A stretch of DNA of 62,195 bases from Methanomassiliicoccales archaeon (lineage in GTDB: Archaea; Thermoplasmatota; Thermoplasmata; Methanomassiliicoccales; UBA472): the NCBI GenBank assembly GCA_038740345.1, contig JAVYMA010000011.1, positions 1 through 62,195 on the forward strand, in the 5' to 3' direction. Every line of letters begins with the position of its first letter. Positions within the stretch are counted from its first letter, which is position 1. The notes beneath the pieces are model-generated. The model searched no databases, had not been told where the DNA came from, and saw nothing but the letters and a program-made list of their open reading frames with translations. Positions 1 to 62,195 of this stretch are shown here, piece after piece. The position numbers were made by a program, and so were the translations under genes.

Positions 1-145
1 CTTTGAGCTTTGACAGGGCTTCCACACCGGTATAAGCTGGATCCAATATGAACTCTTCTTGGGGGAGGTACTCTGCACACAATTCTACATGTTCCTTATT
101 ATCGTCAACCATTAGTACGCGTACAACCTTCTGTTCCTCGACCAT
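1..145 (-). CDS. Response regulator receiver protein, N-terminal fragment
   Basis: Forty-eight codons read leftward off the window edge. The sequence VRVLMVDDNKEHVELCAEYL is the first beta strand, the acidic DD pair and the first helix of a CheY-like receiver domain. The phospho-accepting Asp and everything after it lie outside the window, so the output domain is unknown. The ATG at 145 is preceded by a GGAGG seven bases upstream. The gene follows the sensor kinase by 43 bases on the same strand, so the two probably form a two-component pair in which the kinase phosphorylates this regulator. The fold is clear; the pairing is inferred from position. Confidence 0.85.
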   Translation of the reverse strand, partial: MVEEQKVVRVLMVDDNKEHVELCAEYLPQEEFILDPAYTGVEALSKLK

Positions 146-188
146 GCCATTTCCTCCCCGATTTGGGTTTAATTATTTCAATTGTTTA

Positions 189-2612
189 TTAAACCTTCAC
201 CATAGGTAATATCACAGAAAATGTTGAACCTTTCACTCCATCCAATTTTTCCCTGTTTTCCACCCATATTCTTCCTCCATATCTTTCGCAAAGAGCCTTA
301 ACTACTGAAAGGCCGATGCCATGACCCTCTGAGGCCGAGCCTGCATCTAAATTCTCGAAACGCTGGAAAAGAAAGGCCTTTCTTTCCTCGGAAATACCTC
401 CTCCCTGATCCTTTACATCCATGCGCCAGTAGTTTAACCCTCCCTCCTCATGCTCTTGCAAAACGATGTCAATTGGCCAGTCCCCCGCATGCTTGCAAGC
501 ATTCAATATGAGATTGTGCACTAAATCTTTTACAAAGCTGTCACCTAACACTATTGCCTGCTTTGAAATAGGATGGAAATGAACATCCACATCTTCATAT
601 AAGATATTCTGCCGGATTGAGTCAAGAACTTCCATAATTACCTTGGGAAGTTCTATGGGTTCGAATGAGCGCACGGATTCCATGGTACGCAGGAGAGAAA
701 GTTTTCGCACATCCGCAATTAAGGATGAGATATTTTCGGATTGAGCGAGGCAGCTCTTGACAAAGCGGCGCTGCCTTTCGTCGAGTTTTGGATCCTTGGC
801 TAGCATCTCTAAATATCCATGGATGGGAACATTATAATTGGCCACATCATGTGTTAGCAATATTTGCAACATTTGTCGAGAAATAGCATGCTCATTGAGG
901 CGGTTGAACATCTGCGCATTGTATAAGGCTGTAGCTGCCTGAAAGGAAAATAAATGGACAAGCCTAAAATCTTCTTCATTAAATGGAAGACCTGGGACCC
1001 TCTCCAAAGTCATGACGCCTAGTAGGTCGTTACCCATCTTTAATGGGACAGAGATTAGAGAAGAAGGGTCATCTGGAGTACCTGGAACATGTAATGAACG
1101 GGTATCCCTATCAGCTCTCTCTACCAACATCCCCTCTCTCGTTTGAGCCACAATTCCAGTAATTCCTTCTCCAACTCGAATAGTTAAACCTTCAACGACA
1201 TTAGAATAAGGAGAGATGGAGGAGATGAGGTGAAGAGTTGCGGTGTTCTTATCCAACTGGAATAGATAAACTGCATCGGCACGAGCTAATTCTGCAGTTT
1301 TTGTCATTATTGCATATAAGACCTGCTTCGTCTCCCATCCGCTTGATACGATGTTCGATGTCTCATAAAGAGTGCTCAACTCCATATCTTTCAGAATCAA
1401 ATCATCCATGAGCTTGATCCTATGCATGGAGAGCGCAAGCTGAGTACAAAGCATCTGAAGAAAAGGCAGAATGGACTGGATATTGGCAGTTTTGTCCGTA
1501 AACCCAAACGCCCCGCAACCATAAACCTCTTCTTTATATCGGATGGGAAGGCACACAAGGGATTTGACATCTTTATCCTCGAGAATGATTCTCGGATCGG
1601 ACTGTACTCCTGTAGATATGAAGACCAAGCCGGATTGAACACCTCTATATAAAGGACCCTGCCCCACTAGATGAGATTCGAGCAAATTTCGCGCTCTTCG
1701 GAAATCGATTCCTGAGCATATCATGCGCGGCTTATTTTCCCTACCGATCAGCCGCATCACAGAAAAATCTGCTCCCACCGCGTCTACTAGTTTTTCCAAA
1801 TGGTTTTCCAAACTTTGGAAGACATCATGCGCCTCTACAATCTCAGAGATAGTCTCAGAGAGGATTTCCAGCCCCTGCACGATTACTGTTTCATTTTCTT
1901 TCAAAGATAGAGAATGATGTGCTATATGACCAAAACCTATAGTCGATATGACATGGCCCTGATCATCGAGCATGGGTTGCAGACGCCAGTTCATGCGAAT
2001 AGGACCTTTAACCTGAGAACTCAGAATAATCTCACCTGACCAAGGTTCTCCTGATTCTACCTTGGCTAAAGCGGAACTGATTAATTTATTGCCCATCGAA
2101 TCGAGCTGGATTAGCTCTGAGAACTTTCTTCCTATAACATCCTCCCTTCTCATTCCTAATAGAAATTCAACAGATTCGCTGATGGCAATGACCGTGCCTT
2201 CATTGTTAATCGCTACAATTAAAAGACCTTCCCATTTCATGAGCTCCTGAGCAAGATCATATGAAGAGGGTGGCGAAGCATTACTGAGGATTTTTATTTC
2301 CGATATGAGTCTTATAAGAACTAGATCTCCTTCTCCACACAGTTTTTCCATTTTCAGCTTTAAGCTGGTACCTTTATCCTTAATCACACAATCTAATTCT
2401 TGAACATTTTTTGAGCCTAATTGATTCATTTCTAAAATGATTTCTTCAATACTTCCTTTCTCTACAGGTTGAATATACTCCATTATCGAATGCCCAACCA
2501 CTTCTTCAATTCGAAGTCCGAGAAGCTCGACGAAGGACTTGGTCACCGAGACTAGCACCCCATCTGTACTGACGCATGCGATATAGGATGGCCAGGTGTC
2601 CGAATTCATCAT
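189..2612 (-). CDS. PAS/GAF multi-sensor histidine kinase
   Basis: An 807-residue soluble sensor kinase with no obvious membrane segments, so it probably senses a cytoplasmic cue. Reading from the N-terminus there are two PAS-like domains (about 1-110 and 120-235), two GAF domains (about 260-400 and 415-570), a dimerisation/phosphoacceptor helix with H-box HDVANYN near residue 589, and a HATPase domain. The ATPase motifs are the N-box LVHNLILNACKHA, DQGGGIS, FLFQRF and EGHGIGLSVV. The start has two adjacent ATG codons (2612 and 2609); either fits. It lies upstream of, and in line with, the receiver-domain gene at the window edge, its probable partner. The ligands of the PAS and GAF domains cannot be read from the sequence. 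Confidence 0.93.
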   Translation of the reverse strand: MMNSDTWPSYIACVSTDGVLVSVTKSFVELLGLRIEEVVGHSIMEYIQPVEKGSIEEIILEMNQLGSKNVQELDCVIKDKGTSLKLKMEKLCGEGDLVLIRLISEIKILSNASPPSSYDLAQELMKWEGLLIVAINNEGTVIAISESVEFLLGMRREDVIGRKFSELIQLDSMGNKLISSALAKVESGEPWSGEIILSSQVKGPIRMNWRLQPMLDDQGHVISTIGFGHIAHHSLSLKENETVIVQGLEILSETISEIVEAHDVFQSLENHLEKLVDAVGADFSVMRLIGRENKPRMICSGIDFRRARNLLESHLVGQGPLYRGVQSGLVFISTGVQSDPRIILEDKDVKSLVCLPIRYKEEVYGCGAFGFTDKTANIQSILPFLQMLCTQLALSMHRIKLMDDLILKDMELSTLYETSNIVSSGWETKQVLYAIMTKTAELARADAVYLFQLDKNTATLHLISSISPYSNVVEGLTIRVGEGITGIVAQTREGMLVERADRDTRSLHVPGTPDDPSSLISVPLKMGNDLLGVMTLERVPGLPFNEEDFRLVHLFSFQAATALYNAQMFNRLNEHAISRQMLQILLTHDVANYNVPIHGYLEMLAKDPKLDERQRRFVKSCLAQSENISSLIADVRKLSLLRTMESVRSFEPIELPKVIMEVLDSIRQNILYEDVDVHFHPISKQAIVLGDSFVKDLVHNLILNACKHAGDWPIDIVLQEHEEGGLNYWRMDVKDQGGGISEERKAFLFQRFENLDAGSASEGHGIGLSVVKALCERYGGRIWVENREKLDGVKGSTFSVILPMVKV

Positions 2613-3105
2613 TTAATTTCCCCGTCTATGACTCTGATATTCGGAAGCACGTGAAAATAGCATCTTTTTCCACAAGATGCCTAATTGCACGTCCCTCTTT
2701 CATTAATCACACTATCATGACCATATTTAATGCTACTTTTCATCTGTTCATCGCGTGAAAATCTTAATCGTTGGGAGGTGAGCCAGAAAAGACTTTTTCT
2801 GAATAGTTTAAAAAAACAATATTTGAATTTAAAACAAGTGTTCAGAACTAACGTGTTACGACGGATTTGATTTCAAAGTGGCAAAATGATTCCTATATGA
2901 ATTGATTTCATCCATCCGGATTCGATACTTCTAAATAGGATTTAACTATTCTGCGCCCGCGGGAGCGCTCGGGTGGGTCTCACCCCCGATTCTCCTCCTT
3001 AGATATTGTCAACAGTTCCACCTTGCAATGCCTGCCCGAGACTCCTTTCATTTATATTTTTTAATGATTTGTTTTCACCCATTTTTATGAGAATTAGATT
3101 TCCCC
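2613..3105. other. Non-coding interval between divergent genes, with a GC-rich hairpin element
   Basis: About 490 bases without a convincing ORF separate the kinase from the G1P dehydrogenase promoter. Most is AT-rich. An abrupt GC-rich block at 2953-2989 can fold into two hairpins: GCGC arms at 2953-2956 and 2965-2968, then TCGG/CCGA plus GGGT/ACCC arms between 2969 and 2989 with a two-base bulge. It does not fit a tRNA cloverleaf or the 5S rRNA 3-prime region that it faintly resembles. It may be a small RNA, a transcript end or chance. Confidence 0.3.
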
Positions 3106-3124
3106 TGATAAATATAAATTATCA
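3106..3124 (+). promoter_or_regulatory. TATA element inside an inverted repeat, egsA promoter
   Basis: The sequence has TGATAA and TTATCA arms flanking an AATATAAA TATA box, a 19-bp inverted repeat. A start site about 25 bases downstream would fall near 3142, leaving a leader of nearly 60 bases before the dehydrogenase. A repeat covering a TATA box is a plausible repressor site, but AT-rich palindromes also arise by chance. Confidence 0.45.
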
Positions 3125-3174
3125 AAAGCCAGGAGATTTAAATCAACCGATAACTTGATGAGTGGGGAGCGTAT

Positions 3175-3207
3175 ATGAGGGAATACTTAAGGTGCTTGGA
3201 TGGATGA
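3175..3207 (+). CDS. Possible ten-codon leader ORF overlapping the egsA start
   Basis: ATG at 3175 follows GGGGAG with five bases of spacing, a better ribosome-binding site than that of the downstream gene. It encodes MREYLRCLDG and stops with TGA at 3205-3207, just past the dehydrogenase ATG at 3200. The overlap would allow translational coupling or upstream-ORF control of egsA. It is too short for any homology argument, so this is a positional inference only. Confidence 0.3.
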   Translation: MREYLRCLDG

Positions 3208-4267
3208 AGGGGACTTCACCAAAGCCCGCTCTATGCTTTTTCCCAGAAATGTGCTTGTGGGACATGGTGTAATAGAGCAGGTTCCTCAGGTGTGTAAGGA
3301 TTTTAATCTCTCAGGTACGGCTCTAATAATCACCGGTGATAAGACCATTAAGGTCGCTGGAGAGTTGATCCTAGATGGCCTAAAGAGAAAGGGATATGAT
3401 GTTCATGTGATCAATACCGGTGAAGCCACTGATGAGAACTTGGCCAAAGTTGAGGATGTGGCCCGTGAGGTAAAAGCAAATTTTCTTCTAGGCGTCGGAG
3501 GCGGGAGCAAGATAGACTTAGCCAAAATGACTGCCAAGGATTTAGGCGTGGAATTTCTCTCCATTCCGACTTCAGCATCTCATGATGGTATAGCTTCAGG
3601 TCGGGCCTCGATTAAGAATAAAAGCATTCCGGTTTCCATGGATGCTAAGGTCCCATTGGGAGTGATTGCAGATACCTCAGTGATCGTTAAAGCCCCTTAC
3701 CGTCTTCTGGCTGCCGGATGCGCAGATGTTATCTCCAATGCCACTGCATTGATGGATTGGGAGTTTGCCCGTAGGTTACGCAATGAAGAATTTTCTCGTT
3801 CAGCCTGGGCGCTAGCCAACTATACTGCTCAAACGATGATTGAGAATGCAGAATTCATAAGACCTAATCTTGAGGAAAGCGTTTGGATAGCGATTCGTCC
3901 GATAATAATATCCGGAATCTCTATGTCTGTGGCTGGTTCTTCAAGACCAACAAGCGGTTCGGAACATATGTTCTCACATGCGTTGGACATCATAGCCCCA
4001 GGAAAAGCTCTGCATGGAGAGCAATGCGGCGTTGGATGTATAATGATGATGTACTTGCATGGAGGGGATTGGCAAAGAATAAAGAACGCCTTAGCTAAAA
4101 TTGGAGCGCCAACGACGGCTAAGGAGTTAGGATTGACGCGAGAGCAAATATTAGAAGCTCTTGTAACCGCGCATAAGATTCGCAAAGACAGGTTTACCAT
4201 ACTCGGTACGCTCGGTCTGACCTACGAAGCTGCTGAGAAAGTTGCTGAGATAACTAAAGTCATCTGA
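3200..4267 (+). CDS. egsA: sn-glycerol-1-phosphate dehydrogenase [NAD(P)+]
   Basis: This cytoplasmic enzyme reduces dihydroxyacetone phosphate to sn-glycerol 1-phosphate, the backbone with archaeal stereochemistry for ether lipids. At 355 residues the length is normal for the family. The nucleotide-binding segment GVGGGSKIDLAK (from about residue 99), the SIPTSASHDGIASGRAS block with the metal-binding Asp, and the metal ligand histidines in SGSEHMFSHALD and LHGEQCG are all present. An in-frame TAA at 3188-3190 makes ATG 3200 the first possible ATG; an AAGGTG lies just upstream. The UPF0179 gene follows 12 bases after the stop and is probably co-transcribed. Confidence 0.97.
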   Translation: MDEGDFTKARSMLFPRNVLVGHGVIEQVPQVCKDFNLSGTALIITGDKTIKVAGELILDGLKRKGYDVHVINTGEATDENLAKVEDVAREVKANFLLGVGGGSKIDLAKMTAKDLGVEFLSIPTSASHDGIASGRASIKNKSIPVSMDAKVPLGVIADTSVIVKAPYRLLAAGCADVISNATALMDWEFARRLRNEEFSRSAWALANYTAQTMIENAEFIRPNLEESVWIAIRPIIISGISMSVAGSSRPTSGSEHMFSHALDIIAPGKALHGEQCGVGCIMMMYLHGGDWQRIKNALAKIGAPTTAKELGLTREQILEALVTAHKIRKDRFTILGTLGLTYEAAEKVAEITKVI

Positions 4268-4279
4268 GGAGGAATAGGA

Positions 4280-4705
4280 ATGGTTAATATCACTCTTATA
4301 GGTGTGAGGCAAGCCAAGGAAGGAGTGACCTTTATTTACAAGGGTTTCGTGCCAGAATGCCGCGATTGTAAATTGAAAGCCGTTTGCTTCAACCTCGACC
4401 CAGGTGGAATCTATCGTGTGAAGGCGGTAAGAGATGTAAGACATGATTGCAAGATTCATGATGATGCTGTTCAGGTCGTGGAAGTGGAGAAACTATCAGC
4501 CTCTGTGGCAATCGCTCAAAAATTCGCCTTAGAAGGGAGCACTATCACCTATGACGAAGTCAAATGCAAGAACCTTGGGTGCGTAAACTTCCGCTTGTGC
4601 CACCCACAAGCTATTGAGAGGGGGGGTAAATACAAAATTAAAGAAGTAAAAGGTGAGTTGGAGTGCCCCGAGGGCAATAAGGTCATAGAAGTCGTCGTAG
4701 AGTGA
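4280..4705 (+). CDS. UPF0179 family cysteine-rich protein
   Basis: A 141-residue protein of the archaeal UPF0179 family, whose function is unknown. The signature is recognisable from MVNITLIG at the N-terminus through PECRDCKLKAVCFNLDPG and a second cluster CKNLGCVNFRLCHP. The cysteine spacing (C-x2-C-x4-C, then a similar set) looks like a metal or iron-sulfur binding arrangement, which is inferred. GAGGAGG precedes the ATG by a few bases and the gene follows egsA closely, so both are likely on one transcript. It converges with the flippase gene, leaving 48 bases between the stops. Confidence 0.9.
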   Translation: MVNITLIGVRQAKEGVTFIYKGFVPECRDCKLKAVCFNLDPGGIYRVKAVRDVRHDCKIHDDAVQVVEVEKLSASVAIAQKFALEGSTITYDEVKCKNLGCVNFRLCHPQAIERGGKYKIKEVKGELECPEGNKVIEVVVE

Positions 4706-4753
4706 GATATGATAAGATAACATTGATCTTCTCTATTCATGATACCTCAATTC

Positions 4754-6265
4754 TCATTCTTTTCTTCTTTTCATTTCATCTGAAACATACCCAGCCATGT
4801 CTCTTAGGTTCATGACCTCCAAGAAATAATGAATATCATATCGCGTGAGTTCTCGGAAAAGGGCTAAGAATGCAAAAAAGACCGGTATTTCCAATAACGC
4901 GAAGAATAGAAGATCATACCAATAACGAATTGGGTGTATCTGGAAAATTGAATAAAGGACTATGGCAGATAATATCCCCGCAATAATGTGCAATATTATT
5001 CGTAGATTGGATTTAGTCTGTGTAAGTCGAAATACCGTGACTCTGACCATTAACATGAAGACGAAAGAAACGAGAACATTTGCTAAAGCAGCACCATTAA
5101 CACCTAGCCCTAATGTCCGGAAACCGTTTAATGAGGAGGGGACTAAAGTCAACAACAGGATGATGTTCAATAACAGCGCCAACCCTACCAATTTAGCAGA
5201 AATGTCTGGACGGTTTATCCCTCCTATTTGTGGTGTGTATGCCTGACTAAGGAGAGAGATATAAGTTGCCAAGGCTAGGATTCGCATAGGCTCCGAGGCA
5301 GGAGCATAAAGTTCGCCCAAGAATGTGACGACAGTCTCAGTAGGGAATAGGGCGATCACTACCACTACGGGCAATGAAAGCATAGATATGTATCTCTCCG
5401 CACGATGTGTCACGGCGCGAATTCCTTCGAAGTCCCCCCTGCTATGCATCTGGGAAAAGGCGGGAAAGGTCAACGTAGTGACAGCTACTCCAATGAATCC
5501 GACCACGCCCAACAGCGTCTGTGGCTGAGAGAAGAAGGCGACGTCCGTTGTGGATCCGAAGACTTCGATTATTAGCTTATCCAAATTCCAAGATATAGTA
5601 CCGAAAACAGTTATAAAGGATATGGGCACGGCATATTTGAAATACTCTTTGAACAGAGTCGGTCTAGTCCAATGTATCTTCTCTCGGCGTATTAGCATTA
5701 AACCCACAACGACGATGACCAGCCCCCCTATAACATAGGTATATGCCAAGGGTACTGCTCCCCATCTTCCTAGCGCGACCAAAATCATCAGAGGAGTGCG
5801 AGAAAGAGGCTCTGCCAACACAATTAGCTGAGATTTTACAGCCTCCATTCTACCTTCATATGTGGTCCAGAAAATTGATGATATATTGTAGAATACGCTG
5901 TATAGTACGAAGAGAATAAGGATCGAAAGGCTAGTATCTGATATGGCCCCCGGTTGCAGCCATTGCCAGACAGTTATATAGGCAGTAGTGAAGACCACCA
6001 TCCCAGCAGTAAGGGTCAATTTGATGGTAGTAAAAGTGCTGACACAATCATTGATGTCTTTACCTTCAGAAACTCGCTTCACATGTGCGGCCATGAAGCC
6101 AAAATCCGAGATGGAGTTGAACGTAGTGATTAGTGCCAGAGCCCAAGAGATTTGGCCATTAATCTCAGGACCTAGATAACGGCTGGTGAACATTAGGCCC
6201 ACTAATGCCAGCACGGATGCCAGCACGCGAGCGACGAGAACCACCAGTGACTTGCGGCCCAGCAA
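4754..6265 (-). CDS. Polysaccharide/lipid-linked oligosaccharide flippase (MOP/Wzx type)
   Basis: A 503-residue, highly hydrophobic protein with about 12 to 14 membrane segments. The N-terminus (LVVLVARVLASVLALVGLMF, then TSRYLGPEINGQISWALAL) is typical of Wzx/RfbX-like members of the MOP exporter superfamily. Such proteins flip undecaprenyl- or dolichyl-linked glycans across the membrane. No ATG is available at the N-terminus; the frame starts at TTG (6263-6265) with an AT-rich TATA-like run at about 6283-6300, so the transcript may be nearly leaderless. Several glycosyltransferases downstream in the window could supply its substrate. Confidence 0.9.
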   Translation of the reverse strand: MLGRKSLVVLVARVLASVLALVGLMFTSRYLGPEINGQISWALALITTFNSISDFGFMAAHVKRVSEGKDINDCVSTFTTIKLTLTAGMVVFTTAYITVWQWLQPGAISDTSLSILILFVLYSVFYNISSIFWTTYEGRMEAVKSQLIVLAEPLSRTPLMILVALGRWGAVPLAYTYVIGGLVIVVVGLMLIRREKIHWTRPTLFKEYFKYAVPISFITVFGTISWNLDKLIIEVFGSTTDVAFFSQPQTLLGVVGFIGVAVTTLTFPAFSQMHSRGDFEGIRAVTHRAERYISMLSLPVVVVIALFPTETVVTFLGELYAPASEPMRILALATYISLLSQAYTPQIGGINRPDISAKLVGLALLLNIILLLTLVPSSLNGFRTLGLGVNGAALANVLVSFVFMLMVRVTVFRLTQTKSNLRIILHIIAGILSAIVLYSIFQIHPIRYWYDLLFFALLEIPVFFAFLALFRELTRYDIHYFLEVMNLRDMAGYVSDEMKRRKE

Positions 6266-6329
6266 GCTATCAAATGACTCAATATTTTAAATATATATAA
6301 CGTTAGGCAAACTTTTTGCCAACTTATAT

Positions 6330-7301
6330 TCAGCGGAAACTTTCTCCAGTTATCCGCTCAAACATTTCCACATATAGCTTACTTACTTCCTTCACTTTTT
6401 CCTCAGGGAGTGGGGGTATTGGTGGTTCTGGACGACCTGCTTTTCGAGCTGAATAAAGTTCATCATAATAGCCGATGGAGCGATAATACTGCCTTACGGT
6501 TTCTTTACTGAGCTCTACACAATTGCCCTTGATGTATTCGTCCTCATCCCACCATCGATCCTCATCCGCAGTCCCAAATGTGTCAACCACCATCAACCGG
6601 CGTTTATCATCAAACGCCAATTCCTTTTTTCCATCTACATGGATAAGCATTCGCTCCTCTACCTCACTGGCAATAAGCTTGTCTATCTTCTCTATCAATT
6701 CGATGGAACGATAGTACTCCTCCATTGTCATTCCTGAGATGCGTACTGCTTCCTCCATAGAAAGTAGACGATCCATTTTTTCCAACTTCGTAGTCACTTC
6801 GTAGAATGTACGAGGAAGCTTCTCACCATACTTAACCTCATGATGCCGAGGGAATCCGAGCTCCTCTGCGGAGATTTCTTTGGCTTTGACTCTATCATAC
6901 AAGGAGCCAGCTACATAATGCCTTGATATGAATTCCAAAGGTATTAGATAATTGGCACGAGAGCAGTTTAGCTTGCTGTAATCCGCAATTACATCTACTT
7001 TTTGTACACGCATTCTGTTCGGAGGAACCAATTCCTTAAAATGTGTGCGTATCCCGGCTTTTCTCAGCACTTGGAACCAGAAAGCCGCCGTGCGGCACAA
7101 TGTCTCTCCTTTATAGGGTATTTCTGATGGAATGATCTTATCGAAAACAGATATTTTATCGGTGAAAACGAACTCAAGGCTTTCCTCATCCACCTCATAT
7201 ACTTGCTTGACTTTGCCTACGCGCAACAGCCTCATTTCCCTCAACTCGTTGTAATCTGATAGGCGTTCATATTTCTTTTGGTTAAGAAGATAAGGCGACA
7301 T
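6330..7301 (-). CDS. purC: Phosphoribosylaminoimidazole-succinocarboxamide synthase
   Basis: SAICAR synthase joins aspartate to CAIR with ATP in purine biosynthesis. The 323-residue protein shows the family features: an N-terminal VGKVKQVYEVDEE strand pair, FTDKISVFDKIIPSEIPYKG, the nucleotide segment TKLEKMDRLLSMEEA, and the acidic ADEDRWWDEDEY region near the C-terminus. It is longer than the bacterial enzymes of about 240 residues and resembles the longer archaeal/eukaryotic form. It is divergent from the acyltransferase-like gene at 7352, with about 50 bases between them. No other purine gene is nearby, so it appears to be a single gene placed beside the glycan locus. Confidence 0.95.
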   Translation of the reverse strand: MSPYLLNQKKYERLSDYNELREMRLLRVGKVKQVYEVDEESLEFVFTDKISVFDKIIPSEIPYKGETLCRTAAFWFQVLRKAGIRTHFKELVPPNRMRVQKVDVIADYSKLNCSRANYLIPLEFISRHYVAGSLYDRVKAKEISAEELGFPRHHEVKYGEKLPRTFYEVTTKLEKMDRLLSMEEAVRISGMTMEEYYRSIELIEKIDKLIASEVEERMLIHVDGKKELAFDDKRRLMVVDTFGTADEDRWWDEDEYIKGNCVELSKETVRQYYRSIGYYDELYSARKAGRPEPPIPPLPEEKVKEVSKLYVEMFERITGESFR

Positions 7302-7351
7302 TTCTGGCTATTGGAGAAAGGCTATAATCGGCATAATGCATTCCAACACAG

Positions 7352-8389
7352 ATGCGGATAACAATCGAGGAAATCTCTTCGGCCTCGAAATGGGCCGAAT
7401 TAGAAGATGAATGGCATGAGCTTCTTTCTTCCAGCGATGAGAATGATCTATTCCTCACATTCGATTGGCTGTACAGCTGGTGGGCCACTTACGGCGAAGG
7501 AAGGAAAATGCGTCTTATAATTGCACGTGAAAATGATGCCATCGTCGGCGTGGCTCCGATAATGATATCTTCTATTGGCAAGTTACTCAAATTGCGTATT
7601 GCCGAATTCATCGGTACAGGCCCTTCTGACCATCTTGGAATCATCTTGAAAGAAGGGAGGAGGGATGTTGCTCAGGCGATATGGATGCATCTAAATGATT
7701 TAGATGACTGGGACATAATGGATTTACGTGACATGAGAAGCGATTTAAGCACTGCATGTTCATTGACTCAAACGTCGCTTGAAGCTGAGAGAGAAGAGAA
7801 CGTCGACCCTTATATTCCCCTCAGAGGAGATTTTGAAAGATATATGCGAAGTCTGTCCAAAAGTTACAAGCATAATATTGAGCGTTCGTGGAGAAGGCTT
7901 AATGAAGAACACATGGTAAGAGTAGAGGCTATAAAATCGCCAGAAAGAATGAAAGAGGCCTTTGATATTCTCCTGGCTTTGAATTCCCTACGCTGGCAAG
8001 GACGTGGGAAAAGCACTTTAGAATCCCCACCTATGAGAGAATTCCTAAAAAATGCCCTGAGGAGACTGGCACCGAAAAATAATGTCGTCTTCCATGTTCT
8101 ATATGCAGAGGAGGTAGCGATTTCCATTACGCTGGGATTTCACTATGGAGGTCGCTATTTATACTATTTATCTGGTTTCAACCCGGAATATCATAACTTT
8201 GGACCAGGCAGATGCTTGTTGGCAAAAATCATCCAAGATTCGTACGAACAAGGGTTAAAGGAGGTGGATTTGTTGCGAGGTAATGAAGATTATAAATTTC
8301 GTTTTAACCCTGAGCAGCGAAAACTTCTTCGCTTCAGGACCAAAAAGAAAGGAGTGCGGGCTGGGCTATCAGAGTTAGTTGGCATCTAA
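7352..8389 (+). CDS. FemAB/CelD-like GNAT-fold acyltransferase
   Basis: A 345-residue protein of the Acetyltransf_6 (BioF2/CelD-like) group. The N-terminal WHELLSSSDENDLFLTFDWL segment, the central SKSYKHNIERSWRRL basic helix and the C-terminal GNEDYKFRF tail are typical of this double-GNAT family. Members sit in exopolysaccharide and cell-envelope loci and transfer acyl or aminoacyl groups to sugars or peptides; the substrate here is unknown. The stop overlaps the convergent PIG-L gene by four bases. A second family member is encoded at 37993-39141, so the locus is bounded by two related acyltransferases. The domain is confident and the specific reaction is not. Confidence 0.8.
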   Translation: MRITIEEISSASKWAELEDEWHELLSSSDENDLFLTFDWLYSWWATYGEGRKMRLIIARENDAIVGVAPIMISSIGKLLKLRIAEFIGTGPSDHLGIILKEGRRDVAQAIWMHLNDLDDWDIMDLRDMRSDLSTACSLTQTSLEAEREENVDPYIPLRGDFERYMRSLSKSYKHNIERSWRRLNEEHMVRVEAIKSPERMKEAFDILLALNSLRWQGRGKSTLESPPMREFLKNALRRLAPKNNVVFHVLYAEEVAISITLGFHYGGRYLYYLSGFNPEYHNFGPGRCLLAKIIQDSYEQGLKEVDLLRGNEDYKFRFNPEQRKLLRFRTKKKGVRAGLSELVGI

Positions 8390-9147
8390 GCTTTAGAAAA
8401 AAATGATATGACATCCTTCTTGTTCAATTGAAGGAATGCCTCTGCTCGACCCCTTAGGCCACTGGATATAGCGCGATATGAATTCAAGGCATCAGCCATA
8501 GCTACGTAATCAACTTTGCTCAGCTGTGAGGCGTGAGCACTGATTGCTTCAGCTTTCCGTTTCCACTCTTCTGTTATGTTGACGACTAGATTAGGAATCA
8601 ACATACCCCAAACCTCGTACATGCAGGTATCAACCTCAAGATCTTCCTTTAGAAGGTCCAGATAAGCCTCAAATGATAAGAGATGTTGATCATGATTTTC
8701 CCATGGCGAGGGGACTAACACTAAATCTGGACCATACTCATCTATGCATTTAGCTATGATCCTTGACACCTCCTTTTTGCTTTTTGGAAATTCTTTTTTT
8801 GGAAGATAAAAATCAGTTACTCCCATGACCTCCATAGATTTTATCGCTTCTAGCTCTCTTTCCTTCAGGCTTGAAGCATGAATCTTCGGAAGAGACAGAT
8901 AGACAATCTTCACATTTTTTCCTTGTGATATAGCCTTAATAATTAACCCACCACACCCAATGGCATCATCATCTGGATGAGGAGAAATGACCATGATCCT
9001 TCTACCTTCAATCGATTCCATCGACTTTGGATTCCAAGCACTGCCTGACAGCGAGCCCCTCAACCAAAAGCGCCTTGAAATTCGAAGAGCAATGAGCCTG
9101 AGCTCGAGGGAAACCTTGGACCAATCCATAAACATAGATAGCCTCAT
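8386..9147 (-). CDS. PIG-L family N-acetylglucosaminyl deacetylase
   Basis: A 253-residue zinc-dependent deacetylase-like protein. The metal-binding HPDDD motif sits near residues 56-60 (VISPHPDDDAIGCGG), and the distal PSPWENHDQHLLSF segment supplies the other conserved His. PIG-L enzymes remove acetyl groups from GlcNAc-type sugars in glycolipids or small-molecule thiols. The 45 residues before the catalytic domain are basic and might be partly non-native N-terminus. It converges with the FemAB-like gene and diverges from a GT4 gene (start 9181), consistent with tailoring of an amino-sugar in the surface glycan. Confidence 0.88.
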   Translation of the reverse strand: MRLSMFMDWSKVSLELRLIALRISRRFWLRGSLSGSAWNPKSMESIEGRRIMVISPHPDDDAIGCGGLIIKAISQGKNVKIVYLSLPKIHASSLKERELEAIKSMEVMGVTDFYLPKKEFPKSKKEVSRIIAKCIDEYGPDLVLVPSPWENHDQHLLSFEAYLDLLKEDLEVDTCMYEVWGMLIPNLVVNITEEWKRKAEAISAHASQLSKVDYVAMADALNSYRAISSGLRGRAEAFLQLNKKDVISFFSKA

Positions 9148-9180
9148 AGCGTTAAAACCATATTCATTCTACTGGCAGGT

Positions 9181-10254
9181 GTGATTACTTTGAAAGTAGC
9201 TATTCTTTCCTTGTTCGACTTCTCCGAGGTGAAAGGGGGTACTGAACTCTTCGTGAGCCATCTTCAAAAGGCTTTTCCTGAGTCGAGGATCATAACGTAT
9301 TCTTCCAGCCATTCTCTCACTTTCTTGCCTAATTTGAGCAAGCTCAACCTAGAATATCCACGCATGGGATGGGCCATAAGCCGAGAGTTTGCGAGATTGA
9401 ACAAGGAAGAAGAATTCGATCTTGTGATATGTAACGATTTAGCAGGATTGGGGCTGAATGTGCTTGAGCCTCAAATTCCAGCCATGCAAGTTTTCCATTA
9501 TACTTATAGAGGTTTTGCCGAAAGCGCATTGCGGGGCCTTCCAGGCTATGTGCCTTCAAAACATTTTTTACCTTGGTTCGAGAAGGCCACGGCGCACGGA
9601 AAGCGTATTGTTGCCGTAAGTCACAAAACAAGAAGAGAACTCGAAAGCCTATACGGTAGATCAGCTACAGTAATTGAGAATGCTGTTCCTCTTGATGTAT
9701 TCCACCCTTTACCCCAGGATGAATGCAGGGCTGAGTTAGGTATTAAATGGAAAGGTCCAATCGGGATTTTCGTTGGCCGTGCGGACCCATCTAAAGGGTT
9801 TGATGTCGTGAGACAAATAGCCAAATCACGAAAAGACATCAAAATCCTTTGCGTTACCGGAAGTAGGGTGGAGAAAGAAGATCGGGAAAAAATGATAGTA
9901 TTCCAAAAGGTTCCAAATGAAGAGATGCCTAAATATTATTCTTCTGCTGACTTTTTACTTTTTCCCTCCCGATATGAATCTTCGAGTTATATTACTATCG
10001 AAGCTTTGGCGTGTGATCTTCCAGTCGTAGCGTATCGCACCGGTGTCTTCGAAGATATGGATAATGATAAAGTAGGGGTAATTGTAGAGCGTGTTGATTA
10101 TGAGACCTTTATGAGGGCGATAGATCAAATTTTATCTATGGAAAGGGTTAAAACCAGAGCTTGCGCGGAAAAGAGGTTTTCAATGGAACGCTTCATAGCA
10201 GAATATAGAAAACTGGCACGTGAGATGTTAGAAAAAAATGTAATGACCGAATAA
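9181..10254 (+). CDS. Glycosyltransferase family 4
   Basis: A 357-residue GT-B fold glycosyltransferase that moves a sugar from a nucleotide donor, probably on the cytoplasmic membrane face. The N-terminal acceptor domain has VKGGTELFVSHL. The C-terminal donor domain has IGIFVGRADPSKGFDVV and the E-x7-E motif within RYESSSYITIEALACDLPV. The frame opens at GTG 9181; TTG 9190 (MKVAILSLF) is an alternative that matches family N-termini equally well. The neighbours are a deacetylase and an ATP-grasp enzyme. The sugar and acceptor are unknown. Confidence 0.9.
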   Translation: MITLKVAILSLFDFSEVKGGTELFVSHLQKAFPESRIITYSSSHSLTFLPNLSKLNLEYPRMGWAISREFARLNKEEEFDLVICNDLAGLGLNVLEPQIPAMQVFHYTYRGFAESALRGLPGYVPSKHFLPWFEKATAHGKRIVAVSHKTRRELESLYGRSATVIENAVPLDVFHPLPQDECRAELGIKWKGPIGIFVGRADPSKGFDVVRQIAKSRKDIKILCVTGSRVEKEDREKMIVFQKVPNEEMPKYYSSADFLLFPSRYESSSYITIEALACDLPVVAYRTGVFEDMDNDKVGVIVERVDYETFMRAIDQILSMERVKTRACAEKRFSMERFIAEYRKLAREMLEKNVMTE

Positions 10255-10289
10255 GTTGATTCGTTCGATCTCCATTCCATGCCAATACG

Positions 10290-11522
10290 CTATCCAACAC
10301 TGTCCTCATCGAACTCCATACGCATTGCATTCACTAAGGCTTTGATGATTTCTATTCCAAATCCAGCTCTTCTTAAGGCTGGTCTAATATCATCTTTCCA
10401 GAAATATGCGTAGCAATCACTGCCGAGCCAAGACTTCAACCAATTTACAGTATTGATCTCCTCACGTCTACGCAACCTAATGAATGAATCAATATCAGAT
10501 ATGCTATCCCACCACCTAATCCCTTCCTTGAAGACATGATTGCATGGTATATTTTGATTTGTCAAATCAGCATATTGATAGAGAGGTAAATTGATGCCGG
10601 CGATGGTAGACATGACGTTCTGCATCCAGGTTCGACAGTTCAATTCAATCAGCACGTATTCTTTGCGCTCAGGATCAAACTTGAATTCCACCGAGCCTAT
10701 TCCCTTGTAAGAGATGGACCTCAAGAATCTTTCTCCTAGCTCTTGGACATGATGATTTTTCCTGCTGATGGCTAAAGATGCGACGCCGAAATTGGGTGGC
10801 GCCTGCCTGGCCTTGATCCAAACAAAACTGGGGAATATTTGCCCCTCTTTCCCTACATACGCACAATACTGATACAAATCTTTTCCAGGCGGTAAAACAA
10901 TCGATTGTACCATGGCTTGTAAAGATGAGTTAAATACCCGAGACATCCTGGCACGCAATTCTTGTTTATTATTAACAATGAATCCTTTGTTGCCGAAGAC
11001 TCGATACCAAACATGAGAGTAAAAAGGCTTTACGAAAGCAGGAAAGGTTATTTCCTGCATATCATGCTCGAGTTCAGCCATGGATTTTGGGAATATTGTC
11101 CTGGGAATAGGTATGCCTGCTTTGCGCGCTAATTCATATTGCCTTTGCTTATTTAGGATGCATTCTGTAATATCCTCTGGCGGTACAGCAAAAACGAAAT
11201 TCTTCCCTAACTCGTGACGGTAACGCGAAACTAGTAGCACATATGCATCTGAGCATGCCATTATCACTGGTTTTTGATCAGCATTCCTTGAGGCTTTTAA
11301 AAGTGCCTCCACCGTTGCCTCAGGCTCAGATACCGGATCAGGTGTCAAAAGCGGTTCCACATACTTGGAAAACAATCCAGGAATAGAGGGACGGTAATCT
11401 ACCCCTATAACACGAATGCCGTTCCATCCTAAGCTCCTCGCCACCCCTAACCCATTAGCATCCATATTGAGCACGAAAACGCTACGGCTGGTGTCTAACT
11501 CAAGTTCCTCTACGGTATCCAT
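10290..11522 (-). CDS. ATP-grasp superfamily ligase
   Basis: A 410-residue protein with an N-terminal Rossmann-like pre-ATP-grasp segment (VFVLNMDANGLGVARSLG) and a central ATP-grasp domain. Visible elements are the ATP-binding strand FPAFVKPFYSH, the lid GKDLYQYCAYVG and the metal-binding GSVEFKFDPERKEYVLIELNCRTW near residue 270-290. Family members ligate a carboxylate to an amine or thiol through an acyl phosphate; those in polysaccharide loci are thought to add amino acids to glycans. The substrates here are not evident. ATG 11522 is needed to retain the first beta strand. A perfect 18-bp tandem repeat lies just upstream. Confidence 0.82.
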   Translation of the reverse strand: MDTVEELELDTSRSVFVLNMDANGLGVARSLGWNGIRVIGVDYRPSIPGLFSKYVEPLLTPDPVSEPEATVEALLKASRNADQKPVIMACSDAYVLLVSRYRHELGKNFVFAVPPEDITECILNKQRQYELARKAGIPIPRTIFPKSMAELEHDMQEITFPAFVKPFYSHVWYRVFGNKGFIVNNKQELRARMSRVFNSSLQAMVQSIVLPPGKDLYQYCAYVGKEGQIFPSFVWIKARQAPPNFGVASLAISRKNHHVQELGERFLRSISYKGIGSVEFKFDPERKEYVLIELNCRTWMQNVMSTIAGINLPLYQYADLTNQNIPCNHVFKEGIRWWDSISDIDSFIRLRRREEINTVNWLKSWLGSDCYAYFWKDDIRPALRRAGFGIEIIKALVNAMRMEFDEDSVG

Positions 11523-11540
11523 AGAATTCCTGCCGGTTAT

Positions 11541-11576
11541 ATTTTCGAAAGATAGGCAATTTTCGAAAGATAGGCA
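11541..11576. repeat. Perfect 18-bp tandem repeat upstream of the ATP-grasp gene
   Basis: Two identical head-to-tail copies (11541-11558 and 11559-11576) of an 18-base unit that contains the small palindrome TTTCGAAA. On the minus strand they lie 19 to 54 bases upstream of the ATP-grasp start and run into an AATATAA sequence. Paired palindromes at a fixed spacing near a promoter could be operator sites for a dimeric regulator, or a simple replication-slippage duplication. Confidence 0.75.
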
Positions 11577-11800
11577 TTATGATAATATGTGAATAACATA
11601 GTAAATTCACTTGAATAGATATTCCACATGAGTTTTAAAATCTCCCTTATGAGCGCGTAGAATATTTGTAAGCGTGAGGCATGCGCAACAAATAAATACG
11701 CTCGAACATTACCACTTTCGATAATATTGCTGCTGCCCTGACCTTCTTCCAAAAATAGTGGAATAGTGGGAAATTAAAGCCGTGGGGATGGCTAGGCGGG

Positions 11801-14800
11801 ATGGGATGGATAAATAATGATTTCAAGGGGATGCACTTGAGAAAGAGAAGGGAGTTAAATTCGTTCAGGGATGAGTTCAAAAAGGAGGGGCACCTAAAAA
11901 TTCGTCCTTTGTCATTAAAAACAAGGCATCCAATCAAATGGTTTGCCATTTGCGGTTCTGTACCCTTTCGCAGATTTGCAAAAAGCGCTTTTTTAGCTCT
12001 TTTCTCGGTGCTAATTATTTTGTCCCTGAATCTCTTTCCCTGGGTTTCGGCTTCTGAATATATAATAACAACAAGAGAAGGTGAGCCATCACCCGGAACA
12101 ACGGAGGTTATTGGTGATGACATCACCATAGGCGTACGCTCAGCGAACCTGACCGTAATTGCCATGACAAACAAATACAAAGTGTTGACGGAGGAATACG
12201 CCATCATTGCGGACTATTCAACTAGCTTCATTGAGTATCAAATCAGACCTTATTTTACCACCGATTATATTCGATATAAAAGAGTGAACCCCCAATATGC
12301 GGGAGATGGAACCATTGACCAATATGGTAACGCTCTCGATGGCGTTGCCATGACCATAACCAATTGGGGACAAGAGGGAAATGTCGTATGGTTCATTGAG
12401 TCATGTGCAGAATTCAGCATCAAACAGTCTTTCAATATCTACCGTGATTATTTTGAGTTGGATGTAACTTATAAACCAGGCACCAAAAATGTGCTGACCA
12501 CATACTATATTGCTCTTTGTTCCTCAAGTGGTTCCATCTATAATCTCATGGCAGGTAAGATTAACCGTTATGTGCCAGGATTCCCAGAGGACACGCCAGC
12601 TAGTAACGGAATCGGAGGATACTATCCATCTTTCCAGATGTATGCACCTGCTTGCGATGTCCGTGTTCCCGGCGGCATATTGGGAGCTGAGTGGGGTTTT
12701 TCTGACACTGTTGCTTATATCTATTCGCCCATATGGTTGAGTGGTGGTGTTGGGGGTGCCTCAGCCTTTGCGATTAAATATTTTTCATATAATTCGATAG
12801 TGCCTAATATCGGTCTAGGGAAGGAGACTACGTTTCATGCATTCGTCCGACCTTATAAATACACCGATGGAAAGGAAAGGGGATATAATGTTGGCTACGC
12901 TCAATGGGTGGCGCCCAAGATCGCGTCTTATTGGGGCTCGTATGATGTCAACGCCTTCCCGTTAATGATTATGAGTACAGCCTCATGGAGTTCTTCATTT
13001 CGCTCTTGGGTTGAGAGCAGCCAGGTAAAAGTGGCGACATATTCAGAGAATATAAACCAAATCAATTGGAACTATAAAAGCGCTCAACAGTCTAATACCA
13101 TTCCAGATACGCCTGCTTATGTTCCCACCTCGTGGCAAATCTATACTTCCAGCGGTACCCCTATGGTTATGGCAGATGGCAGCGTGATGTGTAATCCTGT
13201 GAGTGGCCCATATACCACTGCTGGTACGTATCGGTGGCAACTAATAAACAACGATCCGCAACAGAGCTGGTGGACTAGTTCTCGCGGAGTCTTTTGGGAT
13301 GAGATAAATCTCTGGACGGCAGAAAACCGTTTGAAAAACGATTACCAGCAGCGCCCTGAATTTATTTACGATGGGTATCTAAAGTTGATGAAAGAAAGCA
13401 AGACTAGCGGTTATTGGGACTATATCATAGCCAACTCATTCAGCGCCTTACTTCATTTATCCATGGTGGCCGATCTCAACATCATTGAAGGATATGCTCC
13501 ATCAAGCACCTATGGTTCAGATCTTACCAAGCATGTCTGGTCCACGATGAATTTTGTCAACAACATACCTGTTCAATATAGGCCTAACATTTTAGTGTAT
13601 CAGAATTACGCCACTGGAAATTCCTACGATCAAGAAGACGTCTATTCCATTCTTTTCGGAGCGGCTAAATATTCCTTCAATGTAGCTTTGCAATCCTATG
13701 ACTCCTATGATTCACAGATGCATAATCTGCGTATGGCAGAGGAAATGTTCAAGGCTATGGGTTGTACGCGCGATTCTGATGTTAGGACAGTAACGGTGGA
13801 CACATTAGATATGGCTTATACCACCACCAAAATAACGTCTGCAGATATGTTGGTAATGAAAGGCTCAGGCTCGCCCACCATTACTCATTCTGGTAGCCCT
13901 AACATCTTTAAATTGACGAATCTTCGCTCGAGTTCAACAGCTTTCAAAATCGCTTTCACCACTTCTAATCTTTACCAATCGGGTAGTAATGTCCAGACCA
14001 GTGGAGCCATGGTTTTTACAACCGACGGAAAGGGCACATATCAAGGAACGATTGGCGCGGAGAAAACCGGGGAAATCGTCAAGAACAATAAAGTCCAAGT
14101 AAATCAAAAGGGAACAGGCAGCATTGGAGTGAGTCTTGTTTCTCTCTCTTCCAGCTCAGCTGAGATGAACTTAGCATCCACTGGTGGCACCACGGCATTC
14201 ACACTGAGGGGTATGCAAGCCAATACCGCCTTCGACATTATTGTGAATGGGGTCGTGGTAAACACCGTAACATCCAGCGCCGATGGCACATTGAGCTTCG
14301 AGAGAGCATTCGGGACAGCAGATGTCTTAAAGGTGAATGTACACACCCAGGTAAATGATACGACCAAGCCTACCATATTGTCCTGCACTCCAGTCAATGG
14401 CGCTACTGGGATATCCATTGGAAGCACAGTCACATTGACCTTCAGTGAAGACATGAATAAGACCTCTGTGGAAGAAGTGTTTGCCCTGACTCTGGCGGGA
14501 AGTAAGGTGAGTGGGAAATTTTCATGGGCCTCGGGCTCAGCAATGATCTTTACTCCCGCTAGTACTCTTTCATACTCTTCGACTTATACTGTAAATGTGG
14601 GCACGGGGGCAAAGGATCTGGCCGGGAATGGGCTGGCAGCGACCTTCACCTCTCAATTCACCACAGTTCCAGTTCCAGATACCATAAAGCCTAACGTTAT
14701 TTCCTGTTCACCTTCGAACGGTGATGTTGACGTTAGCGTGAGTGTTCAAGTAATAGTGGAGTTCAGCGAGGATATGGACAAAACTTCTGTGGAAGGGTCA

Positions 14801-17179
14801 TTCTCTCTTAAAAATAGTTCAAGTACTGTTATGGGAACATTCTATTGGATTAACTCTCGAACCGTGCGATTCATTCCAAGTTCATCCCTCTCTTATTACA
14901 CTATTTATACCATAAACGTGGGCACGGGGGCAAAGGATCTGGCCGGGAATGGGCTGGCAACGACCTTCACCTCTCAATTCACGACTATTTCAAATTCCCC
15001 GCCACCACCTGACCCCACTCCCCCAGGAGCTCCTACTAATCTCCTTGCTCAAGGAGGTGTGCGACAAATAACGCTAAGTTGGAACCCTCCTAGTTCTGAT
15101 GGTGGATCCACCATAACTGGTTATAGGATTTACAGGGCAACTTCTGCCTCAGGACCGTTCACGCTAATAGCCTCTATATCTGCCATCAGCTTCTACCAGA
15201 ACACCGGTCTGCCTAACGGCGCCACTTATTACTATAGAGTTAGCGCAGTGAATTCTGCTGGAGAGGGGGCACTTTCCACTTATGCTTTTGCAAAGACAGC
15301 AGAGCCCCCTGCCGCTCCCATAGATTTGTCGGCCACCCCTTATCTAGGCAAGGTGAGCATTCGATGGTCTGCACCCTCGAGCGATGGCGGGGCACCAATT
15401 ATAAATTATAAGATATATCGAGGCACCGTAAGCGGAGCCGCTTCTTATTATATTACAGTGGGATCAACCTACTTTGATGATGTCAACGTCACCAATGGCG
15501 TGACTTATTATTATGTGGTCGCAGCCGTGAACGAAGCTGGAACAGGACCTAAATCCATTGAGGTTTGGGCGAAACCCGGAGCGGTGCCAACAGAGCCTAT
15601 TTTCGTTATGGGCACATCAGGAGACCGTCAGATTCTTCTGACCTGGTCACCACCTCAATCGGATGGGGGACTCGCGATTCAATGGTATAAGATTTATAGA
15701 GGAAAGACGGAGAATTCAATTTCACACATTGCTAATACCACCTCACTATCCTATCTGGACCTGGGATTGGAGAATGGGGTTACCTATTTCTACCGTGTAA
15801 GCGCTGTGAATGGGGCGGGGGAAGGCGCGCTTTCCAAGGTCGCCAAGTGCAGACCAATGACCACGCCTTCAGCGCCTTCGGAGGTTCAGGCAATAGGAGG
15901 AAATGGTGAGATAAAAATTAGCTGGTCAGCACCAATAGATGATGGAGGAAGCTCCATAATGGGATACTGTGTATATCGCTCGGCGATTTATGGTGGTTGG
16001 AGCTTCCTGGCGTTTGTTGAAGATGGTTTAGAATATTTCGATCGTGGACTGGCAAATAATGCCACATATTTTTATTTGATCAGAGCTTTGAATGGCGCCG
16101 GAGAAGGTGAAGCTTCACAAGTGGTACAGGCAACAACGAGTTGTCAACCCCCTTCTTCACCTCTTTCACTAACGGCGATATCTCGAGATAGAGTGATTGA
16201 ATTGCAATGGACACCGCCGCAAGAAAGCGGTGGGAGCCCTATAATTGGCTATGTAATTTATAGGGGCATGGAATCAGAACCTATGGAGATCCTGGCTAAA
16301 GTCCAGACCACCAAATTTATCGATACCAATCTTACCAATGGGAGAGAGTACCATTATTCAGTATCGGCCTTCAATTATGCCTATGAAGGGGTTCCGACTT
16401 CCTCGGTGAGCGCTATCCCTAGGAATGTGCCCGGAGCGCCTGTCGAATTTTCGATAAGTATCCATCGCAATTCTGTTATCATGAGTTGGTCACAACCTGA
16501 GGAAGACAATGGCTCGGCCATACTGGGATATCGAATCTATGAAAAAATCGATGGTGTTTGGATCCTGACAAGGGAGTTGGGGGCAAATGTCACTGAATGC
16601 ATTTTGGAATTCTTAGCTCTTGGAAGTTTTCATGAGTACCAACTTCGCGCTTTCAACGAAGTGGGAGAAGGGACAGGAGTGGGAGCCATTATCCGCGTGC
16701 CCGATGTGCCCAATAAACCAGAAATTCTCCTTGTGAAGGGGGGATGGAAGAATGTTACCCTCATATGGTCAGAGCCATCTAATGATGGTGGGGCACCGAT
16801 TTTGGAATATGTAGTTTACCGCGCTATAGAGCTGGGTCCATTCCAGATCGTGGCCATCCTCTCCTCCCATCAATTCAAATTCATCGACGCGGGGCTCATG
16901 CCCAATGTCACCTATCGTTATATCGTTGCGGCTATGAATGAGATGGGCACAGGAATTCCTTCGGAAATCGCTCAGGCAACAGTCCTATCCGATCCTTCGC
17001 TTGGGGAAGGGCGCGCCATGGAAAAGAGTTGGGTTGGAGAGTATGGAGGTGCTATCATCGGTGGTGGTGGTGTGATCCTTCTCACGATCCTGATCATCGG
17101 CATATGGCTGATTCGGGCCTCTAAAAGGGACTCTAAGAATGACGAGGATAAAGGAGTGCAGCTCAAGAGAAAAAGATGA
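11801..17179 (+). CDS. Giant surface protein: unrecognised N-terminal domain, 2 Big_5, 7 FN3 repeats, C-terminal anchor
   Basis: A 1792-residue protein. A basic N-terminal tail leads to a hydrophobic export signal at about 60-83 ending WVSA. Residues of about 86-850 form a domain I do not recognise; the stretch GVFWDEINLWTAENRL and its flanks recall glycoside-hydrolase-like barrels, but no catalytic assignment is possible. Two Big_5 (SbsA-like Ig) domains with IxxSCxPxNG starts follow from about 853 and 960. Seven fibronectin III domains run from about 1075 to 1735, each with a W-x-x-P-x-x-D/S-G-G core and a YRVSAVN-like strand. A transmembrane helix at about 1747-1770 and a basic tail complete it. 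ATG 11801 is the longest start; ATG 11831 is an alternative. It is a paralogue of the gene at 18456 and is probably a cell-surface or S-layer-associated protein. Confidence 0.88.
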   Translation: MGWINNDFKGMHLRKRRELNSFRDEFKKEGHLKIRPLSLKTRHPIKWFAICGSVPFRRFAKSAFLALFSVLIILSLNLFPWVSASEYIITTREGEPSPGTTEVIGDDITIGVRSANLTVIAMTNKYKVLTEEYAIIADYSTSFIEYQIRPYFTTDYIRYKRVNPQYAGDGTIDQYGNALDGVAMTITNWGQEGNVVWFIESCAEFSIKQSFNIYRDYFELDVTYKPGTKNVLTTYYIALCSSSGSIYNLMAGKINRYVPGFPEDTPASNGIGGYYPSFQMYAPACDVRVPGGILGAEWGFSDTVAYIYSPIWLSGGVGGASAFAIKYFSYNSIVPNIGLGKETTFHAFVRPYKYTDGKERGYNVGYAQWVAPKIASYWGSYDVNAFPLMIMSTASWSSSFRSWVESSQVKVATYSENINQINWNYKSAQQSNTIPDTPAYVPTSWQIYTSSGTPMVMADGSVMCNPVSGPYTTAGTYRWQLINNDPQQSWWTSSRGVFWDEINLWTAENRLKNDYQQRPEFIYDGYLKLMKESKTSGYWDYIIANSFSALLHLSMVADLNIIEGYAPSSTYGSDLTKHVWSTMNFVNNIPVQYRPNILVYQNYATGNSYDQEDVYSILFGAAKYSFNVALQSYDSYDSQMHNLRMAEEMFKAMGCTRDSDVRTVTVDTLDMAYTTTKITSADMLVMKGSGSPTITHSGSPNIFKLTNLRSSSTAFKIAFTTSNLYQSGSNVQTSGAMVFTTDGKGTYQGTIGAEKTGEIVKNNKVQVNQKGTGSIGVSLVSLSSSSAEMNLASTGGTTAFTLRGMQANTAFDIIVNGVVVNTVTSSADGTLSFERAFGTADVLKVNVHTQVNDTTKPTILSCTPVNGATGISIGSTVTLTFSEDMNKTSVEEVFALTLAGSKVSGKFSWASGSAMIFTPASTLSYSSTYTVNVGTGAKDLAGNGLAATFTSQFTTVPVPDTIKPNVISCSPSNGDVDVSVSVQVIVEFSEDMDKTSVEGSFSLKNSSSTVMGTFYWINSRTVRFIPSSSLSYYTIYTINVGTGAKDLAGNGLATTFTSQFTTISNSPPPPDPTPPGAPTNLLAQGGVRQITLSWNPPSSDGGSTITGYRIYRATSASGPFTLIASISAISFYQNTGLPNGATYYYRVSAVNSAGEGALSTYAFAKTAEPPAAPIDLSATPYLGKVSIRWSAPSSDGGAPIINYKIYRGTVSGAASYYITVGSTYFDDVNVTNGVTYYYVVAAVNEAGTGPKSIEVWAKPGAVPTEPIFVMGTSGDRQILLTWSPPQSDGGLAIQWYKIYRGKTENSISHIANTTSLSYLDLGLENGVTYFYRVSAVNGAGEGALSKVAKCRPMTTPSAPSEVQAIGGNGEIKISWSAPIDDGGSSIMGYCVYRSAIYGGWSFLAFVEDGLEYFDRGLANNATYFYLIRALNGAGEGEASQVVQATTSCQPPSSPLSLTAISRDRVIELQWTPPQESGGSPIIGYVIYRGMESEPMEILAKVQTTKFIDTNLTNGREYHYSVSAFNYAYEGVPTSSVSAIPRNVPGAPVEFSISIHRNSVIMSWSQPEEDNGSAILGYRIYEKIDGVWILTRELGANVTECILEFLALGSFHEYQLRAFNEVGEGTGVGAIIRVPDVPNKPEILLVKGGWKNVTLIWSEPSNDGGAPILEYVVYRAIELGPFQIVAILSSHQFKFIDAGLMPNVTYRYIVAAMNEMGTGIPSEIAQATVLSDPSLGEGRAMEKSWVGEYGGAIIGGGGVILLTILIIGIWLIRASKRDSKNDEDKGVQLKRKR
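14597..14982 (+). repeat. 65-bp near-identical direct repeat between two Big_5 domains
   Basis: Bases 14597-14661 and 14918-14982, 321 bp apart, differ at one position by eye (GCAGCGAC versus GCAACGAC). Both encode the final strands of the adjacent Big_5 domains (GTGAKDLAGNGLA through FTSQFT). The surrounding parts of the two domains are much more diverged, which points to recent gene conversion or local duplication. Confidence 0.8.
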
Positions 17180-17182
17180 CCG

Positions 17183-18091
17183 TCATCTCCAGCCGATGCC
17201 CGTTCCGAAAAGTTCGAAGGCCGCGCCAACCAAGCTTAGAATCTTAGGCAGTTTATCGGTCTCTACTGCAACTTCTGAGCTTGGAGATATGGTCCTCGTC
17301 GACCTTCGCGTTGCCGCTAAATCGATTTGATGAGCCATGTATGAGAAGAAGCTCACCTTTTCAGGGAAATTCTTGTGCACCAAATGAGCGTTGTTCCTGC
17401 CATACATATACCTAAGGCGCAGATACCATTTCAAGCGATCCTTGCGATAGGAGCCTTCGCACCATTCATGCCTCACGCCTGCCTTTTCCACATAACGTAT
17501 TTCATGACCTGTGCGGAGAACGCGCAGGCAGGCATCTGCTTCGTCCTGATGGTAGCGGAAGTAGGGGTCAAAGCCTCCGATTCTTCGCAGGATCTCGGTA
17601 CGAAAGGACATATTACAACCTACCATTATAGGAAGCAAACCCGTCAGATCATGCCCACGAGATGCGTCGAACCAATCACCATAATAGTTTATGGCGCTCC
17701 TCCCTATGGCCAAGGTACCATCCATGTAGTAGACTGGACCTCCTACTCCGCCCACTTTAGGGGAATCGTAACCTGAGATCAAGCTGATCATCCATTCTGG
17801 ACAAGGGATTGCATCGTCATCGATGAAACAAACTACCTTGCCCCTCGCTTTCTCCATTCCGAGATTTCTAGCGATAGATATACCTTCGAGTTTGGGTTGA
17901 GTTACCAATTTTATTTTCTCTGCTCTTTCCAATTTCTCTAAGAATTCTCTGGTACCATCTGAGGATGGGCCGTCAACTACCACTATTTCACCTGGTGGTG
18001 GGGAAAGCTTCTCAATTGCTTGCAAGCATCTCTGAAGCCATTTCTTGCGATTGTAGGTGCATATCACGATTGAGACTTCCTCAGGATTCAG
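17183..18091 (-). CDS. Glycosyltransferase family 2
   Basis: A GT-A fold transferase of about 300 residues. The donor-binding elements are ICTYNRKKWLQRCL, VVDGPSSDGTREFL, the DxD-type VVCFIDDDAIPCPEW and the acceptor-side GGFDPYFRYHQDEADACLR; the C-terminus has no membrane anchor. The first canonical start is GTG 18067, which would cut the opening beta strand. In-frame codons upstream encode NPEEVSI, the expected beginning, and a CTG at 18089-18091 lies five bases after a GGAG. I therefore place the start at CTG, with an in-frame TGA a few codons further up. The gene lies between the two giant FN3 genes, converging with the first, and may glycosylate a surface component. Confidence 0.85.
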   Translation of the reverse strand: MNPEEVSIVICTYNRKKWLQRCLQAIEKLSPPPGEIVVVDGPSSDGTREFLEKLERAEKIKLVTQPKLEGISIARNLGMEKARGKVVCFIDDDAIPCPEWMISLISGYDSPKVGGVGGPVYYMDGTLAIGRSAINYYGDWFDASRGHDLTGLLPIMVGCNMSFRTEILRRIGGFDPYFRYHQDEADACLRVLRTGHEIRYVEKAGVRHEWCEGSYRKDRLKWYLRLRYMYGRNNAHLVHKNFPEKVSFFSYMAHQIDLAATRRSTRTISPSSEVAVETDKLPKILSLVGAAFELFGTGIGWR

Positions 18092-18311
18092 ATTATCTCC
18101 TCAGCTCTTCATGTGCATCCCTATGAGAAATGAAAATCATTTCGGAGACCCTATCATTTACTTCGATATTATCTATTCGAAAAATGATAATGACGCTCTT
18201 TCATTTATCGAAGGGCTTGTAAAAATTTTCCTGGCTGGATATAGGAATTCAATATAAAAATAAGTGAATTTTCAAAAAGGCATTATCAACCCTGATATCT
18301 AGGTGATTCAA
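18092..18311. other. AT-rich intergenic stretch
   Basis: About 220 bases between the GT2 start and the promoter of the second giant gene. I see no ORF with a ribosome-binding site, only AT-rich sequence with short ATTCGAAA and GATAAT motifs that may include the GT2 promoter. Confidence 0.4.
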
Positions 18312-18449
18312 TTTATAATGGAAATTATGCGGTAAGGTTTCTAGATAGGAAGCAGAGGGTGAAAGGACTGAGATGACAATAAGGTCCTAACCTCTAATGG
18401 GGAGACGCTTCCCCAGCAACATAGGTCTTTGCACAGAGCCAGGAAGAGG
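18312..18449 (+). promoter_or_regulatory. TATA box and structured leader of the second giant gene
   Basis: TTTATAAT at 18312-18319 would place transcription near 18341, leaving about 110 bases of leader. The leader can form a nested stem (AGAGG 18354-18358 with CCTCT 18391-18395, and AGGAC 18364-18368 with GTCCT 18384-18388). This is followed by a six-pair hairpin, TGGGGA 18398-18403 with TCCCCA 18410-18415. A folded leader on a large surface-protein gene could stabilise the mRNA or regulate translation. No known riboswitch consensus was recognised. Confidence 0.45.
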
Positions 18450-18455
18450 ATGAAA

Positions 18456-21400
18456 ATGATTGGGAGCGATACGATTAACGAAGCAAAAGCACCGAGCTCT
18501 TCCCTTAAAGAGGATAATGAGTCGTTCTGCTTCGAAACCAAAGGTAATCAAGAAGTGACAAGGAGCACCCAATCACCGCTGTCATTTTTCCGCCAGGCAT
18601 TGGCCCGTGGCGCTAGACTGCTCAGTGGGAAGGAGCCGGAGAAGGCCAGACTTTTCAAGAAGGGAATAAAAGTCCTGGACCGTTCGGCGTCTATACGCCT
18701 GGCAAGATTCTTTTCCATCCTTTTCACCTTCATTTTCCTTTTGGGCCCATGCGCCCCCCTCTTCATGGCTATCCCCGCAACGGCTGCATTAGATAGCGCT
18801 GGCAGTACAGGCACCGCATTGGAATTTGTCCCCAATTCAGAGGATTTCACACTTGGAGCCTTATCCTCTAACCTTACTATAACAGTATCAGGGACCCTGA
18901 TCACTGTTTGGACTGAAGAATATGCAATAAAAGTAGATTTTTCTACCTCTTTTGTGGATTACCGCATACAACCCTATTTCTGCACTGACTTCATTCGCTA
19001 CCGGCGTGTTAATCCTCAATACGCTGGTGATGGTACTTACGATGCAAATGGCAACGCCCTTGATTCTGTTTCTATGACCATATCATCCTGGGGGCGCTCA
19101 GGCAACAACGTATGGTTCATCGAGTCCTGTCCTGAGTTCTCACTAAATCAGTCTTTCCGCGTCTATCGTGATTATTTCGAGCTAGATGTCACCTACAAAC
19201 CGGGAACTAAGAAAGTCTTGACCACATATTTCATAGGATTGTACTCCGCCTCCAATTCACTTTATAGCCTGGTGAATACCGCTACTGGACGCTTCAATCG
19301 ATATATACCAGGCTATGCAGAAGATACTCCAGATGGGTATGGCTTTGGAGGATGGTATCCATCCTTCAAGATGTTCGCACCCGCCTGCGACCTCCGCGTA
19401 CCAGGGAAGAATTTAGGGGTGGAATGGGGATATAACGAAACAGTAGCCTATCTGTATTCTCCAGTATGGATGAAGGATTGCGGAACGGGCGGAGCTTCGG
19501 TCATGGCGTTGAAGTTCTCCTCCAAGAATTCTGTCGTTCCCAATGTAGCCTTGGGAACTGAGGAGACTTTCCACATGTTCTGTCGACCCTACAAATATTC
19601 GGACGGCAAGCAGAGAGGCTATAATGTGGGATACGCTCAATGGGTGGCGCCCAAGATAGCTTCTGCCTGGGGGAATCATAACACACCCATCTTCCCTCTA
19701 GCCGTAATGGATCTGGGCTCGTGGACGAGTACATTCCGTTCCTACGTGGAGAACAGCGAAATCAAGCTAGCTACCTATTCCAAGAACCCTAATCAAATAA
19801 ATTGGAACTACAAATCCTCACAGATCTCCAATACGAACCCAGGAGATGCTGCCAACGTTCCCTACTCATGGCAGATAATCACTTCCTCAGGAGCTCCGAT
19901 GCTTACCAATGACGGAACCAAGGTCATATGCAATCCTGTGAGCGGTCCTTATAATACACCAGGTACATACAGATGGCAACTCATAAACAACGACCCCTAC
20001 ATGGCCTGGTGGACAGGTACCAAAGGAGTATTCTGGGATGAGATGAATCTTTGGACCGCGGAGAATCGCTTGAAGAATGATTATCAGCAGAGATCCGATT
20101 TCCTTTTGGACGGCTATTTACGCTTGGTGCAAGAGTCCTATGCCTCTGGCTATTGGGACTATGTAATCGCTAATCCCTTCACAGGCCTGCTGCATCTCAG
20201 CATTGCCGCAGATATTTGCCTTCTCGAGGGTTACGAGCCTTCAAGCATCTATGGTACCGATCTGGTAAAGCATGTTCATTCCACTATGAACTTCGTGAAC
20301 ATGATTCCAGAAACCTATAGACCAAGAATACTTGTCTATCAGAATTATGCCACGGGCAATACTAATGATCAATTGGATGTCTATTCTGTGCTATTCGGGG
20401 CTGCCAAATACGGTTTCCATGTCACTCTTCTCTCGTATGATTCCTACGATTCGCAGCTGCGTTATCTGCGCATGGCAGAGGAAATGTTCAAAGCCATGGG
20501 TTGTACGCGCGATTCTGACGTCAGGACAGTAACGGTGGACACATTGGATCTAGCCTTGTCGAATTCCATCACAACCGCCGCACAGATGCTTGTGACTAAA
20601 GGCGCTGGCTCGGCTACGATTACAGCGACTGCGGATTTGTCGTCCTTCACCATCACCAATCTTCACGCCACCTCAAACACCTTCGACCTCAGGGTACCGA
20701 GCGGATCCTACTATATTCCGGGCCCTGGAGTCACCAAACTGTCTGATATGACCTACTCGGCGGATGGCTACGCCAAATTCTCGGGTAGAATCGATCCTGA
20801 GAAGACCTCCAAGCTCAATCGAGTCGATGATATCAAGGTATATCAGCGCTTAACCGGCAGCGCCACCATTAGCTTGTCTTCACTTGGCCCCAATGCGGAT
20901 CTGACCGTCAGCTCTACTGGAGGGAGTACGGAAATAATCCTTCGTGGATATGCCCCTGGCAAGAGCTATGATATATTTGTGAATTCCGTGAAGGTGGACA
21001 CGAAGATTGCAGCACAGGATGGAAGCATATCCTTCACCCGCAGCTATGGAAGCAACGATAGAGTTACGACCTCATTGTCCACTGCGGCTGACGTTTATCC
21101 TCCTCATGTCGTGTCCTGTTCACCCTCGCCTGGAGCCACTTCGGTATCCATAACCACGAAGATCAGGATAGTTTTCAACGAAAGCATGGATATCAATAGC
21201 GCGCAATCCGCCTTTTCCCTCTCCGGGACCTCGAATGTTGCTGGCAGCTTCATTTGGGAGGATGAGAATCGGGTGGTGACATTCTCTCCCTCAACCACGC
21301 TGTCTTATGCCACCACCTATACTGTCCAGATCAGCGTTGCCGCTCGTGACGTAGCGGGCAATGCCCTGTCCTCTTCTTATATCAGCACATTCACCACCGA

Positions 21401-24400
21401 AGCGCAACCAACCTTAATTGTCGTCCCCTCAGCACCCTTGTCATTGATGGCAAGCGGTGGGGTAAAATGCGCATTTTTATCCTGGTCCCCTCCCGCCAAT
21501 GATGGTGGGGCTTCGTTATCAGGATATAAGCTGTACCGAGCGATCAACACGGGTGATGCAGGATATGCACCAGTGGCCACGTTGGGAAATGTGAACAGTT
21601 ACACAGATGTGGGGCTATCCGATGGCACAGTCTATTATTACAAGGTTTCTGCCACAAACTCAGCGGGGGAAGGAGCTTTATCGGCAGAGGTTTCCTGTGT
21701 TACCTTTGCCCTGCCTTCAGAGCCGCTCTCTCTTTCCGGCGTGGGAGGAGTACGCAGCGTGACCCTTAGCTGGTCCCCACCCGCCTCTGACGGCGGAACG
21801 CCAATAACGGGATATCGCCTCTATCGTGGCACATCCACGACTTCTCAATCATTGATCGCAACGCTGGGCCCAGTTCTCAGCTTTGTCGATGCAAGCCTAT
21901 CTAACGGAACGACCTATTATTACAGGGTGAGCGCGGTTAATGCGGTGGGAGAAGGGGGATCGAGCCCTATAGCCTCCACCACCACCTCCGTGCTTGTCCC
22001 TTCTGCCCCTCGGGGACTGATAGCCTCCGCCTCCAAGGACAGCATCACTTTGACTTGGACGGCTCCGACCTCAGATGGTGGTTCTAAGGTAACAGGATAC
22101 AGGATTTACAGAGGTGCGTCTTCAGAAAATCTAGCCCTTATAGCCTCGATATCCAACGATACATATTATATGGATTCGGGTCTAGTGAACGGACAAATAT
22201 ATTATTATCGCGTCTCGGCCATCAATGTAGCTGGGGAAGGCTCTCTATCAGAAGTAGTTGCGGCAGCAACCTCAGCTCAGGTGCCATCAGCTCCCCTTTC
22301 CTTAATTGCTCTGGCAGGGGATGGATGTGCCACTTTATCATGGTCTTCTCCGCTCGTCTCCGGCGGCTCACCCCTGCTTGGATACAGATTATATAGAGCA
22401 GTAGGGACAGGAAGTATGTCGCTTATCAGGGTACTCGAAGACGTTTACTTCATGGACTCCAACCTGACCAACGGCCAGATCTATCGCTACACCGTAACAG
22501 CGCTGAATTCAGCAGGAGAAAGTGAGCCATCTAATGAGGTGTCAGTGTTACCGGTAGGACCTCCCAGCCAACCATTAGAACTTCAAGCCATACCGGGCAA
22601 TTCTGTATGCACACTTAGCTGGTCTATTCCGGAGAATGATGGCGGCGCGGCTATCATTGGTTATAGAATCTATCGTGGACTTTCACCGAATAGCCTTTCT
22701 ATGGTGGCTACAGTGGGTCAAGCTCTGACCTTTGTAGACGAGGGTCTTACGAACGGTCAGCAGGTATATTATGCCGTGGCGGCGGTTAATGAAGTGGGAG
22801 TAGGAGCATTGTCGCCCCAGGTCACCTGTGTCCCAGGCTTTGTGCCCTCCTCCCCCAGGAGCCTTACTGCAATAGGTGCGGATTCAAAGGTGGAGCTGTC
22901 TTGGAGCGCCCCGCTATTCGATAACGGTTTCAGCATAGAGGGATATGTCGTATACAGAGGGACCTCGCCCGATGAGCTGATTCCCTATGCCTCGCTAGGC
23001 AACGTACTTCAATTCACGGATTCGAGCGTTATCAATGGCGTCGAATATCATTACCGAATCACCGCCCGCAACGCCAAGGGTGAGAGTGGCTTTTCTCCCC
23101 TAGCATCTGCGCGCCCAGCAACTGTACCCTCTAGCCCCCAGCTACTATTTGCTTCTGCGGGATTGGGGACCATATCGCTTAGCTGGCAGCCTCCCCTGAC
23201 AGATGGTGGCGATTCTATAATTGGTTACGTAATCTTCCGCGGTTCGACGGCCGATGAATTGGTGCAGATAGCCATGGTCACCTCTTCATCGTATCAGGAC
23301 TCTGGATTAGGGCCAGGCATCATGTTCTACTATGAGGTCAGGGCCTTCAATGGGCAAGGCCTAGGTGCGGGTACTAAGGCATGGGCAAGAACATATGATT
23401 TGCCTTCCACACCTTTGAACCTCCAGGCTGTCGCGGACAAGGATAAGATCGCTCTCAGTTGGTCGGTTCCGAACTATAATGGTGGAACAGCAGTTCTGAA
23501 TTATAAGATCTACAGAGGAGCCGCTCCTGGAAATCTGATTTGTGTGGCGCTGACCAACGAAACCTACTATCTTGATACAGGTCTGACGCCAGGAATTGAA
23601 TATTATTACGCAGTATCAGCAGTGAATGCGGTGGGAGAGGGGATGAGGTGCGAAGTAGCTAGTGCTAGGCTGCCGGCCAGCGTCCCTTCATCTCCGACAT
23701 GGATAGAAGCAACTACATCCGGCGCTATGATTTCTTTGAGATGGGCTGCTCCGACCTCTGATGGAGGCTCGATTATCGTTTCATATCGCCTTTACCGAGG
23801 ACAGGGTTCAGAACCGATGATGTGGCTGACAGATGTAAACACTCCATCCTATATCGATGGACAAGTATCGCCCGGAATATCATATTCTTACAAGGTATCT
23901 GCTTTGAACGCCGTAGGCGAAGGTCCTGCGTCACCTGAGGTAAAGGTGCAGCTCTTGTTGCCACCCTCTCCTCCTGGTAACTTGGTGGCGACGAAAGGTA
24001 AAAATTCCGTAATGCTGACGTGGGAAAAACCTGAGCAGGATGGGGGAAGCGAAAGAATAACCTATGTAGTCTATCGCGGGACTTCACCATCTCAATTGAC
24101 CAAACTTACCACCGTAAGCTCTGGGCTGAGCTTCACTGACACCGCTCTGCCGAAGAGCGACTTCGTCTATTACCGCGTTTCATCGCTAAATGCTGTAGGG
24201 GAGAGCGCGCTCTCCAACTTGGCATCGGTTTCCCTTAGCAAGAAACCTGCTCCTCCAAAAGGCTTGACGGTCACTGCGCAAGATGGAAAAGTGCTTCTAA
24301 GTTGGCAGTCTCCAGAATATGATGTTGGAGAGGAAGTACTAGGCTATACCATCTATCGTCAGAGCTCAGGAGAAGAAATGACGATGATAGCCAGCACCAA

Positions 24401-25121
24401 TGGCACCTCTTATCTGGATGAGGGGCTGATAAACGGCCGTTATTATACATATGCAGTGGCTACCATAACGCCTATGGGTATAGGGGAGGCGCTTGAAGGT
24501 CCTCCTGTAAAGCCTTATGGACTGCCCGATCCGCCGCTTTCACTCACCTATGTCCCTTACGATGGGATGGTAGTGCTCAAATGGGATGCTCCAGATTACG
24601 ATGGTGGAGCGGATATAGAGGCTTATAACATCTACCTCAAATCTAAGAGCGGGACAATATTAATCGGGCAAGTTACAGGGCTAATGAACAGCTTTGCAGT
24701 TCACGATGTGCCGGATGATGAACAAGTTAATTTCATGGTTACAGCCGTGAATGCCGCGGGAGAGAGTTCCGCGGCCATAGTCCAAGCTATGCCCAAAAGC
24801 GCGCTAGATGTGAAGACTGGTATATCTGATGGAGTTATACTGGGAGCCAGTCTCCCGGTCCTATTGGGAGCTGTGGCTTTGGCTGGGGCTGCTCTTGGTG
24901 CGGGTACTTGGGGTTGGCATCGCGGACAAACAGGCACGGCGAGAAAAAAGCCCTTGCAGAAAAGTTCTGTTTCTCCCGCGGAAGTAGTTAAGATGGTGCA
25001 TGTGCGCCGTCCTCAGAGCCAGAACATCACTAAAAGGGCTTCTACACCCACCCAGAATATGGATCTCCTGTCCTTCGAGAGAACATTAAAAGATCTAGAG
25101 GTTACAGAACGCATTTGGTAG
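18456..25121 (+). CDS. Giant surface protein: unrecognised N-terminal domain, 1 Big_5, 12 FN3 repeats, C-terminal anchor
   Basis: A protein of about 2220 residues, paralogous to the product at 11801. After a polar N-terminal tail comes an export signal (FFSILFTFIFLLGPCAPLF). The same unrecognised domain of about 740 residues follows (shared YNVGYAQWVAPKIAS, GVFWDEMNLWTAENRL, MAEEMFKAMGCTRDSDVRTV). One Big_5 domain starts about 890 codons from 18429, and twelve fibronectin III domains fill roughly 1000-2125. A transmembrane segment (LGASLPVLLGAVALAGAALG) and a basic cytoplasmic tail of about 65 residues close it. The frame opens at TTG 18429; ATG 18456 is preferred because AGAGG lies six bases upstream, and ATG 18450 is also possible. 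The FN3 array is longer than in the paralogue, indicating repeat expansion. Probably a surface adhesin or S-layer-like protein. Confidence 0.88.
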   Translation: MIGSDTINEAKAPSSSLKEDNESFCFETKGNQEVTRSTQSPLSFFRQALARGARLLSGKEPEKARLFKKGIKVLDRSASIRLARFFSILFTFIFLLGPCAPLFMAIPATAALDSAGSTGTALEFVPNSEDFTLGALSSNLTITVSGTLITVWTEEYAIKVDFSTSFVDYRIQPYFCTDFIRYRRVNPQYAGDGTYDANGNALDSVSMTISSWGRSGNNVWFIESCPEFSLNQSFRVYRDYFELDVTYKPGTKKVLTTYFIGLYSASNSLYSLVNTATGRFNRYIPGYAEDTPDGYGFGGWYPSFKMFAPACDLRVPGKNLGVEWGYNETVAYLYSPVWMKDCGTGGASVMALKFSSKNSVVPNVALGTEETFHMFCRPYKYSDGKQRGYNVGYAQWVAPKIASAWGNHNTPIFPLAVMDLGSWTSTFRSYVENSEIKLATYSKNPNQINWNYKSSQISNTNPGDAANVPYSWQIITSSGAPMLTNDGTKVICNPVSGPYNTPGTYRWQLINNDPYMAWWTGTKGVFWDEMNLWTAENRLKNDYQQRSDFLLDGYLRLVQESYASGYWDYVIANPFTGLLHLSIAADICLLEGYEPSSIYGTDLVKHVHSTMNFVNMIPETYRPRILVYQNYATGNTNDQLDVYSVLFGAAKYGFHVTLLSYDSYDSQLRYLRMAEEMFKAMGCTRDSDVRTVTVDTLDLALSNSITTAAQMLVTKGAGSATITATADLSSFTITNLHATSNTFDLRVPSGSYYIPGPGVTKLSDMTYSADGYAKFSGRIDPEKTSKLNRVDDIKVYQRLTGSATISLSSLGPNADLTVSSTGGSTEIILRGYAPGKSYDIFVNSVKVDTKIAAQDGSISFTRSYGSNDRVTTSLSTAADVYPPHVVSCSPSPGATSVSITTKIRIVFNESMDINSAQSAFSLSGTSNVAGSFIWEDENRVVTFSPSTTLSYATTYTVQISVAARDVAGNALSSSYISTFTTEAQPTLIVVPSAPLSLMASGGVKCAFLSWSPPANDGGASLSGYKLYRAINTGDAGYAPVATLGNVNSYTDVGLSDGTVYYYKVSATNSAGEGALSAEVSCVTFALPSEPLSLSGVGGVRSVTLSWSPPASDGGTPITGYRLYRGTSTTSQSLIATLGPVLSFVDASLSNGTTYYYRVSAVNAVGEGGSSPIASTTTSVLVPSAPRGLIASASKDSITLTWTAPTSDGGSKVTGYRIYRGASSENLALIASISNDTYYMDSGLVNGQIYYYRVSAINVAGEGSLSEVVAAATSAQVPSAPLSLIALAGDGCATLSWSSPLVSGGSPLLGYRLYRAVGTGSMSLIRVLEDVYFMDSNLTNGQIYRYTVTALNSAGESEPSNEVSVLPVGPPSQPLELQAIPGNSVCTLSWSIPENDGGAAIIGYRIYRGLSPNSLSMVATVGQALTFVDEGLTNGQQVYYAVAAVNEVGVGALSPQVTCVPGFVPSSPRSLTAIGADSKVELSWSAPLFDNGFSIEGYVVYRGTSPDELIPYASLGNVLQFTDSSVINGVEYHYRITARNAKGESGFSPLASARPATVPSSPQLLFASAGLGTISLSWQPPLTDGGDSIIGYVIFRGSTADELVQIAMVTSSSYQDSGLGPGIMFYYEVRAFNGQGLGAGTKAWARTYDLPSTPLNLQAVADKDKIALSWSVPNYNGGTAVLNYKIYRGAAPGNLICVALTNETYYLDTGLTPGIEYYYAVSAVNAVGEGMRCEVASARLPASVPSSPTWIEATTSGAMISLRWAAPTSDGGSIIVSYRLYRGQGSEPMMWLTDVNTPSYIDGQVSPGISYSYKVSALNAVGEGPASPEVKVQLLLPPSPPGNLVATKGKNSVMLTWEKPEQDGGSERITYVVYRGTSPSQLTKLTTVSSGLSFTDTALPKSDFVYYRVSSLNAVGESALSNLASVSLSKKPAPPKGLTVTAQDGKVLLSWQSPEYDVGEEVLGYTIYRQSSGEEMTMIASTNGTSYLDEGLINGRYYTYAVATITPMGIGEALEGPPVKPYGLPDPPLSLTYVPYDGMVVLKWDAPDYDGGADIEAYNIYLKSKSGTILIGQVTGLMNSFAVHDVPDDEQVNFMVTAVNAAGESSAAIVQAMPKSALDVKTGISDGVILGASLPVLLGAVALAGAALGAGTWGWHRGQTGTARKKPLQKSSVSPAEVVKMVHVRRPQSQNITKRASTPTQNMDLLSFERTLKDLEVTERIW

Positions 25122-25122
25122 T

Positions 25123-26070
25123 TCATACGACATCGACGATCAGCCAGAGCTCGTGCATCTGGTCATCAAACTGTAAGATGAACAACAATCGGTGTTGGCC
25201 GGGCTCGAGGAAGCGAAATAGGAATTGACGAGAGAAGGTCTGCCCATCGAGGACAGTCTCGTCAGCGCAAAACGCCTTGCTGGGGAGCAAATCATGAACT
25301 GTTGACCAATTCAAGCCGGAGTAATCGGTGAACTTATCCTCTTCCAACACTCCTAGAGTGAGATTGTACTTCTCAGCTTCTCTCATGTGATTGACAAAGG
25401 TTATAATTACCGTCGCGTTCTCTCCCACCCTCAGGCTTTGCGGCAGTGTGCCGAGCGACCCATCCGGTCCAGTTATGTAAAACTCAGTATAGGTTTCAGG
25501 TGGTATACCTTTTTGTAGTGTTCCCACGCTTAGCAATATGGCGACTAACAGGCCGGCCAAGGCTAACAGCAGGACCGACTTGTCATAATTGTTGATTGCT
25601 CCTCGACCCAACTTCAATTCAAGTATCAGCTCAAACTCTTCTTCCTCAGGCACCATGAATCTGCGAAATATTGCAGCTGCGGACAGTACTATGTTGAGCA
25701 CCAGAACTTCGGTCAATACAAAGCTTGAGGTGAAACCCACAGGCGACCAGGCCAAAGAGATACCTCCCATGGCGAAAAGGACCAGACTCAGGATTATGGA
25801 AGCCATAAATCTCTCCAAAAGGGATATCTGGCCCACATCTAGACTCACATTCGATGAATCCTTGGATGAGCCTTTGCCAGGAAAGATAGCTGAGGTCAAT
25901 GCCCAACCGGGGAGGAAGAAAACGCTGAGAAAGGCCAAGAGATCCAGAATTGGCGAACGCCATCCTAAGATAGAAAGCATGACTGCCAGGGTGGATATGG
26001 TGCAGACAAGAGCCAAATCATATGGCCGTCCAGGTGCGGCCAGGACCAACCTCAGCTTCCTTCCTCCCAA
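25123..26070 (-). CDS. DUF1616 family membrane protein
   Basis: A 315-residue protein of the archaeal DUF1616 family. Four or more membrane helices occupy the N-terminal 180 residues (for example LALVCTISTLAVMLSILGW and ILSLVLFAMGGISLAW). An extracytoplasmic beta-rich domain follows, with the family hallmark TEFYITGPDGSLG and the NEW3/CARDB-like GENATVIITFVNH. The function is unknown, but family members are common in archaeal surface-glycan loci. The stop is one base from that of the convergent giant FN3 gene. It is the last gene of a five-gene minus-strand set beginning at 30843. Confidence 0.87.
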   Translation of the reverse strand: MGGRKLRLVLAAPGRPYDLALVCTISTLAVMLSILGWRSPILDLLAFLSVFFLPGWALTSAIFPGKGSSKDSSNVSLDVGQISLLERFMASIILSLVLFAMGGISLAWSPVGFTSSFVLTEVLVLNIVLSAAAIFRRFMVPEEEEFELILELKLGRGAINNYDKSVLLLALAGLLVAILLSVGTLQKGIPPETYTEFYITGPDGSLGTLPQSLRVGENATVIITFVNHMREAEKYNLTLGVLEEDKFTDYSGLNWSTVHDLLPSKAFCADETVLDGQTFSRQFLFRFLEPGQHRLLFILQFDDQMHELWLIVDVV

Positions 26071-26118
26071 TCATTTCGAGAAGATGTATGTCAGGTTAAA
26101 AAAGGTTCTCAGTAGGCT

Positions 26119-26811
26119 CTATTCTTCTTTCGCTCGATCTTGTTTAATAAATTGTGCCATTAGGTGCCAGCTTCTCTCACCATAGTCCTTGTCGAAATCG
26201 ACCTGCTCCGCTTTGCGGAAAAAAGAGGATAAGCGGTGAAGCCTTAAAGAATCTGTAAACATTAGCACATATCCAAGCAAAGGGAACAATAGCAAGCCTC
26301 CGTAACGCAAACGAACAAGCTTATAAGATTCGCCCAGGAGCCTCTGCAACTCCGCAAGAGAATAATGCTTATGCCAGGGGGCATATCCTCTATTCTTGAT
26401 CACTTTCCTACCAGCTGCGAAGATCAGGGAATTTTGAGCGTCTATGTGTGCGAACGTTCCTTTGTTAGGTACACTAACTATCAATCTACCGCCCGGTCGC
26501 AGGACTCGATCAATCTCTTTGACTGTCATTTCCTCACAAGGCACATGCTCCAGCACATCGAGCATGACAACCATATCGAACGCTGAGTCGCTGAAAGGCA
26601 TGGCCTCGCCCGAAGTCATTATGAACTCTGCGCCTGGGGCTTCGCTCTTGGCTTTGACCAGAGAGAATCGATCCACATCTACCCCAATTACATCGTGCCC
26701 TGAGTCGCTAGCGAGCTTAGTGAACAGCCCTTCAGCACATCCCAAGTCCAAAATCTTTGCCGCACCTTCCAACCAGGTCAGGGCTACCCCTGCTCTTCCA
26801 TGTTTCTCCAT
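26119..26811 (-). CDS. Class I SAM-dependent methyltransferase
   Basis: A 230-residue protein with the Methyltransf_11 fold. Motif I is ILDLGCAEGLFTKLA, the acidic end of strand 2 is VIGVDVDRFS, motif II is FDMVVMLDVLEHV, and VLRPGGRLIVSVPNKG is the post-II loop. The C-terminal 80 residues contain a hydrophobic stretch (LLLFPLLGYVLMF) that may help membrane association. Position among glycosyltransferases suggests methylation of a glycan or lipid intermediate, but the substrate is not known. The next gene upstream (GT4) ends about 50 bases away on the same strand. Confidence 0.9.
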   Translation of the reverse strand: MEKHGRAGVALTWLEGAAKILDLGCAEGLFTKLASDSGHDVIGVDVDRFSLVKAKSEAPGAEFIMTSGEAMPFSDSAFDMVVMLDVLEHVPCEEMTVKEIDRVLRPGGRLIVSVPNKGTFAHIDAQNSLIFAAGRKVIKNRGYAPWHKHYSLAELQRLLGESYKLVRLRYGGLLLFPLLGYVLMFTDSLRLHRLSSFFRKAEQVDFDKDYGERSWHLMAQFIKQDRAKEE

Positions 26812-26861
26812 CTTTTTTCTCGGAGCACCCCATCTCCCTTCTTATACTTAAGCAGGACACC

Positions 26862-27983
26862 TCATTGTGCGGCCAGATCCAATACTATCTCTTGCAATGC
26901 TTGGAAGACGACCTCACAAGAATAAAGGTTTTCAATGAGCCCTTTTCCCTCATTCGCCAGCCTTTCTCTCAACATCTCGTCCTGCACTAGAAGTCGAAGC
27001 TTTCGTTTGAAATCCTCATAATCCTGGCCGATAAGGCAGTTCACGCCATCCTTCAACTCAGGTATTCCATCGAGGGCCAAAGGGGTCACAACTGAAGCTT
27101 TTCCTGCGGACAGATAGTCAATTACTTTAGTAAGGATGCCTACCCCGCGCCAAATAGGCGCCACGCAGATGTCTGACGCCGATAGCCAAATATAGAGATC
27201 TGGCACGAATCCTAGGAAATGCATGCCCTCAGGAGGTGTTATCGGCGGTGGGCCCGCTCCGGCCACGTACAGATTGAGGTGAGGGAAATCTTTCCTGATT
27301 TCCGGCAGGATGGATGCTAGATATTGCACCGCTTCCGCATTGGGCGCATATGTCAGCATGCCTACGAACAATACTAAAACTTCTCCATTCGGTATGCCAA
27401 GAATAGATCTGGCCTGTTCTCGCTTGCGTATGCCTTTACGGACCATGATCATGTCCGCGCACGTAGGCACCACTTCCAATTTGCTTCTCTCGAAGCCTAA
27501 ATCGACATAGTCCTCCATATCGCGCTGATTGACCACGAGAATTTTGGAGCAAAGCCTCTGCAGTCTGCGCTCGAAAATCAGATTGCCCCACGTAAAAATG
27601 CGGGATTTACCTTGAATCTTGGAAAATGTCACGATATTGCCGTGATTATCCCAAATCAGGGGGGTGCGTGTCAACCAAGCGGCCAGAGAAGCGGCTAGCG
27701 AATAATATGAACCCTCTGCGAAGATAACATTATACTTTTCTCTTCTCAATTCTCTTATCACCATGCAGGCGATATGGGCCACATCCATTGGGAAGAGAAG
27801 GTACCGCGCTGGCTTGTTGTATGACTGGTTAAAAACAAATGCGTCCAATCGGTCCATCGGAAGACCTTTGACCTCGAACGAACGAGACAGTAGTTCCATC
27901 ATCTTCGGGGTGCGTTCACTCGTGATTCCCTTCTTTTCCACTTTAGGGATGAAGAGCACCTTTATTTTCTGGTTCACGCACAT
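26862..27983 (-). CDS. Glycosyltransferase family 4
   Basis: A GT-B fold transferase of 373 residues from ATG 27983; the frame extends to 28004 but the shorter start matches family N-termini (KIKVLFIPKVEKKG). The donor domain carries VLVLFVGMLTYAPNAEAVQYL and the GVGILTKVIDYLSAGKASV element, the variant with Lys and Asp typical of this GT4 branch rather than a plain E-x7-E. The start overlaps the end of the preceding GT4 gene by ten bases, with its ribosome-binding site (GGAGAGAGG) inside that gene, so translation is probably coupled. Sugar specificity is unknown. Confidence 0.9.
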   Translation of the reverse strand: MCVNQKIKVLFIPKVEKKGITSERTPKMMELLSRSFEVKGLPMDRLDAFVFNQSYNKPARYLLFPMDVAHIACMVIRELRREKYNVIFAEGSYYSLAASLAAWLTRTPLIWDNHGNIVTFSKIQGKSRIFTWGNLIFERRLQRLCSKILVVNQRDMEDYVDLGFERSKLEVVPTCADMIMVRKGIRKREQARSILGIPNGEVLVLFVGMLTYAPNAEAVQYLASILPEIRKDFPHLNLYVAGAGPPPITPPEGMHFLGFVPDLYIWLSASDICVAPIWRGVGILTKVIDYLSAGKASVVTPLALDGIPELKDGVNCLIGQDYEDFKRKLRLLVQDEMLRERLANEGKGLIENLYSCEVVFQALQEIVLDLAAQ

Positions 27984-29176
27984 CCTCTCTCCAATGCTGC
28001 ACATAGCCGAGAAGCGCTGATTTTGAAATCGAATTCAGCTTCTGCCAGCTCCCTGCCTCTAATGCCTACTTCACGCAACTTCCCCTTTTCCCTCAACAAA
28101 TGAGAAATCTCCAACCCCAGCAACTCATAATCTTTAGGGAGGATGAAGCCCGCTCCCTTGTCCACGATATCAGTCTTCAGCCCTCTAGCGAAAGATGTGG
28201 CTATTGGCACGCCGCATGAGATGGCTTCAATGGCTGTGAAAGGGAACAGATCGATACGACTGGTGATAGCAAGGAGGTCTGCGCAATTGAAGAGCCAGGG
28301 CATATCTTGCCTGCTTAAGGGCTCAGATATAAATCTGATAGAGTTTTCCAATCTTGATTTCTGGGCCAAAACCTGCAATGCCAGGAGTTGAGGTCCATTG
28401 GTTTTCAACACAAGCACAGCATTAGGCCTTTCGCGCAAAAGCCTTGGCATTGCTTTTATCATCAAATCAAAACCCTTGTTAGGATGCGCCCTCCCCACAC
28501 ATAGGATCACGTCCTCAAACTCCTGTAGCCCAAACCTCTCTCTCGCTTTCATTTTATCCAAAGGTCGGAAGAGATGGCAATCGACCCCAGAGTGTACTAT
28601 CTCCGGAGCTACTTTGTCTTCCGGTACTCCGTTCTCCAGAAGATGTTTGCGCGCTGAAAGGGAGCGAGTGATTATGCCGGCCACATCTGAGACTACTTTC
28701 CTACCCAAAGTGCGATAATATATCTCCTGAACTTTACCGGCGGGACCGCGCATGAGCACATCCAGCTCCTGCCAGATGAATATTCTCGTGCTAGTGCCCC
28801 GGGTGGCGAACCAGGTGAGAATAGTCCCGCTTTGGAAGAGTTCAGTGCTTAGAATGCAATCGTAAGCACCATTTCTCAGCATCTTAGCCAAGTCAGGAGT
28901 GAAAGGGAAAATAGCCGCGGGAAATACGAACTTCATAGAGGTGGGCAGATATTCTATCCTCAATCCTTTTTCTGCGGGGCAGGGTTGATATGGCATGAAC
29001 GCGTCGGATGCAAAAATATGCACTTCATGCCCCAGCTCAATGATGCGTCTAGCGAACTCCACCACGTTTATATCGCAATCTGTTGTAGGCCTAAGGTTTT
29101 CCGCCGCAAAAGGAGGGACTGCTGCCTTGGGCAGGTCTGCTGTTTTGGTTATAAGATTGACAAGCCCCAATCTCAT
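27974..29176 (-). CDS. Glycosyltransferase family 4
   Basis: A 400-residue GT-B glycosyltransferase. The N-terminal domain begins RLGLVNLITKTADLPKAAVP and includes VVEFARRIIELGHEVHIFAS. The donor domain has VILCVGRAHPNKGFDLMIKAM and the motif RIDLFPFTAIEAISCGVPI, where the first acidic residue of E-x7-E is Asp. The ATG overlaps the TGA of the upstream membrane-protein gene in an ATGA junction, and the next GT4 gene starts inside its 3-prime end. The tight packing indicates an operon of glycan assembly enzymes. Confidence 0.9.
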   Translation of the reverse strand: MRLGLVNLITKTADLPKAAVPPFAAENLRPTTDCDINVVEFARRIIELGHEVHIFASDAFMPYQPCPAEKGLRIEYLPTSMKFVFPAAIFPFTPDLAKMLRNGAYDCILSTELFQSGTILTWFATRGTSTRIFIWQELDVLMRGPAGKVQEIYYRTLGRKVVSDVAGIITRSLSARKHLLENGVPEDKVAPEIVHSGVDCHLFRPLDKMKARERFGLQEFEDVILCVGRAHPNKGFDLMIKAMPRLLRERPNAVLVLKTNGPQLLALQVLAQKSRLENSIRFISEPLSRQDMPWLFNCADLLAITSRIDLFPFTAIEAISCGVPIATSFARGLKTDIVDKGAGFILPKDYELLGLEISHLLREKGKLREVGIRGRELAEAEFDFKISASRLCAALERGCA

Positions 29177-30843
29177 GCTCGAACCCGTCCCCCATAAATC
29201 ATCATATAGGCTCCGCTCTCATAGACTTTGGAGAATTTAGTGGCATTATTGAGATAGAATTCGTAAATGAACATTTGCCCCCACTGGGCCTGCCATAATT
29301 CGGTAGTCCGATCGAAAATCATGCCCGCGGCCCCATCCCTAGTCACGTTCTCGAAGGGTTGAGGGTAAATTTGCCAGTACTTAAGCCTAGTGAAATGCGT
29401 CCAGTTCGATTCTCGCCATACGAGATCGGGATATGTACCCCCTATGACGTACGTATCCGGCGCCACATGCTCGTCCAAGAATTCTGACATATCAAGGGAG
29501 CGAGAGCTAACCACATACAAACTTTCCTGGTAAAATAAAGAAGCACAGGACATGAGGGCGGCTGCAGCGATTATTAAAGCCACAATCTTCTTCCAGGAGG
29601 ACCAGCGCCTGTAGTACATGAGAGTTATGAGAATCGGAGCGGAGAGAGCAAAATAAAGAAATCCGCGATCGTACACCTGACCCTGAAAAATGAAAATGTC
29701 AAGTGGAATTACAACTATGGGTACGAAAGCCATGGCGAGAAGACCGCCATATAATGGACGCCTTCTCTTGCTGCGCCACCAATGCAGCATGGCTATGACC
29801 AGAAAAAGCATAAGGGTGCCAAGTAGTGCCAACCTGAAATAAGGCCCAAGCAGGAAAATATTACCCGCTGTTCTTTGTCCAACAGCCTGACTCGTAGCCT
29901 CTGGAACCTCGAATATGAATGAGAGTTTACTGATTATTTGCCGCCAAAGAAAGCCAGAATACTCTCTCGCTCCGGTAAAAAGCCATCCTATCCAGACGAG
30001 AATGAAAGCGATGACTGGCCAGGGCCTTTCCCTTAGCTCCCAGCCCTTTCGATTAGCTCTCCAGGTCTTAAGCGCCACCAGAATCTCCCTGACGATAAGC
30101 CCTGACACGACAAATAGTGCGGTGGTTGGATGTGAGACTACGACGTAGATGAAAGCCGCCAATGCCATCATGTCCCAGCGTAGGCCCCTTTTCTCCAAGA
30201 ACACAAATACCATCAATCCAGCCATAAGACCCAAGGATTGAGGGGAGAAATTGTACTGAAGCCAGACGTTACCGAATATCGAGACCATCAGAGCGAAGCG
30301 ATAGTCCCGCCAGGGTAGATATGTACGCACGAATAAATATACCGCAATAAAAGTGATGGCACTAACAAAAAGAGAGTACAACTTCAAGAAAAGCAGCACA
30401 TCAGGATCAGCCAAAAGATGAAAGGATGAGCCTACGACGAAGAAACCAGGATAATTAGCAGAATATGAGAAGAGGCCCTGCGCCAACAGACTTCCCTGCT
30501 CAGCTATGGCCATGGAGGAGAAATAATGCATATAGGAATCCCAAACCTCAGGTAGGCGCAAGTAAAGAATAGGAGCGCACCATAGTCCAAGATAAAGAAA
30601 TAGACCTTGTGCAAAGAAAGCCCGTTCGCTGGATGAAACATATCCTAATAACAATGCCAAACTCATTAAGATCATACCCAGCCAATATCCGATTGGCATG
30701 AGGCGAAATAACCCCAACTCCAATCTAGGCACCCATTCGATCTCAAAGGATAAGGATGAGATAACGACCGAAAGAAAGCCAGAGAAGGTAAGCGCTATAA
30801 GAGCCCAATCCGCTATCCCCTTTCTCTTTGTACGTGATTGCAA
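29173..30843 (-). CDS. Polytopic membrane protein, possible GT-C glycosyltransferase
   Basis: A 556-residue integral membrane protein with about ten to twelve hydrophobic helices and a soluble C-terminal part of about 100 residues. The first extracytoplasmic loop contains PEVWDSYMHYFSSMAIAEQG, where the Asp following a helix is reminiscent of lipid-phosphate-sugar-dependent GT-C enzymes, and YSANYPGFFVVG is similar to GT39-like loops. No family can be named with certainty. It heads the minus-strand set and overlaps the following GT4 by four bases, so a role in lipid-linked sugar transfer is a reasonable inference. Confidence 0.72.
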   Translation of the reverse strand: MQSRTKRKGIADWALIALTFSGFLSVVISSLSFEIEWVPRLELGLFRLMPIGYWLGMILMSLALLLGYVSSSERAFFAQGLFLYLGLWCAPILYLRLPEVWDSYMHYFSSMAIAEQGSLLAQGLFSYSANYPGFFVVGSSFHLLADPDVLLFLKLYSLFVSAITFIAVYLFVRTYLPWRDYRFALMVSIFGNVWLQYNFSPQSLGLMAGLMVFVFLEKRGLRWDMMALAAFIYVVVSHPTTALFVVSGLIVREILVALKTWRANRKGWELRERPWPVIAFILVWIGWLFTGAREYSGFLWRQIISKLSFIFEVPEATSQAVGQRTAGNIFLLGPYFRLALLGTLMLFLVIAMLHWWRSKRRRPLYGGLLAMAFVPIVVIPLDIFIFQGQVYDRGFLYFALSAPILITLMYYRRWSSWKKIVALIIAAAALMSCASLFYQESLYVVSSRSLDMSEFLDEHVAPDTYVIGGTYPDLVWRESNWTHFTRLKYWQIYPQPFENVTRDGAAGMIFDRTTELWQAQWGQMFIYEFYLNNATKFSKVYESGAYMMIYGGRVRA

Positions 30844-30956
30844 GCTTATCCTCTCTTCTTCTGACCGAGGTATCTCTTGATTAAGATATCAACACTTCTT
30901 TTGCTTCCATTGGCTTTTTTTCAAACACAGGCTTATATTAAAACACCCATGAGGTC

Positions 30957-31640
30957 ATGATGTGGCTTCCGGGTCATGTTGTCATCGGGCTACTACTGTC
31001 CTTTCCAATAATTGTCATATCCCTGCGCCGGGGAGAGAGGAAGCCAATGGCCTTGGCATATGTAGGCTTTTTCTCTATCCTCCCTGATTTCCTACATTTT
31101 TCTATCCTTCGGCCCTTCAGTCATTCCCTAATAGGCGCAACAGTGATGCTGATAGTCAGTGTCGTGGCCTTGACCGCCTTGCATGAGTGGCGCCCGTGGT
31201 TGGCGGTTATAGCCTGCATCTCGATGATTTCTCATCTTCTAGCTGACACTTACATAGGTCATGTTTATCCTTGGTACCCATTTTCCATGGATTTTGTGCA
31301 GTTCAACCAGTTCAATACCCTTTTCGCCATCAGGACAGAGATCGCTCTCATAACAGCAGCAATTATCCCTTTCACGGCTATCTTGCTCATGAAAGCCAAT
31401 AAATTACCTAGGAGCAAGAGCGAAGTACTGGCCTGTATTTGTATCTTAGGATTGTTCAACATTCAAGGAGCGGCACAAATTGCGTATTTCTACGTTTTGA
31501 ACCTGGAAGAGAATCTTACATTATCTTCACTTATCTTATTTTCTTTATTCTGCCTGATACTCCTTCTGGCATTCCTCGCTTTGATTAGAGAGGGAAAATC
31601 ATACTCCAAAATGTTCTCCGAAATGATATTTGATTCTTAA
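30957..31640 (+). CDS. DUF457/YdjM-like membrane-bound metal-dependent hydrolase
   Basis: A 227-residue protein with about six membrane helices. LPGHVVIGLLLS at the N-terminus, SILPDFLHFSILRPFSHSLIG and MISHLLADTYIGHVYPWYPF carry the conserved His and Asp residues that define this putative membrane metal-hydrolase family. Some members have been linked to lipid or envelope homeostasis; no activity is established for archaeal ones. The ATG at 30957 is followed by a second ATG and preceded by GAGG. It is transcribed away from the glycosyltransferase operon. Confidence 0.72.
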   Translation: MMWLPGHVVIGLLLSFPIIVISLRRGERKPMALAYVGFFSILPDFLHFSILRPFSHSLIGATVMLIVSVVALTALHEWRPWLAVIACISMISHLLADTYIGHVYPWYPFSMDFVQFNQFNTLFAIRTEIALITAAIIPFTAILLMKANKLPRSKSEVLACICILGLFNIQGAAQIAYFYVLNLEENLTLSSLILFSLFCLILLLAFLALIREGKSYSKMFSEMIFDS

Positions 31641-31696
31641 GAGAATCAATACGTATTATCTTATTTGATAATGGACAATAACTAATATTGCACACT

Positions 31697-31799
31697 CTTA
31701 TATACAAACATTTATTAAGGTCAAAAAGAGAATCCCTATATTACTCGGGTTCGTGGCCCGAACGCAGAGCAATCTAGCCTCGTTAGGGGGGAGGCGGGA
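31697..31799 (+). promoter_or_regulatory. TATA box and hairpin-rich leader before the DPM1-like gene
   Basis: CTTATATAC at 31697-31705 predicts transcription from about 31727. The leader holds a hairpin at 31745-31761 (TCGGG/CCCGA, or alternatively GTTCG/CGAAC) and a second at 31777-31795 (GCCTC/GAGGC). The 3-prime arm of the second hairpin contains the GGAGG that would serve the small ORF at 31800. This arrangement could make translation depend on unfolding of the hairpin. Confidence 0.45.
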
Positions 31800-31874
31800 A
31801 TGTGCTCGCGAAGGGAAAGGAGCGAGAAGATTGAGAAGAAAGAATCTGCGCGATTTCCTAGGAGAGGGTTCTGA
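31800..31874 (+). CDS. Possible 24-residue basic leader peptide
   Basis: ATG at 31800 lies five bases after GGGAGG. The ORF encodes a 24-residue, strongly charged peptide beginning MCSRRERSEKIEKKE and ending FPRRGF. Its TGA shares a base with the ATG of the following glycosyltransferase (TGATG), a classic coupling junction. A further stem, CTCGC 31805-31809 with GCGAG 31822-31826, lies within it. It may be a regulatory leader ORF; no homology can be judged at this size. Confidence 0.4.
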   Translation: MCSRRERSEKIEKKESARFPRRGF

Positions 31875-32728
31875 TGTCCCCCTCTAGGAAGATAGTGGTA
31901 ATGATACCTACCCTCAACGAAGGCCGCAGCTTAGGGAAGGTCATTGATACCATACCCCTTGAAGAGTTCCATGCGCGCGGGTTCAGTGTAGAGGTTATTG
32001 TGGTCGATGGCAATTCAAGTGATGATACTCGAGACGTGGCCATATCACGAGGAGCACGAGTCTATATCCAAGAAGGGAAAGGCAAGGGCCTGGGAGTGCG
32101 CCAGGCATTTTCCTTGAGTCAACCACAAGAGGTGGTATTACGAGCCTTGTCAGGAAGGGAAGGGGCCATCTCAGATGTTTATGTCCTATCCACTTTGTTA
32201 GATTCCCAATACCTATTAATGCTGGACGGTGATGGTACCTATCCTTCTAAATATTTAGCTGATGTAGTGGCGGCTCTTGAGGAAGGGTATGATGTTGTGA
32301 TGGGCTCTAGGTTCCGGGGAGAGATCAAGCCAGGAGCCATGTCGAAGCTCAACTATTTTGGAAATTTGATCCTCAGCCTCATGGCTTCGATAATTTACAT
32401 GCACCCATGCACTGATGTATGCACCGGCCTATGGGGATTCCGTTTGGACGCTATCCGATCTATGGAGTTAGATTCGGAGCGCTTCGAGTTAGAAGCAGAG
32501 ATGTTCGCGGTGTCAGTGCGTAATGGACTTAAGATAAAAGAGATCCCAATCACATATTATCCCAGGGAAGGTGAGTCGAAGCTCGTGCCCATCAACTCAG
32601 GAATAATGATATTCCGCAAGCTGTTGGAGAGAAGGTTTTCCTTGGCCAAGTCTAAAAGATTTTCCGGCGATCCAGACACCGACTTGAACCGCATGAGAGC
32701 CATGATACATCCTCCTGAAGGACCTTAG
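31874..32728 (+). CDS. GT2 dolichyl-phosphate mannose/glucose synthase-like transferase
   Basis: A 284-residue GT-A protein related to DPM1-type enzymes that charge a polyprenyl phosphate with a sugar. Visible elements are VVMIPTLNEGRSLGKVI, VIVVDGNSSDDTRDVA, the metal-binding LMLDGDGTYP, VVMGSRFRG and the acceptor segment DVCTGLWGFRLDAI. Between GVRQAF and LMLDGDG about 25 extra residues (SLSQPQEVVLRALSGREG and following) are inserted relative to typical members. There is no C-terminal membrane domain. GGAGAGGG lies six bases before the ATG, and the gene leads a plus-strand run of glycan genes. Confidence 0.88.
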   Translation: MSPSRKIVVMIPTLNEGRSLGKVIDTIPLEEFHARGFSVEVIVVDGNSSDDTRDVAISRGARVYIQEGKGKGLGVRQAFSLSQPQEVVLRALSGREGAISDVYVLSTLLDSQYLLMLDGDGTYPSKYLADVVAALEEGYDVVMGSRFRGEIKPGAMSKLNYFGNLILSLMASIIYMHPCTDVCTGLWGFRLDAIRSMELDSERFELEAEMFAVSVRNGLKIKEIPITYYPREGESKLVPINSGIMIFRKLLERRFSLAKSKRFSGDPDTDLNRMRAMIHPPEGP

Positions 32729-32739
32729 CTCGTGGTGAA

Positions 32740-33948
32740 ATGAAGATCGCCATAGCAACTCCTGAGTTCCTGCCCAATTGGGGTGGGATAGGCACTTATG
32801 TGACTTTACTGGCCAAGGAGATGCCAGAGAACATAGATGTGCACGTTTTAACCCTCAAGAGAAAAGGGGAAGTCATCGTGACCCCTGAAACTAAGGAAAT
32901 CCTGCAAAGGATAAATGTGCATTATCTAGGATATGCAGAGGACTACTTCCTCTACAATAATCAATTCCAATTCAAAATGCTCAGCAAGTTTAGGTCTCTA
33001 AAGAAGCGATATGGCTTCGACCTTCTCCATGCCAATCATGCCCAGATGCCAGACCTTTTTTTGCGCTTTCTAGACCCGGAAACGCCCAAACTAACGACTG
33101 TGCACACCACTATTGACTCGCAACGCATGGGCACCAGACGCTCCAGGGTGCCTTTGAGGCAGCTCGAACGGTCGGAAAAAATGACCTATTTGATGCTTCC
33201 CCTCCTTCGTAGCCTGGAGAGGGCATACTTCTACAGATGTCATCACGCCATCTATGTTTCGGAGTTCATCCGCCGACTGTATTCTAAAATCTATCGCATG
33301 CCAAGGCATTGGAGGATTGTACATAACGGTGTGGATACGAGCATGTTCCGTCCCCTACCCATAAGAGAGTGTGCGCAAAAGTTCCCCCAACTCGAAGGCA
33401 GGGAGATCGTGCTCTTCTCCGGCCGAATGATAGCCTTAAAAGGTATTGACCTAGCCATACGAGCATTCGCTCTCATCCATGAGGAGACTGACGCCCTCAT
33501 GGTGTTTGCCGGAGCGGGGAAGATAGAGCCCTGGCGACAGCTACTGGATTCCCTGGGAGTTCCTAAGGAAAGGTATGTTTTTCTAGGTGGTGTTCCGTAT
33601 CCCGAAATGCCCTACCTCTATTCCATGGCCTCAGCATTCATTCTTCCCAGCTACTCCGAGAGTTTTCCCATGACCGTGCTAGAGGCGATGTCCTGTCAGC
33701 TACCAGTGATTGCTACAGATGTTGGAGGGATACCGGAGATGATCGACAGTGGCCGCAACGGTATTCTGGTTCAGCCGGGTAACCCGAAAAATTTTGGCGC
33801 GGCACTGATCAAGGTGCTCATGGACAAGAAATTCGCCTCCAGCCTGGCTAATCAAGCTAGGAGCAAAGTTTGCGAGCAATTCTCTGCCACCAAAATGGCT
33901 TCTACCACCGCGGAGATGTACCGAATGGTGCTGGAGGAAAAAGAATGA
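32740..33948 (+). CDS. Glycosyltransferase family 4
   Basis: A 402-residue GT-B glycosyltransferase. It starts KIAIATPEFLPNWGGIGTYV, the standard GT4 N-terminal loop, and carries HNGVDTSMFRP, REIVLFSGRMIALKGIDLAIRAF and the full E-x7-E motif in SYSESFPMTVLEAMSCQLPV. It follows the DPM1-like gene after 11 bases and overlaps the next gene (radical SAM) by four bases in an ATGA junction, so the genes are almost certainly co-translated. The enzyme probably extends a lipid-linked glycan; donor and acceptor are unknown. Confidence 0.92.
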   Translation: MKIAIATPEFLPNWGGIGTYVTLLAKEMPENIDVHVLTLKRKGEVIVTPETKEILQRINVHYLGYAEDYFLYNNQFQFKMLSKFRSLKKRYGFDLLHANHAQMPDLFLRFLDPETPKLTTVHTTIDSQRMGTRRSRVPLRQLERSEKMTYLMLPLLRSLERAYFYRCHHAIYVSEFIRRLYSKIYRMPRHWRIVHNGVDTSMFRPLPIRECAQKFPQLEGREIVLFSGRMIALKGIDLAIRAFALIHEETDALMVFAGAGKIEPWRQLLDSLGVPKERYVFLGGVPYPEMPYLYSMASAFILPSYSESFPMTVLEAMSCQLPVIATDVGGIPEMIDSGRNGILVQPGNPKNFGAALIKVLMDKKFASSLANQARSKVCEQFSATKMASTTAEMYRMVLEEKE

Positions 33949-35381
33949 AGGTACTCCTAGTTAATCCGCCTCGTTTCGAAGGCATCCCTGTGATTAGAGA
34001 GGAGAGGTGCGAGATAACCGAACGTTATTCTGTCCTTGAACCCTATAGTCTTCTGCAGGTGGGCGCCCTTCTGCGCCAAAGCGGGCAATCGGTATCGCTG
34101 CTCGACATGAACGGCTTTAACCTCTCATGGAAAGATTTAGAGGAGCGTTTGAGGATTCTTTCCCCTGATATCGTAATCTTCCGCTTTACCCCCACTACCT
34201 TTGATCATGATGTCAAGACCGCCGCGCTGGCTAAGACCAACGACCCGGACACGATTACCGTCGGAATATGTTGGACCCTACGCACCATGCCCAAACAAGT
34301 GATGTCGCTGGCACCTAGTATGGATTTCTATATACGGCATGAGTATGAGGTGGTGACGCCTTCATTGATCCAAGCCTTGGAGAGCAGCGGGGATGCTTCG
34401 GGGGTGAGCGGCATCGCTTACCGCGTGGGCAACGAAATCAAGGTGAATCCTGATGCCTCCCCGCTCGAAGATTACGACTCGCTTCCCATACCTGCCTTCG
34501 ATCTTCTCCCCTCCCTTGAGCCGTATTTCGTGACCGCACCCGCAGGAAGGCCCTATACTATAATATACACCTCAAAAGGGTGCCCCTTCAAATGCAGCTT
34601 CTGCACTGTCGCGGGCACGAAATGGAGGCCAAAATCTGCGCGAAGAACTGTGGAGGAATTGCGGTACCTCAAACAGCGCTATGGCATTCGTACCGTGTCG
34701 TTTTTCGATGAGACTTTCACTTTAGATAAGAAAAGGGTGCTGCAGCTTTGCGACGCCATGATAGAGGAAGGCATGGACATTGGATGGTACTGTAACACCC
34801 GCACTCACCTCGTGGATCTAGAGCTATTGAAGCGTATGCGCCAGGCGGGATGCCGCGGTATATCCTATGGAGTGGAGTCGGGAAGCCAAAAGATATTGGA
34901 TAACACAGACAAATGCATCAAGGTGGATCAAGCCAGAAAGGCGATCGCCTGGGCTAGGGAAGCGCGCATCAAGACTTTTGCCTCCTTCATCTTAGGATTG
35001 CCCGGCGAGAGCTGGGAAACGGTGCAGGAAACAATCCAATTCGTAAAGGATACGTTGCCCAACAGTGCTGAGTTCAATGTCGCTGTGCCCTATCCCGGTA
35101 CGAAATTGTATGAGATGGTTTATGGAGGGAATGGAACTGATGCCGTGGACTTCCGCCGACTTTATCAAGACGATGCCGTAGTGGGCACGGAATATCTCTC
35201 GCCTACGGAGCTGAATGAAGCGCGCAGCCTGGCTTATCGTTCCCTTTACTTCAATCCGCGTTGGTGGATGCGAAATATAGGTCATGTGATGAGAGAACCA
35301 GAAGATTTGGATCTGGCCGTAAGATATGCTGCTAAGGCGATGAAAAACTATTTCATATATAGGATGAAGCACGCCCATTGA
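33945..35381 (+). CDS. B12-binding-domain radical SAM protein
   Basis: A 478-residue protein from ATG 33945 (the open frame begins 75 bases earlier, but the ATGA overlap, an upstream GGAGG and the N-terminus MKVLLVNPPRF fix the start). Residues of about 1-150 form a cobalamin-binding-like Rossmann domain. The radical SAM core contains TSKGCPFKCSFC, which binds the 4Fe-4S cluster, then FFDETFTLDKKRV and SYGVESGSQKILD. The family includes C-methyltransferases, ring-forming and tailoring enzymes. The domain lacks the DxHxxG cobalamin ligand motif, so cofactor binding is uncertain. It is embedded among GT4 genes, so a sugar or lipid substrate is inferred. Confidence 0.9.
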   Translation: MKVLLVNPPRFEGIPVIREERCEITERYSVLEPYSLLQVGALLRQSGQSVSLLDMNGFNLSWKDLEERLRILSPDIVIFRFTPTTFDHDVKTAALAKTNDPDTITVGICWTLRTMPKQVMSLAPSMDFYIRHEYEVVTPSLIQALESSGDASGVSGIAYRVGNEIKVNPDASPLEDYDSLPIPAFDLLPSLEPYFVTAPAGRPYTIIYTSKGCPFKCSFCTVAGTKWRPKSARRTVEELRYLKQRYGIRTVSFFDETFTLDKKRVLQLCDAMIEEGMDIGWYCNTRTHLVDLELLKRMRQAGCRGISYGVESGSQKILDNTDKCIKVDQARKAIAWAREARIKTFASFILGLPGESWETVQETIQFVKDTLPNSAEFNVAVPYPGTKLYEMVYGGNGTDAVDFRRLYQDDAVVGTEYLSPTELNEARSLAYRSLYFNPRWWMRNIGHVMREPEDLDLAVRYAAKAMKNYFIYRMKHAH

Positions 35382-35392
35382 GTGAGTAGATC

Positions 35393-36607
35393 ATGGAAAG
35401 CAAACGCATCATAATGACCTCTACTTTCTTTCCTCCCTTCCATCTCGGGGGGGATGCGACGCACGTGAAGATGCTAAGGGATGAGCTGGAAAGAAGAGGA
35501 CACGAAGTGCATATCATATATAGCCTAGACGCTTATCGCCTGAAGAGAGGGAAGGTCTCAGGCGACATCCCTTCATCTCCTACAATACATCCTATCGAAG
35601 GACGTCTGAGAGGAGTTTCTGCCTTTGCCACATATCTAACCGGTCGAAATCACAGGGCTGAGAGTTCATTGGAAAGATTGGTCGCCGAGATCAGACCCGA
35701 CTGGATTCACCATCATAATATATCCCTTTTAGGGGCAGGTGTACTTTATCGCAGCAGATTCCCGAGCGTATACACCGCTCACGACTATTGGCTCATCTGC
35801 CCCCGAAGCGATCTCATGTTCAAGGGCAAGGAGACATGCCAGATACGCAAGTGTTCCCGATGCAACGTGGCGACTGGTAGGCCACCGCAGATATGGAGAC
35901 CTTTCCTCATGCCGAAGGCTCTTGGCTCCCTTCGACTCATCATTTCCCCCTCTCATTTCTTAGCAAGTCGCCTGCAGCACTTCCTTGGCCTAGAAGCCAC
36001 AGTCCTTCCTAACTTCGCCCCACGGCCTCCGTCCAACAACTGGCCTGAAGGCGAACATTTCTGCTTCGTTGGTGTTTTGGAGAAAGGCAAGGGATTACAT
36101 CTTCTATTAAAGGCTTTTGAGGATGAGTCGTTGGGATCTCTGCACATCATGGGGAAGGGTAGCCTTGAGGAGGAGGTGCGGAGAATGGAACGCCTCACAG
36201 GGGGACGAATATGCTATAAAGGCTTCTTGACCGGAGATGAGTTATGGCAGGAAATGGGATCCTCTCGCGCCCTCATCTGCCCCTCAACAGGTAATGAAAA
36301 CTCGCCTCTTGCATGCATTGAGGCTCTTTCTCTCGGTGTGCCTTTGATAGTGACGCGACGCGGTGGACTTCCGGAGCTGGTGGAGTCGCCCAAGTGCGGA
36401 GAATCTTGCGAGCCCGAACCCAGGTCAATCGCGGAAGCGGTCAGAGTGATCTCTGATCCATCCAAACGCTCCGAGTTGAGAAAGAATGCTTTTATGAGAT
36501 ACCAACGTTATCACGAACCCAGCTCCTACATTAAAAGATATCTGGAACTCTGTGAGATGATGATGAATGGCTCTGAAAAAAGTGGCCCTAGTGAACATGG
36601 GCTTTGA
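35393..36607 (+). CDS. Glycosyltransferase family 4
   Basis: A 404-residue GT-B glycosyltransferase. The N-terminus has IIMTSTFFPPFHLGGDATHV and HDYWLICPRSDLMF followed by CQIRKCSRC, a cysteine-bearing insert seen in some GT4 proteins. The donor domain has HFCFVGVLEKGKGLHLLLKAF and an E-x7-E motif in NENSPLACIEALSLGVPL. The 3-prime end overlaps the next radical SAM gene by 41 bases, so expression of both is tied. The specificity is unknown. Confidence 0.9.
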   Translation: MESKRIIMTSTFFPPFHLGGDATHVKMLRDELERRGHEVHIIYSLDAYRLKRGKVSGDIPSSPTIHPIEGRLRGVSAFATYLTGRNHRAESSLERLVAEIRPDWIHHHNISLLGAGVLYRSRFPSVYTAHDYWLICPRSDLMFKGKETCQIRKCSRCNVATGRPPQIWRPFLMPKALGSLRLIISPSHFLASRLQHFLGLEATVLPNFAPRPPSNNWPEGEHFCFVGVLEKGKGLHLLLKAFEDESLGSLHIMGKGSLEEEVRRMERLTGGRICYKGFLTGDELWQEMGSSRALICPSTGNENSPLACIEALSLGVPLIVTRRGGLPELVESPKCGESCEPEPRSIAEAVRVISDPSKRSELRKNAFMRYQRYHEPSSYIKRYLELCEMMMNGSEKSGPSEHGL

Positions 36608-37961
36608 AAAGGGTGAGCCAGGGATAATAGTCAGCCCACCATTGGGAATAATGAGCATAGGCGCTTATTTGCAACAAGCCGGTCTAGAGGTCAAAATTTT
36701 TGATTGGAGCTCGTTCCCTATCGATGAATCCATTCGTTCCTCGCTAGCATCCTTTTCGCCAGATATTGTCGGCTTCACGGTGATAATGGGATCCTGCCTG
36801 CTTCGAACCAAAAAGGCAAGCGCTTTGGCCAAGGAGTTGGGCTGTAGGGTGGTGTGGGGAGGTCCATTCCCTTCCGCCATGAGCGAGATGTGTTTGCGCC
36901 AGGCTCCTGTGGATGTGGTGGTCGTGGGAGAAGGAGAGCTAACCATGCTGGAACTTATTCGAGCATGGAGCGAGGGGCGAGAACTGGAGCAGGTGCCTGG
37001 CCTAGCATTCTTGCGGTCTGGAGAATACGTCCGTACCGCCCCTCGTGAGCGCATCAGAGACCTTGATTCGCTACCAATGCCCTGTTGGGAATGCATACTC
37101 CCCCTGGATCGCTTCCTCATACCCTATCATGGCCGATTGGCCATCCCCATGGTCACTAGCCGAGGTTGTCCAGGAACTTGCTCCTTCTGTTATACGAAGA
37201 ATATGTGGGGATATCGTTGGACCTCTCGATCCGCCACCAAAGTCGTTGAGGAGATACAACATTTGATGTCTTTAGAACCGAGAGTGGGCGCAATCATTTT
37301 TGATGATGACCTGTTCGCTGGAGACGTGAAGCGCATTAAGGAGTTCTGCCGCCTTCTACGCGAGCGCAATATAGATATCCTGTGGAATTGTGAGATCCGC
37401 GCTCGCGATGTGAGTCAAGATTTGGTCAGGGAGATGAAGGAGGCAGGATGCGTTGAGCTATTGATAGGCGTGGAGACGGGATCGGACCGCTTGCTATCCA
37501 CTGTCCTCAAGGGTGTTAAGAAGGAGGATATCATACGAGCTTTCGAAATAACTCATGCCGCAGGGCTTAAAGGCAACGCCATGCTGATGGTAGGCCTGCC
37601 TGGAGAGACCATGGAGGATTTCGAGCAAACGGAAGCCATGCTTAGAAAACTGGAGGCGGATGGCTTCTACTTCAGCATGTTCCTTCCCACTCCAGGGACG
37701 GAATACTTGGAGGTGGCGAAGCAGTTCGGCTTCAAGGAGCCGACCACCTTAGAAGGGTGGGCTACCCTCGGTGGATATGGCATATCATCCTACCCTCAGC
37801 GCAGCCTGTCGCAAGTACCTTGGGAAAGGGTGGAGAGGATGATTAAAAGGGAGACGAGACGCGCTCGTCACCGCGCCAATCTGCAAGCCATAAGAAGAGA
37901 TCCTCTAGGAGCGATGGCCCGCGGCCTGATGGGCAAAGCAGGGAAGCCTGATAAATCATGA
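36567..37961 (+). CDS. B12-binding-domain radical SAM protein
   Basis: A 464-residue protein. The N-terminal part (VALVNMGFEKGEPG, PPLGIMSIGAYLQQAG, PDIVGFTVIMGS) is a cobalamin-binding-like fold. SRGCPGTCSFCYTKNMWG is the radical SAM cluster motif, and IIFDDDLFAGD, LLIGVETGSDRLL and MLMVGLPGETMEDFE are typical core strands. The general domain order matches the protein at 33945, but the two are diverged, so they probably do different reactions in the same pathway. The start lies within the preceding GT4 gene. The DxHxxG motif is not seen. Confidence 0.9.
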   Translation: MALKKVALVNMGFEKGEPGIIVSPPLGIMSIGAYLQQAGLEVKIFDWSSFPIDESIRSSLASFSPDIVGFTVIMGSCLLRTKKASALAKELGCRVVWGGPFPSAMSEMCLRQAPVDVVVVGEGELTMLELIRAWSEGRELEQVPGLAFLRSGEYVRTAPRERIRDLDSLPMPCWECILPLDRFLIPYHGRLAIPMVTSRGCPGTCSFCYTKNMWGYRWTSRSATKVVEEIQHLMSLEPRVGAIIFDDDLFAGDVKRIKEFCRLLRERNIDILWNCEIRARDVSQDLVREMKEAGCVELLIGVETGSDRLLSTVLKGVKKEDIIRAFEITHAAGLKGNAMLMVGLPGETMEDFEQTEAMLRKLEADGFYFSMFLPTPGTEYLEVAKQFGFKEPTTLEGWATLGGYGISSYPQRSLSQVPWERVERMIKRETRRARHRANLQAIRRDPLGAMARGLMGKAGKPDKS

Positions 37962-37992
37962 TTTAGTATTACTTTAATGGGAGCTGCTGCGC

Positions 37993-39141
37993 ATGGGGTT
38001 GAGATTGGAGGTCATCACTGCAATCGATGACCTTAAAGGCCTTGGCCAGGATTGGGATGTGCTGCAGAGGGCGAGCGGTACTTCGGTCTTCACCTCGCAC
38101 CTTTGGACGCTCACCTGGTTCGAGCATTTCTGGGGGCTCGCCAGTCCCAGGGTACTGGCATTTTATCAGAAGGACGAGTTAAAAGGGGTTGCACCGCTGG
38201 CTTTGTATCGCACGAAGCTCAGCCGATTTACTCTCTCATATCTCTGCCTGGCGGGGAATGTGGGAGAGACCACTGAATACCATGATCTGGGATTCCCTTT
38301 CTCCTTGGATACTGGGGAGGCCGCAGAGGCCCTACTGCGAGGAATGCGTCGGCTGCGTTGGGACATGTTACAACTGCGCGATCTACGATGCGATGCGCTT
38401 ACGAAGGCCCTTTTTCAGAGGATGGGTAAGGATTGGGCTGCCGAGATGAACGACTCAAAGCCCTGTCCTTATGTCACCCTGAATAAGGGGAAAGAAATTC
38501 TGGAGAATTTCGAACCTCGCTCCGCCAAAAAGGTGCAGCGAATTTTGGACTCCCTGGAGAACGAAGGTCGCATATGCTTCCGTACAAGAAGATCACCGGA
38601 TAGCTTGGCGCAGGCAGTGGACGTCTATGTGGAACAGCATAAGCGCCGTTGGGCTGCCAAGGGAGGCAGCATATTCAACGATCCGCGCCAGGCATCTTTC
38701 CTAAAAGATATATCTACGAGATCGGCGGAGAAGGGGGAGATGCTGGTGTACGAGGTGCTGATAGACGGCAATGTGGCCGCACAGCAGTTCTGCATCCTCG
38801 AACGGGATGTAGTCAGGTTGTTCAAGATAGGCATGAACGATGATTATCGGCCCTATGCACCTGGGTATTTGTCGGTCTATTATGCCATGAAGGAGACGCA
38901 AGAGGAAGGATATGCCGAATATGACTTGGGACCGGGTCCAGAGGAATATAAATATAAGGTAGGGGGAGTGGACCGCTGGACCTGCAACATCCACGGCAAG
39001 AGGGGGGTAGCGCTGCTCGGGTCCAATCTAGCCAAACTACCAGGCTTGAGAGGTTGGAGCTCGAAATTGTTATCTCAGAAGAGTACGGAAGCTCAGGCGG
39101 CAGCAAATAAGCCTAAACTCGATACAGAAATCGAAAGGTGA
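37993..39141 (+). CDS. FemAB/CelD-like GNAT-fold acyltransferase
   Basis: A 382-residue Acetyltransf_6 protein, related in layout to the one at 7352. It shows TSVFTSHLWTLTWFEHFWG, the basic helix FEPRSAKKVQRILDSLENEG, KRRWAAKGGSIFNDPRQ and the C-terminal YDLGPGPEEYKYKVGG, which together define the CelD-like double-GNAT fold. It ends the plus-strand glycan run and probably acylates or aminoacylates a glycan or a small molecule. The C-terminus converges with the KaiC gene (stop 39146). No specific substrate can be named. Confidence 0.8.
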   Translation: MGLRLEVITAIDDLKGLGQDWDVLQRASGTSVFTSHLWTLTWFEHFWGLASPRVLAFYQKDELKGVAPLALYRTKLSRFTLSYLCLAGNVGETTEYHDLGFPFSLDTGEAAEALLRGMRRLRWDMLQLRDLRCDALTKALFQRMGKDWAAEMNDSKPCPYVTLNKGKEILENFEPRSAKKVQRILDSLENEGRICFRTRRSPDSLAQAVDVYVEQHKRRWAAKGGSIFNDPRQASFLKDISTRSAEKGEMLVYEVLIDGNVAAQQFCILERDVVRLFKIGMNDDYRPYAPGYLSVYYAMKETQEEGYAEYDLGPGPEEYKYKVGGVDRWTCNIHGKRGVALLGSNLAKLPGLRGWSSKLLSQKSTEAQAAANKPKLDTEIER

Positions 39142-39145
39142 GGCT

Positions 39146-39844
39146 TTAGAGCTCAGCGCCGGCGTAGACTTCTAGGCCCTTGCTCCCGATGCTGTAAGGC
39201 GTGATCCTGCGCGAGTGCTTGATGCGCCTCATTTTGACCACCCTAAGCGTAAGGATCATCTCGTTCTTTTCCTTGACCTCGACGTAACGCAGCGCAATCA
39301 CGCCATCTGCCACATACTCCGCCAAACCGTCTCTGGTGGCCAGAGGGTTGTCGTCGTTAGTCTCAGCTGTCATCAGGCAGGTAGCTCCTGTCTTCTTTAC
39401 CAATTGAGAGAGATTGAAGAGATTGACACGCTTGTCATGCTCATTCTCATACAGCATGTTGAGCAGAGATACTGAATCGAAAACTATGCGGGTGGCTCCG
39501 AAGGTCTTAATGAACTCAGGGAGCTCGCTCTTGATGCGGGTTATGGTGGTCTTAGCGTCATTGGGTTCCAGCTTGATTATGACCAGCTTTTTGGCGTCTA
39601 TATGGGGTTTGAGATCCCAGCCGAAGGCCATGGCATCATCTAAGATGGAGCGGTCGTCCTCTTCCAGGGAGATATAGATCCCTTTCTCTCCCTGCTTAAG
39701 GCCTTGGTTCAGGAACTGAAGTCCGAAAGTGGTCTTGCCCGTACCGAAAGAGCCCATCACCACCACTGTATGACCCTTAGGGAAGCCTCCTTCAAGCATC
39801 TCGTCCAGACCATCAATTCCTGTCTTGACCCGTTCGATCATCAA
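39146..39844 (-). CDS. Stand-alone KaiC/RAD55-type ATPase
   Basis: A 232-residue single-domain RecA-like protein of the archaeal KaiC family. It begins RVKTGIDGLDEMLEGGFPKG and has Walker A GSFGTGKTT, Walker B IVFDSVSLLN, and the SLEEDDRSILDD segment; the C-terminus contains VVKMRRIKHSRRI, typical of the family. Such proteins act in signalling or DNA-linked processes in archaea but their roles are largely unknown. Its ATG overlaps the TGA of the preceding gene, a second KaiC-type protein with a degraded P-loop, so the two probably work together. Confidence 0.92.
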   Translation of the reverse strand: MMIERVKTGIDGLDEMLEGGFPKGHTVVVMGSFGTGKTTFGLQFLNQGLKQGEKGIYISLEEDDRSILDDAMAFGWDLKPHIDAKKLVIIKLEPNDAKTTITRIKSELPEFIKTFGATRIVFDSVSLLNMLYENEHDKRVNLFNLSQLVKKTGATCLMTAETNDDNPLATRDGLAEYVADGVIALRYVEVKEKNEMILTLRVVKMRRIKHSRRITPYSIGSKGLEVYAGAEL

Positions 39845-40701
39845 CCCACCCTTTCCGTGTCTATCACCACCAAGCCACTTTCGGCCGTCACCACGGTGGC
39901 GAATCTGGCTATCCTCTCCTTATCGAGATGTGGTAGTATGCTCATGAATTTCTCCACGTAAAGATACCTTTGGCGCTTAGAGCTCATGGCGAATTTGCTC
40001 CATTCGAAGACCAGGGCCCCGTCCACCGAGTCCATTATCATTCTCTGCTTGCGCTCGTCCACGATGTCCCTTGTCAGTATGAGGTACACGATGCCATTCC
40101 ACTGCTTAGAGATTCGAGTCATGCCTCTGAGCACCTGGACTAGATCCGTCACATCGATGCTGGCGCTCACGGCCAGGTCAGTAAGGGAGTCGATGATCAC
40201 CAGGGAATCGGGGGCGTTCTCGTCCATGAAGTTCACTAGGGCCTCTAGCACGTTGTCCTCATTCGGAGGTAGGAAAATGGAGGAGGCGTCCCCACCCCAG
40301 CTCTTTGGCACCAGCGTCTTGCGGAAATATATTCCTGAGAAGTCCTTGAAGATCACGTTCCTCTCGAAGCTTTCATAGAAGTCGTTGTTGAAGGAGACCT
40401 TGATCTCCTGCAAGATATCCTCACGGGAGCGGGAGAAGGTGATATAGCAGATCTTCTTCGGTATATGGCCGTTCTTGGCCGCATGTCCCAGGAAATAGGT
40501 CCCCGCTTCCGGGTGCTCCTTGACCAGGGCCAATTTGGCGGCTGAGGTGTATGCAAACTCCACCTGTCCTGCGCCCAACTCGCCCAGTAGCAGCACCGTC
40601 GAGCCTATAGGGAGCCCACCTTTGATGATCGAATCGAAATCCGCAACCCCAGTCGGTATTCTAGTCACTGATGCGCCGATTGCCATTAATTGTGCACCCA
40701 T
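39841..40701 (-). CDS. KaiC/RAD55-like protein with degenerate Walker A
   Basis: A 286-residue RecA-fold protein. The opening TRIPTGVADFDSIIKGGLPIG is clearly KaiC-like and the Walker B strand SLVIIDSLTDLA is kept. The P-loop reads GELGAGQVE (residues 40-48): the essential Lys is Gln and the following Ser/Thr is Val, so ATP hydrolysis is doubtful. The protein has a family-like C-terminal MIMDSVDGALVFEWSKF. It is translationally coupled (ATGA) to the intact KaiC protein downstream, which suggests a regulatory or structural partner of a heteromeric ATPase. Confidence 0.85.
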   Translation of the reverse strand: MGAQLMAIGASVTRIPTGVADFDSIIKGGLPIGSTVLLLGELGAGQVEFAYTSAAKLALVKEHPEAGTYFLGHAAKNGHIPKKICYITFSRSREDILQEIKVSFNNDFYESFERNVIFKDFSGIYFRKTLVPKSWGGDASSIFLPPNEDNVLEALVNFMDENAPDSLVIIDSLTDLAVSASIDVTDLVQVLRGMTRISKQWNGIVYLILTRDIVDERKQRMIMDSVDGALVFEWSKFAMSSKRQRYLYVEKFMSILPHLDKERIARFATVVTAESGLVVIDTERVG

Positions 40702-40747
40702 CCCATAAGTGAATCGATCTCGACGAATAAAATAATTATCCTTGAGC

Positions 40748-41786
<1,039 letters not shown>

Positions 41787-41847
41787 TCAATGCTTCGCCG
41801 TTGAGATAAGAAAAAACTGCAAAAAATAAGAAATAGAAAAGGGGTTT

Positions 41848-43833
41848 TTAGCCTTGTAAGGCGGGTCTTGAGGCCCCGGACAAGGGCGCTCCTTCGACTA
41901 GAGAGGTAAGCTTCTTGATGAGGCTATCCTTCTTGATGCCCCCTACTAAGGCGTTCTCTAGCACCTCAGACATATTGGTCACAGGCACTATCTGTATCTT
42001 CCCGATATAGCGCTCCTCCAGCACCACATCCTTCAAGTTCGCTGCGGGGATGATGACTTTCTTGATGCCCGCCTCTGCCGCAGCTTCGATCTTGGCCGTG
42101 ACCCCTCCTACCGGGAGTACCTGCCCCCGTACGCTCAACGAACCAGTCATGGCCACCGTCTGGTCTACTGGGACATCCTCCAGAGCGGATATGACGGCTG
42201 TGGCCACCGAGATGGAGGCAGAATCTCCCTCCACTCCCTCATAAGTGCCGATGAACTGCACGTGGACATCATGGTTGGAGATATCCTCGCCAGTATATTT
42301 CTTTATGATGGCCGAAACATTTGACACGGCTTCTTTGGCGATTTCTCCCAGCTTGCCCGTGGCTATTATCCTTCCCGCGTTCTTGCTCTGCGCCGGAGTG
42401 ACTTCGGCCACGATGGGCAGCACCACGCCGGAATATTCGGCCATAGAGCTCTCCGTATTCAAGGCAGCCAATCCATTCACCATCCCTACTTCGGCCCCTT
42501 CAGTGACGAAAGACTTGTATTCCTTGCGGGCCTCAAGATAGCGGTCGGCAATCTGCTGCTCCAGCGAACGTGCGATCTTCTTCGCCGCCAAGACATGCTC
42601 CTGAGTCACCACTGGCTGATTGTTCTCCCTAGCGATATCACCTGCTACCCTCACCAGTCCGCCTAGCTCCCTCAGACGAAGAGTGAGTTGCCCCTTGCGC
42701 CCGGCACGCCTCTGGGCCTCTTTGATTATCTCGGCCACGGCGCGCTTGTCGAAATGAGGTATCTTCTTATCCTTGGCTACCTCTTGGGCCACGAAGCGGA
42801 TGAGCTTGGTACGATTCTCCTCGGTATCATCCATGGTGGACTTCATGTAGACTTCATAGCCATATCCGCGAATGCGCGACCTTAGAGCGGGATGCATACC
42901 AGATACGGCATCGAGATTGCCAGCGCATACCAATATGAAGTCGCAAGGCACTGGTTCAGATTTCACCATGGCTCCGGAAGAGCGTTCGCTCTGGCCGGTG
43001 ATGGGGAACTTGCCTTCCTGAAGGGCCGTGAGAAGAGACTGCTGCGACTCTATGCGCAGCATGTTAATCTCATCGATGAAAAGCACGCCCTTGGAGGCTT
43101 TGTGAATCGCTCCCACTTCCAGGCGCTCATGTGCTGGCGTCTCCAGACCACCGGACTGGAAGGGATCGTGCTTCACATCTCCTAATAGTGCACCAGCATG
43201 CGCTCCCGTAGCATCAATGAAAGGTGGCATGTCATTCTCTTCATGAGAGACCAGAAGCTTGGGAACCATGTAGTTCTCCTGTCTCTGCCCCGAATAGCGC
43301 ATGGCGAAGAATATCACCGCCGCAGCCACTATCCCGACCAATATGAACGATGGATCCCCTGTCTGGAGCCAAAGGACCACGGTGAGCATCACCACCATCA
43401 GCACGATGACCGTGACCATGGAAGCCTTTTGCTGCTTGCGCTGCATAGCCTCTCTCTTCTGGGCGGCCACTATCTCCTTCCCCTTACCCGCTGGAACTAT
43501 GCGGATCTTCGGTTCATTCGGATCCTCTGGATTATGATAGGCGATGACATCTTGCAGCTCTCCCTTGGGCAAATACTCAGTCATGGATCGAGCCAGCATA
43601 GACTTGCCTGTGCCTGGCTCCCCTATGAGCATGACGTGCCTCTTCTGCTCAGCAGCCTTTTTAATGACCTCCACTGCCTTATCCTGTCCGATGACCTGAT
43701 CGGCCAGCTTCTCAGGGATTTTAATCTCGGCAGTAGTGGTAAAAGGCTGCTTCTCAATCCAGGTGTCTACATCGGGGAGAGCCTCGGTGCCACCTGGTTC
43801 CTCAACGGTCATGTACAACTTACCTCTGGACAC
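41848..43833 (-). CDS. lonB: Membrane-anchored archaeal Lon protease
   Basis: A 661-residue ATP-dependent protease of the archaeal LonB type, which degrades damaged or regulatory proteins at the membrane. Walker A is [11 protein letters not shown]; the two adjoining transmembrane helices at about 135-180 ([15 protein letters not shown], then [14 protein letters not shown]) are inserted between Walker A and Walker B, as expected of LonB. Walker B is [11 protein letters not shown]. The catalytic Ser is in [12 protein letters not shown] and the Lys in [14 protein letters not shown]. The open frame starts at GTG 43833, but ATG 43812 has AGAGGT upstream and is the more likely start. Confidence 0.96.
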
Positions 43834-44012
43834 TGGATTTAACTAAAAATACTACCACTTAATAAGAGTTTTGGCACTAGAATCGCTGGATAATTAATTT
43901 TTCGGCGGTTTCCGAATACACCGTGATGCTATGTGTTCAGCTATGTCCCGCATCAACATCGATAGTGGAAGGAAGGGGTTAAAGGTTATTCTTTTTATTA
44001 TGATTGGAGCAA

Positions 44013-46217
44013 ATGAAGCTAGAGGAGCTAGACCTTCCGCCTGGAGTAATCGATATTCTAATGGAAGAAGGGATATCTGAGTTATATCCACCGCAGGAAA
44101 AGGCGGTGCCTCTTGCCCTGGAAGGAAAAAATCTTTTCCTTGCGGTCCCCACGGCCAGCGGAAAATCGTTGGTGGCCTACTTAGCCGCACTAAAACATGT
44201 TTTGGTCAGAGGTGGAAAGGCCTTGTACATCGTTCCCCTTCGCGCCTTGGCCTCGGAGAAATACGAGGATCTAAGGCGTTTCGAGCGGTTGGGAATCAAG
44301 ATAGGGGTCTCCTTTGGTGACCTGGACTCAGCGGAGCCTGAGCTAGAGAATTATGATATAATCGTGGCTACTTCGGAAAAGGCCGATTCTCTATTGCGCC
44401 ATCGCACAGCTTGGCTGCAGATGATATCTTTAGTGGTAGCGGATGAGGTCCACCTAATACATGACCCTGAGAGAGGGCCCACCTTGGAAGTAATACTGAC
44501 AAAATTCCAGCGCCTGAATAGCAATCTGCAGATAATCGCGCTTTCGGCAACGGTGAAGAACTCGAGAGAGCTTGCGTCCTGGTTGGGAGCAGAGCATATT
44601 TCTTCCCAGTGGAGGCCGACCCCTCTAAAAGAAGGGGTCTATTTCAGGGGAGAAATACGATTTGTGGATAACACCAGCCTTCGATTAAAGGAAGATGGGG
44701 ATGCGATTTGGTCATTGGTGAGGGATTGCCTGAAAGGAGGGGGGCAGTGCCTGGTCTTTGTGAACACCCGTCGCTCCACCGAAACGGTGGCTATGAAATT
44801 GGCTTCTCAGATGCATGAGTTCCTGCAAAACGATGTCAGGTTGGAAAAAGAAGAGGATCTGGTGCTTGATAACGGAGAGCAGACCAGCATAGGAAAGAAG
44901 TTGAGGGCATGCGTGCATAGGGGTGTAGCCTTCCACAACGCCGGCCTTACCAATGAGCAGAGGAAAACAGTGGAGGAGGCTTTCAAGAAAGGTCTTATCA
45001 AGGTGATTGTAGCCACGCCCACGTTAGCCGCAGGCATAAACCTTCCAGCCCGTCGCGTCATAATACGCGAGGTGTATAGATTCGAGGGGGGAATGGGGAA
45101 CGTGCCCATCCCCGTGCTGGAGATAAAGCAGATGTGCGGCCGGGCTGGCCGACCGCGCTATGACAGTTTCGGCGAAGCAGTTCTGTTGGCTAGGAGCGAG
45201 GAAGAGCGTTCCTTTCTGATGGAGAATTACCTACTGGCAGAGACGGAGGAAATATTCTCCAAGCTGGGAAGCGAGAGTGTGCTGCGGTCACACATATTGG
45301 CTTTGATAGCGACCTCCACCACCTGCTCCATGGAGTCTCTGATGGATTTCCTTAACTCCACCTTCCTGGCGCACCAATCTCCCATGCTAGGGATGGAGGA
45401 GGCAGTGGAGGATGTGATCTCCTTTCTCAGAAGAGAGCAATTGCTTAAACCGGATGAGCTCTCCGCCACTTTCTTTGGCCGCCGGGTTTCGGACCTCTAC
45501 ATAGATCCTATGTCTGCCGTTAGAATGCGCGATGCTCTACGCTCCTATGCCTCAGGCAAAGGGGATTTCGGGTTCCTACATGCCATATGCTCAACTCCTG
45601 ACATGCTTCCCCTGTACTTGAAGCGCAGCGATATGGATTGGTTAGAGTCGAAAGTGGTTGAAAAAGGAAGGGAACTCTTACTACCTATACCAAATGACTT
45701 AGAGCTATACGATTTCTTCCTGGCTGAGGTCAAGACAGCCAGCCTTCTGGAAGATTGGATAGAGGAGGTAGAGGAGGAAGCCATCCTGACCAAGTACGGC
45801 ATTGGGCCTGGAGATCTGCGCAACAAGGTAGAGCTAGGGGAGTGGCTTCTCTATTCGATGAGAGAGCTTTCTAACATTTTCAATAAGGATGCCTATGCAC
45901 CGTTGACGGAACTCATGGCCCGTATGCGATATGGAGTGAGAAGGGAGCTGCTGGACCTGGTGAAGCTCAAAGGTGTAGGCAGGGCTAGATCCCGTTCGCT
46001 GTTCAGTCATGGCTTTCGCTGCCTGGAGGACTTGAGAGCCGTGGAAGTAGAGAGATTGTCTCGTGTTCCGAAGATTGGGGAGAGCTTGGCCAAAAGCATA
46101 AAGGAACAATTAGGAGAGAGTCGATATGCGAAAGCACCCCCCGTCAAGACAGAGAAAGAGCCAGAGAGCAAGCGAAAGGAGGCGGATAGCCCTCAACGCA
46201 GGCTCATGGATTTCTAG
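44013..46217 (+). CDS. hel308: Ski2-like DNA helicase Hel308
   Basis: A superfamily 2 helicase of 734 residues that unwinds branched DNA at stalled replication forks. It has the N-terminal LEELDLPPGVIDILMEEGI, Walker A VPTASGKSLVAY, the box VVADEVHLIH, ALSATV and the motif VI element CGRAGRPRYDS. The C-terminal helix-hairpin-helix region contains VKLKGVGRARSRSLFSHGF and RVPKIGESLAKSI. The last residues QRRLMDF match a PCNA-interacting peptide (Q-x-x-L-x-x-F). TTG 44004 opens the frame; ATG 44013 (MKLEELDLPPG) matches family N-termini better. Its stop overlaps the convergent KaiC gene. Confidence 0.96.
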   Translation: MKLEELDLPPGVIDILMEEGISELYPPQEKAVPLALEGKNLFLAVPTASGKSLVAYLAALKHVLVRGGKALYIVPLRALASEKYEDLRRFERLGIKIGVSFGDLDSAEPELENYDIIVATSEKADSLLRHRTAWLQMISLVVADEVHLIHDPERGPTLEVILTKFQRLNSNLQIIALSATVKNSRELASWLGAEHISSQWRPTPLKEGVYFRGEIRFVDNTSLRLKEDGDAIWSLVRDCLKGGGQCLVFVNTRRSTETVAMKLASQMHEFLQNDVRLEKEEDLVLDNGEQTSIGKKLRACVHRGVAFHNAGLTNEQRKTVEEAFKKGLIKVIVATPTLAAGINLPARRVIIREVYRFEGGMGNVPIPVLEIKQMCGRAGRPRYDSFGEAVLLARSEEERSFLMENYLLAETEEIFSKLGSESVLRSHILALIATSTTCSMESLMDFLNSTFLAHQSPMLGMEEAVEDVISFLRREQLLKPDELSATFFGRRVSDLYIDPMSAVRMRDALRSYASGKGDFGFLHAICSTPDMLPLYLKRSDMDWLESKVVEKGRELLLPIPNDLELYDFFLAEVKTASLLEDWIEEVEEEAILTKYGIGPGDLRNKVELGEWLLYSMRELSNIFNKDAYAPLTELMARMRYGVRRELLDLVKLKGVGRARSRSLFSHGFRCLEDLRAVEVERLSRVPKIGESLAKSIKEQLGESRYAKAPPVKTEKEPESKRKEADSPQRRLMDF

Positions 46218-46930
46218 AAGTCGGTGATGGCTCGGGTGACCGCGAAGCCCCTCTCATTGCGGAAGAAGCTGAAATAATTGTTGGAATGATCCGTCTCTCT
46301 CATCTTGACGCAGCGGATGCGGCGCTGCACCTCGGTGTCGCTGACCTCCACCATCTTCAAGTGGATTATCCCGTCAACCAGGAAATCGATGTCGTGAAGG
46401 CCATAGCTGGTGTAGGCTCCTACCGGCATCTCGCTTATCAGGAAAGAAGTCACATCCATAGAGCGAATCCATTCCAGCAGCCGATAGAGCTCCTCCCTGG
46501 GCCTGCTGCTGGCGGAGATCATCTCCAAGGCTCCGAGGGAATCCACGGCGAGAAGTTCATAGTTCAAGCGCTTCTTGGTCTCATTCACCGCGAAGCGGAA
46601 GGTGTCCATGAACTGCGCTCCCTCGCTCTTGCGCCTAATCTCCCCCAGGTCCAGTATCTCAAGTCGGCCCAAGGTATCGCCCTTCAGCCCCAGCCCTTCC
46701 ATCTGGCGCATTAGAGAGGCCTTGCTCTGCTCCAACGAAATGTAAAGTCCGTTTACGCCATCCCTCTTGGCGTTCATGAAAAGTATATGATAAGCTAGCG
46801 ATGATTTCATGGTGCCCGCGGCCCCAGCTACGATAACCGCATGACCCTGGGGTATACCCCCGTTGAGATTCTCGTCGAAACCATCAACATAAGTTCGGTA
46901 TCTCAAACGCTTCGCCGGCGCATTCAACAT
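46214..46930 (-). CDS. Stand-alone KaiC/RAD55-type ATPase
   Basis: A 238-residue RecA-fold protein of the KaiC family. It starts RYRTYVDGFDENLNGGIPQG, with a P-loop GAAGTMKSSLA that keeps the Lys and Ser, and a Walker B strand LLAVDSLGALEM. The tail IRCVKMRETDHSNNYFSF resembles the loop that follows the last strand in the family. A TTTTATG element at about 46958-46966 lies about 26 bases before the ATG, so the transcript may be almost leaderless. It converges with hel308 by a four-base overlap and is the third KaiC-type gene within 8 kb. Confidence 0.9.
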   Translation of the reverse strand: MLNAPAKRLRYRTYVDGFDENLNGGIPQGHAVIVAGAAGTMKSSLAYHILFMNAKRDGVNGLYISLEQSKASLMRQMEGLGLKGDTLGRLEILDLGEIRRKSEGAQFMDTFRFAVNETKKRLNYELLAVDSLGALEMISASSRPREELYRLLEWIRSMDVTSFLISEMPVGAYTSYGLHDIDFLVDGIIHLKMVEVSDTEVQRRIRCVKMRETDHSNNYFSFFRNERGFAVTRAITDF

Positions 46931-47493
46931 AGTGCTTCATGATGATTCGTCTTGACGCATAAAACTGTTTCCCATCGCTATCGACTGCTAACGATGATAT
47001 GAACTTTCATTTCGAGTCTGAAATACGTTCTCACAGCTATGCAAGACGCCAGGGATTCTAGGGTCTAGCCGCGCTGAGTAACCCATGGAAACAATATTCT
47101 AAGCCTTTGCCAGGGGCGAAATCTTGATCTATGTGGAAAAAACAGACAACCTTATGATCGCGTGACGCTTCCCTCTAATTACGATGAGGTAATCAGTGAC
47201 ATGAGGCAAGGAAAGATGATTTCAAGCTATTGATACGAAATTGAAAAAGGACTTCTGATTCCCAAGGAATGAAAAATGATTCATAAACGCGGAAAAGGAA
47301 AGCAAATTTCAGCCACACTCACCTCATTGAAGAAGATTCAAGTTTTAAAGGACTTGAAATTCGAGCCTCCAAAGTGAAGATGCGTATGCATCACCTGGAT
47401 CGCAACGTGCACTTCCCTTACAAATCTAAGGACAGACAGGGAGATCGTTCAGGCATTTCTTTTCTTTTTATATTGACCCGTAAAGGGTATGCA
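46931..47493. other. Non-coding interval
   Basis: About 560 bases without a supported protein gene. It contains the apparent promoter of the KaiC gene at its left end and a perfect 7-bp inverted repeat with an 8-base loop at 47337-47358 (TTCAAGT and ACTTGAA). A TATA-like TTTTTATAT at 47465-47473 precedes the candidate RNA described next. Short ORFs here lack ribosome-binding sites. Confidence 0.5.
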
Positions 47494-47610
47494 TGAGAGA
47501 CAGGCGGCTCCTTCTCCGCTTTCTATACGCCTCGATTCAACTACAGAGCTCAGCGCCTCGTGCACAACACAAAGCGGTTGTGCGGAGCAATGGTGAGAGG
47601 TCGTCTCTAA
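47494..47610 (+). ncRNA. Candidate structured small RNA with its own TATA box
   Basis: A TATA box at 47465-47473 places initiation at about 47494. The first bases after that (AGAGAC 47496-47501) pair with GTCTCT at 47603-47608, closing a domain of about 113 bases. Inside are a 7-bp hairpin, GCACAAC 47562-47568 with GTTGTGC 47577-47583, and either GCGG/CCGC (47504-47519) or AGGCG/CGCCT (47502-47532). The agreement of the predicted start with the closing stem supports a real transcript. No known RNA family is recognised and the opposite strand is possible. Confidence 0.35.
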
Positions 47611-47627
47611 GGTGATTGGACCGGAGG

Positions 47628-48833
47628 CTAAGGCTCGATAAGCCTCTTTACCTCCTCCACATCAGCCTTAGCTCTGAGCACTTCTCCTGCATGCTTGATG
47701 ACTGTATCAGGGTCTTTGAGCAGGTTTCCAGTGCATACACAGACCACTCTCTCCTCCCTAGAGATCAGTCCTTCATGACGCAACCTGATCACCCCTGCTA
47801 TCGAGGCCGCCGAGGCTGGCTCTACCCCGATGCCTTCTTTTTTGCCCAGGAGCTTTTGGGCTTGGATTATCTCTTCATCAGTCACGTCCGTGGCTATGCC
47901 GCCGCTTTCATAAATGGCCGTGAGTGCTTTCTTCCCTGAGGCGGGATTGCCTATGCGGATGGCAGTGGCTAAGGTCTCAGGCTGCTCCACGGCCATGAAA
48001 TCGCGTTTGCCAGCGCGGAAGGCCTGAGCTATAGGATTGGAACCCACGGCCTGCACACCTATGAGCCTGGGCATCTTGTCAATCCATCCTAGCTCCATCC
48101 ACTCCCTCAAGCCTTTATATATCGCCCAGATGTTGGCAGCATTCCCCACAGGCACCACGATATCATCTGGCACATCAAAGTCCAACTGATCGATTATCTC
48201 GAAGGCCAGGGTCTTTTGGCCTTCGGGCCTGAAGGGATTTATGGAGTTAAGAAGGTATAAATGGCCCCTATGCGCCAGCTCCCTGACCACATTGAGCGCT
48301 TCGTCGAAGTTGCCCTCCACCGATATGACTTTAGCGCCATAGAACATGGCCTGCGCCAATTTTCCCAATGCCACCTTGCCTGAGGGTAAGAGAACCACGC
48401 ACCCCAATCCAGCCTTGGCAGCATAGGCTGCAAGTGAGGCCGAGGTGTTGCCAGTGGAGGCGCATCCAACCGTCCGGCATCCGAGCTGCAGGGCTTTGGT
48501 GACTCCTACCGTCATCCCTCTATCTTTGAAGGAGCCCGTGGGATTAGCGCCTTCGTACTTTACTCTAAGGCTGCGTATGTCGACCTCCTTGGCCAGGGCG
48601 AGGCAGTCGTAGAGCGGCGTCCCTCCCTCTTGGATGGACACCGCCATTGCCTCTGGGACGGGTAGGAAGGGGGCATACCTCCACACTCCCAGTGGACGGC
48701 TCCTCAATCTCTCGCATCTCAGCTCCCTGAGCGCTTCCATATCCCATTCCACATTCAGCAGACCGCCGCACCTGGGACAGGAGTCAAGCCTTTCATCCTC
48801 TACCTCAAGGCTACAGTCGAAGCACCGGACCAT
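47628..48833 (-). CDS. thrC: Threonine synthase
   Basis: A PLP-dependent enzyme of about 400 residues that converts O-phosphohomoserine to threonine. The N-terminus has a zinc ribbon (MVRCFDCSLEVEDERLDSC with a later CPRCGG), then NPTGSFKDRGMTVGV, where the Lys holds the PLP. SINPFRPEGQKTLAFEI and ASTGNTSASLAAYAAKAG are standard family blocks. The open frame reaches 48884, but ATG 48833 begins the zinc ribbon, and a GGAGG lies 11 bases upstream, just before the thrB stop. The pair thrB-thrC makes threonine from homoserine. Confidence 0.95.
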   Translation of the reverse strand: MVRCFDCSLEVEDERLDSCPRCGGLLNVEWDMEALRELRCERLRSRPLGVWRYAPFLPVPEAMAVSIQEGGTPLYDCLALAKEVDIRSLRVKYEGANPTGSFKDRGMTVGVTKALQLGCRTVGCASTGNTSASLAAYAAKAGLGCVVLLPSGKVALGKLAQAMFYGAKVISVEGNFDEALNVVRELAHRGHLYLLNSINPFRPEGQKTLAFEIIDQLDFDVPDDIVVPVGNAANIWAIYKGLREWMELGWIDKMPRLIGVQAVGSNPIAQAFRAGKRDFMAVEQPETLATAIRIGNPASGKKALTAIYESGGIATDVTDEEIIQAQKLLGKKEGIGVEPASAASIAGVIRLRHEGLISREERVVCVCTGNLLKDPDTVIKHAGEVLRAKADVEEVKRLIEP

Positions 48834-48838
48834 GTATT

Positions 48839-49780
48839 TCAATTCCTCCACCTCCTGCTTCCTCGGCCCCAGGTGGTCACCCATGTACTACACCCTATCC
48901 CCTTCTGCAGATATACCTCTCTAACGGCCCGTGCTATGGCCTCGCCATTGACCTCCTCTCTATCGAAGAATGAGGCCACGCAGGGTCCTGAGCCTCCCAG
49001 GAATGAGGCTTTCGCCCCCGCTCTCAAGGCGGCTTCCTCAGCCTCTTTCAGATATGGGACCAAAGGGGCTCTAGCCGGCTCGACCACCTTGTCTCGCAGG
49101 CTACGCGCGATGAGTTCCATATCCCTCATGGCCATGCCCACGGCCAGGGCGGATGCATGGCCCACCTGAAAGACCATGCTCTTTAAGGGCACGCTCTGAG
49201 GCACCTTCTCCCTGGCCTCCTTGGTTGGGACCTGGACGTCGGGCAGAGCGGCGACGATTCCCAAGGACGATGGGGGTTTGACCCTGATGACATCTAAAGG
49301 CTCATACGAGCGGACTATGGTGAATCCACCCAGTAAAGAAGGAGCCACGTTATCCGCATGGAAGCTGCCCGATGAGGCTTCCTCGCCGCAGGCGGCGCAG
49401 GCTATCAACTGAATATCGCTTAACGGTTCTTGCAGGAGCAGATTGACGGCGTATGCCCCTCCGGCCGCGGAAGCCCCCGATGAGCCCATGCCACTGCAGG
49501 GCCTCACTCCCTTTCTTATCACCAGGTCCACCCCGAAATCGGCTCCAGCCGTCTCTAGCACTCTGGCGGCTGCCACGGCCGCGGTGTTGCGCTTGGGATC
49601 GAGTGTGACTGGCCGACCGGTAGCCCATTCCACCTTTCGTACCCTGACTCCTTTATCCTTGCGCTTCTCTGCCGTCACTAAATCGAAAGGCTCTTTCAAG
49701 GCTAGCCCGAAAACGTCGAAGCCTGGTCCCACGTTGGCGATGCTAGCGGGCGCCATAACCGTTACCTTTTCCATGGGCAT
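48839..49780 (-). CDS. thrB: Homoserine kinase
   Basis: A 313-residue GHMP-family kinase that phosphorylates homoserine in threonine biosynthesis. The N-terminal VMAPASIANVGPGFDVFGLAL and the ATP-binding loop PCSGMGSSGASAAGGAYAV are characteristic, and FLGGSGPCVASFFD is the third GHMP motif. Two ATG codons lie at 49780 and 49774; the second (MEKVTVMAPAS) matches related proteins well. It is directly followed by thrC, with five bases between the stop and the preferred thrC start. It is divergent from the Cgi121 gene. Confidence 0.94.
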   Translation of the reverse strand: MPMEKVTVMAPASIANVGPGFDVFGLALKEPFDLVTAEKRKDKGVRVRKVEWATGRPVTLDPKRNTAAVAAARVLETAGADFGVDLVIRKGVRPCSGMGSSGASAAGGAYAVNLLLQEPLSDIQLIACAACGEEASSGSFHADNVAPSLLGGFTIVRSYEPLDVIRVKPPSSLGIVAALPDVQVPTKEAREKVPQSVPLKSMVFQVGHASALAVGMAMRDMELIARSLRDKVVEPARAPLVPYLKEAEEAALRAGAKASFLGGSGPCVASFFDREEVNGEAIARAVREVYLQKGIGCSTWVTTWGRGSRRWRN

Positions 49781-49906
49781 GCTGGCCTATCTCCCTCTGC
49801 TGTGGCGCCTCAGACAACGGTCGGCTCTGATAAACCTTTCGTCATCATGCGCAACTGAGATTACTGGCAAGCATCAAATATACGCTTGTCCATGCCTCGA
49901 GGCGAT

Positions 49907-50395
49907 ATGAGCGATTACACTGTCATAGGCGCTCGGATAGAGTCTGGTACCACCTCCGAGATCCTTTCTCGCCTGCGCTCATTCCCTTTAGGAAGAGTAT
50001 TGGCGTTGGATGCAAACATGGTATGCGGAAAGGAGCATCTGGACACGGCTATTGAGCATGCATTCCGCGCTTTTAGGCAAAATGCCAATTGTGCCAATGA
50101 CCTATTGATGGAGATCATGCTTTATGCCTCTGGCGAGAGGCAGATATCCAAAGCGCAAGAGAAGATGTCCCTGAAGGAAGGAGGCGCAGAGATCGCCTTG
50201 GTGGTGATAGGCGCAGACCCCTTGGAGGTAGTCAGGATGTTAAAGTTAAGGAGAGATGATGAAGTGCTGCTATGTGACGAGACCAAACTCAAGCGCTTTG
50301 GCATCTCCCCTAAAGAGATAGGGGCTGTGCCTCGTGACAAGGCGCTTGACCTGGTGCTGGAGAAGGTGGCCTTCGTAGATGTACTGAAACATTGA
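49907..50395 (+). CDS. cgi121: KEOPS complex subunit Cgi121
   Basis: A protein of about 162 residues. KEOPS makes the t6A modification of ANN-decoding tRNAs, and Cgi121 binds the tRNA 3-prime end and joins the Bud32 kinase. The protein has ALDANMVCGKEHLDTAIEHA, LLMEIMLYASGERQIS and the later VVIGADPLEVVRML, the order usual for Cgi121. The open frame begins at TTG 49886; ATG 49907 has GAGG four bases upstream and gives MSDYTVIGARI. The other KEOPS genes are not in the window. Confidence 0.9.
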   Translation: MSDYTVIGARIESGTTSEILSRLRSFPLGRVLALDANMVCGKEHLDTAIEHAFRAFRQNANCANDLLMEIMLYASGERQISKAQEKMSLKEGGAEIALVVIGADPLEVVRMLKLRRDDEVLLCDETKLKRFGISPKEIGAVPRDKALDLVLEKVAFVDVLKH

Positions 50396-50518
50396 GGCTA
50401 GGGCTTGGATATTGAAGAGAGAAATCAGGACCAAAGACTTATGTCATTGTTGCTGGATATTCTTCGGTTCAGCGATGGTCAAGAGGATGGAATGCCTGCG
50501 ATTCGGAGCTGAGGGTCA

Positions 50519-53500
50519 TTGAGCGGGGATCTCCTGAAGCAGATCCAGCTCACTAGACAGCTGGAGCAGAAGACGAAAGAGGCGGCAAAGAACCGCAAGG
50601 AAGCTGAGGAGCGCCTGGCCGAGGCCGAGAGAGCGGTAGCTTCGCTGAAATCCTACGATACCCGCTCTGTAGCGGTTGAGAAAACCTTGGAGGAGGCCAA
50701 CCAGTCCTTCCAACAGAAGGACTACAAGATGACTCTCTCGCTGGCAGAGAGATGCATAAAGGGGGTAGAAGAGGCAAAGAAGGATAAGATAGCATCCATC
50801 ATCAACTCCTCTGAAACGCTGCTGGCTCTATTCGAGGATAAGCGCAAAGGGGAAGAGGTGAGCGGTTCACTCCGCACCGCAAAAGATCTGCTTGGACAGG
50901 GGAAATTAGAAGAGGCTTTGGCCCGGGCCAGAGAGTCATGGGATGCGAGTGAGCGCTTGGCTAACTCCCTTCTGGCGGACATGTTCTCCACCGCCCAATC
51001 ACAGGTGCTCATAGCTGAGCGCCTTAAGCTGGACATGAGTGGACAAAGGCAGATGCTGGCTCACGCGCGACAATGCCTGGATGCCAATGACTTCGGGGGG
51101 TGTGTGGCTCAATTACGCAACTGCATGAGCATGACCGCTACCGCTTTGCAAAATCACCTCGCATCCAGGATGGAGGCCATGGCCAGTGCCGAGCAACAAG
51201 CCCTTCAATTGGGAGTGGATTTCTCCAGGCCGCGAGAGACTCTGGCAAAAACTAAAGCATATGCTGAGAAAGGGGATTTTGAGCACGCCTTCAGCACCTT
51301 AGGCATCGCGGAGAGCGAGGTGCGGTCCTTGATCTCCAATGGGTTGCTGAATCGCTTCGAGCAGCTGAAGGAACGGGCGGAAACCTTGAGAGCGATGGGA
51401 ATGGAGGTCGAGCAGCTGCTGGGTATCATTTCCCAGGGAAGGGAGATGGCCCTCAATGATAGGAATGCCGAAGGGCTGGAGTGGTGGAATGCCGCGGAAA
51501 AGCTGGCCCGTTCCATGGAAACGGAGAAACTGGTGGAGCTCGTCTCTCGTCTGCGCGGGCGCCTGCTTATAGCCAAGAGGACGAATTCGAATCTGACCGA
51601 GGTATTGGATGCCTTGGCTAAGGCCCGCAGCACTCTAAATCAGGGTGATTTTCGCTCTGCCGTATCTCAGGTGCAAAAGGCCGAGGAAAAGTTGGAGAAA
51701 TTGCTTGAAGGATATCGCGAGATGGAGTCAGAGCTGACCCGCACCAGGTCCCTGATGACCGCTGCCATCGATCTCAGGTTAAATATAACTGAGGCCAAGA
51801 GCAAGGTGGATTCCTCGCGCCTATCAGCCTTGAGGAGAGATTTCTCCTCTGCCATAAAACAGCTGAAAGAAGCGCAGGAGATAATCCATCAGGCCATACA
51901 GGCTCATATCGGCCAGGATATAATGAAGGCTGAGATGCGGGTGACCTCTGCCCTCAAGATAGGAGCTGAGGTGTCGGAGGAATCGGCCTTGCTCGAAGAC
52001 ATCATCGCACGCGCCAAAGCCGGGCGCTATGCAGGCCTTCGGGAAGAGTTGGATGAGTGCATGCAAAAGGTGGAGGCCAAGATGCGGGTCGTAGCGGAGA
52101 GAACGGTCAGCGAAGCCCGCAGCCTGCTCGAGACATATGAAGGACCGATAGACATAACCCCGCACCGCAGGTCCCTTCAGATGGCCGCTGAGGCATTGAA
52201 AGAGGGACAGGCATTACGCGCCTATGAGCTGGCCAACAGCGCGATGGCTATGGTGAAGAGGGACGAGAACGATGCTTTGCAGAGGAGGCTTGATGAGGCC
52301 AGGCACCTGCTATCCATAACCAAGGATATGGGATGCGAGAGCTCGACGCTAAATGATAAGCTACAAAGGGCCGAGGAATTGCGAAACGGCGGGAAGGTGG
52401 GGGAGGGGTTGCGGCTGGCGGCTGAGGTAGTGCAGTTCGCCCGTAGCATCGTCAAGGATGAGGTCACGCGTCAGCTGGCTCAAATAACCAGGGGGATAAG
52501 CTCTGCAAGAAGGAACGGCATAGAAGTGCTACCCGCGGAGCGTCTGGCGGAGGAGTCTTCTCGGGCCCTCATCAGCGGGGACCTGCTCAAAGGCTATTCC
52601 CTCATGAAGGAAGCTTCCTCGACCTTGGAACGGTTGAAGGCGGTACACGCCCGCATTTATGAGCGCATCGTGGAAATTGGGAGCCTGCTGAAAGTGGCTG
52701 AGGCTCACCAACTAGATGCCACCTCGCATATGGAGATGCTGACCAAGGCCAAGAAGCTATTCGAGGCAGGAAGGTATGAGGAAGCCTTACCGGCGATAGC
52801 CAAGACCTTCGTGGAGACGGAGAAGTTGGTCGCGCCTTTCCTCGCTCCCCAGAAAGCTCAAGAAGCTCAGGGCATCATCGATATCGCAAAGCGGCTGGGT
52901 TATGAGATGTCAGCTCCCCAAAAGCGCCTGGAACAGGCCAAAAAGATGATCGAGCGACAGGAGTACGCCCAGGCTATGATATCCGTGCGAGAGGTGGAGA
53001 AGACGGTCAACTCGGTACTCAGCAAAGGCCTAGAGAGGGAGCTGAATGACATTAAAGAAAAGCTGTTGAAGACTCAGTCCACGGGAACGGATGTCAGTGG
53101 CCCGCTATTGATGACGAATAAAGCAGAATCCCTGATGAGAGAGGGAAGGCTGCAAGATGCGCTTCGGGCCTTGGAGCTGGCCAAGGGTGAATTGGACCAG
53201 GGATTGATCATCAGCAAGAAGGCGGAGATGGCCATTCAAAAGGCTCAGGCCCTCATAGATGAGGCGAAGTCACTGGGGGTATCGGTAGAAGCTGCAGCTG
53301 ACTTGCTGCGTCAGGCCTTCAACTACCAGAAGCTGGGACGCCAAGGCATCGCCCATGAGCTGGCCAAGAAGGCAGGAGATCAAGCGGCGGCAGGAGCGGC
53401 AGAGGCTCTGCGCAAACGAATTGGAGAAGCGGAGGAGAAATACCAGCTAAAAGGCCTGCAAGGTGTCGATCTAGAAGCCCTCCTACGCAATAGAGAGGAG

Positions 53501-54844
53501 ATGGAAAAGAGGATTGAGGCGCAAAGGATAAGCGAGGCCGCAGCGCAAGTGACCATGTTGGAGAAGGAGCTAGAGAGGCTTTTACTGCAGAAGGAGGCTG
53601 CGGCGCAGGCTTTGCACCTGGCCGGGGATAATCTCAGCAGAGCTAGAGAGAAGGGGCTTAAGCTAGAAGAAGAGGAGCGAACCTTTTCCCTCGCCCAGCA
53701 GCGCTTTGCAGAGGGAGCCTTTAAGGAAGCTCAAACCCTGGCGAGGAAATGCGGGGAGGAGGTAAAGACAAAGGAGGACGTTTATTGCAGAAGAATGACT
53801 GAGCTGAAAGCCCTGGAAGAAGAGCTAGCGCGATTGGAGGGAGAGCATGCGTTCCCCCATCTTAGGGCTTTGACGGAGGAGGCGAGGAAAAGCCTGGAGG
53901 CCATGGACTTCGAGGCCGCTAGCCTTCACCTGCACCGAGGGAGGCAAGCGATCAGCGAAGCGCTCGAAGCGATAAAGGCGGAGAGGCTCAGGAGCTTGGA
54001 GAACCTGTGCATGGTGGCGGAGGACCTCATGCTCAACCGCAATTCCATCCCTAAGGCAGTCAAGGATGTGCTGCAGCTGCGCGGCTCAGGCGGCTCCCTT
54101 GACCCGGAGAAGTTGAGAGAAGCACTGCAGGCCATGAACGAGGTCATGCTCAAAAAACTGTCCGCGAGGATCGAAGCGGTGCAGGAGAGCATTGAAGAGG
54201 CGCGGGCCCAAGGCGTCGATGTCACCGCCTCCTCGGAGCTCTTGACCAAGGCTTCTAGCATGCTTTCCGAGAACAAATGGAAAGGTGCGGCCAATTGCAT
54301 ACTGGAAGCAGAGCGCGCCATAGGGGTCCAGGTTGAGGAGCAGCGTCGATACGTAGAAACCCGCATGAAAGTGGAAGCGCGAGTGGAGAACGCTCGACGC
54401 AACGGTCTGGACATGGCTGAGGTCGTAGCCCTATACCGTCAAGCGGAAAGCGTCAGAGCGAAGGACCATGCTTTGGCCATGGAGCTCATGGATAAGGCGC
54501 TGGCGCTGGCCGAGAAGGAGGCGGAGGAGTTCCTTCCTGACATCGAGGTCTCCCTCCACTTCCATGAGCCGCTGCGGGCGGGCGAATGGTCCAAAGCTGT
54601 GCTGGAGCTGAGCAACCAAGCCAAGGCCATGGCCCGCGAGGTGGAAATACATATCGGTGGGGATATGGAGATGCGAGGATTCTCTGCCCTACCCAAATTG
54701 AGAGGGGGGGAAAGGGTACGAATTGAGGTGGAGGTGCGCCCCTCCGTGGCGGGAAAAGCTCGCGTGGACTTAAGCCTGGAGTGTCGGCCCGTGCTCTCCA
54801 ATGACAAGGTAGGGTATGACACCGAGTTCGAGGTCGAGGTTTAA
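50519..54844 (+). CDS. 1441-residue helical-repeat protein with C-terminal Ig-like domain
   Basis: A giant soluble, strongly charged protein that I cannot assign. Residues of about 15-1330 consist of roughly twenty imperfect alpha-helical repeats of about 70 residues, each containing a G-D/E-F/Y-x-x-A-hydrophobic pattern such as KGDFEHAFSTLGIAESEV, QGDFRSAVSQVQKAEEKL or EGRLQDALRALELAKGEL. This is like TPR or coiled-coil solenoids. The last 110 residues (PDIEVSLHFHEPLRAGEWSK to the end) form a beta-rich domain resembling CARDB/NEW3-type Ig folds. The start is TTG 50519, just after an in-frame TGA; no ATG exists for about 70 codons. No signal peptide or membrane segment is seen. Confidence 0.8.
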   Translation: MSGDLLKQIQLTRQLEQKTKEAAKNRKEAEERLAEAERAVASLKSYDTRSVAVEKTLEEANQSFQQKDYKMTLSLAERCIKGVEEAKKDKIASIINSSETLLALFEDKRKGEEVSGSLRTAKDLLGQGKLEEALARARESWDASERLANSLLADMFSTAQSQVLIAERLKLDMSGQRQMLAHARQCLDANDFGGCVAQLRNCMSMTATALQNHLASRMEAMASAEQQALQLGVDFSRPRETLAKTKAYAEKGDFEHAFSTLGIAESEVRSLISNGLLNRFEQLKERAETLRAMGMEVEQLLGIISQGREMALNDRNAEGLEWWNAAEKLARSMETEKLVELVSRLRGRLLIAKRTNSNLTEVLDALAKARSTLNQGDFRSAVSQVQKAEEKLEKLLEGYREMESELTRTRSLMTAAIDLRLNITEAKSKVDSSRLSALRRDFSSAIKQLKEAQEIIHQAIQAHIGQDIMKAEMRVTSALKIGAEVSEESALLEDIIARAKAGRYAGLREELDECMQKVEAKMRVVAERTVSEARSLLETYEGPIDITPHRRSLQMAAEALKEGQALRAYELANSAMAMVKRDENDALQRRLDEARHLLSITKDMGCESSTLNDKLQRAEELRNGGKVGEGLRLAAEVVQFARSIVKDEVTRQLAQITRGISSARRNGIEVLPAERLAEESSRALISGDLLKGYSLMKEASSTLERLKAVHARIYERIVEIGSLLKVAEAHQLDATSHMEMLTKAKKLFEAGRYEEALPAIAKTFVETEKLVAPFLAPQKAQEAQGIIDIAKRLGYEMSAPQKRLEQAKKMIERQEYAQAMISVREVEKTVNSVLSKGLERELNDIKEKLLKTQSTGTDVSGPLLMTNKAESLMREGRLQDALRALELAKGELDQGLIISKKAEMAIQKAQALIDEAKSLGVSVEAAADLLRQAFNYQKLGRQGIAHELAKKAGDQAAAGAAEALRKRIGEAEEKYQLKGLQGVDLEALLRNREEMEKRIEAQRISEAAAQVTMLEKELERLLLQKEAAAQALHLAGDNLSRAREKGLKLEEEERTFSLAQQRFAEGAFKEAQTLARKCGEEVKTKEDVYCRRMTELKALEEELARLEGEHAFPHLRALTEEARKSLEAMDFEAASLHLHRGRQAISEALEAIKAERLRSLENLCMVAEDLMLNRNSIPKAVKDVLQLRGSGGSLDPEKLREALQAMNEVMLKKLSARIEAVQESIEEARAQGVDVTASSELLTKASSMLSENKWKGAANCILEAERAIGVQVEEQRRYVETRMKVEARVENARRNGLDMAEVVALYRQAESVRAKDHALAMELMDKALALAEKEAEEFLPDIEVSLHFHEPLRAGEWSKAVLELSNQAKAMAREVEIHIGGDMEMRGFSALPKLRGGERVRIEVEVRPSVAGKARVDLSLECRPVLSNDKVGYDTEFEVEV

Positions 54845-56380
54845 TTAGGCGCGATGGAAATGGCTGACCTTCTGAACCTCGTGTATCAATGAACCGTCCA
54901 GGATCTTTCTCCTTATCCTCTCGATATCCTGCGACAAGGGCCTGTCCTCTTCTAACGCCGGCACCTCAGAGCGTATGAGATTATATGCTGCGGCTACGCC
55001 CCTGCCAGGTGCGAACTTGGCGAACTCTAGTCCTTGGGCGGCGCACAGCAGCTCGATGGCGATTATGCGCTCCGTATTATGCACCATGTCCATGAGCCTC
55101 AGGGCACCTACCGCTCCCATGGAATTGTAGTCCTCTTGATTGGCCGAGGTAGGCAGGGAATCAGCGCTAGAGGGGAAGCATCTGCCTTTGGATTCGGAAA
55201 CCAGGGAAGCGGCGGTGTACTGAGCTATCATCATCCCCGAACCCAAGCCCTTCTCCTTAGTGAGAAAGTGCGGCAGGTGGGAAAGCTTACCGTCCACAAG
55301 CCGGGCGATACGGCGCTCGGCAAAAGCGCCGATGACGTGCACCGCCAAGGCCATGTGGTCTATGGGAAGGGCTATGGGCATGCCATGGAAATTGCCTCCT
55401 GACACTATTTCCCCATCCTCCATGACCAAGGGGTTATCGTTAGCGCTGTTCATCTCCACTTCTATGGCGCGCTTGGCATATAGTAGCGCATCGAGGCAGG
55501 CTCCTAGGACTTGTGGGGCGCACCTTAGAGTGTAGGCGTCCTGCACCTCATGAGGCACGTGAGCGTGCGATTTGAGTATCTCGCTGCCCTCTAGCAGAGA
55601 GCGCATATTGGAGGCTACGAAGCTCGCCCCAAAGTGGGGCCTGGCCTGGAAAAGGCGGGGATCGAAGGAGCGCGCCGTCCCCTTCAGCGCTTCCAGGCTC
55701 ATGCAAGCCGCCACCTGCGCCGCATCCAGGGCGCGAAGGGCCCGGGCGAGAGAGAGTCCTGCCAAAGCGGTCATCATCTGCGTCCCGTTGATGAGCGCCA
55801 GGCCCTCTTTGGCCTCCAGGCATATAGGAAGGAGGCCAGCGGCTCTTAGTGCATCCTCCCCTCTTACCCTCTTCCCCTGATAAAAGGCCTCCCCTTCCCC
55901 TATCATCACCAAGGCGATGTGCGCCAAAGGAGCGAGATCCCCACTCGAGCCCACGGACCCTTTAGCCGGGACGACAGGATGCACTCTGGCATTAAGCATA
56001 TCGAGCAGGAGACGAACCACTTCCAGCCGGATGCCTGAATGCCCTGTGGCGAAGGCATTGGCGCGAAGCAGCATCATGCCCCTCACCACCTCTTCTGGCA
56101 ATGGGTCGCCCACTCCGCAGGCCGAGCTGCGCACTAGGTTGATCTGCAGTCGCGCTATATCCGCTTCAGGTATGAGGACGTTGCGCAGCTCGCCCACCCC
56201 AGTATTGAGTCCGTAGACGACCCGACCGCGCTCTAAGACCTTTTTTACCATCTTGCGCGATTCGATTATGCGCTTTTCCGTCTCCTTGTCCATGAAAGCC
56301 TGGGCTGCTCCTTTGGCCACAGCCTCAAGGTCCTCTATGCATAGGCTCTTCCCATCCACCTGCACCCTCATCCACCACAC
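54845..56380 (-). CDS. hutH: Histidine ammonia-lyase family protein
   Basis: A 511-residue MIO-type lyase that removes ammonia from histidine to give urocanate. VYGLNTGVGELRNV, the MIO segment KGSVGSSGDLAPLAH, NGTQMMTALAGLSLARAL, NDNPLVMEDGEIVSGGNFHG and SADSLPTSANQEDYNSMG are typical. The cofactor triad here reads Ser-Ser-Gly (145-147) in place of the usual Ala-Ser-Gly. The frame opens at GTG 56380; ATG 56371 is a good alternative. Other hut genes are absent from the window. Upstream lies a TATA box and a 7-bp palindrome. It converges with the giant helical protein with adjoining stops. Confidence 0.92.
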   Translation of the reverse strand: MWWMRVQVDGKSLCIEDLEAVAKGAAQAFMDKETEKRIIESRKMVKKVLERGRVVYGLNTGVGELRNVLIPEADIARLQINLVRSSACGVGDPLPEEVVRGMMLLRANAFATGHSGIRLEVVRLLLDMLNARVHPVVPAKGSVGSSGDLAPLAHIALVMIGEGEAFYQGKRVRGEDALRAAGLLPICLEAKEGLALINGTQMMTALAGLSLARALRALDAAQVAACMSLEALKGTARSFDPRLFQARPHFGASFVASNMRSLLEGSEILKSHAHVPHEVQDAYTLRCAPQVLGACLDALLYAKRAIEVEMNSANDNPLVMEDGEIVSGGNFHGMPIALPIDHMALAVHVIGAFAERRIARLVDGKLSHLPHFLTKEKGLGSGMMIAQYTAASLVSESKGRCFPSSADSLPTSANQEDYNSMGAVGALRLMDMVHNTERIIAIELLCAAQGLEFAKFAPGRGVAAAYNLIRSEVPALEEDRPLSQDIERIRRKILDGSLIHEVQKVSHFHRA

Positions 56381-56427
56381 CCAGATGAAGTATGCGAAGC
56401 CAGGCTAGAAAATATTGTTGGTTACCG

Positions 56428-56456
56428 CTATATAGAAGCCTGGAAGCTATTCCAGG
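56428..56456 (-). promoter_or_regulatory. TATA box with abutting palindrome, hutH promoter
   Basis: On the minus strand a CTATATAG element (56428-56435) lies about 50 bases before the hutH GTG start. Just upstream, 56439-56456 is a perfect inverted repeat of 7-bp arms (CCTGGAA and TTCCAGG) with a 4-base spacer. The position at the BRE edge suits a repressor or activator site. It might instead be the end of the preceding DUF35 operon. Confidence 0.45.
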
Positions 56457-56534
56457 AGACGAGGTTTTTAGCTGCAGCAGAGCTTCGCCATCAATTCCTC
56501 TCAGGCTGACGACTTCTTAGTCTCCTCAGGATAC

Positions 56535-56951
56535 CTAGAGATGATCAGGCCGCACAGGAATGAACTTGTAGCCATAGTTGATGACACCAGACGGGCCGTC
56601 CTCGCCTAGCCTTCTGAGGGTCGCTCGCACCCTCATCCCTATATGCACTTCCTTTGGCTCTACATCTATGATCTGGGAGGTCAGCATCACACCCTCATCC
56701 ATCCTCACCATGGCCACCACATAAGGTTTGTGTATCTCGAACTGACGCGGCGCGTCATGCACCACGGCGAAGGAAAAAACCTCTCCCTCGCCCTTGAGAT
56801 TGAAGCATTCCATCTTGCCGATGGATTTACGATGGCACACACCGCAAATCGCCCGCGGTGGGAAGAAGACTTTCCCGCAGTTGCCACAGCGGACGGCCTT
56901 AAGATTGTAGCGTGAAGGGTTTTCCCGCCAGAATCTCGCAATAGCCATCAT
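56535..56951 (-). CDS. DUF35/OB-fold zinc-ribbon scaffold protein of the HMG-CoA complex
   Basis: A 138-residue protein with an N-terminal zinc ribbon (CGNCGKVFFPPRAICGVC) followed by an OB-fold domain (GEVFSFAVVHDAP, VAMVRMDEGVMLTS). Archaeal DUF35 proteins bridge acetoacetyl-CoA thiolase and HMG-CoA synthase so that acetoacetyl-CoA can pass between them, as shown for a methanogen complex. The gene begins inside the end of the thiolase-like gene (four-base overlap) and ends the operon. Its presence makes a three-protein complex very likely here, even though the thiolase partner is unusual. Confidence 0.92.
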   Translation of the reverse strand: MMAIARFWRENPSRYNLKAVRCGNCGKVFFPPRAICGVCHRKSIGKMECFNLKGEGEVFSFAVVHDAPRQFEIHKPYVVAMVRMDEGVMLTSQIIDVEPKEVHIGMRVRATLRRLGEDGPSGVINYGYKFIPVRPDHL

Positions 56952-58114
56952 GCCACCTCCAAGAGACTCACTACCACGGTCGCCCCTGTGCCCCCTGCAT
57001 TCTGCGCCAGTCCCAAGGTGGCATCGGGCACTTGACGGCGACCCGCCTGCCCTCGCAGCTGCTGCACCAGCTCCACTATCTGAGCCACCCCCGTGGCCCC
57101 GAAGGGGAAGCCCCTGGCCTTAAGCCCTCCAGAAGTATTCACAGCCACTTTCCCTCCCAGCGAGGTCTCGCCTTCCATCGTAGCCTTACCTCCCATGCCC
57201 TTGGGGAAGAAACCAAGGTCCTCGATGGCCAGTATCTCAGCGATGGTGAAATTGTCGTGCACCTCCGCTACTTGCACCTGATCTGGAGTGCGCTGCGCCT
57301 GGCGGAAGGCTCTCTCCGCGGCCAGTTGGGTCGCGCGGAAGGAGGTGATGGTGGGGCGAGAATGCAGCGCCAAGGTATCCGAGGCCTGCGCTGAGGCCAG
57401 CACCCGAATGGGCTTGGAGGTGTAGCTGCGCGCCATGTCCATAGGGCAGAGGACGACCGCAGCCGCGCCGTCAGACAAGGGAGCGCAGTCGAAGAGCCCC
57501 AAAGGCTCAGCCACGGGTGGAGACTTGAGCACAGTGGCGAGATCTATCTCCCGCTGGAATTGAGCATTGGGATTGAGAGCACCATGCTTATGATTCTTGA
57601 CCGCCACCTGGGCGATCTGCTCTCGTGTGGTGCCATACTCATGCATATGGCGCCGGGCTATCATGGCGAAGAGCGATGCCAAAGTGGCTCCGAAGACCAC
57701 CTCCCACTGCTGGTCAGCAGCGGAGGATTGGATCTCCGTGGCCATTACGTCCCCCACATCGGTCATCTTCTCTGCCCCTCCCACTACCACGATATCATGC
57801 ACCCCCGAAGCCACCGCCATATACCCTTGGCGGAAGGCCAAGCCTCCTGAGGCTCCCGCGGCCTCGATGCGCGTGGCCGGGATATGATCCCTTGCCAGAC
57901 CTGAATAGTCGGCGATCAGCGCCGCCACATGCTCCTGTTCTATGAATCGCCCTGCCGACATGTTTCCCACGTACAGGGCGTCTATCTCTTCCGCCGCCAG
58001 CTTGGCGTCGGCCACGGCGGCTAGCCCTGCCTGCATGCCCAAGTCGCGGAAGGACAGGTCCCACAGCTCCCCGAATTTTGTCTCCCCGATGCCGATGATA
58101 GCCACATCCCTCAT
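56948..58114 (-). CDS. Thiolase-like protein of the HMG-CoA operon, lacking key catalytic residues
   Basis: A 388-residue protein of the archaeal thiolase/SCP2-type family. Overall features are intact: [62 protein letters not shown], and [14 protein letters not shown]. At the nucleophile position the usual Cys is Gly87 (EAAGASGG, codon GGA). The GHP motif that provides the catalytic His reads GFP (Phe336). Both changes argue against normal Claisen condensation. The start overlaps the HMG-CoA synthase stop in an ATGA junction. It may serve only as a structural partner, with acetoacetyl-CoA made by another thiolase. Confidence 0.88.
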
Positions 58115-59172
58115 GGAGCTTCCTCCTTCACCCTTATCTTGCCGCGGAATTTAGCATAGGTGGCATAATCGATGAATTTCTTGTTTTGGACGAATTGCGA
58201 CACCAAGGGAGCTGCGGAACGGTTGAAGCGGGTTATGTTCTCCGTCACGGTTATATCGAAACCGTCCGCACCAGCCCCCGAGCCATAAGCGACGACGAAC
58301 ACCCGATCTCCAGGCTGAGCCACATCCAGCACTGCGGAGAGACCCAGAGGTACAGCGCCAGAATAAGTGTTCCCTATATGCGGTGTGAGAAGTCCTGTCT
58401 CTATCTGTTTATCTGTGAACCCCAACATCTTGGCCACCCTTTGCGGGAACTTGCCGTTGGGCTGATGGAAGACCGCGAATTGATAATCGGAGGGTTTGGA
58501 ATTGGTGCGCTGCAGCACCAGCTTAGCCGCCGAAGTGACGTGCTTAAAGTAAGCAGGCTCTCCCGTGAACCTGCCTCCATGCGAAGGGTAATCCTGTCCC
58601 TCCCGCCTCCAGAAGTCAGGGGTATCGGTGGTGAAGGAGCTGGTATGGTTGATAACGGCGATTATATCCTTAGAACCGATGAGGAACGCTGCCCCTCCCG
58701 CTGAGGCAGAGTACTCCAAAGGGTCGCCGGGGGCTCCCTGAGAGGTGTCGGCACCGATGGCCACGGCATACTCCACCATGCCCGCTCCCACCAACCCCAT
58801 ACAAGTCTGGATGGCCGCTGTCCCAGCCTTGCAGGCGAACTCATAATCGGCCACTGTCATCTCTGGAGAGCAGCCAATGGCCTCGGCCACGATCGTACCT
58901 GAGGGCTTAACCGCATAAGGGTGGGATTCGGAGCCGGTGTAGAGAGCGCCTATCTTCTTAGGATCCACCTGAGGTACCCGGCGCATCATGTTGCGAGCGG
59001 CCTCTACCGCAATGGTGACCACATCCTCATCAGGCGCCGGGACCGATTTCGCGTGTATCATCAGGCCCTTTGACATGGCCTCTCCATCCGAGCCCCAGAC
59101 GCGCCCTATCTCCTGAGGCGTTATCCTATATTTGGGGACATAAGCACCATAGCTAACTATGCCTACCTCCAT
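58111..59172 (-). CDS. Hydroxymethylglutaryl-CoA synthase
   Basis: A 353-residue enzyme that condenses acetyl-CoA with acetoacetyl-CoA to HMG-CoA, the first committed precursor of the mevalonate route to archaeal isoprenoids. The catalytic Cys114 is in [15 protein letters not shown], and the general-acid/base region [12 protein letters not shown] carries the His. [21 protein letters not shown] and [18 protein letters not shown] are standard archaeal blocks. In contrast to its neighbour, all key residues look intact. The gene follows the regulator by eight bases and is coupled to the thiolase-like gene. Confidence 0.95.
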
Positions 59173-59180
59173 TTTTCATC

Positions 59181-59864
59181 CTACTCCATATGCTCTAAGG
59201 TCTCCACCAAAACGGGCAGGGAAAGGTCAGTGCGCACCAGGGGCAACCCCTCGAGAGTGGCGAGCCTTATTGCCAGCTCATCCACGTGCTCAGGCCGGTG
59301 GTACACCACCATAGCCGGCTTGAGAGGGTGCGCCCTGATGGCTATCATGGGAGAGCGTCCGAAGCGCACACCCGTGAATATCAAGGCGCGTTCGCTGCTC
59401 CAACCGTAGATCTTGAGATAATCCATCGACCCCAGGGAGGTTATGGCCTTCATGGAGTCGATGATAGTGTAGCCATGAATGTCGCGCTGCAGGGTCACCT
59501 GCTTGGCAAGATTGGTGCCCGCGATGGCCTCCACGAAACGCGAGGCGGGCATGGAGTGCGCGAACTCCTTAATGCTGATGATGCAATCGCTCCTCTCCCC
59601 TAGGGAATAGCGACTCTGCACCTTTCCCCCATTAGCGGTGTCGATGTCCAACAGTCCATCCACTATGCGGCGAACAATAGCTATACCAGGGGACCTGCGC
59701 CTTCCTGACTCGTAATCGCTGATGACCGAGGGGGAAACGCCAAGCTGCCTTGCCAGCTCCTGTTGTGAGACGCCAAACTCCTCTCGCCATTTGCGAATGG
59801 TCTTCCCTGCATCCGAGGAAAGCGTGATCTCACCAGCTATCTTCTCCCTGAGCTGTTCCCGCAT
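59181..59864 (-). CDS. XRE-family transcriptional regulator heading the HMG-CoA operon
   Basis: A 227-residue protein with an N-terminal helix-turn-helix at about 20-75 (RKWREEFGVSQQELARQLGV, then SPSVISDYESGRRRSPG). The remaining 150 residues are an uncharacterised ligand-like domain with SMPASRFVEAIAGTNLA and IYGWSSERALIFTGVRFG. It resembles the COG1709 regulator that often lies beside HMG-CoA synthase in archaea. A TATA box about 26 bases before the ATG suggests a leaderless message. It probably controls the mevalonate operon, including itself; the effector is unknown. Confidence 0.87.
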   Translation of the reverse strand: MREQLREKIAGEITLSSDAGKTIRKWREEFGVSQQELARQLGVSPSVISDYESGRRRSPGIAIVRRIVDGLLDIDTANGGKVQSRYSLGERSDCIISIKEFAHSMPASRFVEAIAGTNLAKQVTLQRDIHGYTIIDSMKAITSLGSMDYLKIYGWSSERALIFTGVRFGRSPMIAIRAHPLKPAMVVYHRPEHVDELAIRLATLEGLPLVRTDLSLPVLVETLEHME

Positions 59865-59885
59865 GCGTGGCCGAGAAATTATGCC

Positions 59886-59896
59886 ATATTTATAAT
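59886..59896 (-). promoter_or_regulatory. TATA box for the regulator/HMG-CoA operon
   Basis: On the minus strand an AATTATAAATAT element is centred about 26 bases before the ATG at 59864. That spacing places initiation at or near the start codon, so the mRNA is probably leaderless. Confidence 0.6.
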
Positions 59897-60011
59897 TGTC
59901 GAATATCCCCTACGACTAAAGGCGATGGGGGACTGGAACGATTTCGAGAACGTACACTAGTCAGAGCATGACGAAACAATGAGACGATAAGCCTAGGGCC
60001 ACCGGATTTGA

Positions 60012-60020
60012 CTTAAATAT
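60012..60020 (+). promoter_or_regulatory. TATA box for the phosphoribosyltransferase gene
   Basis: CTTAAATAT is centred about 28 bases before the ATG at 60044, and no Shine-Dalgarno sequence is present. This fits a leaderless or nearly leaderless transcript. Confidence 0.5.
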
Positions 60021-60043
60021 CATAGGCAAATAATGTTAAATCA

Positions 60044-60727
60044 ATGCCGCTAGGACAAGTGCATCAGGACCTTAACCTGAGAGAGATGGAACGGGTATTC
60101 CAGGACCGGAAGGAAGCGGGCAGGGAGCTGGCAGAGGCCCTGATGTCATACTCGGCCTCGAATGCAGTGGTCTTCGCTATACCCTCAGGAGGCCTCCCTG
60201 TGGCCGCAGAGGTCAGCCGCCTATTGGGTCTCAAGTTGGAGGTGTTGGTGGTGCGCAAGTTGCAGTTACCTCAAGACCCTGAAGCAGGTTTCGGGGCCGT
60301 AGGACCTGAGGGTATAATCGTGCTCAACGAATACCTCATCAGTGTCAATCGCCTCTCTCATTTCATAATCGAGGAACAGGCAGCCAAGGCGAGAAGGAGT
60401 TTAAGGTTCAGAGAAGAGTTATTTCGCGATAACGCACCTTACCCCGACATGAAGGATAGGACGGCTATAATCGTGGATGATGAATTGGCCTCAGGATTCA
60501 CCATGCTCGCGGCGGTGCAATTCATGCGCAAGAAGGGTGCTAAAAGGATAGTGGTGGCGGTGCCGACCGGCTCAGAGAGGGCGGTGGAGATGGTCTCTGA
60601 AAGTGCGGACGAGGTGTATTGCCTGAACATACGCAGCACCCCTTTATTTTCGGTGGCTGCAGCGTATCAGAATTGGTATGACATCAGCGAGGAGGAAGCC
60701 TTGGCCATTCTGAAGGCTAGGGTTTGA
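60044..60727 (+). CDS. Phosphoribosyltransferase family protein
   Basis: A 227-residue type I PRTase-fold protein. The PRPP-binding loop reads TAIIVDDELASGFTM, with the two acidic residues of the family motif present; AIPSGGLPVAAEVSRLLG is the PPi loop and LEVLVVRKLQLPQDPEAGFGAV a typical hood region of predicted phosphoribosyltransferases. The base substrate cannot be named, and proteins of this subgroup may be PRTase-like hydrolases or regulators rather than nucleotide salvage enzymes. It diverges from the regulator of the HMG-CoA operon and precedes the tRNA by about 120 bases. Confidence 0.82.
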   Translation: MPLGQVHQDLNLREMERVFQDRKEAGRELAEALMSYSASNAVVFAIPSGGLPVAAEVSRLLGLKLEVLVVRKLQLPQDPEAGFGAVGPEGIIVLNEYLISVNRLSHFIIEEQAAKARRSLRFREELFRDNAPYPDMKDRTAIIVDDELASGFTMLAAVQFMRKKGAKRIVVAVPTGSERAVEMVSESADEVYCLNIRSTPLFSVAAAYQNWYDISEEEALAILKARV

Positions 60728-60807
60728 GGCGCTGAATCAGCGGCCCTGAATGCTAAAATTAATGAGCGAGCGCCCAACTGGATAGAACGCAGACCGATGA
60801 TAATAGG

Positions 60808-60816
60808 TTTTTATAT
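60808..60816 (+). promoter_or_regulatory. TATA box of the proline tRNA gene
   Basis: TTTTTATAT lies about 35 bases before the tRNA 5-prime end. Initiation about 25 bases downstream would leave a short 5-prime leader for RNase P to remove. Confidence 0.6.
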
Positions 60817-60846
60817 CCCAAATCGTTTAGCTGCCACATTCCCGAA

Positions 60847-60924
60847 GGGTCTGTGGGGTAGCTTGGTCCATCCTTTTAGGTTCGGGACCTAGAGACTCCG
60901 GTTCAAATCCGGACAGACCCACCA
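60847..60924 (+). tRNA. tRNA-Pro (anticodon CGG), CCA encoded
   Basis: The cloverleaf is complete. The acceptor stem is GGGTCTG with CAGACCC. The D arm has GGG pairing TCC. The anticodon stem TTAGG/CCTAG encloses the loop TTCGGGA with anticodon CGG. The variable loop is four bases, and the T arm TCCGG/CCGGA encloses TTCAAAT. The discriminator A and a genomic CCA follow. No intron is present. The D-stem has one mismatched pair at its inner end. Confidence 0.95.
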
Positions 60925-61214
60925 ACAAAAAAACAGGTTAGCTTCTTGAAAATAGGCGTATTTTTGAGATTTCTTCCCCTTAACTAATAAATTTGGTCCT
61001 AACCTTGAATTGTTAATCCTTGTGGCAAATAGCCAAGAGATTAAGTAAGTCCACACCGTTATTCTTCTTAGGTCCATATTTCAATCAATCACACCGACAG
61101 ATATTTTATACTGGGGTCACTTTCCTATGAAAAAAGGACTACATACATATGACACTCATTAATCATATAAATTCGATAATCAGCGGTTTATCATCCAAAG
61201 GGGAGCGTTAGACA
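60925..61214. other. Intergenic stretch with promoter of the terminal radical SAM gene
   Basis: About 290 AT-rich bases with no supported ORF. CATATAAAT at 61164-61172 is a likely TATA box for the gene at 61215, giving a leader of about 20 bases that contains GGGGAG. Nothing else structured was seen. Confidence 0.5.
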
Positions 61215-62195
61215 ATGCAGGAAGACGTCGGTAGCCGAGCTCTGGGGAAAAAGGAAGAGCCGATATCGGAGGTCTCTGGGAAACGTTCTCGAGAGGTTGT
61301 GAAGGAGGGGAAGGGAGTCATGATTGTGCTCACAGCCTCGGAGATCGAGATGAGCGACTTCAATCTGAACCCTTTCTTGGCCTTCGCTGGAGGATTCCCT
61401 AATTCGATCGTGAGCAGAAAACTGTATCCGCCACTTCCGTGCAATCCTGATGGTTCTGCCAGATTCGCTCCGTACGGTCTAAGGAAGGTGGAGACTTTGC
61501 TGGCTGATAGATTCGGAGAAGAGAATGTAGTGGTCACACCTCCTTCCAATCTTCATTTGTTCATTGGTCCTGCTACCAAGATAATAGGGATATCCACCAT
61601 GGATCCTCTAGGCACTGGGTTCGTCAGCAGAACGTATTCTAGCCTACTTGGCTTGACGGGCAAGCCCGCTACTTTGGCGGAATTCGAGAAGCTGGTCAAG
61701 AACCCTTCTATCGTTAATAGTGAGGCAAAGTTGGTGGTCGGTGGTGCAGGGGCATGGCAGATTTCAGAGGCGGGGCTGCAGGAATCGTTAGGGATTGATT
61801 CTATCCTCATAGGACAGTCCGAGAGCTCACTGGTTGAGATCTTCGAGAAAGCGCTGAACGGAGAAATGATGCCCCAATCAATGGTCATGGACAGTCCCAG
61901 TATAGAGGATATACCATTGATCAAAAACCCCTCATTATATGGTGTGGTGGAGATCACCCGAGGATGCGGGAGAGGATGCGCCTTCTGCTCTCCCACCGCG
62001 AGACAAAGAATCTCCATTCCTCATGAACGTGTACTCAAGGAAGTGGAGTTGAATGCCAAGGCGGGGAGCAGAATGATCATGCTCCAGACCGACGATGTCT
62101 TCTTGTATCAAGCGCAAGAACATTTCTTGCCCAATAAGGAAGCCATCGTCAAATTGATAAAAGCAGTAGACAAGGTTGAGGGGGTTGAATTCATC
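61215..62195 (+). CDS. Radical SAM protein with B12-binding-like N-terminal domain, 3-prime truncated
   Basis: 327 codons run off the right window edge without a stop. The N-terminal 200 residues include VLTASEIEMSDFNLNPFLAF and KIIGISTMDPLG, followed by VVGGAGAWQISEAG, a Rossmann-like arrangement similar to B12-binding domains. The cluster motif is VVEITRGCGRGCAFCSPTAR, with three Cys at C-x3-C-x2-C spacing, followed by MIMLQTDDVFLY. GGGGAG precedes the ATG. The C-terminal substrate domain is outside the window, so no reaction is proposed. It lies apart from the two radical SAM genes of the glycan region. Confidence 0.88.
   Translation, partial: MQEDVGSRALGKKEEPISEVSGKRSREVVKEGKGVMIVLTASEIEMSDFNLNPFLAFAGGFPNSIVSRKLYPPLPCNPDGSARFAPYGLRKVETLLADRFGEENVVVTPPSNLHLFIGPATKIIGISTMDPLGTGFVSRTYSSLLGLTGKPATLAEFEKLVKNPSIVNSEAKLVVGGAGAWQISEAGLQESLGIDSILIGQSESSLVEIFEKALNGEMMPQSMVMDSPSIEDIPLIKNPSLYGVVEITRGCGRGCAFCSPTARQRISIPHERVLKEVELNAKAGSRMIMLQTDDVFLYQAQEHFLPNKEAIVKLIKAVDKVEGVEFI

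Follow-up and report, generated by a model that had tools for sequence, protein, structure and literature searches.

The Locus and Its Genes

The stretch of DNA analysed here (the window, 62,195 nucleotides from a Methanomassiliicoccales archaeon) carries two paralogous genes for giant proteins, X1 and X2, which lie on either side of a minus-strand GT2 glycosyltransferase gene (table 1), just as the initial annotation had described. The exact start of X2 is uncertain, TTG being listed and an in-frame ATG lying 7 codons downstream. Both proteins have an export segment and one C-terminal transmembrane segment, in agreement with their earlier description as surface proteins, and Pfam recovers the proposed arrays of 7 and 12 FN3 domains, accompanied by two Big_5 modules in X1 and one in X2. 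The basic tail attributed to both proteins is found in X1, where it is short; that of X2 is basic only at its beginning and ends with an acidic/leucine motif, which is also the end of the cytoplasmic tails of two relatives (G028 and G031). X1 and X2 thus combine FN3 and bacterial Ig-like domains above cut-off, an export signal, and a membrane anchor, the features of FN3/Ig-like surface proteins. Proteins with FN3 and Ig-like arrays and a surface anchor have been reported from the same archaeal order in a work that, in the portion dealing with them, presents domain counts only and describes neither the conserved head nor its gene cassette (PMC7883539).

Table 1. Genes and predicted features of the locus (positions in the window)
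Feature	Position	Strand	Remarks
GNAT (Acetyltransf_6)	7352-8389	+	Cassette
PIG-L deacetylase family	8386-9147	-	Cassette
GT4a glycosyltransferase	9181-10254	+	Cassette
ATP-grasp protein	10290-11522	-	Cassette; only in window, G002, and G037
X1 giant surface protein	11801-17179	+	1792 aa; head, 2 Big_5, 7 FN3, TM, basic tail
X1 hydrophobic export segment	11990-12046	+	Residues 64-82; VSA-type cleavage site next, read from sequence
X1 N-terminal beta-supersandwich (galactose-mutarotase-like)	12152-12877	+	Model
X1 (beta/alpha)8 barrel, predicted catalytic unit	12878-13762	+	Model
X1 codon of head residue D416, predicted nucleophile	13298-13300	+	End of barrel strand beta4 (GVFWD)
X1 codon of head residue E479, predicted acid/base	13487-13489	+	End of barrel strand beta6 (DLNIIEG)
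X1 head C-terminal beta-sandwiches (two)	13796-14347	+	Model
X1 two Big_5 modules	14357-14995	+	Pfam; outer limits approximate
X1 array of 7 FN3 domains	15029-16978	+	Genome search and Pfam
X1 C-terminal transmembrane segment	17057-17113	+	Residues 1753-1771; basic tail next
GT2a glycosyltransferase, between X1 and X2	17183-18067	-	Conserved cassette
X2 giant surface protein	18429-25121	+	2230 aa; head, Big_5, 12 FN3, TM, tail
X2 hydrophobic export segment	18717-18773	+	Residues 97-115
X2 (beta/alpha)8 barrel	19620-20495	+	Model
X2 predicted nucleophile Asp, D416 equivalent	20037-20039	+	Model, D-to-E spacing
X2 predicted acid/base Glu, E479 equivalent	20226-20228	+	Model, D-to-E spacing
X2 Big_5 module	21093-21398	+	Pfam
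X2 FN3 array	21474-24218	+	Located by genome search, with approximate outer limits; hmmscan counts 12 domains
X2 C-terminal transmembrane segment	24834-24890	+	Residues 2136-2154; tail of ~76 residues next, ending LLSFERTLKDLEVTERIW
DUF1616 membrane protein	25123-26070	-	Cassette
Methyltransferase	26119-26811	-	Cassette
Two GT4-like genes (GT4b, GT4c)	26862-29176	-	Cassette; GT4 type read from sequence
Membrane protein, 556 aa	29173-30843	-	Cassette; ~9 TM segments; unmatched in Pfam
YdjM-like, GT2b, GT4d, B12/radical-SAM, GT-like (GT4e), B12/radical-SAM, GNAT-like	30957-39141	+	Cassette

The Head Family and Its History

The N-terminal heads of X1 and X2, about 740 residues each, are 60% identical and both contain GVFWDE-[IM]-NLWTAENRL. 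They had been taken for one shared, unrecognised domain; the sharing is confirmed, but structural modeling resolves at least three folded units. By sequence the head is indeed unrecognised: that of X1 has no match in Pfam, NCBIfam, or the PDB, the glycoside hydrolase (GH) catalytic-domain models of Pfam and NCBIfam do not match either head up to E 1, and those of Pfam match none of 27 relatives up to E 10. A profile of the head run against the PDB gave only weak, OspA-like matches confined to the C-terminal strands. Judged from such searches, this is a previously unnamed sequence family, and its assignment to a known GH family failed.

Members of the family turned up in 22 of 147 Methanomassiliicoccales genomes and, outside that order, in a single Thermoplasmata MAG only; beyond Thermoplasmata the search used exact short peptide patterns only, so that remote relatives elsewhere may be missed. 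Its members carry from 0 to 12 FN3 domains, and stalkless forms of 727-832 aa are common. A mobile or viral origin was rejected, the plasmid, phage, and viral collections searched containing no relative.

Gene conversion between X1 and X2 had been suspected from short tracts of nearly identical DNA. The tract at 13733-13804 is real, with 93% identity over 60 nt against 60% overall; the clustering of synonymous codons is highest there (permutation P 0.009-0.03), and within it X1 is 88% identical to X2 versus 69% to its own orthologue. These values lend modest support to a short conversion event, which we regard as possible, if weakly supported. The tree places X1 among its orthologues and the copies of a sister genus, and it dates the duplication that produced X1 and X2 to before the split between the two genera; the two genes as wholes are therefore not being homogenised, and whole-gene homogenisation by conversion is ruled out.

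Predicted Fold and Candidate Active Site

AlphaFold2 models were obtained for the whole head of X1 (pLDDT 78, pTM 0.78) and, separately, for the barrel of X2 (pLDDT 81, pTM 0.84), which came out as the same barrel. The X1 model runs from an N-terminal beta-supersandwich through a (beta/alpha)8 barrel, matching the barrel-like part foreseen in the initial annotation, to C-terminal beta-sandwiches; the loops around beta2-beta3 are poorly modeled. Foldseek searches with the whole head retrieved mainly glycosidases of the same build, namely GH31 (E 4.6e-9), GH97, and a GH36-type galactosaminidase, with loose overall superposition (TM 0.2-0.3, rmsd 17-22 A). When the sandwich and barrel were compared by VIA with GH31/GH36/GH97/GH129-type glycosidases, 374-436 residues aligned at Z 10.8-11.6, a match of fold and not of family: Z 11.6, rmsd 5.1, and 424 residues for GH129 (5wzq); Z 11.4, rmsd 4.9, and 394 residues for GH97 (5hq4); and Z 10.8, rmsd 4.3, and 374 residues for GH36 (6gwg). 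The isolated barrel is less telling, since its best Foldseek match reached only E 0.02 (GH191, 9ep5), and its best glycosidase Z of 11.3 is not far above the 9.2-9.9 given by non-glycosidase TIM barrels such as aldolase and pyruvate kinase. A viral fold library returned nothing useful. In its modeled form, then, the head has the domain order and build of GH31/36/97/129 glycosidases, from which it differs by its archaeal origin, its membrane anchoring on an FN3 stalk, its place in a cassette, and the lack of detected sequence similarity. The earlier proposal of a new surface enzyme or glycan-binding fold consequently holds in part: the head is probably an enzyme, but structure prediction and fold search point to an assembly of glycosidase type that is not new.

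In the models, the invariant D416 and E479 lie where beta4 and beta6 end, respectively, with a spacing of 63 residues in X1 and X2 alike. This predicted placement would correspond to that of the catalytic acids of GH36, which are 60 residues apart (Asp327/Asp387 in TmGalA; PMC5132143), although the acid/base there is Asp, whereas that predicted for X1 and X2 is Glu. In the head-family alignment, 27-28 rows deep, D416, N461, D474, E479, Q517, and Y519 are invariant in all covering rows, stand-alone copies included, and so is the motif N-x2-Q-x2-W-x-Y-K-S after beta2. Overall identity across the family is 40-60%, and yet this putative dyad and the dense shell of polar residues around it do not vary.

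An Asp nucleophile paired with a Glu acid/base at the C-terminal face of the barrel, as predicted for X1 and X2, is found at similar spacing (58-69 residues in GH114/166/191; PMC12054363) in the galactosaminidases of GH114/GH135/GH166/GH191, which include Ega3, Sph3, the PelA hydrolase, and TM1410. Their motif GVYLDxxDAYEY also resembles GVFWDExN of X1 and X2, and this look-alike, together with the Foldseek match, prompted us to consider membership in GH114/GH191. Profile comparison was negative (hhalign probability about 0.1%), and the PF03537 profile has no match in the organism's own genome. To our knowledge, the barrels of these families also lack the N-terminal supersandwich.

A Conserved Surface-Glycan Cassette

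The strongest clue, which the initial annotation had missed, is that across the order the gene keeps a conserved position within a cassette for the biosynthesis of surface glycan. The conserved members are GT4, PIG-L, GNAT, GT2, DUF1616, further GT4s, the 9-TM protein, and B12-radical-SAM proteins, with the head gene at a fixed position: GT4a lies upstream of it in 14 of the 15 genomes with a visible flank, and GT2a or DUF1616 downstream, in three families of the order. Across 41 genomes the cassette membrane protein and the head family occur together in 12, one of the two alone in 1 and 2, and neither in 26 (Fisher P 1.4e-7, phylogeny not corrected). One relative (G026) has the cassette without the head gene, and a few copies stand outside it (solo in G007, G029, and G032). 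A MATE flippase encoded nearby (4754-6265) was rejected as a conserved member, having no counterpart in the other neighbourhoods examined.

Functional Interpretation

In functional terms, these observations raise a question: What would a glycosidase-like head on a stalk do in a cluster that builds a surface glycan? Its location makes trimming or remodelling of the cell's own coat the probable answer, and we give a probability of about 0.55 to X1 and X2 being a new glycosidase-like family with that role. The proteins would be exported and kept outside the membrane by their C-terminal helix, the Big_5 and FN3 domains presumably forming a stalk whose length varies. The barrel would most likely hydrolyse (or transglycosylate) a glycosidic bond by a retaining mechanism, with D416 as the nucleophile and E479 as the acid/base, and it probably acts on the glycan or polysaccharide that the surrounding cassette produces. 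If so, it may set the length of the coat, release it, or remodel it, in the manner of PelA and PslG in bacteria, whose exopolysaccharide operons commonly carry a glycosidase or lyase gene (PMC9894940). The analogy is functional: PelA and PslG are likewise exported glycosidase-type proteins encoded within a glycan biosynthesis cluster, but they are bacterial and of other domain architecture, whereas the glycosidase role of the archaeal proteins is predicted.

Adhesion is the usual job of stalked FN3/Ig proteins, and those of free-living Methanomassiliicoccales are classed as adhesion factors (PMC7883539); the head could then be a glycosidase fold turned lectin, mooring the cassette polysaccharide to the surface with the FN3 stalk as a spacer. 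The Z-scores, which single out no active GH family, would suit such a module. We nonetheless find it unlikely, given that the dyad tends to disappear from modules that only bind, whereas here it is invariant with its polar shell even in copies without FN3, and that stalkless members are common. Solo copies outside the cassette could instead suggest that the head acts at the surface, as enzyme or adhesin, on foreign polysaccharides of plant, microbial, or host origin, the cassette location being historical. Among the relatives there appear to be isolates from fen, wetland-type, and other settings, which probably encounter foreign glycans. That the place between GT4a and GT2a/DUF1616 is kept in three families, and that the Thermoplasmata MAG of another order (L053) also has the gene near glycosyltransferases, makes this quite improbable; moreover, growth on polysaccharides is not known from methylotrophic methanogens.

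Hydrolase and transferase are not separable from sequence, and the head might therefore be a transglycosidase that moves the cassette polysaccharide to a surface acceptor, the stalked protein coupling synthesis to attachment. Transglycosylation is within reach of retaining glycosidases, the best fold matches include GH31-type transglycosylases, and the acidic/leucine tail motif could contact the synthesis machinery; even so, we consider this specific role very unlikely. Returning to the trimming or remodelling of the cell's own glycan, a bolder extension, which we hold to be doubtful, would give these proteins a standing place in a machine for surface polysaccharide specific to Methanomassiliicoccales: a new, stalk-mounted archaeal enzyme family that cuts the growing glycan or transfers it, its cytoplasmic tail being in contact with the apparatus of synthesis, as a single-membrane counterpart of PelA-type maturation.

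Methylotrophic methanogens live in animal guts, wetlands, and digesters, and we found little in the literature on their surface glycans. The head is a candidate for a new glycoside hydrolase family, and a conserved cassette with its own dedicated glycosidase-like surface protein offers a concrete, testable handle on the methanogen coat.

A Conserved Family of Surface Proteins

The window (contig C11 of an archaeal genome of 1.79 Mb in 47 contigs) carries two giant paralogues, X1 and X2, around a minus-strand GT2 gene. As the initial annotation held, both are built for export and anchoring: the reading frames and predicted membrane segments give each a long basic N-terminus followed by a hydrophobic export segment, and a single C-terminal TM segment followed by a cytoplasmic tail, while Pfam recovers the FN3 arrays and Big_5 modules it had listed. 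Their N-terminal region of about 740 residues, the head, is 60% identical between the two and is indeed an unrecognised sequence family, explained by no Pfam model, NCBIfam model or PDB sequence.

Relatives (X) occur in 22 of the 147 genomes of the order, spanning three families, with one more in a MAG from another order of the same class; those named come almost all from Methanomassiliicoccales MAGs, with which the window's own genome also groups in a search for related genomes and to whose order it therefore most likely belongs. The plasmids, phages and viral contigs searched contained no relatives. The members consist of the head alone (727-832 aa), of head, small beta domain and TM segment (about 1040-1080 aa), or of head, FN3 stalk and TM segment (about 2000 aa). 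Because these architectures differ, the head is the conserved unit and the stalk optional. In several MAGs (L050, L034, L044) a frameshift, from sequencing error or decay, breaks the X frame.

In X2 and the proteins of genomes G028 and G031 the cytoplasmic tail ends alike, in an acidic/leucine stretch that might, speculatively, contact cytoplasmic partners. Similar endings in X2, L064 and L035 (FERTLKDLE, FERGLKELE and FERGLRELE) suggest a common one. Elsewhere in the window, a soluble 1441-aa protein with no significant Pfam match combines long helical repeats that resemble coiled coils with a C-terminus rich in beta structure.

Coordinates of the features discussed (window nucleotides unless another locus or residues are indicated)
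Feature	Position	Strand	Description
X1	11801-17179	+	7 FN3, 2 Big_5 (Pfam)
X2	18429-25121	+	12 FN3, 1 Big_5 (Pfam)
X2 cytoplasmic tail	24891-25118		
9-TM cassette protein	29173-30843	-	about 9 TM segments
1441-aa protein	50519-54844	+	soluble
X1 head, supersandwich	residues about 34-275		AlphaFold2 model, N-terminal
X1 head, barrel	residues about 276-570		AlphaFold2 model, (beta/alpha)8
X1 head, two beta-sandwiches	residues 582-668, 672-765		AlphaFold2 model
X of L050	L050:9698-13074		frameshifted
Cassette without X (G026)	L071:about 5900-8100		GT4a adjoins GT2a
CPBP-type protease	L064:18046-18852		by DUF1616
CPBP-type protease	L068:14777-15664		by DUF1616

Predicted Fold and Active Site

The AlphaFold2 model of the X1 head (28 sequences; pLDDT 78, pTM 0.78) contains a (beta/alpha)8 barrel, with which the separately modelled X2 barrel (pLDDT 81, pTM 0.84) agrees. 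The barrel that had been suspected is thus present in the models, but the proposed new fold gives way to a glycosidase build: for the whole head, Foldseek retrieves similarly built glycosidases, GH31 foremost, and VIA retrieves GH129, GH97 and GH36 over 370-430 residues (Z 10.8-11.6). With the barrel alone, glycosidases rank on top (GH30 Z 11.3, GH168 11.0, GH191 10.5, GH36 10.1), non-glycosidase TIM barrels also score Z 9.2-9.9, and Foldseek reaches E 0.02 at best; by itself, the modelled barrel is not specific for glycosidases. Since the whole head fits glycosidases while the lone barrel is unspecific, a glycosidase-type assembly is well supported by the models, and membership of one particular GH family is not.

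Invariant in every alignment row covering them (P0001 numbering) are N333, Q336, W339, Y341, K342 and S343 after beta2; R394, D401, W406, W407, D416 (beta4 end), N425, D430 and Y431; N461 (beta5 end), H468, D474 and E479 (beta6 end); and Q517, Y519 (beta7) and Y549 (beta8). Within the GVFWDE motif D416 is kept and E417 varies, so the aspartate is likely its functional residue. D416 and E479 lie 63 residues apart, compared with 58-69 for the catalytic Asp/Glu pair of GH114/166/191 (PMC12054363); GH36 TmGalA instead pairs a nucleophile Asp327 with an acid/base Asp387 (PMC5132143). By analogy to these dyads, D416 would be the nucleophile and E479 the acid/base. Among GH114-family loci in the phylum's other genomes, the PF03537-type barrel of L114, L115, L116, L117 and L118 looks circularly permuted, its QNG...DGVGQE half (strands 5-8) preceding the YMSIGEAEDYR...GFDGVYLD half (strands 1-4); in L108-L113 the halves are arranged as usual.

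Age of the Duplication

The near-identical DNA tract noted initially is real (93% identity over 60 nt vs 60% overall), and within it X1 is 88% like X2 but 69% like its own G002 orthologue. The tract is also where synonymous codons that match between the two genes concentrate (permutation P 0.009-0.03), an earlier test on the longest identical-codon run having given P 0.06; the short gene conversion it was taken to hint at is plausible but not compelling. The duplication itself is old, since in the tree X1 clusters with its G001 and G002 orthologues and sister-genus copies, and X2 with G002_C87.

A Probable Surface-Glycan Cassette

With neighbours labelled by BLASTP against the window proteins, one gene order recurs across families: SAICAR synthetase - GNAT - PIG-L - GT4a - [ATP-grasp] - X - GT2a - [X2] - DUF1616 - [methyltransferase] - GT4b - GT4c - 9-TM protein - YdjM-like - GT2b - GT4d - B12/radical SAM - GT4e - B12/radical SAM - GNAT. 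This make-up points to a role in assembling a surface polysaccharide or glycan. Of 15 genomes whose flank is visible, 14 have GT4a upstream of X. The cassette of G026 lacks X, so that X is dispensable for the cassette, and G007, G029 and G032 have extra copies of X outside it.

The 9-TM protein, lacking a Pfam match even among its orthologues, is a candidate polymerase, ligase or GT-C enzyme. Counting its strong matches (E below 1e-30) in 41 relatives, it and X occur together in 12, one alone in 3 and neither in 26 (Fisher P 1.4e-7, a significance inflated by genome relatedness). The cassettes of two relatives, unlike the window, also encode, near DUF1616, a membrane protease of CPBP type with weak similarity to the sorting-signal protease MrtS.

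Proposed Role

The X family is real, conserved and unnamed, with a fold of known type and a telling genomic place. The TM helix would hold the head outside the membrane and the Big_5/FN3 domains would raise it above, where its putative activity would most likely be to cut or rearrange the glycan produced by the cassette. Bacterial exopolysaccharide operons commonly include a gene for a glycosidase or lyase, and PelA hydrolase activity yields secreted, low-molecular-weight Pel (PMC9894940). Among Methanomassiliicoccales, the free-living clade is the richer in FN3 and Ig-like domains (PMC7883539), in line with a stalk adapting to the surroundings. With activity and substrate as predictions, the family is a testable way into the surface chemistry of these methanogens.
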